Below, in pieces: positions 1-64,000 of a stretch of DNA of 64,000 bases. This stretch comes from Ptychodera flava. Lineage: Eukaryota; Hemichordata; Enteropneusta; Ptychoderidae. The notes beneath the pieces are model-generated. The model saw only the letters and a program-made list of their open reading frames with translations, was not told the DNA's origin and did no database searches. The stretch is taken from positions 4,252,501-4,316,500 of the forward strand of contig NW_027248277.1 of the NCBI RefSeq assembly GCF_041260155.1, in the 5' to 3' direction. Positions within the stretch are counted from its first letter, which is position 1, and each line of letters opens with the position of its first letter. The position numbers and the translations under genes are program-made.

Positions 1-365
1 TATCTATCTATCTATCTATCTAATATTTATCGATCTATAATTTAATCGATATTTCGCTCCCCATGAATCGCTTAATCGGATATTATCAGTTAATTGATAC
101 GTTATTGTTTGTTTTGATGCGGTATTGGTTGACTTTTCTATGTTATTAGTTGATTTAATCCGTTATTGGTGCATTGATTCGTTATCGGTAAATTTGTTGA
201 TACATTATCGGTTAAGAAAAATTACTACGTTATCAGTTAGAAAAATTTACTACGTTATCGGTTCGTTACTACGTTATCGGTTGATTTACTTTGTTATCGG
301 TTCGTTACTACGTTTTCGGGTTTGATATGTTATCGGTCAGTTACGGCAGTTACGGCGTTATCGGT
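1..365. repeat. TATC microsatellite plus ~20-bp minisatellite at unit start
   Basis: A TATC run is followed by degenerate copies of a ~20-bp unit of the type TTGATACGTTATCGGT. The same block recurs at 48,085-48,420 and, reversed, around 28,215-28,740 and 41,150-41,690. It marks the edges of the tandem units and could have served as a recombination substrate, which is inference. Confidence 0.8.
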
Positions 366-493
366 TGTAACACGCCCCCAACGACTGCCGAAAGAGAAGT
401 GATCCTGAGGGTTAAAGTTCACGCTGTTGGGTCTGTCACCTTGACTGTTTACCAGTCGCTCGAAGTCTTGCAGTCAACATTACGAAGACCACC
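366..493 (+). promoter_or_regulatory. Conserved 5' leader of zinc-finger gene A
   Basis: This stretch directly before the first coding exon is nearly identical in all three units (about 30,735-30,855 and 50,271-50,398). It begins near ACACGCCCCCAACGACTGCC and ends in the start context ACCACCATGG. It probably holds 5' UTR and perhaps the core promoter. I see no TATA box and cannot place the transcription start. Confidence 0.4.
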
Positions 494-562
494 ATGGCAA
501 GTAAAATCCTTGCGAATTCAAATTTGCAAAGGAAGATTATGGTAGACTCACTTTTTTATCAG
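494..562 (+). CDS. Zinc-finger gene A, first coding exon
   Basis: The exon has 23 codons, starting MASKILANSNLQRK and ending SLFYQ. It starts at an ATG in a near-ideal context (ACCACCATGG) and ends at CAG followed by the donor GTAGGT, in phase 0. It matches the exons at 30,856 and 50,399 exactly in reading frame, start context and donor, and unit 2 differs by only one residue (K to E). That threefold preservation is the main evidence that it is real. Phase 0 fits both downstream exons. In unit 1 the intron after it is about 22 kb because of transposon insertions, against 4-5 kb in units 2 and 3. It joins a gene whose last exon is frameshifted. Confidence 0.65.
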
Positions 563-644
563 GTAGGTACATGTAGACGTCCAAAGCAGTAAGGGATTTA
601 CAATTTCTCGCCGGAGTGAGCTGCAGCAGGTGGGATTCACAGTA

Positions 645-1219
645 GCTGCAAAATTGTAGCGCAACGGCACGGTCCCTCCACAAAAGGGACCGTGGCTACA
701 GTGAGGCGGTCGGTGATTTTTGGTTTTTGCGACTTCGTTCACCGGTAGCGCTACAAGGCCGATGGCCCTGGTGAGTATCAATATAAGCGCACCCCACTGG
801 ACAGGCGTGTTGATGTGGAATGCAACATATTTACTGCATTTGGTCGTACCGATATATCACTATGACTAAACAGTATACTGCACTAACTTTGTCGTTTTAT
901 GGGGTTTCGAATTTGTTCAAACACGACGATCGCGTTCTGAAAACATTGAGCGTGGGGCGTCGGTGTTTGTGGGAGCCGCCATTACCGGAAGTTGGTAATG
1001 ACGGCTCAAGAAATGTTTCTGAACACGATCGATCGTCGTGTTTGAACAAATTTCAAAACCCATAAATGACAAAGTTGGTGCAGTATACTGTTTAGTCTTC
1101 AGTAATGATAAATCGGTACGACCAAATGCAGTAAATATGTTGCATTCCACATCAACACGCCTGGTCCAGTGGGGTGCGCTTATATATGATACTCCCCAGG
1201 GCCATCGGCCTTGTAGCGC
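645..1219. mobile_element. Palindromic foldback element, unit 1 copy (left part)
   Basis: The sequence is a long palindrome centred near 980. GGCCGATGGCCCTGG near 750 returns reversed near 1,195, and a ~200-nt arm beginning CGTGTTGATGTGG is mirrored. Unit 2 has the whole copy (31,019-31,633). Unit 3 lacks it and keeps the empty site near 50,540. In unit 1 the right arm is split at 1,220 by the 15.5-kb insertion, and its tail resumes at 16,706. No coding capacity is seen. Confidence 0.8.
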
Positions 1220-2901
1220 TACATACGCGATTGTGCAGAACCTTAGTCCAAGCTTGGCGGTACTCTAAGCTTGGGTGAAGGTTTGCCAATGCTCTTCGGC
1301 CAAGCTTGTCGTCGATAAAGATTAATCCAAGCTTGTTTGCAAATCTTGAGATAAGGATTGTGTCCAAAGCTTGGAACAGGGTTATTGCCAAATCTTAAAT
1401 CAAGCCTAGCTGGGATTAAGCTTCAGTGAAGCCACAGGGTCCGGCGAGCAATATTCGTCTAGAAATTATGAATATGATCAATAAATGTCTTGTATTAAAC
1501 TTTTTTTTTCATTATACAAGCCTTACCTGTGTCTAGTGTGTGCCTATTACTTTACCCTAGCTATCTGTGGATAGTATTTCAAAGAAAACAGTCTATATCT
1601 GTTAATTGCCCTCCCTAATCCCCTTCATTAATTTGTTCTGCCGATCGCCAACGCGGGGGCTTATCGCCCTGACCAAATAACTCGTTAGCAGCTCATAAGG
1701 TAGTAGACGGAAAGGGCTGAAACTCTCAGGGTCCGATTTCAAAAAATCTTCATTTTCGAAGGGTTAGGTGACGTAAATTTTCGAAAAAAGTCGGCATCAG
1801 CTTTGTACTTAAGCAAGCAAGAACACTGACTAGTTATTTTCAGGATTCCAATGGCCGAAGACGGAGTACAGCGATCGAGTGGTTCTACCAGTCGATGGCA
1901 TGAGGATGGGAGTAACGCCGGAAGACGGAAGTTGCGACCTTTGACACTATGCTGGCTCATATCTTGTTTACGGGAGCGAGCAAATGGACAAGTTGTAAAC
2001 AAAATTTGCATACTTCCACAAAAGCTTCGCTTGTGTCAAGGTCGATTGTTGTACTGTCAGTTAGTCTCCCCACTGTATTTCAGTGCATTAAAATACTCCG
2101 GCATCAAAGTTGGGATGTTAAGTTCGTTCAAATTTCCCAGGCTTTCATTTGGTAGACGCAACTAAAACACTAATAAGCCACAAACACTAAAAACACCGTG
2201 TGAAGTAATTGCAGTGTTTGCCCCCGTTTGCAAAGTCGGGTTGATTAAATCATGATTAAATCTAGTGAACATTTCTAAAAAACACGATGTCTCGGATCGA
2301 AATGAATTCGTCTGTCTGTTTATGATTTGACCAAAGACAGCGTAGTGGACGACCAGTTTTACTGCCAATGGCTTGACAGTGATGCCGCGCCTACTCTCGT
2401 GTCTGATCCGCAAAACAGAAAGGATCGCGTTGAATTTTCTAGCAGCAGGCACAAGTCGGCAACAAGTAAATTGCTTTGTAGAGATTTATCGTGAAGGAAA
2501 GACAACGGGTGTGAGAATGAACACGAATAGAAAACCAATACTATCACTAGGAAAATTCTCATGTCAATGAAAGCAACTCGGATCTACAAGTTACGCATTT
2601 GACATGCCTTCTTTTCGTTGTCGATGTTATGAAACACAAAACTTTTTCTTTGACTCTTTGCAAGTCCCCCACCTTTCTAAAATGTCAACTGTCTGATGTG
2701 ACCCAAGTAAAATTATTGTAGCTGGAGACATATTTTGGTGAAAATACATTGATTTGTTTGAGATTTTGCTGTGACATCATCGTGAAATAAATGATCGGCA
2801 GCGTTCTTTGTGGCGATGGAATAACCACAATTTCGTGGTTAGTTGCCACATTCAAAAACTTTCCTATTTTAAAGTATGTCCGACAGGTGCACGTGATACA
2901 C

Positions 2902-2904
<3 letters not shown>

Positions 2905-2962
<58 letters not shown>
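2905..2962. repeat. (GA)n microsatellite
   Basis: A pure GA dinucleotide run of nearly 60 bp. It opens spurious Arg-Glu and Ser-Leu reading frames on the two strands. Confidence 0.95.
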
Positions 2963-2966
<4 letters not shown>

Positions 2967-3529
2967 ATCCGAGAAGCCGACTATGCTTGTCTTTGTAGTG
3001 ACTCTATAGGTTCGTTTATTTTTTTGCCAGTTGTTTTTTGCTTTTCTTTGCAATTTCGCTGGTTTAATTGCTTGACGAATGTGTTACAGATTCATTGACA
3101 TTACTGGATCTTTGCGTTGTTCATTATGTTCCCTCCTTTGGATAAATGTAACGGAGATAGGTTTCGAATCAAGTATTACGCAAAGAAATGTTTGATTTAT
3201 ATAAGTGATGAACCTTTGAATAAAAAAACGAGAATATTTTGATCCATTTTGACTTTCCCCATTGATCCGGCTCAAAAGTCAAGTAGTAAACCCAGCGATG
3301 ACTCGTGGAATGATGGATGTTGATGTTTACTTCGGGAAGTGTTTTTGAAATGTTACGAAATTCTATCGGGAAATTAGTAGTTTATACTAAATGCTATATT
3401 TTTACGACCATGGTTTATTGTACAAAGGCAAAGGAAGTCATTACAAAACAGAATAGCAGCCTTAATTTCGTTTTAATTCAATCAAATTTCCGTAACCATT
3501 TGCGCGACATCTCCATCATAAGATCGTTA

Positions 3530-3640
3530 TTGGTCTGTACGTGGTCTGTACACGGTCCTGCGGGCCAGACCGTGGTCTGTATACACGGAGGTAGAAAGAA
3601 AGAGGGACCTCCATGGTCTGTACAATGACCGACGTAGAGA
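3530..3640. repeat. GGTCTGTA short palindromic repeats
   Basis: Several copies of GGTCTGTAC, with the self-complementary pieces GGTCCTGCGGGCCAGACC and GGAGG...CCTCC, make a small compound palindrome inside the 3.1-kb element. A related ACGGTCC...GGACCGT hairpin occurs near 670 and near 8,365. Confidence 0.5.
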
Positions 3641-4511
3641 AAGGAGGTATAGGCCTATAGCTTCACTTGCCTAAGTCTGACGCATCTGTGGCATTTAGAT
3701 ATCAAAAGAGAGTAGTAGAATTACAGGAATTGACTTCAGCAGACTGTCGCGTTAGTTGTTAGGTGGTCGAGAGATGGGAGCAACACGTACATGTCGCGTA
3801 GCTCGTGGAGTGGCGTAAGGAGAGCCATGCTATAGCGTCCTGCCCGAGAAACTCCGAACGACCAGGGCCAGTCCATAATCTTGGAGGTAACATATCACAC
3901 CTGTACGCTTCATAATCAGTTGATTTTCTCTCACAATGATAAGGAAAGTACTTTATTTGGCCTCAATTTTATTAGACATCAGGGGACAAAATATGTCTTC
4001 CTGACTCCAATATGTCCGTATCCATTACGTTACACCACACGAAAATTCAAAGCGGACACCATCGCTGCTGAACTACATTTACTTTGAAGATTACGTAATG
4101 GCGTTCGCGCATACATGCATACCTAATAGTATACGTTGTTTATTTCTGTTTATCTATGCATACATGCATAAATTAAGTGTCTAGGTACTTTACTCCCATC
4201 CTCTTGCCACGGACCCTGAGAGTTTCAGCCCTTTCCGTCTACTACCTTATGAGCTGCTAACGAGGTATTTGGTCAGGGCGATAAGTCCCCGCGTCAGTGA
4301 TCGGCAGAACAAATTAATGAAGGGGATTAGGGAGGGCAATTAACAGATATAGACTGTTTTCTTTGAAATACTATCCACAGATAGCTAGGGTAAAGTAATA
4401 GGCACACACTAGACACAGGTAAGGCTTGTATAATGAAAAAAAAGTTTAATACAAGACATTTATTGATCATATCATAATTTCTAGACGAATATTGCTCGCC
4501 GAACCCTGTGG

Positions 4512-5824
4512 TGAAGCTTGGCATTTAACCTTCACCTAAGGACAAACAACGGAGCTGTTACGTACGGCGGAAAACGCAGACAGGCAGTTTGGTCGATATC
4601 GTATTGTATTCGAGTGATGTGTCCAAAATGCAAACGCATTATGTGTAATAACCCCTTTATCATACATGCATACATTGGTTATGATCATTTTCCTGGCGGC
4701 ATTCCAATACTGAAGTTGATACGAAATCGACAGAAATAGGCCCTTGCTTATTCATTCTATTCGCGCTGTACTCATATAGAAAGTTGGTTGCGAAGGAGTG
4801 ATGGCAACTGTTTCACTTGTTGATATTATTCCGCTTTTGGGCCATTTCACTTCACTGGGTGGTTGTGGTAAAATTTCAAATTAAACAATTTAATTATTAA
4901 CATGTCAATCCGGGTTTCCATAATTTGAAGGATGTTAATATTTATGTGAACTGCCGCATTAAATGTGAAACATGGGCTGGAGTCTGTAAAGTGAGTAATT
5001 TTTCAGCTCTGAAAAATATTCAAAGCCCTTCATGAAAGTTACGATGCCCACCAAAAATCCAGTCAAAATTGACCTTGCGCAGCTCCCAGAGGAAAACCTA
5101 CAGATATCTGTACGGCCTCGCCTGTTGTACGACTGCAATGTGGATGTACGTTTAATAGTAACACAATTGGAACTATTTTGTGATTATAAGATCTTGAGCA
5201 TTTTGTTGTAATCTATTTAAAAATCACGAATCTAACAGTGTTTTTGTGTGAAGACGAGGGCAAATTTTATAAATTATTGATAATTGCACAATCATCAAAT
5301 ACACCTATAACAAATTTTACACTTTTGTCTAGCTTTTCGCACTCTCAGGAAAGGAGAACCCATTAAATGTAACTGATTTGTCAATTTTGTTTAGGTTTAA
5401 GTGAAAATACAAATTTCCTTTCCAAGGCTTATTTGTAGGCATTTGCTTTTCTCACCGAACGATGCATGATAAAATTTTAAATTTTCGATGGTAAAATGGC
5501 CTTCTACCTCTACCCAAATCAGTTCTGCTGTAGTGTATGTTTTTTTGGTGATCTCTCTTTGAAATGATTTGGTAGATGTTAAGAAAATGACATGTACATT
5601 TATTTATTTCATATACAAGGAAATGAGACCTGGTAAATTTGATAAAACTACCCTTTTCTTGTGCTTGTGCTAATTAATGCTGGAAAATTTTTAAAAATCA
5701 CTGAACTATTTCAGCCCTTCTATTAAAAATGAACTCTTTTTGGTAGATTCAAAGAAATGTAATCAATATCATCTGTCTGTTGAAACCTTAAAATATTAAC
5801 GGCAAAAACCAACAGTTTTTGTCT
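4512..5824. other. AT-rich stretch without recognisable genes
   Basis: This part of the 15.5-kb insertion shows only short chance reading frames. I see no repeat family or coding pattern in it. Confidence 0.5.
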
Positions 5825-6330
5825 GGAATCTTTAGGGACTGTGCAGAGATGTCTTTGCAGCTTTCAGGGACCACTCCGAGGAGACCCTAAATCTTTTAGA
5901 GACCACACTGACATGACCTTGAAACTTTCAGGGACCACCCAGATGAGTCCTTGAAACTTTTAGGGACCACCCAGATGTGACCCTGAATCTTTCAAGGATA
6001 TCCTAATGTGACATTGAAACTTTCAGGGACCACTCAGATGAGTCTTAAAACTTTCAGGGACCACCCAGATGAGTCCTTGAAACTTTCAGGGACCACCCAG
6101 ATGTGACCCTGAATCGTTCAAGGACTATCCTGGTGTGACCTCGAAACTTTCAGGGACCACCCGGATGAGTCCTTGAAACTTTCAGGGACCACCCAGATGA
6201 GTCCTTGAAACTTTCAGGGACCACCCAGATGTGACCCTGAATCGTTCAAGGACTATCCTGGTGTGACCTCGAAACTTTCAGGCACCACCCAGATGAGACC
6301 CCGAACCTTTCAAGGACTATCCTGATGTGA
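5825..6330. repeat. 32-36-bp minisatellite, block 1
   Basis: Tandem variants of CTTTCAGGGACCACCCAGAT followed by GAGTCCTTGAAA (32 bp), mixed with a longer variant containing GTGACCTTGAAA. The pattern of two alternating unit types suggests a higher-order repeat. Confidence 0.9.
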
Positions 6331-7287
6331 CCTTCGCTCGTCAGCTGTGCATTCACAAGCATTACTTGGTAAAGCTGACAGGCAGACGAATCACTGAAAA
6401 GATTTGGTCCAACTTCCTGCACATACAGTGTCAATATTCATGACGGTCGAAGCTAAGATTATGTAATGGCTTAACACAGCGTCCTCATCGCTCCCATATG
6501 TGACTGGTCGGCCGGCTCCAAAACACGTCTTTGCATATTTATCACGCGACGAGATCTACAAGGCATGTTCTTCCCGGCATAAATGTGATAAACTGGGCAG
6601 TGGCTGAACCTTCAGTCGACTTAGACGAGCAAGCCTTGACGATTAATGGTAATTTACTCGCTGGTTGAAGTATGCTGTTACTGGCTGACGCACCGCTGGT
6701 CTGAACAGTAAACAATTAATTATTCGCAAACAATCAGTTCATAATGGCACATTCCATTTTAACCTACAGGGGCATCTAGGATTGTGCGATTGTGTAAGGT
6801 CCCGGGTAAGGTACATGTTACTCTTTTATGCTGTAAAGTTTCCCCACCATTTAAAATACTATGGTTGTATGTTACAGTCTTCATGATTAATTTGGAGATA
6901 TAGTCAATGATACAATTCTCTTTAAGCGACACACTGAATCGTACACCAACTAATATGGTCCTTGCTAATTTACATAGTAAAGGTCACGGGTCACATTGTT
7001 GTGAGGCTCTGTATTGTTTCAAAGTCGAGTGTGTAAACAGCGTGATGTTCGAATGGATTTTGACTACTGCACTAATTCCGAGCGGGAAAGGTTGCCGATT
7101 CTGAATGTAGGACGTCCATTACCCCAATTATTTAATGACAGGACTACATGGAAAGCAACGGAATACTGGATATCTCCGACGAATTTGATGTCTGTTACCA
7201 CGGTCCTTTGGAGTGACACTGACAGTGCTGTTCCGATCTCGACAATGATGTCAGCGACTGTGATTGTAGCGTGAACATGACTAAGAC
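6331..7287. other. Spacer between two minisatellite blocks
   Basis: This ~950-bp segment separates two blocks of the same minisatellite in the same orientation, so it may be an insertion into one older array. I see no gene and no clear terminal repeats. Confidence 0.35.
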
Positions 7288-7650
7288 TATGAGTCCTTGA
7301 AACTTTCAGAGACCACCTGAGGTGTCCCCGAATCTTTCAAGGACTATCCTAATGTGACCTTGAATCTTTCAAAAACCGCCATTGCAAGACGAGTCTTTGA
7401 AACATTCAAGGACCACCCTGATGTGTCCCTGGATCTTTTAGAGACCACTCTGATGTGACCTTGAAACTTCCAGGGACCACCCGGATGAGTCCTTGAAACT
7501 TTCAGGGACCAACCTGAGGTACCCTGAATTTTTCAAGGACTATTCTAATGTGACCTTGAAACTTTCAGGGACCACCCAGATGAGTCCTTGAAACTTTTTT
7601 GGACCACCCTTATGTGTCCCTTAATCTTTTTAAGGGACCACTCAGTGTTC
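7288..7650. repeat. 32-36-bp minisatellite, block 2
   Basis: Same unit family and orientation as the block at 5,825-6,330 (GAGTCCTTGAAACTTTCAG, GACCACCC), more degenerate. Confidence 0.85.
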
Positions 7651-7659
7651 TCCCCAGGA

Positions 7660-7790
7660 ATTTTTTAGAAGAGGGCGAAGATGTGGTGCAAAGCACCACA
7701 GGCGACCGCGTAAGCGGTCGCAGGGGGAGGTCAGGAGGGGGGGTGTCCCCCCTCCTGCCGTTGGAGCTTTTGAAAAACAGAGATTAAATG
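7660..7790. repeat. GC-rich hairpin module (GTGGTGC...GCACCAC)
   Basis: A chain of small palindromes: GTGGTGCAAAGCACCAC, GCGACCGC...GCGGTCGC and GGGGGG...CCCCCC. The same module starts a series at 14,310-14,740 and occurs reversed at 49,840-50,080. It is a dispersed repeat that sits inside or beside the GGGATGGACC elements. Confidence 0.75.
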
Positions 7791-7810
7791 GTGTTATTTG
7801 GTGGCACTTT

Positions 7811-8180
7811 GGGAGTATTTTTTCAGATTTTTTTCGTATAAAAAATTCAAAGGAAAGGAGATCTGAGACAGTGTTTCATAACTTTTATTACAGTTCGCTG
7901 ATTTCAATTATGAAGATTACATTTTTGAAAACGAAAACATAGCGAGAGACATACATTTATTCATCGATGTCAAAATGATCACGGTGACCATAAAACTCAG
8001 GCTTGGGGAGCATTTTTTCAGATTTTTTTCTTATAAAAAACACAAAGGAAAAGAGATCTGAAACAGTGTTCCATAACTTTTATTACAGTTCACTGATTTC
8101 AATGAAGATTACATTTTTGAAAACGAAAACATAGCGAGTCTAGAAACATACATTTATTCATCGATGTCAAAATTAGCACC
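7811..8180. repeat. ~190-bp tandem duplication
   Basis: Two successive copies of a segment beginning GGGAG(T/C)ATTTTTTCAG and containing TTCATAACTTTTATTACAG and CATTTATTCATCGATGTCAA. They are at about 7,811-7,998 and 8,004-8,178. Confidence 0.8.
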
Positions 8181-9456
8181 ATAACACTCACGTGTTCTCA
8201 TCCTGATACACGTCCGACCGAGCCTAAAATTAGGTTGTTTTGCTTTGGGAAGGAATACACAAACGAAATTCTAACCTCCTATAAAAACTTCAGTGTACTC
8301 TGCTGTCCTTGGTTACCCTCCAGCTCCTTGCCATGTTTACTCAGCTAAGTCGGTTACCTAATGCACGGTCCCTATAGGACCGTGGCTAACGTAACGTTAC
8401 GGACTGAGCCATGCAAATATGGCTGCCTTCGATGAGTTGCACATGGGCTTATGATTCGGATGACATCACAAACTCGCGAGATTTGCAAGATCGATGAGAA
8501 TTACGTTTGCAGTCTGCAGGATCGACGCTCACGCTCGCATTTTGCTTGTAAATCACTGTCAACTTTTTTCCCGTACATTTTATTGTTTTATTTTTCAAAA
8601 AAAATAAATCTTTTTCATTTCTGGCAAGGGGGCGCTCGGAATTTACAAGAGGGCACCACGACCCTGTTACCTTATTCAGGGAGAACACTGCCACTTACGG
8701 TAGATATGACCCCTAAACATTTTAAGGACTGGCCACAGGGTGTTGTCTACATGCCCTTCCCCAGGGTGGGTAGGTGTTTCGTTGTATCGCTAATAAAGAT
8801 ATATACCAACCTCTGGTGTTTCGGTCTTAACTTAGCTCTGCCCTGACAATCTTGCGTAAACGTTTTATCAACATGCTGCGTCTATTATCTGATGAATTTG
8901 AGTGCCTAATTAACCAAAGTAATCAAGGGTAAATTACTAATCTGTGGACGCTCTCACCAGATTATCACCGGATTAACTTTGCCAAAGTCAACAACGTACG
9001 CACCAGCAAGGTATAACTGAAGAAAGGGCTGAAACTCTCAAAAGCCGTGTTCACAGAAATCTACTTTACAATAAACATTTCCTAATTTTTTCGGACGTCA
9101 ACAGTTTTCTGGCATGTTTAAACGGGGACAGGCCAATTTATGCCTTCGTCGGTTGCTTCTTGAGCTGTAGAACGCTAATCGAAGCGGTGGAGTCGTGTCC
9201 CGATGTGGTCCGTCAGACCGGAAGCCGGAACTGCAAACCTTTAACCTCAGAAATGTTTACTTTAAGCCCACATGATCGATAGAGGTAAACAAATTAGCCA
9301 ACATGCTTTGGAATCTAGGGTCAAGCTCATCGGTGTTTCTAAACACGGATACGGACATGACAATCTATATGTGTTTTGACTACAGTCGGTCATCGTTTGC
9401 AGGAAGAAACTCGACGCTTGTGACATAAAAACTGACTAGTCGGCAAAAGTATTTTT

Positions 9457-11241
9457 AGTCCCCGCGGACGAAGTCCGGCGGGGACTTATAGATTGGGTCC
9501 CGTCTGTGCGTCCGTCCGTCCGTCCGTCCGTCCGTCCGTCCGTCCGTCATCAACAGTTTCTCAGACACTGCCAAACCAATTTCGTTCAAACTTGGCACAA
9601 AGGCATAGCACTATGACCTACAGATGCACGTCGATTTATTTTGTGATACGATCGAATTTGGCTGCGAGGCGGCCATTTTGTTGCGATTTTTCATGTCTTT
9701 GGACCATAACTCAGACATCCTTGAGCAGATTATGTTCAAACTTGGCACAAAGGCATAACACTATGGCTTTCATATCCATGTCAAATAATTTTGCGATATA
9801 ATCCAATATGGGCGCGAGGCGGCCATTTTGTTGCGATTTTTCATGTCTTTGGACCATAACTCAGACATCCTTGAACAGATTCTGTTCAAACTTGGCACAA
9901 AGGCATAACACTATGGCCTACATGTGCATGTCAAATTATTTTGCGATACGATCCAATATGGCCGCGAGGCGGCCATTTTGTTTGCGATTTTTCGTGTCTT
10001 TGAACCATAACTCAAACATCCTTGAACCGATTCTGTTCAAACTCGGCACAAAGGCATAACACTATAGCCTACACATGCATGTCAAATTATATTGCGATAC
10101 GATCCAATATGGGCGTGAGGCGGCCATTTTGTTGCGATTTTTCATGTCTATGGACCATAACTCAGACATTCTTGAACCGATTCTGTTCAAATTTGGCACA
10201 AAAGCAAAACAGTATGCCCTTCATATGAACACCAATTTATTTTGTGAAATGATCCAATATGGCTGACAGGTGGCCATTTTTTTGCGATTTTTTCATGTCT
10301 TTGAACCGTAACTCAAACATCCTTGAACGGATTTTGTTCAAACTTGGCACAAAGGCAAAGCACGTACTATGGCATGCATATGCATGTATCAATTAACCTT
10401 GCGATAGGATCCAATATGGCTGCAGAACTGCCATTTTGTTGGAATTTTGCATGTCTTTGAATCATAATTCAAAGGTCATTACACCCATTTGTCCAAACTT
10501 GGCACAAAGATCAAGCACTATGGCATACATGTCAATTTACTTCGTGACATGTTCCAATATGGCTGCCAGATTGTAAATTTTTTTCCAATATCTCTGCCCG
10601 ATGGTCTCTTTTGGATTTTTTCATGTCTTTGAGGCTTAATCATATGCAAATATTCCTTAACCAATGTTGTTGAGACTTGGTACAAAGATAAAGTACTATG
10701 GCATACATATGCATGTCTACTAATTTTGTGCTATGATCCATATGGTCAAGAGACAGCCATTTGATTTCAATTTTGGTGTGATTTTTTCATGTCTTTGAAA
10801 CATAAACATAGGTCACTGTCCCTCGATGGACTGATTTTGTTCAAACGTGATACGAAGATGAAATACTATGGCTGCATTCTTGTGCACATTAAATTGTTTC
10901 ATTATATGATCCGAAATGGCTGATGGCTGATTACAACAACATACCCAATCCCATAGCATTTCGAAAATTCCACCAAACCATGTGTATAGTATGTGCCGTC
11001 ATGACACTAGAGGTAGTGAGGGCATCGTTAAGTGTGATATAATCAAAAGTTCCTTCAGTGGTCATTACGGCAGAGATGAGTCATTTATTGAACGTTCCTC
11101 AGATTACTTTATTATGCAAGTCACAGGCCTGATGCACCCGTTGCATCAATGTCATTCCACAGCGACCTAGACCACAGCTACATAGACACCAAAGATTATA
11201 ACAAAATGGACAAGCGGGGACTGTGTCATCAACGATGACTT
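9457..11241 (+). mobile_element. AGTCCCC-type element with central tandem repeats
   Basis: It begins with a hairpin (AGTCCCCGCGG...CGGCGGGGACT) and ends with GGGGACTGTGTCATC followed by a second small hairpin (GTCATCAACGATGAC). Between them is a CCGT run and an array of ~148-bp units. Related copies sit at 17,200 and 32,539. No reading frame of note, so it is non-autonomous. Confidence 0.75.
9555..10940. repeat. ~148-bp tandem array
   Basis: About nine units, recognised by TTGTTCAAACTTGGCACAAA, ACACTATGG, GATCCAATATGG and CGGCCATTTTGTTGCGATTT in fixed order. The first five units are closely alike and later ones decay progressively towards 10,940, which suggests recent spread at the left end. 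Confidence 0.9.
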
Positions 11242-11554
11242 GTCATGCCTTATATATGCTTATTCGTTTCAAGACGAGATGAAAGCTGCGTAATACTCAA
11301 CCAGGTTGATCTATACATTGGGGAGATATTGATGTCACAGTCTTGTCGAACGAAAATGGGGATGTTTAGGCCATAGCAAAGACGGTAAATCAGTCAGCTG
11401 AATAAAACGAATTTTTTTGACACCATATCTTTTTATGTCAGTTTTGAACCCGCGTGAAACCCTGCGTAACAATGTAATAAAGTATAATCAAAACATTTTG
11501 GACATATCTTTTTATGTCAACGTTTGGACACGCTTTAGAAATGCATGATATAGC

Positions 11555-12000
11555 ATACTGTATATGTCTGACTGTCGGGGAAACACTTCTTGCGCCGCTG
11601 TCGGACTCAGTCGCGCGATCACGGTGTCTTTCCCCGTCCTTCCCTTGCACATTCGCTTTACCAAAATGTGTTTTTTGTATAAAAACCGCAGCTTTACAGT
11701 TAAGGACGTTAGACTTCGAAGTTTATGCAATCTATCATCATATGGCCACTGGCTCACCTTTACATGTTTGTGGGACTTTGCTTGGAGTTCACTACCATTT
11801 GACGTAGGCTTCGTCGACTGATAGAATGGAATAACAGACAGATGTGTACATCGGACACAAATGCGAATGCACTGTTTTTTGCGCCTCCGTCGGACTCAGT
11901 TGCTCTGTCTTTCCCTTGCACGTCAGCTTTCTCGAAAATGTGTTTTGTATAAAAACAACTTTACAGTGAAGGATGTGATCCCTCGAAGTTACTAATACAC
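11555..12000. repeat. Imperfect direct duplication
   Basis: The segments 11,560-11,730 and 11,855-11,995 share, in the same order, GTCGGACTCAGT, TTTCCC(C)...TTGCAC, AAAATGTGTTTT...GTATAAAAAC and TTTACAGT(T/G)AAGGA. It is an old internal duplication in the 4.7-kb element. Confidence 0.65.
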
Positions 12001-13068
12001 TTGTCGATTTGATATGCGAAGACACAATAACGACCAGTTATTTATTAGTTCTCAAACCTGGTGAAAATCATTCCGCGACACTAATTGATTATATGTCTTT
12101 TGGAGAACGTCCTAAGAACCTGACATGACCCTTGTTTGATGCACTAGATAGTTGAGTATAAGGATTGATAAAATAATGTATCAAAATATACACAGATTCA
12201 CGCGACTGCACTATCATATTCTTGGCAGCTCAATGACGTTTATGGCCGAGAGGGCGGGAGGCGGGAGTCTCGGACCAAAGGGAGCATAAGCAGTATGCAG
12301 TACATTGCATGCTTTCCATGCAAAATCCAGCTTTGACTAATGTTCCCATCCTGTTTCCGAGCATACCTTTCGAGCTGCGTAGCTAGTAATAATGAAGTCA
12401 AGATATCCGAATCGTTCGTGTTCGAAATGCTTCTTGATTTGCAGAGAGAACACTCGACCTTCTTGTTTGTGTTTTAACTTAGCACATGGGGTCAATTGAA
12501 AAATTCAAAGCAAAATACCGCGGTGTATAAAATCTGCAGGCATGTAGTCACCAACCCACAACACTGCTTGTACTGCAGAGCACACAATCGGTCGTATGTA
12601 AAACATGTATTTTGTTATTTGAAAAAAAAAGACTAATACAAAAGTGTACGTATTGCAAGAACGCAGTTGATAAACTGGACAAGTTGAAGGCGAGCTCGAA
12701 CGTCGAGTTAATAAAGTCTTTTCCGTTCTTGTTCTCGACTAACACGGAATTTTTCAATATACCCGTGAAGTCTGATTCAATTCGATGCGGTGTTAGGCAC
12801 TTCGACCATTACGCGTGGTTTTTGCCAGGCCAGCAGGAAAAGTATAAACACATCTCCGATACGTTACCAAGGTGTGTTGAACATATATATACCAAGCATT
12901 CCTGGGAGGTCCTCCTTTCGGACCTGTTCGTTTTATTATTTATTTTATTTACACTTTTACTGAGCGACCGAGTTACATTACAAATGAATATTCAAGTTTG
13001 TTGTGCCTTCTGTTTGTTTCTGAATACATGAATATAAAGTGTCCACTAGTTTTACGGACCACCTCTGG
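12001..13068. other. Interior of long-armed element, no recognised gene
   Basis: One open frame of 139 codons (12,612-13,031, plus strand) crosses AT-rich sequence and ends in a hydrophobic stretch. It has one CxxC motif near its start but no recognisable domain, and I treat it as chance or as decayed element coding sequence. Confidence 0.3.
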
Positions 13069-14131
13069 ACACGGCTTTTGAGAGTTTCAGCCCTTTCTTC
13101 AGTTATACCTTGCTGGTGCGTTCGTTATTGACTTTGTCAAATTTAATCCGGTGATAATCTGGTGAGAGCGTCCACAGATTAGTAATTTACCCTTGATTAC
13201 TTTGGCTAATTAGGCACTCAAACTCATCAGATAATAGACTAAATTACCACCTTGCTTGCTTTGGCGAATTAGGCAATCAAACTGGTCAGATAATAGATGC
13301 AGCATGTTGATAAAACGTATACGCAAGATTATTAAGGGCAGTGCTAAGTTAAGACCGAAACACCAAAGGTTGGTAGAATATATCTTTATTAGCGATACAA
13401 CGAAACACCTACACATCCCTGGGGACGGACATTTAGACAACAACCTGTGGACTGGCCTAGAGAGGCACTTTGAAATAGTAAAGAACCAATCAGATATGTT
13501 CCCGAAACCTTCAAATGCATCCAGGTCCTCTAAACAATACAGCAATCATCCGGTTTTGACTTTAATCTTGACATTTTTTAAGAATGTGTATCAATGAGAT
13601 AAATTATCTTTAAAGAATTGTCAAAAGGGATAAATTTACAATTTTGAAAAGCAGATTGCTTTAAATACTTAATTTTTATATACTACTTGAGCATTAAATT
13701 CGATAATTAGTTTTGAAATTTTCACAAGAAAAATTGATAATTACTAAATGCTTTGAGTTAACCCTCTCTTAGAGAGCATATTCTGTTACTTTTACTGTTC
13801 ATCTTATAATCACAAAATAGTTCCAATTGTGTTTAGTATAGTTGTGCCAGTCAGTTCATCTTCAAGAATTATCCATGCCCTTCCTTACACATCCAATGTG
13901 CCGAATTATCATCTTAGAAAGGATTTGTGAGCGGATAAGGGTAAACTTGAAGTGAGTACAGCTTGTATACTGATTACTGTACATTTTGTTGCAGTATACG
14001 AATAAACCATTTCAAAGGTATTTACATCGTCTGATCGTATATTTTTGTCACTGGCTTACCTAAATATGACTAAACTTGTTTAGACGACTTGCATTAAAGT
14101 TTGTCTTTCGTGGGAGTATCTTTACTAGTAA

Positions 14132-15906
14132 GGGATGGACCATTAGATCTTGGGAGGGGGGGTGGTCACAATGAAATTGTGAATTTTTTTTTACTATTGT
14201 AAATTTCTAAAAAAAAAAATTTCCAATTGAGATTAGCTGTGCAATTTTTTTTTCAGAGTAAATTTTCAGATTTATAATTTTTTTTTTAGTTCGTCGCTGT
14301 CTGAGGATAAAGAGGGCAAAGATGTGGTGCAAAGCACCACAAGCGGCCACGCAAGCGGTCACGGGGGGAGGTCAGGAGGGGGGTGTTCCCCCCTGCTGTT
14401 GGAGCTTTTGAAAAAAAAGAGATTAAAATGGTGTTATTTGGTGGCACTTGGGGAGTATTTTTGCGGGGGAGGTCCGTTGGAGTTTTTGAAAAATAGAGAT
14501 GAAAATGGTGTTATTTGGTAGCACCTGGGGAGTATTTTTGCGGAGGAGGTCAGGAGGGGGGTGTCCCCCCTCCTGCCGTCGGAGTTTTTGAAAAATAGAG
14601 ATGAAAATGGTGTTATTTGGTGGCACTTGGGGAGTGTTTTTGCGGAGGAGGTCAGGAGGGGGGTGTCCCCACTCCTGCCGTCGGAGTTTTTGAAAAATAG
14701 AGATTAAAATGGTGTTATTTGGTGGCACTTGGGGAGCATTTTTTCAGATTACACATCTTCCTCTGAAACATGGTCTTCTTGCTCCTCAGTAGCTTCCTAT
14801 AGTTTTGAAAATTGACTATTTTGGTTTCCTGGCTTCCCTTTCTACAGCATTGTGAAATGCCTACATTCACCCCACCAAATATCATGCATATCTCATGATT
14901 TACAATTGATTTTGACAAGTTGAGAAGCTGTTTGCAAAATATAGTGAAGTTTGCATATTTGTGTTTTCAGAGCAATTGTTGCCCTTTTTGATCAAAACAT
15001 CTATTTCTCTGTAGCAGCATGTCCAAACTGATTGGATGTGTATAGATGTGGTGAAATTTCAATATTTGTCTTTTTAGGGCAATTTATGCCATTCATGGTC
15101 AAAAAATCTGTATTCTCTGAAAGGGCTTGTCCAATTTCTTTGGAATTTGCTACATAAGTCCCTTAAGATTTGTTTAAATCATGCTCTTTTTTGTGGTGGA
15201 AAAATTCTTCAGATAATTGTCATTCAGCATTTGCTACACACAAATGATTATTCATGCAGATTTATTCAGTATTTGCTATCGAGAAACTTTTAAATTTCAA
15301 CCCTATTGTGTGTTTTTGTGTTGGGATTTGTCGGATAGATGGCACTCTACGTAGTGTATTGTTCAGCCATTCTTGCATTCATCATTGCAATAAAATGCTG
15401 AGAAAAAAAATGAACCTGATGTGGCCTGCATCTGTTTACCTTGATCTTAAAAGGCAAATATAACTTTCTGTCTTGACAACCATACCATAGTTTCAATGTT
15501 TTACCTAGTGTACCTGCTTGGTTTGTACGCAGGAAACAAGTAGAAAACAGGCTCTATAATTTTATAATTTTCAAGTGATCAGAATACAAAAGTCCTGAAA
15601 AGATAAGATAATCACATCTTCCAGTATAAGGGATACAGTCACTCTAAATGTATAAATTAAAATTAAAAATGTGCCTGGAGGATCTACTAAAAATACAGAA
15701 AGTTGCTTCCTGTCGGTAAAATCTAAAAAAATTCAAGATTTTAAAGACTTTTGCAGATTTTTTTTTACGCATTTGTCTTCTTATTTATTTTTTTTTATTT
15801 TGCAAACTAGTTTGAAGATTTTTTTTTCCCTAACTTTCTGCTCTGAAAATTTTTTTTTCTGTTTTTGACCACCCCCTTCCAAGGTCTAATACCGGTAGTC
15901 CATCCC
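14132..15906 (+). mobile_element. Harbinger-like non-autonomous element (TAA target duplication)
   Basis: The ends are inverted: GGGATGGACCATTAGATCTT on the left and, reversed, GGGATGGACTACCGGTATTAG on the right, followed on both sides by G-rich sequence. The flanking triplet TAA is duplicated (14,129-14,131 and 15,907-15,909). A second copy lies reversed at 48,527-50,245 with TTA duplicated. A 3-bp TWA target is the hallmark of PIF/Harbinger transposons, so that assignment is an inference from established knowledge. The interior carries the GC-rich hairpin module, four ~115-bp tandem pieces (14,310-14,740) and ~120-bp monomers with GTGGTGAAATTTCAATATTTG. No transposase. Confidence 0.75.
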
Positions 15907-15909
15907 TAA

Positions 15910-16379
15910 TATGATTTGTGTCAAAAACTTACAAGGAACAGAATCACAAACTTTCTGAGTCACTACAAATCGTAAAGTGTGGTGTGGTGCATCTCTTCGC
16001 TGTCGTGTTTTTTCAGAAGTGTAGTTGGATTTTTGCGGCCTATTTATGGCTATACTCGATTTAATTCAGTACATCGGTATTAAACCTTGTCCACAAGAAA
16101 TTTGTCATATAGCGGTTAATTCATAAAAGTCGTGATGCAGTCGATCAAGCTGCACTCTTCAGCTGTGCAGACGACATGAGCACCGGCGTACTGGACCTTG
16201 ATGACAAGAGGTGTTCCTGTCGCGGATGTCGGTCTCAACGCAAACACATTTCAACGCGTACGTTCGTGGTTATTTTATCCAAAGCCCGCTTACTGGTCTA
16301 TACTTTTACTTAATGTGGATCATAACTTTCAAACCAATAATTTGCCAAGACTCGGCAGCAAAATCGGCTCCCAAAACTG
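15910..16379. other. Unassigned stretch
   Basis: Between the Harbinger-like copy and the AAGCTTGG-rich right end of the large insertion I see no gene or repeat. Confidence 0.4.
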
Positions 16380-16705
16380 AGCAAAAAAATAACCCTTTAG
16401 GTCAAATGCTTGGGTCAAGGGACCAAAAGCTACAGTGGAAACGAGGATGATAAAAAGCTTATCCGTAAAGTTCGGCCCAAGGTTTACTGCCCAAGCTTGG
16501 AACAAGATTTGGAAGTTAAAGCTTTTATAAAGGTTAGTTTGCCCTAAGCTTCAACAAAGGTGTGCAAGGATAAGCTTCAGCTAATCTTGGGCGTCCCAGT
16601 CTTAATTTAAGGTTGGCACACAAACCATTGTTCTAAGCTTCGGCGCCAAGCTTCATAAAAGCTTTGACTAAGCTTGGACTAAGGTATTGCACAATCACGT
16701 GTGTA

Positions 16706-16769
16706 CCGGTGAGCGAAGTCGCAAAACCCAAAAATCACCGACCCTCACCGTAGCGCTACAATTTTGCAG
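16706..16769. mobile_element. Detached tail of the unit 1 foldback element
   Basis: GGTGAGCGAAGTCGCAAAAC to ATTTTGCAG matches the end of the right arm of the unit 2 copy (to 31,633). It was cut off from the rest of the palindrome by the 15.5-kb insertion. Confidence 0.75.
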
Positions 16770-17004
16770 ATCGATTCACAGGGGATTCACATGGATAAAG
16801 TGTGGCCTGTGGCGTGTGGGCCGGGCAGCTGCAGATCTGGTTTTACCGTTCGACCCAAATACCTAGGCAAAACCTCGAGCTACTGTACTGCAGCTGGGGT
16901 CGGGGTGACTCGTTTACAGTGCTTACTCATTATAATACTTCTATCTAGCCGTCGAGCGGTTAGTTGTTGCATGGTTGTTGCATGGTTGTCGCCTGAGTGA
17001 CACT

Positions 17005-17199
17005 ACTAAATATATGATTATTATCACAATATTGCCAGTAGCTGGAGAAAATAGTGGCATACGGTAGGTTTTCATGAAACATGTCAGGAACCAAAAACTA
17101 CATCCTGTGTTGAAATGCTTTACAGCTGTCTTCAAAATTGACCATGAGACCATGAAATTGTATTATGCTTTAACTTAATAAATGGGAACATCTTTTGTT
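17005..17199. repeat. Duplicated intron segment, copy with inserted element
   Basis: TATGATTATTATCACAATAT to GGGAACATCTTTTGTT, directly followed by an AGTCCCC element as in unit 2. The same segment recurs at 19,350-19,530 without the element, as in unit 3. Confidence 0.85.
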
Positions 17200-17466
17200 A
17201 GTCCCCACGGACACCGTCCGGGGGGACTTATAGGTTTGGTCATGTCCGTGCGTGCGTGTGTCCGTCTGTCCATCCGTTCACGCAGATATCTCAGACATTC
17301 CCTGGTCAATTTCTTTCAAACTTTGCACAAGGATAGTACCCTACCCCATACAGATGCACGTCGATTTGTTTCCTAATGCGATCAAATTTGGCCGTGTTAG
17401 AGGACTTTTAGTTTACACGTCCATAGACTCCCATGTATAAGGCAGATCTCCATAGACTCCCATGTA

Positions 17467-18363
17467 CAGTCCGGGTCAGCTCCAAATTGGAGACGCTATA
17501 CCATAATATTTCCCCCTCTCATTAGCCAATCAGCGGCCAGCGCGCCATCAGTAAAAATTGTATTTCCTGGCAACCTCCACATGCGTCCTTTGTTACGTAC
17601 GCCATACTGCGTCGAACTCCCGCGCCGTATTCTGTCATAATGTCGAACAGTTGTGTGGCCACTCTGTCAAAACACAATTTCAAAATCGCGTACCAGTTTT
17701 TTCTGGCTAAGACAACCAAACCCCATACATCGCTGTGATTCCTAGACTCTGGCTTGAAGTCCTGCGAAATATAAATCGTGTACCTACACAGATCGTTCAG
17801 AATACCCCATTTGTATCGGAGATGGCAGCGATACAAATTCTACCGTATGGGGAACAGTTGTGTGGCCACTCTGTCAACACATTTTCAAAATCGCGTACCA
17901 TTTTAGTCTGCGTTTGACAACTACAAAACAGGTATCGTTTTAAAGCTCTGACATTGCTCTTCTTTCTTGCAAAATGTTATACGCATACCTACACAAATAA
18001 CCTTTATAACAGTATTTCTAATAGAGATGACGAACATCCACAAAATGATTCTCGGTACTTGAGCGAAATCGATAAACTGGGGGTAGAAATGAATCGTCAA
18101 TATTTCGAATATTTGTTCACTAATCAGACTCCTTGTTGGACATGACCTTCTGCAGAACACGTGGATTATGTTGACTGTCGAAATTCGTCGAAATTCACAA
18201 GACTGGGGCTTAATAATCGGCCCAAAACTGCCGATCACACTTGGGGGTAATTTGTGACCCAGCGTGACCTGTACTTTATTAATGATGTAATCTGGTCGAT
18301 GATTGGCTGAATGCCGGAATACATTATCATAATGATCTCCAATTTTGGAGATGACCCGGACTG
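17467..18363. mobile_element. 897-bp element with CAGTCCGGGTCA ends
   Basis: The left end is CAGTCCGGGTCAGCTCCAA. The right end, reversed, is CAGTCCGGGTCATCTCCAA. ATGTA is duplicated at 17,462-17,466 and 18,364-18,368, and unit 2 has the empty site CCCATGTATAAGG near 32,790. The two internal copies of GGGGAACAGTTGTGTGGCC-like sequence are inverted or repeated. No transposase, so it is a non-autonomous DNA transposon of unassigned family. Confidence 0.8.
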
Positions 18364-18555
18364 ATGTATAAGGCCACGAAAAATAAAAATTTAGTTTCTC
18401 ATCGTATTCATATTGCAAAAAGGATGCAGTGACACAGTTTTTAGTTCCCATGGATGAAGTCCAGGGGGCTTATAGATTGGTTCCTGTCCGTCTGTGAGTC
18501 AATCCGTTCACGCAGATATCTCAGACACTTTGACAAAATGTCATGTGACCTCAAT

Positions 18556-18905
18556 GACCTTTTCGCAAGCTGGTAGATAAATACAATATCTCTCTTCGAC
18601 AAATGATCACTGATGGCATCGGTGACATTGGGCCTTAGTGAGCGACCACTACCTATCTGACTTATAGATTGATATATGGCGGGTGCCACATGTGGGGCAG
18701 GATGCGCTTACTATTTTCGAAACACCTGACATCACTTCCTGGTCTTCTGGCCAGAGGTCCATATATATCTTTCTTTCATATTATGACTTTGTTTGTGTAC
18801 CGTCTATTTACTGTCTGTTCTGTGCTGTTTTGTGTCTATGTTTACAACTATTGTCTTGCGAATTTGACCTACTGTCATTGTATTATGGATTGGTATGATT
18901 GCAAT
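18556..18905 (+). mobile_element. Inserted fragment with conserved retroelement-like tail
   Basis: Unit 2 runs straight through this point (near 32,995-33,010), so the ~350 bp were inserted. The part from GGTGCCACATGTGGGGCAGG to ATTGCAATTATT resembles, from memory, a repeat tail common in marine invertebrate sequences. It looks like a 5'-truncated copy. Family assignment is open. Confidence 0.5.
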
Positions 18906-19349
18906 TATTTGACTTCAAATATACATATTTGTCCATAACTCAGTAACCACAAGTGCTATAACCTTCATATGGTATGATGGGACACCTTATGACGCCACAT
19001 ATTGTACCTCATTAATTATGCACATATCTAATTTTGAGCGAGCCAATAGAGCTAGAGGTCTGATTTTTGGTATATAGGGATAACTTAGCAATACCATTTT
19101 TTTTGACAAAATGTCACGTGACCTCAGTGACCTTTGACCTCAATATACATATTTGTCCATAACTCAGTAACCACAAATGCTACACCCTTCTTATATGGAA
19201 TGATGGGACACTTATGATGCCACATATTGCACCTCATTAATTATGCACATATCTAATTTTGAACGAGCCAATAGAGCTAGAGCTCTGATTTTTGGTATAT
19301 AGAGATAACTTAGCAATGCACTATGGGTCATACCGGGGGGGTGTCGTAA

Positions 19350-19530
19350 TATGATTATTATCACAATATTGCCAGTAGCTGGAGAAAATAGTGGCATAGG
19401 TTTCCATGAAACATGTCAGGAACCAAAACCACATCCTGTGTTGAAATGCTTTACAGCTGTCTTCAAAATTGACCATGAGACCATGAAATTGTATTATGCT
19501 TTCACTTAATAAAATGGGAACATCTTTGTT
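19350..19530. repeat. Duplicated intron segment, copy without inserted element
   Basis: Second copy of the 17,005-17,199 segment. It runs from GGGAACATCTTTG directly into TTTGTGAGAGGAATTAG, the uninterrupted arrangement seen in unit 3 at 51,466. Confidence 0.85.
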
Positions 19531-20805
19531 TGTGAGAGGAATTAGTGTTGACATATCAACTTTCAGTTGGTAGAGGGAACCCAGACTGAATCTGATCTAC
19601 TAGATCTAGACAAACTGTGCTCCAGTACAACAGTGCTCTGTTATGTTTTAACCAATTTCATTCAAAATTATAATTGTGCTGTATCAAAAAAATGATAAGA
19701 GCAAGAAAAATCGATGTGGTCAAGGGTTAAAATCAATGTAGTCAACAATTTTTGAATTACATCTTATGAGGAAAGACTCCATCACATTACATTGTCAGGT
19801 GCAATTATCAGCTAGGTGGTAATATAAGTCAAGCATAAAGGAATCCACTCTTCAAAAGTTGAAACATTGTCTAGCAGAAAGCCAGATGAAGTCAAAATAA
19901 CACAAACATCAACACACTGGTGTCTGACCTCGTGGTGGACAATGTTTCAACTCTTGCAGACGAGAGTTGATTCCTCTATCACAGCCCAGCTGATAATTGC
20001 ATGTGATAAACTCTTTCCTCATAAAATGTCATTAAGAAACGGTTGACCACATCGACATTACTGTTGTACCACATCAATTTTTACTGTTGTACCACATCAA
20101 TATAAGTGTTGTTTTTATCAGTTTTTCAACGTACTAAAATGCAAATATAGTACAGGGAAGAGCTATGATAGTCATTTTTGTTGTATGATATTATCAGCTG
20201 TTTTGTAAATTTGGCCCCTCATGTGTTTTGTGAATTCCAAATGATGTATACACACATGCCTAAACTGATTTCTTTCGAACCCAGCGTTAAGACAGCATAT
20301 GATAGCAAACATATGATATGAACATCAATTGTTATTAAAGTAACTGATCCAATGCATTTAATTGACAGTCATTAAATACAAAATCCTGTATGCTGTTACC
20401 CTGGCTCAGCATGAATGAAGTTTACTCACACGATTGAAATGTGAACTACCGGTAAAAGCTCACCATGTTAATAAACAGATCAGGAAAGAGACAACACATC
20501 AGTTTCTTTGGTACACACAGAATAAGTTCTTTAAAACCTTTTGAATGCAAATGTCAATTTTGTCAACTATGGGAAATATAACCAAGGTAATTTTCTTTTC
20601 AAATACTGACAATTTTTTAAATATTTTTCTAAAATTTTGTCCCAAAACAACATTCACTGATGGGTAATGACAATTTAGTCCAAAATTATCAAAAAAGAAC
20701 AGAAAAAAAAAATTAGGGAAACTTTTGTTCTAGAATTTTAGTGGGAAACATTACAGCACACCGGCAAAATGAATTACCCATAATTCAGTTTGATTTGCAC
20801 ACATG
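19531..20805. other. Conserved intron shared by the three units
   Basis: Non-coding sequence matching 34,493-35,763 and, with insertions, 51,480-54,510. It contains no open frame of note, so its similarity reflects recent duplication. Confidence 0.7.
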
Positions 20806-22780
20806 CAGGGGTTTCGTTAAAAGCCGGCCACCGGCCATATGGCCGGCTGTAAGGCGATTACGGCCGCCTGTAATTACCTGAAAATCATGTAATTGTTGTG
20901 CCGCTTACAGGAATGAATAGCTGGTAACAAATACAGCATATCGGTAAAAGTTTACAATGATCTGTATCCTTCATGCTGAATTACTTGTTTTCAACGCTTT
21001 TGCGAGGTTTTCAGTGAAAAGTTTGTGGTCGTTGGTTCACATCGGATACTGGTACAGCTATACAGCACGGAACCCGTCTGTACAACGTACACAGGGTGAT
21101 TGGAGGTTAGGGGTCATCGAGCGTGTGCAGTAACGCAACATAATGTCGGCCATACGTAGTTGAAGTTATTCTGTTCGGTCGAAATGGAAACAGTTAGACG
21201 GGTTGGTTGATTAAGAAGGGTACAGTGGATGGCAATTTCTCAGATCATTTTGATACTTATGCGGCGTTTTATGAATATCTCTGAGGAAAGGTTTCTTCTG
21301 AATGCATCAGCAATCGCCCACAGCTATCCGTGGCCGCAGATTGTGTTAAACAACGGCTTGCTTGTCAATGTAGTCAACGTTCGCGTTCGTTCTTGGATTT
21401 TAATGACTGAGAGCCAAACGTTTGACTTGCTTCAACTCTGTGGGCATATAAATATCAAAACAGAATAAATTGAAGGTGTAAACTTTAGCAGACTGTGACG
21501 TTGAGTGGTAGGCTGTAAAAACGGTCCGGAGAGACAGTGCTTTAGCACAGTTGTTTGTGGTTTCATACCACAGGCGCGATGTTTTCCGGGTAGTTTCTAT
21601 AAGTGTAGTTTATAGGTTTTGACGTTCTCTTCCGTAGCCTAATCACCAAGGTAAGAAACAGAATTATCCGGCCTGCCAAGAAAACTGCACGTTCTAGTCG
21701 AAAAATAAACACAAATCCTTCATTGAGTTACCTAGTTAGATGTGGAAGGATCTCGGCTGTCCAAAAAACACACTCATGTCACGGTAAAATGAAAACTTTC
21801 GAAGAAATCTGCCGCGTTTTGACAACATCGGCGTATCTGATGGCCACCATTGTAATAACGCAACTCATTATCATAATGGACGGTGTCTGCATATATAAAG
21901 TGTGAATCTCAGTCTGATGCCGTTGATGGCGTTGCTCACGGACCAATCAGCGATGCGGACGGCTTACAATTATGATAATGAGTTGCGTTATTACAACGGT
22001 GGATGCCAGAAATGCCTAGTTTGTCAAAACACATGAGAGTGTTTTTTGGACAGTAGAGAGCCTTCCGCGTCGAACGAGGTAACTGACTGTAGGATTCGTG
22101 TTTATTTTTCGACTAGAACGGGCAGTTTTCTTGGCAGGCCGGATAATTCTGTTTCTTACCTTGATGATTAGGCTACGGAAGAGAACGTCGAAACGTATAA
22201 AATATAACTTCTGGAAACTACCCAGAAAACATCACGCCTGTGTTTCATACACCGTACACGGCAATGCAGGAAGTAGGAAAATTGAATTTAATATACCAGC
22301 CACTGTACACATTTATCGCCAAGTTCGAGACGGATTTCGCGCACCAAAAGCCACAATAATTCTTCCAAAAAACCAACATCGATGGCTCCAAATACATCTC
22401 TGAATTCATATTTTCTATGCTCTTTGCGTCAAAGATGATCTCCAATGCATTTTTGAGTGTGGTTTCCGAAGGGACCCATGCTTTCAACATAAAACGAACA
22501 CTTTTTTACAACAGTCATTCATGATTTGAAAGTAGCGGCACCTTGATTCAGGCTATCTATACTGTTGTCTCTGATCGTTTGAAAAATGCAAATACTTTTT
22601 TAATAAAGTTATCATGTGTGATTGATGTACTGTTTTGTCGAGCTATTATAGCTAATTTGGAACTGTGTTGGGGGGGGGGCTGCCGCAATATCCAAACATC
22701 CTCATGCTTGAACATTGGTACGGCTTGGCCGCCTGTAATTTTCATTTGGCCCCCTGTTTCAAAACTTAGTGAAACCCCTG
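20806..22780. mobile_element. 1,975-bp element with CAGGGGTTTC ends
   Basis: The left end CAGGGGTTTCGTTAA and the reversed right end CAGGGGTTTCACTAA form short inverted repeats, flanked by ACATG on both sides (20,801-20,805 and 22,781-22,785). Unit 2 has the single ACATG at the empty site near 35,760. GC-rich subterminal sequence (GCCGGCCACCGGCC, GGCCGCCTGTAATT at both ends) is notable. No transposase-like frame. Confidence 0.85.
21557..22252. repeat. ~700-bp palindrome inside the CAGGGG element
   Basis: A left arm from GTGGTTTCATACCACAGGCG through TTGACGTTCTCTTCCGTAGC to ATTATCATAATGG is mirrored on the right, centred near 21,905. The arms keep GGCAGGCCGGATAATTCTG on both sides. Such a structure could form a long hairpin RNA if transcribed. 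Confidence 0.8.
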
Positions 22781-22941
22781 ACATGACTTCAGAATTTTTA
22801 TAACATTTTCAGTTCTGCCTGAAAGCAATAATATAAAATGGCTGGATAATTGATAAATTATATCTATTTAAAGTACGTTTAGATGTTTCAGTATAAATTT
22901 TAAAGAAACCATTAAATAACCATAAAAGTCACATTCTGCAG

Positions 22942-23016
22942 GTACTACAAATGCCATACTTTTGGGAAGCATGTTATTACAAACTGAAGGGGTCGTTCTC
23001 TGTGAAAAGTCAGCAT
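22942..23016 (+). CDS. Zinc-finger gene A, probable short second exon
   Basis: An in-frame 25-codon segment (VLQMPYFWEACYYKLK, then GSFSVKSQH) follows the acceptor TTCTGCAG and ends at CAT|GTAAAT, phase 0 on both sides. A second possible donor is TCT|GTGAAA at 23,002, also phase 0. In the other units (35,920-35,994 and 54,675-54,749) only two differences occur, one silent and one Y to D, while the neighbouring intron has more. The weak pyrimidine tract before the acceptor is a point against it. The resulting join FWEACYYKL...GEELMEKLGCQV looks like one folded domain. If this exon is not used, the first exon splices directly to 23,081, also in phase. Confidence 0.4.
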
Positions 23017-23080
23017 GTAAATTTGTTATTTCAATCAGACACAGATTCTTATTAAAGTTTGTTGTTCTACCTATTTCCAG

Positions 23081-24981
23081 GGTGAAGAATTAATGGAAAA
23101 GCTTGGATGTCAGGTGTTTATCCTTGTCTCAGAAGATGGAATCTGTTCCAGTTTTATGGGAAGTGAAGTCTTCCTGAAAGATTTCTGTTCCTCTGGATTG
23201 AGAGTAAAACCAATGGATGTTCTCAGAATGAGGAAAATTATTCAGACACAACCAAACTATTGGATCGCAGAAGACAATGGATGTAGTCAACAAATATTGT
23301 ACAGAAGTAAACAACAAGAAACAGACAGCAATATTCAAAATAACCAATCTGTAAAATGTGAGATGGTAGAGACATCCCATTGCTTGTATGATACAATCTC
23401 CATGACAACTGTTAATGAGAGAGTTGAAATGGATGGTTACTTGGCAACCAATGACATGAACAGTGAGTTAATAAATGATAGAAAAGGTGTCAACGATGAT
23501 TATACTAAACAGAAGTGGTCTCTGAATCAGATATTGCAACTTTCGATGAAGAGGAAAAGACAACTGGTGTTTCCACAGAAACTGATGCAAATTGGGAGAT
23601 TTCTGACACAGAAACAATATCAGATGTGAATGATGAAACAATAAGTACTGTAAGTGGGCATAGCAGTGATATTGCTGCATCACCATGCAACCAAAGTGAT
23701 GATGACCAAAACTGTGGGAATCCCTTAGACTATGGGGATGGAAAGGTGTGTGAAAAAGATGACATAAAGACAAAAGAAGTAAACATAGAAACACAAGAGG
23801 GTGCTGTTGATAAGCAAGACATGCCAAAGAAGAGCAATATGATGAGAAAGCAGAGAAATTTGACAACTCAGGAGTTTAAGAAGACTAGAAAAAAGAAAAA
23901 AGGTGATAGCAAAGAAAAAAGGAAGAAAACCACTAGGATGGTTTCTGGAAGAAGACATTATATCCGTCGGAAGATCAGTTCCGAAAAGGATGTTGAACAT
24001 CACAGAGAAATGGTAAAGAAGGTCTTCACAGAATCAAATGATAATGCTGTATATTTATGTGAAAGATGTGGTTTGTCATTTAAGAGTTCCGGATTATTAG
24101 AAGTGCATCAACAGAGAGCAGCTTGCTCTGAAAGGAAATGTCGATTTTGTGGAAAGAAGTTTCCGCACAGAGAGTGGCAAGAACATTTGCTTAATTATCA
24201 TGTGACAGAATTAATTGTTTATGAGTGTCATGTATGTGAAAAACAGTTCTGGCAACATGCAACTTATTACAATCATGTGAAAGTGCATCAAGTCAACGGA
24301 AACCCTTTCACTTGTAATGAGTGTGGAGCCACATTCACATCAATGAAGTCATTGCGCAGTCATAAAGTGATACATGGTAGAGAACTTAAATGCGATTTCT
24401 GCGAATATAAGACTTATCATAAATATCAACTAAACATTCACATGAAACGACATAGCGATAGTGAAGCGTTCGACTGTAAATTCTGTGGTAAGCATTTGGT
24501 CAGTTCAGGTAGTCTGAGCATGCACATCCAACGATTTCATATTCAGTCGAAATATCAGTGTAAAGATTGTGGGAAGGAGTTTTCATTTCAAAGCATCTTA
24601 AATGAACACATAGCACGACATCATCAGGACAACATCAATTGTTTCATCTGTGAAAAGTGCGGTAAAGGTTTTCACACTAAGACACTACTTCATGACCACT
24701 TGAGACATACACACAGTGAAAGCCCTGTACAGTGTGAGGTCTGCGGGAAACAATTTAAACACCGCTCAAAGCTTTGGGTGCACTCACGAATTCATAACAA
24801 AGCCATGTATCAATCACACCAGTGTGAACTTTGCCCTAGAAAGTTCTTAAGTAGGTCAAATGTCAAAATGCATATGATATCAGCCCATTCTGATGAAAGA
24901 CCTCATCAGTGTCAGCTGTGTGGGTATTCCTGTAAACTTAAAGGTAACTTGACAAAACACATGAAAGTACACAACAGATAG
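23081..24981 (+). pseudogene. Zinc-finger gene A, last exon, frameshifted
   Basis: The exon starts GGTGAAGAA after a strong acceptor (pyrimidine tract ending TTTCCAG) and should encode GEELMEKLGCQV, a Ser/Asp/Glu-rich middle, a Lys/Arg-rich stretch, ten C2H2 fingers and one C2HC finger. Relative to genes B and C one base (a C) is missing after 23,515, codon 142 counted from the internal ATG at 23,093, so the first frame ends at 23,629. The finger region stays open from 23,515 in the shifted frame (488 codons). Either the gene has lost its N-terminal connection, or an assembly error removed a base, or an internal start gives a finger-only protein. Apart from this the exon is almost identical to gene B. 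Expected role: nuclear DNA-binding regulator, from the finger family, with no target known. Confidence 0.8.
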
Positions 24982-24995
24982 AGGGTCATGTCCAG

Positions 24996-25060
24996 CAGGG
25001 TGAACTTTGTAGGGGAAAGTTCATTAGCAGGCAAAAGGTCAAAGTGCACATAAATCTACC
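24996..25060 (+). pseudogene. Fossil zinc finger behind the stop of gene A
   Basis: Just past the stop, CAGGGTGAACTTTGTAGG and onward translate as QGELCRGKFISRQKVKVHI, an evident relative of finger 10 (HQCELC..KF.SRS.VK.H). The first cysteine has become glycine and the last histidine is gone. It is in a different frame from the gene. The same remnant follows genes B and C. Confidence 0.7.
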
Positions 25061-25103
25061 AATTGTTATGAATTGATCGATCATGAGACTACACAACATT
25101 TAA

Positions 25104-25359
25104 CCCTTTTCCTGCCAGACAGTATCACTTCCCCATCAGCCAAGTCAGTAAAAAGCGGTATTGAGCATGACGTTTTTTCATCCACTTGGTCTGTTATAGA
25201 ATCTTTAGTCCTTAAAAATCAATTTTACGGTATTTATGCTTTCAACAGTCTTCAAAATGTTGAATATTATGTTAAAATACACCATATGGAATATGTTGTA
25301 TTTCATTAATTTTAACCATCTTGACCTGATGGTGAAATATGGACTTGGCGGGAAAAGGG
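25104..25359. mobile_element. 256-bp MITE with TTAA target, unit 1 copy
   Basis: The ends CCCTTTTCCTGCCA and, reversed, CCCTTTTCCCGCCA are bounded by TTAA on each side. TTAA targets are typical of piggyBac and some related superfamilies. The same insertion is at 38,085-38,339, so it predates the split of units 1 and 2. Confidence 0.75.
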
Positions 25360-26327
25360 TTAATTTCTTCCAACTTTGACCAAGTATAGCCATGTTTTGC
25401 TGAATATTCACGGGTTATGACACTAAGTTACTGCACTCATTGCATGATGTGTTGAGTGACATATTACTGTTTTGATGAGTGTCCCAGCAATGATGCAAAA
25501 TACAGATTGGTGATGGGTGTATTTCATGATATTGACCAAATTTCACATTGTAAACCCTTGTATCATACACGGAAGTTGACCTTGTTTCTTGTATTCATAT
25601 GATATTTGTAGCAAAATGCAACTGTCACTTTTGATATTATTTGACAATAGGGCTGTACCATTTCATTTGAGGGGATTCAACCTTTCAACGAGAGTATTTT
25701 GTCGTTAATCTATCAAGAGAGGTTTCCACAAAATGAAGGATACTCAATGTATTTACTTTCAGCAGTGGAAATAAAATAAAGGAAGGAAAAGCAAAAATGG
25801 TGTTCTGTTTTGTAAAAAAATACCTCAACCCTTCACAACAGGTATGTGCTGTCTCCAGTGTTTTCAATAAATGGTTACGTGTTTATTGTTTAATTATTTG
25901 CGAGTCCGGCTTTCTTCTGACGTCCGATATAAAAGAGCCTGCCCCCAAAAGTACGGTAAGTGGTCTGTCAAAAATTGAGGCAAAGTCAAATTAATTTAGT
26001 GTTGTTCATTTCATGCATTTTGAGCAGGAGAGTGCATGACTAGCCTTGTACAGTAACCATTTCCAGTGCATCTATGAATGCATTCACTGTATGATCAAGA
26101 ATATTGTGTTCTTGGACGTTCGCCGGAACCACTACATGTAATATGAATTTATTACCTCAGAAAGAAAATGAGAAGAGTTTCATCCCATGTGTTTTATCAA
26201 AATAGTCAAAATGTAGTCAACCATGGATTGCATTTGGGAATTTAGAGGTTTGAGGATGTCATGCTATCCATCTCCATACAAGTGATTTGAAATAAACAAA
26301 ATGATGATGTTATCTTTTTAGCTCATA
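25360..26327. other. 3' flank of gene A
   Basis: Non-coding, about as similar to unit 2 as the intron. Possible polyadenylation signals AATAAA occur near 25,770. No gene. Confidence 0.5.
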
Positions 26328-26660
26328 TTTGCTATGTCCATAAATACCAAAAAGAGCTTATATGGTGAGTCGGTGGCGTATGTATGTATGTATGTATGTA
26401 TGTATGTATGTGTGTTTGCATGTATGTTTGTCTGTATGTATGTATGTAAGTATGTATGTATGTATGTATGTAAGTATGTATGTGCGGATGTACAGTATGG
26501 GTTGCGATGTGACGTTGTTCAAATGAACATGTCAGTGTCAAAAATATGCAAATTAGGTAAGAAAAAAGGGAAATCCTGCAAATGTGCGGAAGTGGTAGCA
26601 TTAACTGAAACAGCCCACAAATCTGAGTCAGAGCTTCTATGACCTCTAACCTATGTGTAT
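26328..26660. repeat. AGCTCATATTTG element fragment with (GTAT)n
   Basis: TTTTAGCTCATATTTG and AAGAGCTTATATGGT open a dispersed repeat also seen at 57,034. A GTAT microsatellite (about 26,378-26,484) sits within it. The unit 2 copy (39,297-39,590) has a shorter run. Confidence 0.75.
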
Positions 26661-28070
26661 GAAGTGTACCTATTATGTGTATGAGTGGTGGCAGTGACTG
26701 AAACAGCCACGGGAACAGCCAACTCCACTGACCTTGTGTCATTTCCTGTCATTGTTCATTAAGTGATACATATTATTACATACCGTATATTATGTGAATT
26801 GGGAAAATACATACTCATATGTTTAAACTCAGACAAGAAAAAATGAAAAGAACAAAGTAAAATATTTATGAACCTGTGTTTTTTAAAACCTTTATTGTAC
26901 TTTATGATCAAGATCCAAACTGGGATACGATTTCAATAAAGGCTTACTTTTAAATTACTTTACTTTACTTTACTTTACTTACATATTGGCAGACCTGCTG
27001 AAACCATGAAGGACTGTGTTGAAACATTCCTCTGCTAAGCGTGTTCCTAAAGTTGACTTCCAGAACCTACAGTTTCAGACCTTATTTACTTTTATCATTC
27101 TTGTTTTTCTGCTTTAAATATTTCTTGATAGACAAACTCAAACAAATTATGAGCTCACTGTCCTTGACGGTATTTTTTACACATTTGTATGATGATACTG
27201 ATTTAGCAAATATAAACAACACAACAACAATAACAACAAATAATTGTAGTGTATTTACAAAACCATAAAAGACAACAAATGAGGCTGTTTCAAATTTTAT
27301 CGTGAACAACTCGTATCACCCTGTGTTTCCTGTGTCTTTGATTATATCACTCAGAAAACGATGAACTCAGAAACCAGTCAGTCAACTGACTATAACTACA
27401 CATTACCAGTATATCACTATTCCATGTCAGTCGCATTTTAATTGGTGAGGCTGGGTGACTTGTAAATTTCGATGGTTTTCTTGGATTCGTTGATAATACA
27501 ATGGAAATAACAGGCTTCGCCCTGACCGTTAGCGTTTGTTTATGGTCGCAGGTGAGAGGAAAGCCAAAATAAATGGGCCCAGCAAGCCTCGCCTGTTAAT
27601 CTACTTCTGTCATTGGATTATTGCGATTATTGTCCTCTTGCTCTAGACTGAAAGATCCGTCACTCAATGGTGCTCTCTACGCTGCCCCAGAGTGTTCTCA
27701 AGCAACAGATCTTTCTATCTCGTTTTTGCCCATAAATAAATGTTAATGATCACGGTGACGCCCTGTGCTTGTTCTCAACCATCTCATTCCAAAGACACTT
27801 GTCAAAATATATTAATTATCTGAGTTTAATGTTTCTCCGTACAATGAACTTTTTTGAGGGTTGTGAGAGTTTTAGATCTTTTTACTAAATTTTACCAATC
27901 TGGAGTTTGTGTTAAGTTTTCAAAAGACAAAAATTAGAAAAGACAAGAATTACTTCAGTCATCAACAACCTCAATAAAAAACGAAGAAACATTAAATCCT
28001 TTTAAGCCATGATTGTCAGAATTGCTATGCCACATATTGTAACACTTATAAGTTTGTTTATTTACTGTGC
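26661..28070. other. Unit 1 non-coding flank
   Basis: It matches 39,591-41,035 of unit 2. It contains a TTTAC run near 26,955 and an AACAAC tract near 27,220 that is longer in unit 2. No gene recognised. Confidence 0.5.
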
Positions 28071-28075
28071 TTATT

Positions 28076-28460
28076 TATTTATTTATTCATTCATTCATTC
28101 ATTCATTCATTCATTCATTCATTCATTCATTTATTCATTCATACTTCATTACTTCATTACTCATTTCCTTACAGTCTCATTCAAGCTTACACAAAATTCC
28201 AAGGATTCAACAAATTTACCGATAACGTATCAAATCAACTGATAATGTATTGGATCAAGTGATTCATGGGAATAGATTCTTAGGGATAGATTTATCCTCG
28301 ATCAAACGATCAATTCATTGATCATTCCATAGATCGACCGATTGGTCGATCGACGTACTGATCTATGTTAATCGGTCGATATTTCTATCGATTGAATGAT
28401 TGAATAAATTGATCGCTTGCTCAACTAATAGAACGATTGAAAAATTTATCTATCTATCTA

Positions 28461-28506
<46 letters not shown>

Positions 28507-28740
28507 TTCGATCGATAGATATATCGATCGACGTATAGATAAATGAAGAGATAGTGTATCAAGTCAACCGATAATGTAGCCAAGTGAACAATAATGGTAT
28601 CAAATAAACCTATGATGTAATATTAATCAACCAATTATGTATCAAATCAACCAATAGCCTAGCCAAGTCCAACAGTAAAGATTCCAATCAACTGATAATG
28701 CATCAAGTCAACAAATAAATTATCAATCGATCGATAAAAC
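28076..28740. repeat. TTCA, GATC and TATC simple-sequence complex
   Basis: A TTCA run (28,078-28,142), reversed ~20-bp minisatellite units (ACCGATAACGTATCAAATCA), a GATC-rich tract and a TATC run (28,449-28,506), then more minisatellite. The unit 2 counterpart is 41,040-41,700. The order is mirrored with respect to the block at 1-365. Confidence 0.85.
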
Positions 28741-29690
28741 AAATGGAAACTAAAGATAAATGGAAACTAACTGAATATAAACCAGTGTTGTATCTTTCGT
28801 TTTTTTCAAAATCAATCAGTTACACCTTCAAAGTTACATATTAGACTATACTGTTTGACACAGTGAGTGTCTTATCGACACACTTTCTAAGTTGGGACTT
28901 GGAAAAAAGTTTTCTACATGGCCGATTATAAAATTTCGTTACTTACAACGTCAGTATATCAAAATGACAATAAGCCGTAAAATAATCGCAATCATACCTA
29001 TCCGTAATCCGATAACACTAGGTCAAAATTCGTAATAGGCCTACACTAGTTATAAACAAAGACAGAAAACAGCACAGAACAGACAGTAAAGCACCAGTAC
29101 ACACTCATGTAATTCTCATTCTGGGACTGAATTACAGGTAAATCTGGACTCATCGCTCAATTGAATTACTTATATTCAAAATTCAGCAATTTTGCAAGTT
29201 ACTCATGTAAACAAGCCAAGTCAACAGAGTTGCTTTTTCTTCCTTTTTTATCATTTCTTTCATGATTCACGTCAAGTCACATCTTAAGCTTATTTCAAGT
29301 AGGATTATTAAGACATCGCAAAATTATTTGGAGTAGTCGTACATAGTATAGTAGGCCTACTGATAGAAAATACCGCTTATGCCAAGAAAATAAAAGTTTA
29401 TTTGTCCTCGCTCGAATCAATTGAGACCCGCTGCGTCAACTTTTTTTCTGCTCATGAAATAAAATGAAAGAAAACCAAATTATAATACGACGATAGTGCA
29501 TAACACAGTGCTGTGTAAAACAGAACTGTAAACAAAATAACTGACACTAACATTCCATTCAGAACTGTACACATATGTCACTGTTATATAAAGCTGACAA
29601 AACTCTGCATTGCTGCACTAAAAGTCAAACCGCACAACTGTTGCTGTACAAAAATACTACAGCAACACTGCTGTGCATTTATCATATAGG
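28741..29690. other. Unit 1 distal flank
   Basis: Non-coding sequence matching 41,700-42,490 plus 47,491-47,620 of unit 2. Its position near 29,535-29,552 is the counterpart of the LINE insertion site. Confidence 0.6.
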
Positions 29691-30445
29691 CCTACCCATG
29701 CCCATATTGCTACATCCTAGTGACGTTCAACGTAAAATATCAGCCGTGATATTCACGATAAACGTCGAGATATGCACGATGAACGTCATCAGTTTTAGAG
29801 TTTTCCCGAACTACATTAGCAGTTTGTTGGTAAATAACGTAAACAACAAAATGGCTGCCGCTCCCCGCCTGCGATGCGATGTCGCCGACGTAAAAACTTG
29901 AAGGGCTTCGAGGAACACGGGTAGGCCTATTTCTGGTTGCAAAATACGGAAATATCACGTTGAGTCTTGAAATGTTTTCCCATGGTATTTTTTTGGTCAA
30001 GATCTAGCAAACATTCTGCCGTTCGCACGGCGCCGGCACTGTGCACGGTCTCCACCGAACAGGTAGTGAGCGCGTGGCGTGACAGCGATGTCGCGCGCGC
30101 GACGACTGTTGACATGGCAACTCTAAAGGTAAACTAACAAAATGGCGTCCCCTCTCCGCGCGAGCTCCATGCCGTACGACGATCGAAATCAGGATAGATT
30201 TAAAGTTGAGCAGTTTTTGATCGGTTACAGTTGTAATAGCATATTGCACCTTAAAATGTTCCTTCTGTATGACGATTTTTGTATCCCGGTGTCTTTCTTC
30301 TTGGGTTTCATTGAGATATGGACGACTTGCAGCGATGTCGCGCGTGATGTTCACATCTTCGTCGTATACTTTATGAATGAAGCCTGTTCACCTAAACATT
30401 CTGATATTTATGCGCAAGGCGAAATAAAGTAAAGCCTCAAAATTA
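29691..30445. promoter_or_regulatory. CpG-containing segment unique to unit 1
   Basis: Unlike its surroundings this stretch is rich in CG dinucleotides (GTCGCGCGCGCGACG near 30,090) and has two ATGs in good context, AACAAAATGGCTGCC at 29,850 and AACAAAATGGCGTCC at 30,141. The second opens 96 codons (30,142-30,432) of unknown similarity. It could be a promoter with a first exon, or part of an inserted element. Unit 2 has no counterpart. I do not recognise a gene. Confidence 0.3.
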
Positions 30446-30520
30446 AAGGTTTTTCGTTCTATTAGTAAAAATTCCCTAAAATTATGGGCATGGGTGTGAT
30501 AAATCGGTTATAGGGCCTAA

Positions 30521-30657
30521 ACCAATATCGCCTGTTCCTTGTGTCGTATCAGCATTCGTGTCATTTGTGCTGCGTCAGAAACTCGACTTCGTCTCGTGTC
30601 TGACGCAGCACAAATGACACTCATGCTGATACGACACAGGAACAGGTGATATTGGGT
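30521..30657. mobile_element. 137-bp near-perfect hairpin (foldback MITE)
   Basis: ACCAATATCGCCTGTTCC opens an arm of nearly 60 nt that returns as GGAACAGGTGATATTGG, with a ~20-nt loop around CTCGACTTCGTCTCG. Only one or two mismatches are visible in the arms. Confidence 0.8.
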
Positions 30658-30734
30658 AATAACCTCTAATTATCGGTTCGTTACTACGTTTTCGGGTTTG
30701 ATATGTTTCGGTCAGTTTCGGCGTTATCGGTTGT

Positions 30735-30855
30735 AGGCCTAACACGCCCCCAACGACTGCCGAAAGAGAAGTGATCCTAAGGGTTAAAGTTCACGCTGTT
30801 GGGTCTGTCACCTTGACTGTTTACCAGTCTTGCAGTCAACATTACGAAGACCACC
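30735..30855 (+). promoter_or_regulatory. Conserved 5' leader of zinc-finger gene B
   Basis: Counterpart of 366-493, with a short gap (GTCGCTCGAA is missing). Confidence 0.4.
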
Positions 30856-30924
30856 ATGGCAAGTAAAATCCTTGCGAATTCAAATTTGCAAAGGGAGATT
30901 ATGGTAGACTCACTTTTTTATCAG
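30856..30924 (+). CDS. Zinc-finger gene B, first coding exon
   Basis: 23 codons in the same frame as genes A and C, with the same ACCACCATGG start context and the same CAG|GTAGGT donor. One residue differs (K14 to E). The next exon candidates are 35,920 and 36,059, both phase 0. Confidence 0.65.
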
Positions 30925-31018
30925 GTAGGTACATGTAGACGTCCAAAGCAGTAAGGGATTTACAATTTCTCGCCGTAGTGAGCTGCAGCAGGCGGGATTC
31001 ACAGTAGCTGTCACCTCG

Positions 31019-31633
31019 CAGCTGCAAAATTGTAGCGATACGGTGAGGCGGTCGGTGATTTTTGGTTTTTGCGACTTCGCTCACCAGTAGCGCTGTAACT
31101 TGTAAGGCCGATGGCCCTGGGGAGTACATCATATAAGCGCACCCCACTCGACCAGGCGTGTTGATGTGGAATGCAACATATTTACTGCATTTGGTCGTAC
31201 CGATTTATCACTACTGAAAAACAGTATACTGCACTAACTTTGTCGTTTATGGGGTTTGGAATTTGTTCAAACACGACGATCGCGTTCTGAAAACATTGAG
31301 CGTGGGGCGTCGGTGTTTGTGGGAGCCGCCATTACCGGAAGTTGGTAATGACGGCTCCAAGAAATGTTTCGGAACGCGATCGTCGTGTTTGAACAAATTT
31401 CAAACCCCATAAATGACAAAGTTAGTGCAGTATACTGTTTAGTCTTCAGTAGTGATAAATCGGTACGACCAAATGCAGTAAATATGTTGCATTCCACATC
31501 AACACGCCTGGTCGAGTGGGGTGCGCTTATATGATACTCCCCAGGGCCATCGGCCTTGTAGGGCTACTGGTGAGCGAAGTCGCAAAAACCAAAAATCACC
31601 GACCGCCTCACCGTAGCGGTACAATTTTGCAGC
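31019..31633. mobile_element. Palindromic foldback element, complete unit 2 copy
   Basis: Arms from CAGCTGCAAAATTGTAGC to TACAATTTTGCAGCTAG close on a centre near 31,345. The flanks hold near-duplicates of GGGATTCACA, and unit 3 has a single GGGATTCACATGGATA at the matching place. So this is an insertion, absent from unit 3. Confidence 0.85.
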
Positions 31634-32538
31634 TAGATTCACAGGGGATTCACATGGATAAAGTATGGCCTGTGGCGTGTGGGCCGGGCAGCTGCAGATC
31701 TGGTTTTACCGTTCGACCCAAATAACCAAGGCAAAACCTCGAGCTACTGTACTGCAGCTGGGGGCCGGGGTGACTCGTTTACAGTGCTTATTATAATACT
31801 TCTAGCTAGCCGTCGAGCGGTTAGTTGTTGCATGGTTGTCACCTGAGTGACAGTACTAAACCAACCCATACAGGCGCCCGACACCGTCGCAGCTCTGCTC
31901 TTTTGGTAGCCCAATGGCTCCACGGCCTCCAGTCTGAGGGACTTCGGCCGACATTCGGCTGGAGCAGGACGACATGAATGGTAATTGATACCCACAAGAC
32001 CATGGATTTTGAGAAAAGTTGTTTACATTGTAAGGTTCACTTTTGGGGCTCGAAAAGGGTTTTACGAATCATGAGAGTCAGTAGATATGTAACTGAATAT
32101 GTGCCGGTACAACACAGGCCTTTCTCTTCCTCGAACTAGAATTTAGAACAGACCATGGACTTATAGTATAATTTCCAAAAGAAGTATTTCAACCGTTTGC
32201 ACAGTGAAAGGACCAAACTCTTTCTTCATCAATGCATATTAGATGAGCCGTACGACAGATGACTCAAAAATAACCAACCAGCTTTTGCCCAGCCTTGCAT
32301 CTCCAACTGGTAGATGTAACTTTACTGTGGGTCATACCGGGGGGGGGGGGTCATATGATTATTATCACAATATTGCCAGTAGCTGGAGAAAATAGTGGCA
32401 TAGGTTTTCATGAAACATGTCAGGAACCAAAAACCACATCCTGTGTTGAAATGCTTTACAGCGCTGTCTTCAAAATTGACCATGAGACCAGGAAATTGTA
32501 TTATGCTTTCACTTAATAAAATGGGAACATCTTTTGTT
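31634..32538. other. Unit 2 intron segment
   Basis: Conserved with unit 3 (50,540-51,475). Unit 1 lacks the part corresponding to about 31,863-32,345. A long G run near 32,338 differs in length between the copies. No gene. Confidence 0.6.
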
Positions 32539-34487
32539 AGTCCCCACGGACACCGTCCGGGGGGACATAGGTTTGGTCATGTCCGTGCGTGCGTCCGTCC
32601 GTCCGTTCACACAGATATCTCAGACATGCCCTGGTCAATTTCTTTCAAACTTTGCACAATGATAGTACCCTACCCCATACAGATGCACGTCGATTTGTTT
32701 CACAATGCGATCAAATTTGGCCGTGTTAGAGGACTTTTTAGTTTACATGTCCATAGACTCCCATGTATAAGGCAGATCTCCATAGACTCCCATGTATAAG
32801 GCCACGAAAAATAAAAAATTAGTTTCTCATCGTATTCATATTGCAAAAAGGATGCAGTGACACAGTTTTTAGTCCCCACCGATGAAGTCCAGGGGGCTTA
32901 TAGATTGGGTCATGTCCGTCTGTTCGTCCATCCGTGAGTCCCTCCGTTCACGCAGATATCTCAGACACTTTGACAAAATGTCATGTGACCTCAATGACCT
33001 TTGACCTCAAATATACATATTTGTCCATAACTCAGTAACCACAAGTGCTACAACCTTCATATGGCACAAGATCACTAATTCACTTCCGGGTTCGTTACCC
33101 ACGAAGATAGTTCGGAAGAAAGATAGTGCAGACCTTGAAGTTTTGATATCTGCATGGATGCTTGTTTAGTTTGAACTTTAACGTCAAGAATTTTTGTAAA
33201 GATATTTTTCTGCCTGAATCAAAATGCAGACTATTGTGAATAATGGCTGAAGCATTTGGTGGTAATATGAGGAGTTCTAGGGCTAATAGAAATCATAACA
33301 ATAAGCCTGAAATTTCTAAAAAAACACCACTGAGGACTCTATTTTCATCGCTATCTCAAAATTTCCGTGGACTTGCCCACACGAAAAATTAATCAGTAGT
33401 CAAGCTGACATTGACCTAACACCTGTTAAGAGGATTCGTGCTGCTGAATGTTTTAAAATAGGAAAATCGAGCTCAACGCTACTGTGGTGGCCTATGGGAA
33501 ATGAATTAGTGGTCTTGTGCCATATGGTATGATGGGACACCTTATGACGCCACATATTGTACCTCATTAATTATGTGCATATCTAATTTTTGGCGAACCA
33601 ATAGAGCTAGAGGTCTGATTTTTGGTATATAGGGATAACTTAGCAATACAATTATTTTGACAAAATGTCACATGACCTCGGTGACCTTTGACCTCAAATA
33701 TACTTATTTGTCCATAACTCAGTAACCACAAGTGCTACACCCTTCATATTTGGTATGATTTGACACCTTATGACACACATATTGTACCTCATTTATTATG
33801 CACATATCTAATTCTGAGCAAGCCAATAGAGCTGGATGTCTGATTTTTGGTATATAGGGATAACTATAGGAGAGAAATTTTTTGACCAAATGTCATGTGA
33901 CCTTGATGACCTTTTACCTAAAATGTATGTTTATGTCAATAAATAAGTAACCACAAGTGCTATGTCCTTTGTATTTAGTAGGATGGGAGACCTTATGACA
34001 AAACACGCTTTACCTCATTAATTATGTACACATCTAATTCTGTGCAAGCGAATAGAGTAGAGGTCTGATTTTTGGCATATAGATCATTGATTAGCAATAC
34101 AATTTTTTTTTCAAAATGTCACGTGACCTCGATGACCTTTGACCTTGATTGTACATATATATGCATATCTCAGTAATCACAAGTTCTATAGCCTCCAATT
34201 TTGATAGGATATGAGACCTTAAGATGTCACATCTTGTACCTCAATTATTATGCACATATGTATTTCTTGGCTGGCCAATACTGCTAGAGGTCTGATCTTT
34301 TTTCCCCGATTTAGAACCATAACATAGACATGCCTCATGTGTTGCAAATTGGGAACAACGACATTGACCTATGTGCCCATAGATCTCAACATATACACTC
34401 CAGTGATACTTCTTAATGACCACATTTCCCTGTTCCATCAAGACTAATACTCCTATTACAAGTGGGGACTATGTCATTGTCAATGAC
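32539..34487 (+). mobile_element. AGTCCCC-type element, complete unit 2 copy
   Basis: It starts with the hairpin AGTCCCCACGGACACCGTCC and ends with GGGGACT followed by the hairpin GTCATTGTCAATGAC. The flanks carry TTGTT on both sides (32,534-32,538 and 34,488-34,492) and unit 3 keeps the undivided site at 51,470. Inside are a second start-like block (32,873) and ~290-bp units with TTGTCCATAACTCAGTAACC. The end hairpins, the internal tandem units and insertion at T-rich sites recall Helentron-type non-autonomous elements, which is an inference. Confidence 0.75.
33065..33519. mobile_element. 455-bp hAT-like MITE nested in the AGTCCCC element
   Basis: The ends CACAAGATCACTAATTCA and, reversed, CACAAGACCACTAATTCA are inverted. 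The target duplication is CATATGG, perhaps 8 bp with one mismatch. Unit 1 has the empty site near 18,965. An 8-bp duplication with CA ends fits hAT-type elements. A short open frame inside is not recognisable. Confidence 0.7.
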
Positions 34488-34492
34488 TTGTT

Positions 34493-35919
34493 TGTGAGAG
34501 GAATTAGTGTTGACATATCAACTTTCAGTTGGTAGAGGGAACCCAGACTGAATCTGATCTAGACAAACTGTGCTCCAGTACAACAGTGCGCTGTTATGTT
34601 TTAACCAATTTCATTCAAAATTATAACTGTTTGCATTTTGGTGTATCCAAAAAAATGATAAGAGCAAGAAAAGTCGATGTGGTCAAGGGTTAAAATCGAT
34701 GTAGTCAACAATTTTTTGAATTATATCTTATGAGGAAAGACTCCATCACATTACATTGTCAGGTGCAATTATCAGCTAGGCAGTAATATAAGTAATATAT
34801 ATAAAGGAATCCACACTTCAAAAGTTGAAACATTGTCTAGCAGAAAGCCAGATGAAGTCAAAATAACACAAACATCAACACACTGGTGTCTGACCTCATG
34901 GTAGACAATGTTTCAACTTTTGCAGACAGAGTTGATTCCTCTATCACAGCCTAGCTAATAATTGCATGTGATAAACTCTTTCCTCATAAAATGTCATTAA
35001 GAAACGGTTGACCACATCGACATTACTGTTGTACCACATCAATTTTACTGTTGTACCACATTAAATATAACTGTTGTTTTTATCAATTTTTCAACGTACT
35101 AAAATGCAAATATAGTACAGGGAAGAGCTATGAAAGTCATTTTGGTTGTATGATATTATCAGTTGTTTTGTAAATTTGGCCCCTTATGTGTGTTGTGAAT
35201 TCCAAATGATGTGTACACACATGCCTAAACTGATTTCTTTCGAACCCAGCGTTAAGACAGCATATGATAGCAAACATATGATATGAACATCAATTGTTAT
35301 TAAAGTAACTGATCCAATGCATTTAATTGACAGTCATTAAATACAAAATCCTGTATGCTGTTACTCTGGTTCAGCGTGAATGAAGTTTACTCACATGATT
35401 GAAATGTGAACTAAAAGCTCACCATGTTAATAAACAGATCAGGAAAGAGACAACACATCAGTTTCTTTGGTACACACAGAATAAGTTCTTTAAAACCTTT
35501 TGAATGCAAATGTCAATTTTGTCAACTATGGGAAATATAACCAAGGTAATTTTCTTTTCAAATACTGACAATTTTTTAAATATTTTTCTAAAATTTTGTC
35601 CCAAAACAACATTCACTGATGGGTAATGACAATTTAGTCCAAAATTATCAAAAAAGAACAGAAAAAAAAATTAGGGAAACTTTTGTTCTAGAATTTTAGT
35701 GGGAAACATTACAGCACACCGGCAAAATGAATTACCCATAATTCAGTTTGATTTGCACACATGACTTCAGAATTTTTTTAACATTTTCAGTTCTGCCTGA
35801 AAGCAATAATATAAAATCGCTGGATAATTGATTAATTATATCTATTTAAAGTATGTTTAGATGTTTCAGTATAAATTTCAAAGAAACCATTAAATAACCA
35901 TAAAAGTCACATTCTGCAG
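34493..35919. other. Unit 2 intron, 3' part
   Basis: Conserved intron matching 19,531-20,805 plus 22,781-22,941. No gene. Confidence 0.7.
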
Positions 35920-35994
35920 GTACTACAAATGCCATACTTTTGGGAAGCATGTTATGACAAACTGAAGGGGTCGTTCTCTGTGAAAAGTCAGCAT
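35920..35994 (+). CDS. Zinc-finger gene B, probable short second exon
   Basis: Same as 22,942-23,016 with one change (TAC to GAC, Y to D at codon 13). Acceptor TTCTGCAG and donor GTAAAT are kept, phase 0 on both sides. Confidence 0.4.
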
Positions 35995-36058
35995 GTAAAT
36001 TTGTTATTTCAATCAGACACAGATTCTTATTAAAGTTTGTTGTTCTACCTATTTCCAG

Positions 36059-37962
36059 GGTGAAGAATTAATGGAAAAGCTTGGATGTCAGGTGTTTATC
36101 CTTGTCTCAGAAGATGGAATCTGTTCCAGTTTTATGGGAAGTGAAGTCTTCTTGAAAGATTTCTGTTCCTCTGGATTGAGAGTAAACCAATGGATGTTCT
36201 CAGAATGAGGAAAATTATTCAGACACAACCAAACTATTGGATCGCAGAAGACAATGGATGTAGTCAACAAATATTGTACAGAAGTAAACAACAAGAAACA
36301 GACAGCAATATTCAAAATAACCAATCTGTAAAATGTGAGATGGTAGAGACATCCCATTGCTTGTATGATACAATCTCCATGACAACTGTTAATGAGAGAG
36401 TTGAAATGGATGGTTACTTGGCAACCAATGACATGAACAGTGAGTTAATAAATGATAGAAAAGGTGTCAACGATGATTATACTAAACAGAAGCTGGTCCC
36501 TGAATCAGATGTTGCAACTTTCGATGAAGAGGAAAAGACAACTGGTGTTTCCATGGAAACTGATGCAAATTGGGAGAATTCTGACACAGAAACAATATCA
36601 GATGTGAATGATGAAACAATAAGTACTGTAAGTGGGCATAGCAGTGATATTGCTGCATCACCATGCAACCAAAGTGATGATGACCTAAACTGTGGGAATC
36701 CCTTTGACAATGGGGATGGAAAGGTGTCTGAAAAAGATGGCATAATAAAGACAAAGGAAGTAAACTTAGAAACAAAAGAGGGTGCTGTTGATAAGCAAGA
36801 CATGCCAAAGAAGAGCAATATGATGAGAAAGCAGAGAAATTTGACAACTCAGGAGTTTAAGAAGACTAGAAAAAAGAAAAAAGGTGATAGCAAAGAAAAA
36901 AGGAAGAAAACCACTAGGATGGTTTCTGGAAGAAGACATTATATCCGTCGGAAGATCAGTTCCGAAAAGGATGTTGAACATCACAGAGAAATGGTAAAGA
37001 AGGTCTTCACAGAATCAAATGATAATGCTGTATATTTATGTGAAAGATGTGGTTTGTCATTTAAGAGTTCCGGATTATTAGAAGTGCATCAACAGAGAGC
37101 AGCTTGCTCTGAAAGGAAATGTCGATTTTGTGGAAAGAAGTTTCCGCACAGAGAGTGGCAAGAACATTTGCTTAATTATCATGTGACAGAATTAATTGTT
37201 TATGAGTGTCATGTATGTGAAAAACAGTTCTGGCAACATGCAACTTATTACAATCATGTGAAAGTGCATCAAGTCAACGGAAACCCTTTCACTTGTAATG
37301 AGTGTGGAGCCACATTCACATCAATGAAGTCATTGCGCAGTCATAAAGTGATACATGGTAGAGAACTTAAATGCGATTTCTGCGAATATAAGACTTATCA
37401 TAAATATCAACTAAACATTCACATGAAACGACATAGCGATAGTGAAGCGTTCGACTGTAAATTCTGTGGTAAGCATTTGGTCAGTTCAGGTAGTCTGAGC
37501 ATGCACATCCAACGATTTCATATTCAGTCGAAATATCAGTGTACAGATTGTAAGAAGGAGTTTGCATTTCAAAGGATCTTAAATGAACACAGAGCACGAC
37601 ATCATCAGGACAACATCAATTGTTTCATCTGTGAAAAGTGTGGTAAAGGTTTTCACACTAAGACGCTACTTCATGACCACTTGAGATATACACACAGTGA
37701 AAGTACTGTACAGTGTGAGGTCTGCGGGAAACAATTTAAACACCGCTCAAAGCTTTGGGTGCACTCACGAATTCATAACAAAGCCATGTATCAATCACAC
37801 CAGTGTGAACTTTGCCCTAGAAAGTTCTTAAGTAGGTCAAATGTCAAAATGCATATGATATCAGCCCATTCTGATGAAAGACCTCATCAGTGTCAGCTGT
37901 GTGGGTATTCCTGTAAACTTAAAGGTAACTTGACAAAACACATGAAAGTACACAACAGATAG
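36059..37962 (+). pseudogene. Zinc-finger gene B, last exon, early frameshift
   Basis: The acceptor and the GEELMEKLGCQV start match gene A. One A is missing from an A-run near 36,184 (AGTAAACC against AGTAAAACC in A and C), codon 39 from ATG 36,071, so the first frame soon stops. From the ATG at 36,190 a 590-codon frame runs to the end: acidic Ser/Asp/Glu-rich part, basic part (near residues 205-255), then C2HC finger 1 and C2H2 fingers 2-11 from about residue 282. An N-terminally shortened but finger-complete protein is possible, and a homopolymer sequencing error is also possible. It differs from gene A in the finger region only within 37,544-37,705. Confidence 0.8.
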
Positions 37963-37976
37963 AGGGTCATGTCCAG

Positions 37977-38041
37977 CAGGGTGAACTTTGTAGGGGAAAG
38001 TTCATTAGCAGGCAAAAGGTCAAAGTGCACATAAATCTACC
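37977..38041 (+). pseudogene. Fossil zinc finger behind the stop of gene B
   Basis: Same remnant as behind gene A (GELCRGKFISRQKVKVH), identical in sequence as far as I can see. Confidence 0.7.
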
Positions 38042-38084
38042 AATTGTTATGAATTGATCGATCATGAGACTACACAACATTTAA

Positions 38085-38339
38085 CCCTTTTCCTGCCAGA
38101 CAGTATCACTTCCCCATCAGCGAAGTCAGTAAAAAGCGGTATTGAGCATGACGTTTTTTCATCCACTGGGTCTGTTATAGAGTCTTTAGTCCTTAAAATC
38201 AATTTTACGGTATTTATGCTTTCAACAGTCTTCAAAATGTTGAATATTATGTTAAAATACACCATATGGAATATGTTGTATTTCATTAATTTTAACCATC
38301 TTGACCTGATGGTGAAATATGGACTTGGCGGGAAAAGGG
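38085..38339. mobile_element. 255-bp MITE with TTAA target, unit 2 copy
   Basis: Counterpart of 25,104-25,359, with the same ends and the same flanking TTAA. Confidence 0.75.
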
Positions 38340-40150
38340 TTAATTTCTTCCAACTTTGACCAAGTATAGCCATGTTTTGCTGAATATTCACGGGTTATGA
38401 CACTAAGTTACTGCACTCATTGCATGATGTGTTGAGTGACATATTACTGTTTTGATGAGTGTCTCAGCAATGATGCAAAGTACAGATTGGTGATGGGTGT
38501 ATTTCATGATATTGACCAAATTTCACATTGTAAACCCTTGTATCATACACGGAAGTTGACCTTGTTTCTTGTATTCATATGATATTTGTAGCAAAATGCA
38601 ACTGTCACTTTCGATATTATTTGACAATAGGGCTCAGCTGTACCATTTCATTGAGGGGATTCAACCTTTCAACGAGAGTATTTTGTCGTTAATCTATCAA
38701 TAGAGGTTTCCACAAAATGAAGGATACTCAATGTATCTACTTTGAGCAGTGGAAATAAAATAAAGGAAGGAAAAGCAAAAATGGTGTTCTGTTTTGTAAA
38801 AAAATACCTCAACCCTTCACAACAGGTATGTGCTCTCTCCAGTGTTTTCAATAAATGGTTACGTGTTTATTGTTTAATTATTTGCGAGTCCGGCTTTCTT
38901 CTGATGTCCGATATAAAAGAGCCTGCCTCACAAGTAAGTGGTCTGTCAAAAATTGAGGCAAAGTCAAATTAATTTAGTGTTGTTCATTTCATGCATTTTG
39001 AGCAGGAGAGTGCATGACTAGCCTTGTACAGTAACCATTTCCAGTGCATCTATGAATGCATTCACTGTATGATCAAGAATATTGTGTTCTTGGACGTTCG
39101 CCGGAACCACTACATGTAATATGAATTTATTATCTCAGAAAGAAAATGAGAAGAGTTTCATCCCATGTGTTTTATCAAAATAGTCAAAATGTAGTCAACC
39201 ATGGATTGCATTTGGGAATTTAGAGGTTTGAGGATGTCATGCTATCCATCTCCATACAAGTGATTTGAAATAAACAAAATGATGATGTTATCTTTTTAGC
39301 TCATATTTGCTATGTCCATAAATACCAAAAAGAGCTTATATGGTGAGTCGGTGGCGTATGTATGTATGTATGTATGTATGTATGTATGTGTGTTTGCATG
39401 TATGTTTGTCTGTATGTATGTATGTGCGGATGTACAGTATGGGTTGCGATGTGACGTTGTTCAAATGAACATGTCAGTGTCAAAAATATGCAAATTAGGT
39501 AAGAAAAAAGGGAAATCCTGCAAATGTGCGGAAGTGGTAGCATTAACTGAAACAGCCCACACATCTGAGTCAGAGCTTCTATGACCTTTAACCTATGTGT
39601 ATGAAGTGTACCTATTATGTGTATGAGTGGTGGCAGTGACTGAAACAGCCAACTCCACTGACCTTGTGTCATTTCCTGTCATTGTTCATTAAGTGATACA
39701 TATTATTACATACCGTATATTATGTGAATTGGGAAAATACATACTCATATGTTTAAACTCAGACAAGAAAAAATGAAAAAGAACAAAGTAAAATATTTAT
39801 GAACCTGTGTTTTTTAAAACCTTTATTGTACTTTATGATCAAGATCCCAACTGGGATACGATTTCAATAAAGGCTTACTTTTAAATTACTTTACTTTACT
39901 TTACTTTACATATTGGCAGACCTGCTGAAACCATGAAGGACTGTGTTGAAACATTCCTCTGCTAAGCGTGTTCCTAAAGTTGACTTCCAGTACCTAAAGT
40001 TTCAGACCTTATTTATTACTTTTATCATTCTTGTTTTTCTGCTTTAAATATTTCTTGATAGACAAACTCAAACAAATTATGAGCTCACTGTCCTTGACGG
40101 TATTTTTTACACATTTGTATGATGATACTGATTTAGCAAATATAAACAAC

Positions 40151-40184
<34 letters not shown>

Positions 40185-41378
40185 ATAATTGTAGTGTATT
40201 TACAAAACCATAAAAGACAACAAATGAGGCTGTTTCAAATTTTATCATGAACAACTCATATAACCCTATGTTTCCTGTGTCCTTGAGTATATCACTCAGA
40301 AAACGATGAACTCAGAAACCAGTCAGTCAACTGACTATAACTACACATTACCAGTATATCACTATTCCATGTCAGTCGCATTTTAATTGGTGAGGCTGGG
40401 TGACTTGTAAATTTCGATGGTTTTCTTGGATTCGTTGATAATACAATGGAAATAACAGGCTTCGCCCTGACCATTAGCGTTTGTTTATGGTCGCAGGTGA
40501 GAGGAAAGCCAAAATAAATGGGCCCAGCAAGCCTCGCCTGTTAATCTACTTCTGTCATTGGATTGTGGATTGGTATGATTGCGATTATTTTTCTGTCCTC
40601 TTGCTCTAGACTGAAAGATCCGTCACTCAAAGGTGCTCTCTACGCTGCCCCAGAGTGTTCTCAAGCAACAGATCTTTCTATCTCGTTTTTGCCCATAAGT
40701 AAATGTTAATGATCAGGGTGATGCCCTGTGCTTGTTCTCAACCATCTCATACCAAAGACACTTGTCAAAATATATTAATTATTTGAGTTGAGTGTTTCTC
40801 CGTACAATGAACTTTTTTGAGGGTTATGAGAGTTTTAGATCTTTTTACTAAATTTTACCAATCTGGAGTTTGTGTTAAGTTTTCAAAAGACAAAAATTAC
40901 AAAAGACAAGAATTACTTCAGTCATCAACAACCTCAATAAAAAACGAAGAAACATTAAATCCTTTTAAGCCATGATTGTCAGAATTGCTATGCCACATAT
41001 TGTAAAACTTATAAATTTGTTTATTTACTGTGCTTATTTATTTATTTATTTATTCATTCATTCATTCATTCATTCATTCATTTATTCATTACTTCATTTC
41101 CTTACAGTCTCATTCAAGCTTACACAAAATCCTAAGGATTCAACAAATTTACCGATAACGTATCAAATCAACTGATAATGTATTGGATCAAGTGATTCAT
41201 GGGAATAGATTCATAGGGATAGATCTATCCTCGATCAAACGATCAATTCATTGATCATTCCATAGATCGACCGATTGATCGATCGACATACAGATCTTCA
41301 TTAATCGATCGATATTTCTATCGATTGAATGATTGAATAAATTGATCGATTGCTCGACTAATAGAACGATTGAAAAAT

Positions 41379-41458
<80 letters not shown>

Positions 41459-42490
41459 TTCGATCGATAGATAGATATATCGATCGACGTATAGATAAAT
41501 GAAGAGATAGTGTATCAAGTCAACCGATAATGTAGCCAAGTGAACAATAATGGTATCCAATAAACCGATGATGTAATTAATCAACCAATTATGTATCAAA
41601 TCAACCAATAGCCTAGCCAAGTCCAACAGTTAAGATTCCAATCAACTGATAATGCATCAAGTCAACAAATAAATTATCAATCGATCGATAAAAACAAAAT
41701 GGAAACTAAAGATAAATGGAAACTAACTAAATATAAATCAGTGTTGTATCTTTCGTTTTTTTTCAAAATCAATCAGTTACACCTTCAAAGTTACATATAT
41801 TTAGACTATACTGTTTGACACTGTGTCTTTATCGACATACTTTCTAAGTTGGGACTTGGAAAAAAGTTTTCTACATTACCGATTATAAAATTTCGTTACT
41901 TACAACGTCAGTATATCAAAATGACGATAAGCCTTTACAAAATAATCGCAATCATACCCATCTGTAATCCGATAACACCAGGTCAAAATTCGTAATACAC
42001 TAGTTCTAAACAAAGACACAAAACAGCACAGAACAGACAGTAAAGCACCGGTACACACTCATGTAACTCTCATTATGGGACTGAATTACAGGTATACGTA
42101 AATCTGGACTCACAGTTCAATTGAATTCCTTACATTCAAATTTCATCAATTTTGCAAGTTACTCATGTAAACAAGCCAAGTCAAAGGAGTTGCTTTTTCT
42201 TTCCTTTTTATCATTTCTGTCGTGATTCACGTCAAGTCACATCTTATTTCAAGTAGGATTACTAAGACATCGCAAAATTATTCGGAGTAGTCGTACGTAG
42301 TATAGTACTGATATATAGAAAATACCGCTTATGCCAAGAAAATAAAAGTTTGTTTGTCCTCGCGCCGCGATTCAATTGAGACCCGCCGCGTCAACCTTTT
42401 TTCTGCTCATGAGGAAATGAAAGAAAACCAAAATATAATACGACGATAGTGCATAACACAGTGCTGTGTAAAACAGAACTGTAAACAAAA
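38340..42490. other. Unit 2 3' flank, copy of unit 1 25,360-29,535
   Basis: Non-coding throughout. It includes GTAT (39,355-39,425), AAC (40,150-40,185), TTCA (41,040-41,090), GATC-rich and TATC (41,380-41,458) runs that differ in length from unit 1. No gene recognised. Confidence 0.7.
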
Positions 42491-42608
42491 TAACTGACAC
42501 TATTATTTTTTTTTTTATCTTTTATTTAAAATTCGCCAGGAGTTTCACATCGAACATGCCTTACGGCAAATGTAATATACTTGAAAAGTACAAAGCAAAC
42601 TACAATAA

Positions 42609-45600
42609 TTAGCAAGATTTCATTATTTTTTCAAAAGCTTCTACAAATTTGCTATCATGTCGTAATTCTTTCTCAGTCTTATATCTTAAAACACACTCCT
42701 GTCTGAAAAGTACATCTATGGGTACTTTCCCATCCCCGAGCCAATATTTATGAATAGACCATTTTCCTAGCAAAATAAACAGTTTGATCACTTCTCCATT
42801 GAATTTGGTGCAAAGCCATTTTTCTGCATTACAATTGAAAATAATGTCAACATTCGTCAAAACTACATTTCTACTCAAAAAATTACAAATGATAATTGAA
42901 ATTTTTACCCAAAGACGTTTTGCCACTCGGCATTCCAAAAATTTATGTTCAAAGAATCGGGAACCTGACATACATTACAATTCACAGAATCGATTTTTTT
43001 CCAATAATACAAATACTTATTACATGGTAATAACCTATGTAGCAATTTCCATTGAAATTCTCTTAATTTAATTTCTCTTGTACATAAATAAATATTCTTC
43101 CAAATCATCTGACTGTGAACAAGTGTTTTTAAGTTATTTACTCCTAGTGACGAATACCATTTATCGATTGCAAGTTTGTCAGTGCTAGAACATTGTTGCT
43201 TTAGGAGAATACAATAGATGGATTTACAAGTGATTTTGTCTATTGGAATAAATTGACTGCAAACTCTCTCCTGTAAGTGACTTGTAAAAAATATGATATT
43301 TCTTACTCCACCTTTGCGTTACATTTCGTTTTGCAATGACATTATCACATGCTATGTACCAGTCATTTAAAACTCTGACATAAAAATGAGGTATTAATGA
43401 CGATACATTTCTTGGTAAGGAATTCCAACATCGGTTTTGTTGTAATAAATCACATGACTCATCGATAGTAAAGTAATGCCATGGTATTGCAGCCCAAATG
43501 CTGCCTTTACCAGAAACCAATCTTTTTACCCAAATGGCATTGACGGCACGAAGCTGTTTATCAACATTGATACTCTTGACACCACCCTTGTGGTAGTCTT
43601 TTTCCAGTGTCGTTTGTTTAATTGGACGTTTTCTTTTGATAAAAACATCAACAAGTTTTTGCACTTTAGCTTTCACTTCATCGGGTATACCGATTACTGA
43701 AGCTAAAAACAGAATTTGCGAAATACCTAATACTTTCACAATAACAACTCTCCCATAAAGTGTTAAATTTCTTCTGCCCCAAGTATTTAAAATATTTCCA
43801 GCTTTTTTATTTTATTTGACCAATTTAAATCTTTGCATTTTTCATCATCATACCCAAAATAAGCTCCAAGGTTTTCACAGGCTCATTTGTCCATTCAATC
43901 CCATCCACCTTATCAGTACAGTTTCTATTTTTACCCACCCACATTGCTTTCGACTTTCGACTACTCATTTTTAATCCACAGCACTTATGAAAGTCCCCCA
44001 TAACATTTAAACAATCTTAATAGAACCCTTATCTTTCACAAAATTGTCGTATCATCAGCTAGTAAAGAGGTTTTCGCAGAGTTGTTATTTGGAATAGAAA
44101 TACCAGAAATTTGCTTGTGTTGTCTAACTTTACATGCAAGGACTTCTATGACAAGTAAAAAACAGTAATGCAGAGAGAGGACAACCCTGACGTACTCCTC
44201 TCTGAAGCGAAAAGAAATCGGAATTCCAACCTTTATACGAAATGCTGCTAGAAATGTTGGTGTATAATACTTTCACCCATTGAATAAAATTGTGACCAAA
44301 ATTAAACCGTTTCAATACGTTAACATGAAGTTCCAGTTCACACTGTCAAAAGCTTTTTACATAATCAATAAACAAAATTGCACCCTCTAAGTTGTTCTTT
44401 TTGTATAGTGCAGGTTATCAGTGATGAGACGTATATTTTCGCCAATATAACGTCCTTTCATGTAACCAGTTTGATCACGATCAATGACAAAAGGTAAAAC
44501 ACATTTCAGCCTGTTTGATAATACATTGGTAGCAATCTTGTAATCAATATTCAACAATGACACAGGCCTCCAATTATTTAAATCACTTTCCATGCCCTTT
44601 TTGAATAATAGAGATATCATACCTCGCTTTTGTAACGTTGAAAGTTCGCCAAAAATCAAAGCGTCATTCAAAGAAGAAATAACTAAATATTTATATCTTG
44701 CCAGAAGAAACGATAAAATTCTACTGACAATCCGTCGCAACCCGGAGAACTTGTTTCCTTGCATGGTCTTTAGCGCGTGGAGGCATTCCTCTTCTGTGAG
44801 AAGACCTTCGCATAGCTCCTGCTGTGAATCAGATAGCTGTGGTAAAACCGTGTCCGATAGAAAACTGTCCAACGTCATTCCACTTTCTCTGTGCTTATAC
44901 AGCTCGCTGTAGAAGTTACGCTGTTCTCGGAGAATTCCATCTGTGTCTGTCACCTGTTTTCCATCACTTGTCACAAGCTCTTTCATTTCTTTTTTTGCAG
45001 CGTTATGTTTTCCATGTTTAAAAAGTACTTGGTGCTTCTTTCCCCCTTTTCAATCCATGTGGCGCGAGATCGTATTTGTGCCCTTCTGATAATAACGTGT
45101 ATAGCTCTTCAAGCCGCTTCTTAGTTTCACCGTATCTTTGTATATTCTCATCCGATGGATTTGTGATCATTAATCTTTCATATTCTTGTAGCTTCTTTTC
45201 AAGGTTCGGTATTTTTTTGTTGTAGTTCTTTGTCGCGTTCCGCGTAAATTCTATAGCATATTCTCTAACTTCTCCTTTTAAAAGATCCCACTTCACTTGG
45301 TTGTATCAAAGCTTTTACGTTGACAGTTCTGTATAAGTTCTTTTACATTTGTAACGAATTCTTCCTTATCCAAAAGTTTATTGTTGAATTTCCACGTTCC
45401 TGGTCCCCTCTTGTCGACGCTTAACTGAATCTCCAGGGATACAGCCTATGGTCTGACAGTATGGCAGGTCTGATGTCTGTCTTCTTGACTTGACGAAGAA
45501 GATGCTTAGCAAGAAAATGTAGTCCAGGCGGCTGTGAACTGGCGATGGTGTGAGTCTGCGCCATGTGAAATGACGTTTTCCTGGGTGCAATTTTCGCCAA

Positions 45601-46152
45601 ACGTCACATAGACTGAAACGCTGAATGAAATTCCGTAAAACGGCTGTAGAGCTGTCATTTGTACGGCGTGAATTTGCATTGGATACTCTGTCCATATTTT
45701 TGTCCAGTGCGCAGTTGAAATCACCTACCACTATTGTGTTCTCGTACAAACAATTTTCGTTGACGTAATCGTTGCATTTTTCGAAGAACTCTTTTCTTTG
45801 TTTCATACCATTTGGGCGTAAATACCACAGACTGACATTTTCAAACCATTGTGACTCCCATTTATTATGATAATTCGGCCATCATTGTCTTTCCACACAG
45901 TGTCAACGTCAAAGTGAAAATTTTGACGGACCAATATAGCTGTACCTCTGCTATAATTGTCACCTTTCGAATAGAAAATTCTGCCACACCATTCTTTTTC
46001 CCACAGATCAGTGTCTCTTCCGTCTCCGTGAAGTTCTTGTAAAATTGCCACATCTGTCTTTTGAAATTTAAGCCATCGAAAGATATGTTGTCGCTTGGTT
46101 TCTCGTTGAAACCCCTGACGTTCAGGGTAATAAATCTGATATTGTTCATCAT
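42609..46152 (-). pseudogene. LINE ORF2 (endonuclease and reverse transcriptase), broken
   Basis: The start MMNNIRFITLNVRGFN shows the endonuclease LNVRG motif. Further motifs in shifted frames are ILQELHG, GDFNCALD and RLDYIF. The reverse transcriptase shows NNWRPVSLLNIDYK, DQTGYMKGRYIGENIR and RGVRQGCPLSALLF. The C-terminal part (43,739 to 42,609) has the Trp-rich text usual after the polymerase. At least six frame breaks are visible. The expected YADD-type catalytic box between about 44,130 and 43,740 is not in any long open frame. Confidence 0.85.
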
Positions 46153-47268
46153 TAGGATCGCAACTTCCGTCTTCTTTTACGATTCTTCTTGGTGTCTGTT
46201 TTCTTCACAGTTGTTGACGTTAATAATGGCGGTGATTCTGCAGATAACTCCGAGACGTCCTCTCGAGACGTATTATATCTCTCATCGTCACCGCTAACGT
46301 CAGTTACATTTTCATCGTCCACATCTGTCACGTTTTTATCATCTTGTAGACTCTCTGACGTTACAGCTATTTTCGACTTGTTTCCTTTACTTTCCCGTAA
46401 AAAAGCAATGATAGAACTTTGCTCTTTTCCGTCGGATGTGGTAGTCGCTTTACCCTTCTGAATGACAGTTGCAGTCTTTGGAGTACTTTCTCTTTGTATC
46501 GGTACTTCACGTTGTTTTGATGGAGGATCGTTGACCGTGTCTTTTCTGGTTGTTTTACAGTCTCTTGCCATGTGTCCATCTCCTGAACATTTCCTGCACT
46601 TTACCGGCTTTGCGCAAACGGAACTTGAATGTCCTTCCTCAAGACATTTACCACAGCGTTGTTGGAAATTTGCCATGGGTTGTTTGCAAATGATCTTAGC
46701 CGAAAATGTTCCGATTTTAATGAAGTCTGGTAACGGTGCTTTCGGCTGTTCAACATACACAGACCGATCTCCATTGAAGATGTTGGTCAGCTTGCCTCCG
46801 AACCTCCACTTTAGACGAGTTATGTCTGTTTTTAGCTGCAGCCCATGTTGTTAAGGGTGGTCATAATCGCACTATCATCAAGCGATAGAGGCAAGTCTTT
46901 TATGGTTACTCTGAGCCAGTTCTCATGCAGTTCTCTTCTAAAGGGGTTTCGTCCCCATAGTGGAACAGACTTACCCGTAATGCTAGCCCGTGCTGAAGTA
47001 AAATTGTTCTGTCAGCTTCATCACTTAGATAAATTCGCCACAATCCCCTTACTCGTTGTAATCCTTCAAGACTATCGATTGTAACGACTTCTGCTATTGC
47101 TGCTAAAACCTCCTCACCTCTTAGCCAGTGGCTGCTATCTCTTGGTTCCACGTCTGACTGTTTGAGAAAGAGCGGTAGAACTTGAGCGCTGTCTTGGCTG
47201 GCTGTAGCATTCCGGTTGTCGGCAACCACCTGTGCGTACAGTGCTTTGTCTTGACTCGCCGTGGCCAT
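46152..47268 (-). pseudogene. LINE ORF1 (zinc-knuckle RNA-binding protein), broken
   Basis: The N-terminal part (47,268 down to 46,906, MATASQDKALYAQVV...) continues after a frame break into 46,760-46,152. That part contains CGKCLEEGHSSSVC and CRKCSGDGHMARDC, two CCHC knuckles, followed by a Ser/Lys/Asp-rich tail ending RRRKLRS. In LINEs such proteins coat the element RNA. The stop TAA shares its last A with the ORF2 start (TAATG at 46,150-46,154), and the knuckle pair lies about 45 residues into the second piece. Confidence 0.85.
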
Positions 47269-47490
47269 ATTGGCTTGTTCGGTACCAAAACTAACAAAAA
47301 TCCTTCTTACACGAACAAAATGTTCACTTTGTTACCTTAACACTGCTCACAAACAGTTTAAGTAACAGATGACTGAGACTTAGATGCAAAACACCACTGA
47401 TTTCGCTAGAAATATACGATTTTTAGAGCGTTCCGAAAACCTGCTTCCGTAGATTGCAGAACAGAGCGCCCTAACTGACACTATTATTTT

Positions 47491-47800
47491 ATTCAGAACT
47501 GTACACATATGTCACTGTTCTATATATAAAGCTGACAAAACTGTGCATTGCTGCATTAAAAGTCAAACCGCACAACTGTTGCTGTACAAAAATACTAAAG
47601 CAACACTGCTGTGCATTTATCTCTGCATGCATTCCTATGTCGTTTTCATGTTCTTTGCGCATTCTTGTTAGTTGACAGAGAAAAAAAATGAGGAGCAAAA
47701 AGCCCCGCATCACCACATCATTTTTGCAATATGTCTAGGATGAGAAACAATCTTATATTTGTGACAATTTATGCTAAACGGAAAAATAAATAGAATAAAA
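47491..47800. other. Unit 2 end, after the LINE
   Basis: The first ~130 bp match unit 1 (29,552-29,680). After GCATTTATC the two units differ. No gene. Confidence 0.5.
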
Positions 47801-48084
47801 GAAAATTGAGCACGAGACAATGTGATAACAAATCGATCTTTAGATCTATTTATCAATTTATCGATCGACCAATTTATAGAATCGATCGATCGATCTATCG
47901 ACTAATGATCTATCTTTTTATCGAATTGATAGATCTTTCGTTCTATCAATCGATCTGCCCATCAATTTATCTATCGATCGATCAGTCGATCGATCGACCG
48001 ACCATCTATCAAACATCGACAGATAGATCGATCGACCAATCGATTGAGTGATCGATTTATCTCTCGATACATTGATCGACGTAT

Positions 48085-48115
<31 letters not shown>

Positions 48116-48420
48116 ATATTTATCGATCTATAATATAATCGATATTTCTCTCCCCATGAATCGCTTAATCGGATATTATCAGTTAATTGATACGTTATTG
48201 TTTGTTTTGATGCGGTATTGGTTGACTTTTCTATGTTATTAGTTGATTTAATCCGTTATTGGTGCATTGATTCGTTATCGGTAAATTTGTTGATATGTTA
48301 TCGGCCAGGAAAAATTACTACGTTATCAGTTAGAAAAATTTGCTACATTATTGGTTCGTTACTACGTTATCGGTTGATTTACTTCGTTATCGGTAAATTT
48401 TTACTACGTTATAGGGTTTG
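47801..48420. repeat. GATC-rich and TATC tract with ~20-bp minisatellite at unit 3 start
   Basis: Dense GATCGAT sequence (to 48,080), TATC run, then minisatellite identical in layout to 1-330. It forms the junction of units 2 and 3. Confidence 0.85.
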
Positions 48421-48425
48421 ATAAA

Positions 48426-48502
48426 GCCTAGATTCTATTCGTCCGCTTACCTCCGTACGTGGGTCGGAGGTACGGAGGCAAGCGGACGAATAGAATCTAG
48501 GC
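48426..48502. mobile_element. 77-bp hairpin
   Basis: Two 33-nt arms (GCCTAGATTCTATTCGTCCG... and its complement) with one mismatch and a loop of about 11 nt. Size and pairing resemble a microRNA precursor, but insertion within a minisatellite fits a tiny foldback element better. Confidence 0.7.
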
Positions 48503-48526
48503 TAGGTTTGATACGTTAATCGGTTA

Positions 48527-50245
48527 GGGACGGACCATTAGATCTTGGGAGGGGGTAGTCAAAAACAGAAAAAAAAATTCAGAGCAGAAAGTTAGGGAAA
48601 AAAAAATCTTCAAACTAGTTTGCAAAATAAAAAAAAAATAAATAAGAAGACAAATGCGTAAAAAAAAATCTGCAAAAGTCTTTAAAATCTTGAATTTTTT
48701 CGATTTTACCGACAGGAAGCAACTTTCTGTATTTTTAGTACATCCTCCAGGCACATTTTTAATTTTAATTTATACATTTAGAGTGGCTGTATCCCTTATA
48801 CTGGAAGATGTGATTATCTTATCTTTTCAGGACTTTTGTATTCTGATCACTTGAAAATTATAAAATTATAGAGCCTGTTTTCTACCTGTTTCCTGCGTAC
48901 AAACCAAGCAGGTACACTAGGCAAAACATTGAAACTATGGTATGGTTGTCAAGACAGAAAGTTATATTTGCCTTTTAAGATCAAGGTAAACAGATGCAGG
49001 CCACATCAGATTCATTTTTTTCTCAGCATTTTATTGCAATGATGAATGCAAGAATGGGTGAACAAGAAGAAACACATCAATAATGATAAAACAACATATC
49101 AAGTCATTTTGTATTATTTTGCTTTTAAAAAGGCATTTTCAATTCTTTTTCTCAAAAAACAGCCTCAAAAAACAAGAGCAACACATTTCTTAACATTCAA
49201 CAATACACTACGTAGAATGCCATCTATCCAACAAATCCCAACACAAAAACACATAAAAGGGTTGAACTTTGAAAGTTTCTCGATAGCAAATACTGAATAA
49301 ATCTGCATGAATAATCGTTTGTGTGTAGCAAATGCTGAATGACAATTATCTGAAGAATTTTTCCACCACAAAAAAGAGCATGATTTTAACAAATCTTAAG
49401 GACTTATGTAGCAAATTTCAAAGAAATGGACAAGCCCTTTCAGAGAATACAGCTTTTTGACCATGAATGGCATAAATTGCCCTAAAAAGACAAATATTGA
49501 AATTTCACCACATCTATACATATCCAATCAATTTGGACATGCTGCTACAGAGAAATAGATGTTTTGATCAAAAAAGGGCAACAATTGCTCTAAAAACACA
49601 AATATGCAAATTTCACTATATTATTTAGCTTATTTTAGCTTCTCAGCTTGTCAAAATCAATTGTAAATCATGAGATATGCATGATGTTTGGTGGTGTGAA
49701 TGTAGGCATTTCACCACACAGAAGAAAGGGAAGCCAGGAAACTAAAATAGTCAATTTTCAAAACTATAGGAAGCTACTGAGGAGCAAGAAGACCATGTTT
49801 CAGAGGAAGATGTGTAAGCTGAAAAAAATGCTCCCCAAGTACCACCAAATAACACCATCTCTATTTTTCAAAAGCTCGTACAGCAGGATTAGGGACACCC
49901 CCTTCCTGACCTCCCCCCGCAAAAATACTCCCCAAGTGCAACCAAATAACACTATTTTAATCTCTATATTTCAAAAGCTCCAACGGCAGGAGGAGGATAT
50001 CCCCCTCCTGACCCCCCCCCCCCCCCGACCGCTTGCGCGGTCGCTTGTGGTGCTTCACACATCTTTGCCCTCTTTATCCTCAGACAGCAACGAACTAAAA
50101 AAAATTATAAATCTGAGAATTTACTCTGAAAAAAATTGCACAGCTTATCTCAATTGGAAAAAAAAATTTTTTAGAACTTTACAATAGTAAAAAAATTTTC
50201 ACAATTTCATTGTGACCCCCCTCCCAAGATCTAATGGTCCATCCC
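48527..50245 (-). mobile_element. Harbinger-like non-autonomous element, second copy (TTA duplication)
   Basis: Reverse-oriented relative of 14,132-15,906. The ends GGGACGGACCATTAGATCTT and, reversed, GGGATGGACCATTAGATCTT are well matched. TTA is duplicated (48,524-48,526 and 50,246-50,248). It lies just upstream of the gene C leader, between the minisatellite and exon 1. It contains the same GC-rich hairpin module near 50,030 and the same ~120-bp monomers. No transposase. Confidence 0.8.
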
Positions 50246-50270
50246 TTAGTTACAGCACAGCGTTATCGGT

Positions 50271-50398
50271 TGTAACACGCCCCCAACGACTGCCGAAAGA
50301 GAAGTGATCCTGAGGGTTAAAGTTCACGCTGTTGGGTCTGTCACCTTGACGGTTTACCAGTCGCTCGAAGTCTTGCAGTCAACATTACGAAGACCACC
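50271..50398 (+). promoter_or_regulatory. Conserved 5' leader of zinc-finger gene C
   Basis: Counterpart of 366-493, nearly identical. The Harbinger-like element ends only ~25 bp upstream, so any promoter further upstream has been displaced in this unit. Confidence 0.4.
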
Positions 50399-50467
50399 AT
50401 GGCAAGTAAAATCCTTGCGAATTCAAATTTGCAAAGGAAGATTATGGTAGACTCACTTTTTTATCAG
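50399..50467 (+). CDS. Zinc-finger gene C, first coding exon
   Basis: 23 codons identical in protein to gene A, start context ACCACCATGG, donor CAG|GTAGGT. With exons at 54,675 and 54,814 it gives the only uninterrupted gene of the trio. Confidence 0.7.
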
Positions 50468-51742
50468 GTAGGTACATGTAGACGTCCAAAGCAGTAAGGG
50501 ATTTACAATTTCTCGCCGGAGTGAGCTGTAGCAGGTGGGCGGGATTCACATGGATATAAAGTGTGGGCCGGGCAGCTGCAGTACAGAAGCTCGAGGTTTT
50601 CCCAAGGACGGCAAAACCAGATCTGGTTTTACCGTTCGACCCAAATACCCAGGCAAAACCTCGAGCTACTGTACTGCAGCTTGGGGCCGGGGTAAACCTC
50701 GAGCTACTGTACTGCAACTGGGGGCAGGGGTGACTCGTTTACAGTGCTTATTATAATACTTCTAGCTAGCTGTCGAGCGGTTAGTTGTTGCATGGTTGTC
50801 GCCTGAGTGACACCACTAAACCAACCCACCCAGGCGCCCAACACCGTCGCAGCTCTGCTCTTTTGGTAGCCCATGGCTCCATGGCCTCCAGTCCGAGGGA
50901 CTTCGGCCGACATTCGGCTGGAGCAGGACGACATGAATGGTAATTGATACCCACAAGACCATGGATTTTTAGAAAAGTTGTTTACATTGTATTAAAGGTT
51001 CACTTTTGGGGCTCGAAAAGGGTTTTACGAATCATGAAAGTCAGTAGATATTGTAACTGACAGGCCTTTCTCTTCCTCGAACTTGAATTTATAACAGACC
51101 ATGGACTTATAGTATAATTTCCAAAATAAATATTTCAACTGTTTGCACAGTGAAAGGACCAAACTCTTTCTTCATCGATGCATATTAGATGAGCCATACG
51201 ACAGATGACTCCAAAATAACCAACCAGCTTTTGTCCAGCCTTGCATCTCCAACTGGTAGATGGAACTTTACTGTGGGTCATACCGGGGGGGGGGGGGTGT
51301 CATATGATTATTATCACAATATCGCCAGTAGCTGGAGAAATAGTGGCATAGGTTTTGAAGTAACAGGTCAGGAACCAAAAACCACATCCTGTGTTGAAAT
51401 GCTTTACAGCTGTCTTCAAAATTGACCATGAGACCATGAAATTGTATTATGCTTTCACTTAAATGGGAACATCTTTTGTTTGTGAGAGGAATTAGTGTTG
51501 ACATATCAACTTTCAGTTGGTAGAGGGAACCCAGACTGAATCTGATCTAGACAAACTGTGCTCCAGTACAACAGTGCTCTGTTATGTTTTAACCAATTTC
51601 ATTCAAAATTATAACCGTTTGCATTTTGGTGTATCAAAAAAATGATAAGAGCAAGAGTAAAATCGATGTGGTCAAGGGTTAAAATCGATGTAGTCAACAA
51701 TTTTTTGAATTATATCTTATGAGGAAAGACTCCATCACATTA
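50468..51742. other. Gene C intron, 5' part
   Basis: Non-coding. It lacks the foldback element of units 1 and 2, but near 50,570-50,710 has partial repeats of ACCTCGAGCTACTGTACTGC, some inverted. It also lacks the AGTCCCC element, so it preserves empty sites for both. Confidence 0.7.
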
Positions 51743-53439
51743 GGGGAGAACCATTTGATTTCTGGGGGGGGGAGGTATGGAGGATTTTGAGAAAAAAAAA
51801 TTTGTCACCAGGTGAGAGAGAAGAAAAAAAAAATTGATCCTGTCATGGCCTGAGAAAAACAAAATTGTCATAACAGACAGAAGAGAAAAAAAAATTGTCA
51901 CAATGCACCAGAAATAAGCAAAATTTGAAACCTTATTCTCATGTATTCTTTGCCGGCGCGCCGCCATAGGCGGCGCAAATGTTTTACCACAAGCAATTCT
52001 TATGTTTATTTCCCAGCCCTTATTATATAAGCATGCACTACATAGGTCTACTTTACACCTCAGTACACTCAATGTTTTCCTTCCATTTTCTGACCCAAGA
52101 AATCATTTTCACGATTTCTGTTGCAATATCTCAATGGCATAGGCACTATCTAAAGGGGACTATTTGCCTTCTGTAAATTGTGAAAATTTAAAACACAAGA
52201 CAGGAGTCAATCAACTAGTGTTAAAGCCAATATATTATTTTCTCAATATAAATTTGTTAGAAAGATGTACCTTGACAAAGAAAAATTGAGGAAAAACAAA
52301 ATATAATGAAATACAATGTGTGAGCCTTGTTTTCTGACCACAAACACCGGATCGCAAACATACCATATTCAGGCTTTTCATTAGAAGCTGGCAGCTGTAG
52401 AAATGACACAAGAAGGTCACAGATTTTCCGTTCCTGTATTTCATTTGTCTTCAGTCTCTGGCAAACAGAACTGTTTTCACAAATTGTATTGTCATTGTTT
52501 GGTTGTTGAATATTGTGACTCAAAAACTGATCATGCAAAAAATGTAAAAAATATCAGTGTTCAATGTCATTTTCAAACAGTTTTACCGAATGCAAAATAA
52601 ACTGAAACTCCTCTCAGATTGCACCATTAAACACATCAATTTCTCAAAATTTCCAATACGAGAGGGGGGACCCCCTCTCGTGTCTCTCCCCTATGGGTAT
52701 TCTAACAGTTTCACTTAGTAAACAAATTAAAAAACCTCTCAGATTGCACCAGACTGCACCATTGCACACATCAATATCTTAAAAATTTCCATGCAAGATA
52801 GGGGAAAGCCCCTGTGACACTTTCCCCCTAAGCCTCTCTCATGTTCTCCCCCTGTACTTTCAAATTCTGCCCGGTCAGATATCCTAGTGAAAACCCTGTC
52901 ATAATATCCATCCAAATTAAACAATATACTATATGATTAGATACTGCGTGATCTTTTATATCTTTATTTTATTGTGACTTTGAATTTCATTTTGATATGT
53001 TCACCTTTTTTGAACCATCATGAGATAGCTGATGATAGTCTAGCAGGGTACATGAGGATTTGAAGAGTCTTTACTGTTGCTGTATTTTGTAAATTTTACA
53101 ATTACATGTATTGGTATTTAACTTTTCTAAGTGGGGGATCGGTCAAAATTTCAGAGTTAGAGAGGAAGGTTACTCAAATTCATCATGGTTGGTGAAGGGG
53201 GGAGGGTCACTCGAAATTTCGGAGTTTCAGGCCGTCAATAATGACGGCTCCCTTATATACAACGCATTACAAACTTTATGACCGATAAAAAAAAATTTGC
53301 ACTGCTACTCTATTTGGAAAAAAAAATTGATGCAGGTCTGACAGTAGAAAAAAAAAATTGCTGTCACTCTGACAGGAAAAAAAAATTTGCTCCCATACCC
53401 TCTTCCTCCATACCCCCCCCAGAAATCAAATGGTCTCCC
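51743..53439. mobile_element. 1.7-kb element with GGGGAGAACCATT ends
   Basis: The left end GGGGAGAACCATTTGATTTC and the reversed right end GGGAGACCATTTGATTTC are followed by long G runs. Target duplication ATTA or TTA (51,739-51,742 and 53,440-53,443). Units 1 and 2 have the empty site CACATTACATTG. The end pattern G-rich, ACCATT.GAT, then poly-G parallels the Harbinger-like copies at 14,132 and 48,527, so a shared superfamily is likely. Interior has several AAAAAAATT(T/G) blocks. No transposase. Confidence 0.75.
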
Positions 53440-53932
53440 ATTACATTGTCAGGTGCAATTATCAGCTAGGTGGTAATATAAGTCAAGCATATAGGAACCA
53501 ACTCTGCAAAAGTTGGAACATTGTCTGGCAGAAAGTCAGACAAAGTCAAAACAACACCACCCAATGATCCACACACACCCAGACTGGTGTCTGACCTCCT
53601 GGTGGACAATGTTTCAACTCTTGCAGACGGGAGTTGATTCCTCTATCACAGCCCAGCTGATAATTGCATGTGATAAACTCTTTCCTCATAAAATGTCATT
53701 AAGAAACAGTTGACCACATCGACATTACTGTTGTACCACATTTATAACTGTTGTTTTTATCAATTTTTCAATGTACTATAATGCAAATATAGTACAGGGA
53801 AGAGCTATAAAAGTCATTTTGGTTGTATGATATCATCAGTTGTTTTGTAAATTTGGACCCTCATGTATGTTGTAAATTCCAAATGATGTATACACACATG
53901 CCTGAACTGATTTCTTTCGAACCCAGCATTAA

Positions 53933-54017
53933 CCCTTTCACCCCCAGTTCCCCATATACAGGTCCAACTTTACCATAAAAAACAATGGATTTGGGACAAA
54001 CCACGGTGGTGAAAGGG
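53933..54017. mobile_element. 85-bp MITE with TTAA target
   Basis: The ends CCCTTTCACC and GGTGAAAGGG are bounded by TTAA on both sides. Units 1 and 2 have a single TTAA (CAGCGTTAAGACAG). The ends resemble those of the 256-bp TTAA element (CCCTTTTCC), so the two may share a transposase source. Confidence 0.85.
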
Positions 54018-54674
54018 TTAAGACAGCATATGATAGCAACATATGATATGCACATCAATTGTTATTAAAGTAACTGATCCAATGCATTTAATTGACAGTC
54101 ATTAAATACAAAATCCTGTATGCTGTTACCCTGGCTCAGCGTGAATGAAGTTTACTCACATGATTGAAATGTGAACTAAAAGCTTACCATGTCAATAAAC
54201 AGATCAGGAAAGAGACAACACATCAGTTTCTTTGGTACACACAGAATAAGTTCTTTAAAACCTTTTGAATGCAAATGTCAAGTTTTGTTGACTATATGAA
54301 ATATAACACAGGTAATTTTCTTCTCAAATAGTATACTAACAATTTTAAAAATATTTTTCCAAAATTTTCTCCCAAAACAATATTCACTGATGGGTAATGT
54401 CAATTTAGTCAGAAAAAATAAAAATTAGGGAAACTTTTATTCTAGAATTTTAGTGGGAAAACAATATAGCACACTCGCAAAATGAATTACCCATAATTCA
54501 GTTTGATTTGCACACATGACTTTAGAATTTTTATAACATTTTAAGTTCTGCCTGAAAGCAATAATATGAAATACTTGGATACTTGGTTAATTATATCTAT
54601 TAAAAGTATGTTTAGATATTTCAGTATAAATTTCAAAGAAACCATTAAATAACCGTAAAAGTCACATTCTGCAG

Positions 54675-54749
54675 GTACTACAAATGCCATACTTTTGGGA
54701 AGCATGTTATTACAAACTGAAGGGGTCGTTCTCTGTGAAAAGTCAGCAC
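54675..54749 (+). CDS. Zinc-finger gene C, probable short second exon
   Basis: 25 codons, protein identical to gene A, with one silent change (CAT to CAC) at the last codon, directly before the donor GTAAAT. Acceptor TTCTGCAG. Phase 0 at both ends. An alternative donor GTGAAA lies 15 nt earlier. Confidence 0.4.
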
Positions 54750-54813
54750 GTAAATTTGTTATTTCAATCAGACACAGATTCATATTAAAGTTTGTTGTTC
54801 TTACTCTTTCCAG

Positions 54814-56718
54814 GGTGAAGAATTAATGGAAAAGCTTGGATGTCAGGTGTTTATCCTTGTCTCAGAAGATGGAATCTGTTCCAGTTTTATGGGAAGTGAA
54901 GTCTTCCTGAAAGATGTCTGTTCCTCTGGATTGAGAGTAAAACCATACGATGTTCTCAGAATGAGGAAAATTATTCAGACACAACCAAACTTTTGGATTG
55001 CAGAAGACAATGGATGTAGTCAACAAATATTGTACAGAAGTAAACAACAAGAAACAGACAGCCATATTCAAAATAACCAATCTGTAAAATGTGAGATGGT
55101 AGAGACATCCCATTGCTTGTATGATACAATCTCCATGACAACTGTTAATGAGAGAGTTGAAATGGATGGTTACTTGGCAACCAATGACATGAACAGTGAC
55201 TTGATAAATGATAGAAAAGGAGTCAACGATGATTATACAAAAGAAAAGCTGGTCTCTGAATCAGATGTTGCAACTTTGGATGAAGAGGAAAAGACAACTG
55301 GTGTTTCCATGGAAACTGATGCAAATAGGGAGAATTCTGACACAGAAACAATATCAGATGTGAATGATGAAACAATAAGTACTGTAAGTGGGCATAGCAG
55401 TGATATTGCTGCATCACCATGCAACCAAAGTGATGATGACCTAAACTGTGGGAATCCCTTAGACTATGGGGATGGAAAGGTGTCTGAAAAAGTTGACATA
55501 AAGACAAAGGAAGTAAACTTAAAAACAAAAGAGGGTGATGTTGATAAGCAAGACATGCCAAAGAAGAGCGATATGACGAGAAAGCAGAGAAAATTGACAA
55601 CTAGAGAGTCGAAGAAGACTAGAAAAGAGAAAAAAGGTGATAGCAAAGAAAAAAGGAAGAAAAGCACTAGGGTGGTTTCTGGAAGAAGACATTATATCCG
55701 TCGGAAGATCAGTTCCGAAAAGGATGTTGAACATCACAGAGAAATGGTAAAGAAGATCTTCACAGAATCAAATGATAGTGCTGTATATTTATGTGAAAGA
55801 TGTGGATTGTCATTTAAGAGTTCCAGCAATTTAGAAGTTCATCAACAGAGAGCAGATTGCTCTGAAAGGAAATGTCGATTTTGTGGAAAGAAGTTTCCGC
55901 ACAGAGAGTGGCAAGAACATTTGCTTAATCATCATGTGACAGAATTAATTGTATATGAGTGCCATGTTTGTGAAAAACAGTACTGGCAACGTGGAACTTT
56001 TAACAATCATGTGAAAGTGCATCAAGTCAACGGAAACCCTTTCACTTGTAACGAGTGTGGAGCCACATTTTCATCAACGAAGTCATTGCGCAGTCATAAA
56101 GTGATACATAATGGTAGAGAACTCCACTGCGATTTCTGTGAATATAAGACTTATTATAAATATCAACTTAACATTCACATGAAACGACATAGCGACAGTG
56201 AAGCATTTGACTGTAAATTCTGTGGTAAGCATTTGGTCAGTTCAGGTAGTCTGAGCACCCACATACAACGATTTCACATTCAGTCTAAACATGAGTGCAC
56301 AGATTGCAAGAAGGAGTTTTCTTTTCTTCATGAGTTGAACCATCACATAGCACGACATCATCAGGACAACATCAATCGTTTCATCTGTGAAAAGTGCGGT
56401 AAAGGTTTTCACACTAAAATTCTACTGAACGGACACTTGAGACAAAGACACAGTGAAAGCCCTGTACAGTGTGAGGTCTGCGGGAAACAGTTTAATCACC
56501 GCTCAAAGCTTTGGGCGCACTCACAAATTCATAACAAAACCATATATCAATCACACCAGTGTGAACTTTGCCCCAGAAAGTTCATGAGTAGGTCAAAGGT
56601 CAAAGTGCACATGATATCAGCCCACTCTGATGAAAGACCTCATCAGTGTCAGCTGTGTGGGTATTCCTGTAAACTTAAAGGTAACTTGACAAAACACATG
56701 AAAGTACACAGCAGATAG
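54814..56718 (+). CDS. Zinc-finger gene C, last exon: 11-finger protein, intact
   Basis: The exon opens GGTGAAGAA after a pyrimidine-rich acceptor (CTCTTTCCAG), and 630 codons are open from the first internal ATG at 54,826. Order: GEELMEKLGCQVFILV at the start; an acidic, Ser/Thr-rich stretch to about residue 240; a Lys/Arg-rich stretch 246-294 that should serve nuclear import; finger 1 at 321-345 (C2HC); fingers 2-11 at 349-628 (C2H2). Only the link between fingers 10 and 11 (SDERPHQC) resembles the standard TGEKP linker, while others are longer and irregular, so not all fingers need bind DNA side by side. Expected role: sequence-specific DNA binding in the nucleus, a family inference. No KRAB, BTB or SCAN domain is seen. 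The gene's own target is unknown. It is clearly more diverged from A and B than those are from each other. Confidence 0.9.
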   Translation, partial: GEELMEKLGCQVFILVSEDGICSSFMGSEVFLKDVCSSGLRVKPYDVLRMRKIIQTQPNFWIAEDNGCSQQILYRSKQQETDSHIQNNQSVKCEMVETSHCLYDTISMTTVNERVEMDGYLATNDMNSDLINDRKGVNDDYTKEKLVSESDVATLDEEEKTTGVSMETDANRENSDTETISDVNDETISTVSGHSSDIAASPCNQSDDDLNCGNPLDYGDGKVSEKVDIKTKEVNLKTKEGDVDKQDMPKKSDMTRKQRKLTTRESKKTRKEKKGDSKEKRKKSTRVVSGRRHYIRRKISSEKDVEHHREMVKKIFTESNDSAVYLCERCGLSFKSSSNLEVHQQRADCSERKCRFCGKKFPHREWQEHLLNHHVTELIVYECHVCEKQYWQRGTFNNHVKVHQVNGNPFTCNECGATFSSTKSLRSHKVIHNGRELHCDFCEYKTYYKYQLNIHMKRHSDSEAFDCKFCGKHLVSSGSLSTHIQRFHIQSKHECTDCKKEFSFLHELNHHIARHHQDNINRFICEKCGKGFHTKILLNGHLRQRHSESPVQCEVCGKQFNHRSKLWAHSQIHNKTIYQSHQCELCPRKFMSRSKVKVHMISAHSDERPHQCQLCGYSCKLKGNLTKHMKVHSR

Positions 56719-56732
56719 AGGGTCATGTCTGG

Positions 56733-56835
56733 GAGTGTAGTGAAAATTTTATGAGCAAGTGAGAGGTCAAAGTTCACATCAGGTCAACCCATCTGACGAA
56801 AGACCTATCATAGTGAGTTGTGTAGGTATAATTGA
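56733..56835 (+). pseudogene. Fossil finger pair behind the stop of gene C
   Basis: GAGTGTAGTGAAAATTTTATG and onward gives ECSENFMSK, a stop, then EVKVHIRSTH, matching finger 10. The following CTGACGAAAGACCT and GAGTTGTGTAGGTAT match the DNA of the 10-11 linker and finger 11 (CTGATGAAAGACCT, CAGCTGTGTGGGTAT). So a decayed copy of fingers 10-11 follows the present end. Confidence 0.7.
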
Positions 56836-57030
56836 GAATGGAACATTCCACTGAACTGTATGTAAAATTTGATGGATTTCTGTGATGTCATTGGTGTTGT
56901 AAAGCATTTTTGGTTCAACATTTTACATGTACGATCATCTTATAATTAAATGAGTTCGATTAATTAAAAGTGTGATTATAAATTATCTTTAGTCTTTTTG
57001 TAGAAGAAAGTAATGTAGGCACAGGTCATT
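56836..57030. other. 3' flank of gene C
   Basis: Non-coding and unlike the flanks of genes A and B, so the duplicated unit ends here or has diverged. ATTAAA near 56,945 is a possible polyadenylation signal. Confidence 0.4.
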
Positions 57031-57033
57031 TTT

Positions 57034-57976
57034 AGCTCACATTTGGTACAAGTATACGGTATATACCAAAGAGAGCTTATATGGTAGGTCAGTTGCGTCT
57101 GTATGTTAGTAATTGTGCTGTATGTCCGTCCACATCCTAAACTGCAACACCTACCATCCTGGTATTTGGTGTACAGGTGCGCCCAGGGATGGAGATGTGA
57201 ATTTGTTCAAATGAACATGTCAGTGTCAACAATATGCAAATGAGGTAATAAATGGGAAAATCCTGAAAATTGCTAAAACTCTGTAACCACAGGCCAGATT
57301 TAGTCGAAACTTGGTATGCAGGTTCTTTACGGTTACTTTTGTTACATTTGTTCAAATATTGTTGTAAAATTTTGGAAGTTGTATTTTTCGGGCAATTTTC
57401 CCGTTTTTGGTCAAAAAATCTTCTCTAAAAGCGCTCATCCCATTGCCTTGAAACTTTGGTATGTATGATCCTAGAATGGACCTCTGTCAGGTTTCTTTAA
57501 ATTGTGGTGAAATTTTCATATTTGTATTTTTGGGGCAATTTTCCCAATTTTTGGTCAAAAAATAATTTTCTCCAAAAGTATTTTTTGGATTGCTTTGAAA
57601 CTTGATACTCTTCATTCTAGGGTTGTCTTCTGTTGGATGTGTAAAAATTGTGGTGAAATTTTTGTATTTGTCTTTTTGAGGCCATTTTTGGCATTTTTGG
57701 TCAAAAATCATTTTTCTCAAAATTAACTATTCTGATTCCATTGAAACTTGGTATGCATGTACCTAGAGTCACACTTAGTAGAGAGTAGAGTGTGTTCAAA
57801 TTATGGTGAAATTTTCATATTTGTATTTTTGGCGCAATTTTCCCCCTTATGTCAAAAAATCATTTTCTCTCTGAAATCGCTTGTCAAATTGCCTTGAAAC
57901 TTGGTATGCATGTTCACTGGGGTAAACTTCGTAGAGTATACTCACTCTGGCCTGCCACATCAAAGCAAATGTGAGC
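57034..57976. mobile_element. AGCTCACATTTG element with ~125-bp internal tandem units
   Basis: It opens AGCTCACATTTG and closes CAAATGTGAGC, 11-12-bp inverted ends. Inside, four or five units of ~125 bp share GTGGTGAAATTTTCATATTTG, TTTTTGGGGCAATTTTCCC, GGTCAAAAAATC and CCTTGAAACTTGGTATGCA. Shorter relatives lie at 26,328 and 39,297. Confidence 0.8.
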
Positions 57977-58695
57977 CCAGTGTCATTGACATTATTTTTA
58001 GAAAAACTCATCTACTTCTACTGTTAAAATCTCACGTCTTTCACATTTTCTTTTCAATTTTTTTTTACCTTTCTTGAAAGTCTGTGTATCATATAAGTAG
58101 AGTGGAGGATAGATATTGAAGGGCGGCAAATGTACCCTTTAGGGTGCTGTATTTTTTTTCCCACTTTAGTGCAACATTTTGCAAATTTTTAAGAATTTTT
58201 CATAATTTCTTTGATGATTTTATTGGACATTTCATTTTTTATCAAAATTGTAGCAAAAATCTGAAAAAAATTACTTTGATGTATTTTATAAAGGCAACAA
58301 GAATTGACTTTGGCACTCAAAGTGTTAATCAGAAACTAGCATAGAAAACTCCCTGAAGAGGCCACGGGCTCACTCACTTTCAATTTGTCAAAGTTTGCAT
58401 AAATATGTCAGCAGAGTTTCTTTTTTATATTGAATACTTAAAATGTCCAGGCCCTGTTTGACTTTTGGATACACAGACATACTGAAAACAGATTGGCGTA
58501 TGGACTTACTGTTGCCATCTTTAATAATAGAACCACTGTTACAACTCTGTCTGTTTGTATGATAATCACAAAAACTCTCAGTCTGTCTGTTTGTATGAGA
58601 ATGATGGAATTTTCTACTGAAATCTACTGAATTAGTATCTAGCCTGGGTTGATTGATAGCCTGCTGGTTGACAGAATTGTCTTTGAGGCTGTCTT
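57977..58695. other. AT-rich stretch without gene
   Basis: Two copies of CTCAGTCTGTCTGTTTGTAT-like text near 58,545-58,600 form a short duplication. Nothing else is recognised. Confidence 0.4.
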
Positions 58696-58977
58696 CCCTT
58701 ACCGAAATTTAGGCCTCCCGCAAACTGTTACTGCAAATTTGCCGCAAGCTTTGCAGTAAATTTGCAGCAAACTATTGCGGCAAATATGCGGGTGGTTCAT
58801 TTTTCAGATGCAAATTAGGTTTCTTGTGAACTTGCTGCAAATATGCAGCAAACTCCCTGCCGCAACGTTGCTGCAAACTCTTTGCAGCAAATTTGCGGCA
58901 CAATCCTTGCAGCAAACTTGCGGCAAATTAATTGAATGTTACTGAAAATTTGCCGCAAACTCCATACAGCAAATTAT

Positions 58978-59150
58978 TTTATTTGCGCTGACCATTGTTT
59001 CTCGTGAAACTGGTATTTTAGAGTTTAGTTGGATAAAACACATCTTGTGCTGTCCACAGTCCGCCAATATATAAATATTATTTATCCAACTAAACTCTGA
59101 AATACCAGTTTCACAAGAAACAATGGTCAGCGCAAATAAAGTTACTATAA
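58978..59150. repeat. Hairpin with ~60-nt arms
   Basis: ATTTGCGCTGACCATTGTTT at the left is mirrored at the right by AAACAATGGTCAGCGCAAAT. The loop is ~50 nt. It could be a foldback MITE nested in the 2.6-kb element. Confidence 0.8.
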
Positions 59151-59499
59151 ACAAAAAGATGACAGAGAAAAAAAGGTTAAATTCAATTGTGGTACAATTT
59201 ATTTTATATGCCATGTTCATTTCATGCCACATAAGTGTCATGATGTCAAGATTTTCTTTTGACTTGAGAAGTTTCATGTAACATTTACATTACTGTCAAA
59301 GGCTGCGATTTGGCTTTCTGTTCTCTGAATTTCTTGTCCCCTTTAGTGTACCAGCAATGGATTCTGAAAAATATAAATTGTTCAGGAAAGAGTGTAAGTC
59401 TTTACCGTTTGACCAAACATTGTAAATTTCATGAAAGAAATCGATAATTATTTGAAAATGAGACAAAATCAAGTTGAAAAATTGAAGCAGAAAATGCAT

Positions 59500-60394
59500 A
59501 AATATTCATGATCGAAATTAAATTAATAATGATTAAAATGTCCGACAGCGGACAACTCGCCGTATGTTGTTACATACACGACGGCGACAATCTGCAAAAA
59601 TCTCAGCACTTACTGTAAGTAACTGTTGTGAAACGAAAGTGTATTCAGTATGAATCAGTACTCAACGAAAATTTATCTTTAGGTAAAGATTGCAATACAA
59701 CGATTACAGAACATAATTATAGCGATCGATGTACAGACGAACGGTACATTGACTTACATTTCTGAACGGCTCACAGACGCTGGACGATTCCCGGTCCGGT
59801 TGCAGGTCTCACCGTGCTGTGTGTAAATACCGTACTCAGAAAATATAGTCGGCATCTTTACTGCCGCTCGCGTTCACAAATTTAGAACTCCGCCTGTCTC
59901 TGGTACTGTATACACGTTTTTGCAACTATATGATATCATTTGGCTGGCGATTCCATAGAAAGATCACGAAATTGTCCTCTAGAAAACTCCCTGCTCACAA
60001 GTACGCAGCCGACACTGGCCGATGGTACTAAATTCTAACTTCGCGCCGATCAAGCCTCATGACGATAACGGAAGTGCGATCTATAAATCATTATGCAATT
60101 GATAAAGTAGTGCCGTTTTTAAATGCTGGAATTGACTCTACATCTGCACCAATCCGTTATATTTCATACTTAATATAGCATTTAATTTATTAGTTTAATG
60201 AAAATGGTTATTTTTATCATAGAAAGACTAAAAAGAGAGTAAAAATTATTTCAGCACGAAGATCTAGAATCAATATCAATGCGCGAACTGACCTTGATGA
60301 ACCGTGACCGGAGAGTGTAAACATGTCGGCTGCTCGCAGCTGATACACAGGACGTGTTGGACGTTGGTGAAGCGGCGCTTTACAGCGACTCGGG
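59500..60394. promoter_or_regulatory. CpG-containing, promoter-like segment
   Basis: More CG dinucleotides and balanced base composition than the surroundings (for example GACGATTCCCGGTCCGG near 59,785). It leads into an ATG-started, donor-ended reading frame. No TATA box is evident. Confidence 0.3.
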
Positions 60395-60529
60395 ATGGAG
60401 TGTAATCCTAAACCTCAAATTTGTGCTCGGCAATATAACTCTAACGCTGAAAACATGGACAAAAGCCTTTTACCTCAATCCATGTTATCAGAAGGCGAGA
60501 TTTTGTCAGCGGCATCGATGGGACAGACT
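60395..60529 (+). CDS. Possible first coding exon of an unknown gene
   Basis: ATG in context CGGGATGGAG opens 45 codons (MECNPKPQICARQ... EGEILSAASMGQT), followed directly by GTAAGC, a good splice donor, in phase 0. Beyond the donor the frame stops after 11 more codons. Codon composition looks coding-like. The protein piece is not recognised. It lies within the borders of the 2.6-kb element, so it is either captured host sequence, an element gene's first exon, or the window's only glimpse of another host gene. No second exon was identified. Confidence 0.35.
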
Positions 60530-61120
60530 GTAAGCTGCAGTGCATTGTGTACCGTATACATGTAAACTTACTATATTGATGGGATGAATGGCTTGGAGCA
60601 CAGCCACTACTCTGCTTGGAGGAGGAAACATTACTGTACAGATTTGCAGTAACAAAAGTCTACGACGTGTCCTTACAGACCATCATCAAACGCACATTTC
60701 GATCGAAACTGTTTGCATTTTGGTATCATTCGCAGAAAATACAGGGTGTAACTTGCAAGACAGACAAGTCCCTGTTTCAAAAATTTGTTTCCCTAAAAAT
60801 TCAGTTTTCGATCCAACCATAATTTACCCAACCAGATTGTCAAACTTTCAAAGGGCACTTTTATTACATCATGTCACTACAGTATATACTATAGATGCAC
60901 TCTATATCCATGCAATGCTTTCACCAGCATAACTGAAGCTGTTCATACCAGTTATTATAATTTAAAAAGTGGATTGTCTGTTATGAAATAAATGAACATA
61001 AAATATAAATGAAAGATCAATTTTATGTTGCTTACACATGACTGGTCACGAAGTGCAACAGTACTCAGTGTGTAGTGTGTACTCCCTGGTAATGAAATAG
61101 TGGGAAATATGTCAATCATG
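60530..61120. other. Interior of the 2.6-kb element, no recognised gene
   Basis: One 114-codon frame (60,588-60,932) lacks recognisable similarity and overlaps another frame. I regard both as chance. Confidence 0.35.
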
Positions 61121-61334
61121 TGTTGCTGCATATTTGCAGCAATAATCTGGTTTGCCGCAAATTTGCAGCAACTTAGTCGTTTACCGCAAATTTGCTGCAA
61201 ACTGACTTAAGGGTTTGCAGGAGGGTCACATCTACCTGCAAACTTCTGCAACTCCTTCCTGCAAGCTATATGCTTGCTGCATATTTGCAGCAAACTTACG
61301 GCAAATTTGCAGTAGAAATAATTTTCGGTAAGGG

Positions 61335-61705
61335 TTCATAAATGTATTCCTTGGTCTGATAAAGTATGTGTTCGATGTGTGATAGAGAGTATGTGATTGC
61401 TTCATAAATTAAGTGGTGTGGATCTGGGTAGTAGTTAGAATAGTTGTAATAATGTAGCTCAGTTATTGAACGACTCCTTTTACAGGTGGGGATTTTGATG
61501 AATGGTTTCAACTTTGATGTCTTCGTAAGTGGCTGGGTGCCATATGTTGTGAGTTTGAATCCAATAAAAAATATATTGAATGTTTAACATTCACCATACA
61601 AAGATAAGTACATGAGCCTGCAAGTCACTTGGCATTTGTCTATAATTTTGCTCGTTTGTAAGTTAAATCGGGTGCAACCAAAGAAACTTCATGCAGGAAG
61701 GTGTT
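61335..61705. other. Stretch without recognised feature
   Basis: Neither gene nor repeat noted. Confidence 0.4.
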
Positions 61706-62192
61706 TATATGCAGTTTTTAGCAGCACGCAAATTTAAAAACAATCAGTTCACAGGGAGAAAACTGTCCTTTTTTACTGTAGACAGTGAAGAAATTAAGTT
61801 TTTACAGTGGGTAGGGAGAAATTCTCTTGCATTGTGACAGGAAAATTTGTAGAGGAATGGAGTGAATGTGATAGGACTTCATGGAACTTTAAACACTCAG
61901 GTGATTAATAAAGACTTGCATCAATTAATCATAAAGACTTGCATCAATTAATCATGTTTAAAGTATAATATATATAATAATACCGGTTTATATTATAATA
62001 TATTATAATATATATTATGTTTAAAGTTCCGTGAAGGTCTATCACTACATTCCTCTACCTATTTTCCTGTCCCCCTCTGCCAGAAAATTTCTCCCTATCC
62101 TCTGCAAAATACTTAATTTTTTCTCTGTCTACTGTTGTGAACTGATAATTTTAAATTTGCCTGCCTGCTAAAAACTGCATACATGTGTACAT
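61706..62192. repeat. ~490-bp palindrome with AT-rich centre
   Basis: The arms begin ATGCAGTTTTTAGCAG and return as CTGCTAAAAACTGCAT, and keep GGAACTTTAAAC and GACAGGAAAAT on both sides. The centre is a TATAATAT tract near 61,985. Near 61,905-61,955 ATAAAGACTTGCATCAATTA occurs twice in tandem. Foldback-type repeat. Confidence 0.75.
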
Positions 62193-62300
62193 ATCTGGTG
62201 AGCAGATAGGAATTGTCAGTGGTAGGGAGAGGGTAACGAGGATAGAGAGTGTCAACTATTGCGAGGAGCAGGCAGAACATAGACACTGGAGGGTAGTAGG

Positions 62301-62551
62301 CAAAATAATTATAACAACAATGATTATGATAATAATCTTTATTTATGCCTCTTTTCACAAGGGTTGAGCACACACAGAAAAGCTCATATCCCCCTACTCA
62401 ATGGAGCGATGAGGATTAGTTAAGTGCCTTGTTCAAGGGCACAACACTCTGCTTGAGTCTCAAACTCACTCTCATTCAATATAACAGGGAGTCTCAAACT
62501 CACCATCCTCTGAGACTGTTACCCTAACCACTGGTCTATGGTGCCTCCTCA
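62301..62551 (-). mobile_element. tRNA-derived SINE
   Basis: Reading the minus strand, the head contains ATAGACCAGTGGTTAGGGT, like a tRNA A box, and GTGAGTTTGAGACTC, like a B box. The body contains GTGCCCTTGAACAAGGCACT, a motif widespread in animal SINE central domains, and the tail is an AATAAT-type run. The B-box-like piece occurs twice (62,455 and 62,491), suggesting an internal duplication. Transcription by RNA polymerase III and mobilisation by a LINE are family knowledge. Confidence 0.75.
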
Positions 62552-63654
62552 AATTCAGTGAGCAGGCATGTTTTTCACATACCGGTATTATGCTGGTCAG
62601 AAGGCAGTCAATTGACTTACTGTTACATGGTGTTGCAGTTACCTCGTCATCTATGTGATAGTGCTGTAGTTTTTTCCTGCTAAGGCCTTTGTTGTGATTT
62701 GATAAGAACAAAGACTTGGTGCCAGTCTTAAAGATGAGATGATATAGATTGAAGGAATTGGTGAAAGAAAATTTTCAGTCTTATCCAAAATGTTATTTTT
62801 CTCCCATAGAATAACCACAGGGATAACGGCCATTTTGAATTTCAAATATCTGGAAATCTTAGGTAATTTGGTTTCAAAATAATGCATGGTAAACCCTGGT
62901 TTTTATTCTTGCTTTTGTAAGAGAATTGTCAAAAGTTTCATCGAGGAAAGTTTGAGCAAAAATTTAAGTCTTTCACTTATCAATGTCATTATAATACACA
63001 TTTTACTCTTTTCCTTTCAATATCATCATCATACAAACCTGGTAAGTTTACGGTCCTCAGTTAAAATTATCTATGCAACCATTAATTGTGCAAGCTATAC
63101 AGCTTGGCCTGAACTTTTTAAGTGCATGAAGCCAAGCCTAGCTGATGTGTGTACCAGTATGCAATGACAAACCAAAAGTAACACAGAATCCGTAAGGAGA
63201 GTTTGTGATGCAGAAGTGCATCTATGGCTAATAATCCTTCCCATTTAGGCTTCATTCACAGACACCACGAGGGGAGGGGGATTAGAATCAAAACTAGTTT
63301 CTCTGGTTTTTCAAATGCCTGAATTCAAATGCACCCCCTTCCACCTCGTGACTTCCTAAATTTTGAAATCTCCCCTCAAAATACAACCGGCCTGATTTTG
63401 GAATGTGTGTTTGTGTATCTCTGTGTTTGTCTTCAACAAAAGAAGATGCTGATGTGACACATTTTCTCCTATACAAAAACTTCATCTTGTACAATAGAAA
63501 AAGTGATCACACATAAAAAAGTTTTGAAACAGGATGATTTTCCTCATCAGTCAGTCATAATTGTACAGTATAAAAGGGACATTAGCATACCTCTTCCCCA
63601 ATTTTTCAGCCTATTTTTTCTTCTATGTATCAATCAGCTTCCAAGTTGCCAATG
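62552..63654. other. Stretch without recognised gene
   Basis: Several frames of 60-95 codons exist on both strands, none with a recognisable domain or splice context that I can support. Confidence 0.4.
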
Positions 63655-64000
63655 TGTTGAAAGGGGGGCTTACAAGTTGCCAATACCGGTATATGGAAAG
63701 GGCTTACAAGTTGCCCATGTATGGAAAGGGGGATTACAAGTTGCCAATGTATGGAAAGGGGGGCATACAAGTTGCCAATGTATGGAAAGAGGGGTGCTTA
63801 CAAGCTGCCAGTATGTGGAAAGGGGGCCCAACAAGTTGCCATATATGGAAAGGGGAGGGGGAGCTAACAAGCTGCCAATGTATAGAAAGGGGGGTTTACA
63901 AGTTGCCAATGTATAGAAAGGGGGGTTTACAAGTTGCCAATGTATAGAAAGGGGGGTTTACAAGTTGCCAATGTATAGAAAGGGGGGTTTACAAGTTGCC
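63655..64000. repeat. 31-bp G-rich minisatellite, cut by the window end
   Basis: Units of the form ACAAGTTGCCAATGTATAG followed by AAAGGGGGGTTT. The first units vary in length and sequence, while the last three or four are identical, so homogenisation increases to the right. 31 is not a multiple of three, so the open frames here are not genes. Confidence 0.9.

Follow-up and report, generated by a model that had tools for sequence, protein, structure and literature searches.

A divergent patch over fingers 7-8 of tandem C2H2 genes in Ptychodera flava is probably old divergence left between gene-conversion tracts

The window analysed here, a 64,000-nt stretch of Ptychodera flava DNA with zero unknown bases, consists of three mostly collinear tandem units, each of which carries one C2H2 zinc-finger gene with 11 fingers (genes A, B, and C; Table 1). 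Self-comparison of the window revealed that the A-B, B-C, and A-C blocks lie in the same order and are mostly collinear, apart from insertions and one inverted segment. Matches to Pfam zf-C2H2 were found in all three frames (E 1.9e-32 to 2.6e-29), and Pfam at E<=0.001 gave zinc-finger types only in the frames of A, B, and C, with KRAB absent. A search against solved structures returned generic C2H2 proteins such as ZNF568, CTCF, and PRDM9 and was uninformative, querying the window with the C protein by tblastn returned these three genes and nothing further, and a tRNA scan of the window yielded zero tRNAs.

Table 1. Features of the three tandem units, in positions of the 64,000-nt window.
Feature	Position	Strand	Basis or remark
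Gene A 11-finger C2H2 array	24058..24978	+	open frame 23509-24981
Gene B 11-finger C2H2 array	37039..37959	+	open frame 36145-37962
Gene C 11-finger C2H2 array	55792..56715	+	open frame 54754-56718
Patch in gene B, fingers 7-8 and linker	37544..37705	+	11 A/B substitutions; ungapped comparison, codon table
Patch in gene A	24563..24724	+	ungapped comparison
Patch in gene C, outgroup	56300..56461	+	comparison with A and B
Clean tract in B before patch	36776..37543	+	768 bp, 0 A/B substitutions
Clean tract in B after patch	37706..38121	+	416 bp, 0 A/B substitutions
Clean tract in A before patch	23795..24562	+
Clean tract in A after patch	24725..25140	+
Second A=B tract, away from fingers	35407..35770	+	25 consecutive variable sites with A=B (35420-35768)
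Segment where B tends toward C	36511..36775	+	9/16 consecutive variable sites unique to A
Finger 7 helix codons (-2 to 6)	37564..37587 (B); 56320-56343 (C)	+	strongly divergent, A/B vs C
Finger 8 helix codons (-2 to 6)	37654..37677 (B)	+	divergent, A/B vs C
LINE-type insertion in unit B	42491-47493	-

Several further features of the units were observed. Upstream of the fingers, gene A (near 23515) and gene B (near 36183) each have one base fewer than the other copies, and these single-base gaps break the long reading frame, which is uninterrupted in C; if real, such breaks weaken any selection argument for A or B. A decayed finger 10 copy follows directly after the stop codon, at 37974-38053 in B and at 24993-25072 in A; its local alignment score is 51, whereas 300 shuffles reached at most 30. 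A finger-like remnant was seen by eye past the stop of gene C as well. The LINE of unit B gave matches to reverse transcriptase, endonuclease (just below the Pfam cut-off), and a CCHC knuckle, each in a separate frame, and it is flanked by a 22-nt repeat (21/22 matching), with the uninterrupted site located in unit A near 29538. A long inverted copy, in pieces that are 85-97% identical, pairs 14129-15890 in the unit A region with 48537-50248 at the start of unit C. Unit A also holds ~2 kb (20806-22781) that are missing from B and C, within which lies an inverted repeat (21569-21779 and 22031-22242), and which are possibly a mobile element. Self-comparison additionally revealed local repeat arrays at 5823-6334, 7289-7648, 9574-10569, and 63637-64000.

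Comparing genes A and B base by base confirmed a count of 11 differences in one patch over fingers 7-8 that had been proposed in a sequence-only reading of the window, with substitutions at B positions 37544, 37552, 37553, 37564, 37575, 37592, 37641, 37665, 37687, 37704, and 37705. The same reading had described sequence free of differences on either side, and these clean flanks indeed possess zero substitutions and are longer than it had claimed, such that the downstream tract of B reaches 159 bp beyond the stop codon. It had also singled out three adjacent differences that match gene C; B does equal C at three of the 11 sites (37544, 37552, and 37553), which lie near one another but are not all adjacent. 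At the remaining eight sites, A equals C with B unique at six, and A, B, and C are all different at two, so that across the whole patch three changes are private to A, six are private to B, and two are ambiguous.

Because the clean regions differ from gene C at 5-7% of sites, constraint is no explanation for them. In the upstream tract of B (36776-37543) there are 52 sites where A and B jointly differ from C, and a row of 52 variable sites with A=B was obtained in 0 of 50,000 permutations and, in a second run, in 0 of 20,000. The second A=B run, that of 35420-35768, had P=0.0001 when evaluated on the 5' side alone. Upstream of the fingers, an excess of sites unique to A, where B=C, was seen at 36511-36775 (P=0.0006 in 16-site windows, 0.0076 in 12-site windows, and 0.066 in 8-site windows), whereas a run test found no long B=C run, the longest being 2 sites (P=0.96). 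This A-unique cluster, taken as 36511-36785, switches to the A=B run within ~10 bp, and with such mixed statistics it is possible that the switch marks a conversion edge. A further run of six sites with A=C and B unique falls within 20 bp at 34781-34800 (P=0.00045) and could be one complex mutation. Together, these observations give mixed evidence that sequence was exchanged with gene C.

How unusual the patch appears depends on the background. With 46 substitutions placed uniformly in 3,611 aligned columns, a clean run of at least 768 columns had P=0.0006 and a cluster of at least 11 substitutions in 162 columns had P=0.00075, and merging neighbouring changes gave P=0.0017 for the clean run and P=0.010 for the cluster. 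Uniform placement is the wrong background for judging the patch. Across the whole A/B alignment, with 172 substitutions in 7,914 columns, the densest non-overlapping 162-column windows contain 15, 15, 13, and then 11, 11, and 11 substitutions, such that the patch ties for fourth place behind three windows that all lie in the distal 3' flank, and at least 11 substitutions occur in ~5.6% of windows off the patch. Substitution spacing is over-dispersed in the whole unit and without the distal 3' flank, and it is still over-dispersed once the block formed by the patch and its clean tracts is removed along with that flank (P=5e-5; 0.0004 with neighbours merged). The unusual element is the long clean runs rather than the patch.

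Bringing in gene C as a yardstick, which cancels local rate and constraint, we obtained a three-way alignment with 235 gap-free variable sites. The share of these at which A and B differ was 50/135 upstream, 0/66 in the clean flanks (here running only to 37973, the end of the C alignment), and 11/34 in the patch, and while the clean flanks depart strongly from the upstream share (P=9e-11), the patch does not (P=0.69). On this measure the clean flanks look homogenised and the patch is normal. A two-rate hidden Markov model (HMM) of the 7.9 kb A/B alignment, with rates of 0.23% and 5.3%, beat a single rate by 97 in 2dlnL and returned 23 high segments, several of the short ones poorly supported and one a single column, with the patch among them. 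The 11/162 substitutions of the patch are compatible with the high rate (P=0.38), a fit that is partly built in, as high segments are defined by A/B substitutions. Distances among the three copies (AB/AC/BC) were 5.4/6.5/6.2% in seven upstream high segments, where this same definition biases the A-B figure upward, 7.0/6.1/7.9% in the patch outside helix codons, and 0.1/5.0/5.0% in low segments.

Taken as a whole, we consider the patch to be probably an unhomogenised island, in which old A/B divergence was kept between tracts of A-B gene conversion. In this scenario, A, B, and C would descend from a single 11-finger C2H2 gene by tandem duplication and would initially have been some 5-8% apart, and interlocus conversion between A and B would then have laid short near-identical tracts over much of both copies. 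This conversion, as two tracts or as a single discontinuous one, would have covered fingers 1-6 together with the preceding sequence and fingers 9-11 together with the first part of the 3' flank, and the 162 bp over fingers 7-8 would have escaped, by chance or through selection, thereby retaining the ancestral divergence. We infer that the clean tracts arose by conversion and that the patch sequence is B's own. Both A and B have private changes in the patch, which argues that they separated earlier there than in the flanks, and since the three copies are nearly equidistant there outside helix codons, as in the upstream high segments, the patch has the appearance of the divergence that the three copies had to begin with. 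The sequence-only reading had seen in the patch itself a conversion tract from a further paralogue; it was probably right about the process, but it is the flanks, more likely than the patch, that carry the mark of conversion, and no donor of the patch sequence turned up in the window.

Some observations sit less comfortably with an unhomogenised island. The patch is denser in substitutions than the 2.45% that A and B average beyond the block of patch and clean tracts (P=0.0023), its A/B synonymous divergence of 0.108, although it represents 3 changes only, is nominally above the top 250-column rate of 8.4%, and outside helix codons its A/B share is somewhat above that of the 5' side (P=0.063). 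The patch is also the place of greatest A-C difference, and its density of C-unique sites exceeds that of the clean flanks (P=0.0011). Synonymous divergence between A and C reaches 0.51 in the patch versus 0.15 and 0.10 beside it, which indicates that more than A-B conversion happened there. Finally, an island requires that there were two tracts or that one tract was discontinuous.

The excess over the unit mean speaks for a further reading, and the high synonymous values, both between A and B and between A and C, are what one would see if finger segments had been repeatedly imported: a fourth paralogue outside the window, closely related to A and B, could have given the tract over fingers 7-8 to B (or to A) after the arrays had become identical throughout. 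A tandem family with three copies may well include more members. We nevertheless hold such a donor to be unlikely. Within the window there is no further copy of the patch, with matches other than A, B, and C of 13-31 bp, and the 17- to 25-mers that enclose nine of the B alleles have a single occurrence in the window, in B itself. In the two collections searched, one stretch of viral_contigs and eight of genome_contigs fit a pattern and none was confirmed as a relative, but neither collection is meant for animals and an animal paralogue is not expected in them. Counted against C, moreover, the patch share of A/B differences is no larger than the upstream share, and therefore no donor is required. 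Gene C itself was considered as the source of the changes that give TDCKKEF and is unlikely, as B=C at only 3/11 sites and the two genes disagree at 37551, which lies between the shared positions 37544 and 37552; this exclusion is softened by the possibility of a later point mutation at 37551.

An origin in allelic variation between A and B is, in our judgement, quite improbable. Unequal crossing-over may have joined two haplotypes, or haplotypes may have been partly mis-assembled, and the patch would then represent variation in coalescence depth or an assembly chimera. Recombining haplotypes would also be expected to give a mosaic of low and high divergence, and the one-base frame breaks of A and B relative to C could be sequencing errors. 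The units, however, are arranged in tandem, are mostly collinear, and have different insertions, such as the LINE that is present in B and has no counterpart in A, and A-B divergence in the islands is about as deep as A-C divergence, which is not ordinary for alleles of one locus.

Evaluating A and B against gene C revealed a second kind of divergence in the same two fingers. C-unique sites are concentrated in the finger 7 and finger 8 helix codons (19/48) relative to other helices (22/216; P=4e-6), whereas in non-helix codons the patch (4/114) resembles the sequence elsewhere (30/543; P=0.49). Across all fingers, amino-acid differences between A and C fall in helix positions -2 to 6 at 22/88 positions versus 8/149 others (P=2.5e-5), and A and B may reasonably be taken to differ from C in specificity. 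The A/B changes in the patch are without the helix pattern seen for A/B versus C. In the helix core of finger 7, A and C differ at 12/18 bases, including synonymous changes at the conserved Leu and Asn. The helix and synonymous divergence between A and C is thus more than amino-acid selection alone would leave, and tentatively suggests that a block was replaced by sequence from a source not seen here. Other fingers of the same arrays were considered as donors for the finger 7 helices of all three genes and the finger 8 helices of A and C, and were unconvincing, with best matches outside the counterpart at 13-16/27 bases. For the finger 7 helix of C, the best match, in finger 5 of C (15), lies slightly above the counterpart in A (14), a difference for which no significance was computed.

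Given these helices, one could picture fingers 7-8 as a specificity module shielded from conversion, in which A-B conversion was purged by selection and both helices were overwritten almost wholesale, either in the C lineage or in the ancestor of A and B. We regard this as a long shot. Least probable of all, and by a wide measure doubtful, is diversifying selection on fingers 7-8 alone, through rapid point substitution in B, as one form of the selection focused on these fingers that the sequence-only reading had raised: 8/11 changes in the patch are nonsynonymous and these fingers have the greatest helix difference between A/B and C, but ~9/11 would be expected from site numbers, three changes are synonymous, A has private changes too, and selection on the patch leaves the 0/66 in flanks that are 5-7% from C unexplained. 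The counts are 8 nonsynonymous changes on 138 sites and 3 synonymous on 30, against a neutral expectation of ~9 and 2, and the helices show no enrichment either by site (3/48 helix sites versus 8/114 others) or by residue (2/6 in-finger A/B amino-acid changes in helix positions -2 to 6). Selection as the sole cause of the A/B patch is unsupported, and with so few changes weak selection is compatible with the data.

None of the entries returned by a literature search named the A/B/C locus, and the pattern stays within kinds already described, namely divergence islands or peaks between converting duplicates, for which selection is one possible cause (PMC3728101, PMC3924837, PMC2588116), and tandem C2H2 genes that change at DNA-contacting residues. 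The GOT1 paralogues of Tigriopus are duplicates subject to gene conversion that possess islands of divergence (PMC3728101), and like them the A/B pair contains short divergent stretches amid sequence kept similar by conversion; several populations were compared in Tigriopus, whereas each copy is represented here by a single sequence and the mosaic reaches into flanking DNA. For opsin exon 5 (PMC3924837) and the Drosophila block Pre28 (PMC2588116), paralogue divergence peaks are reported as possibly maintained by selection. Our patch shares with these a divergence peak with low divergence on either side, but it reaches 6.8% in 162 bp, is one of many islands, and has no nonsynonymous excess, while the Drosophila scan drew on related species and involved simulated peaks >15% in 200 bp (PMC2588116). 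PMC2443715 and PMC5363842 report the expansion of C2H2 genes in tandem with change at DNA-contacting residues, and the present locus is similar in its tandem poly-C2H2 genes and in the concentration of A-C differences in helix residues; relative to the clusters described there, it differs in that the frames of A, B, and C are without KRAB.

Should the doubtful reading of fingers 7-8 as a protected module be true, the scaffold would be homogenised by conversion while a two-finger reading head is kept distinct in each copy by selection, which would illustrate how separate target specificities can survive conversion in C2H2 clusters. For the probable reading, that of an unhomogenised island, the lesson is that a divergent patch between near-identical copies should be compared with an outgroup copy before any donor is postulated, and the A-B mosaic suggests that, where tandem duplicates undergo conversion, sequence that is simply old can resemble a recent import or a hotspot of selection.
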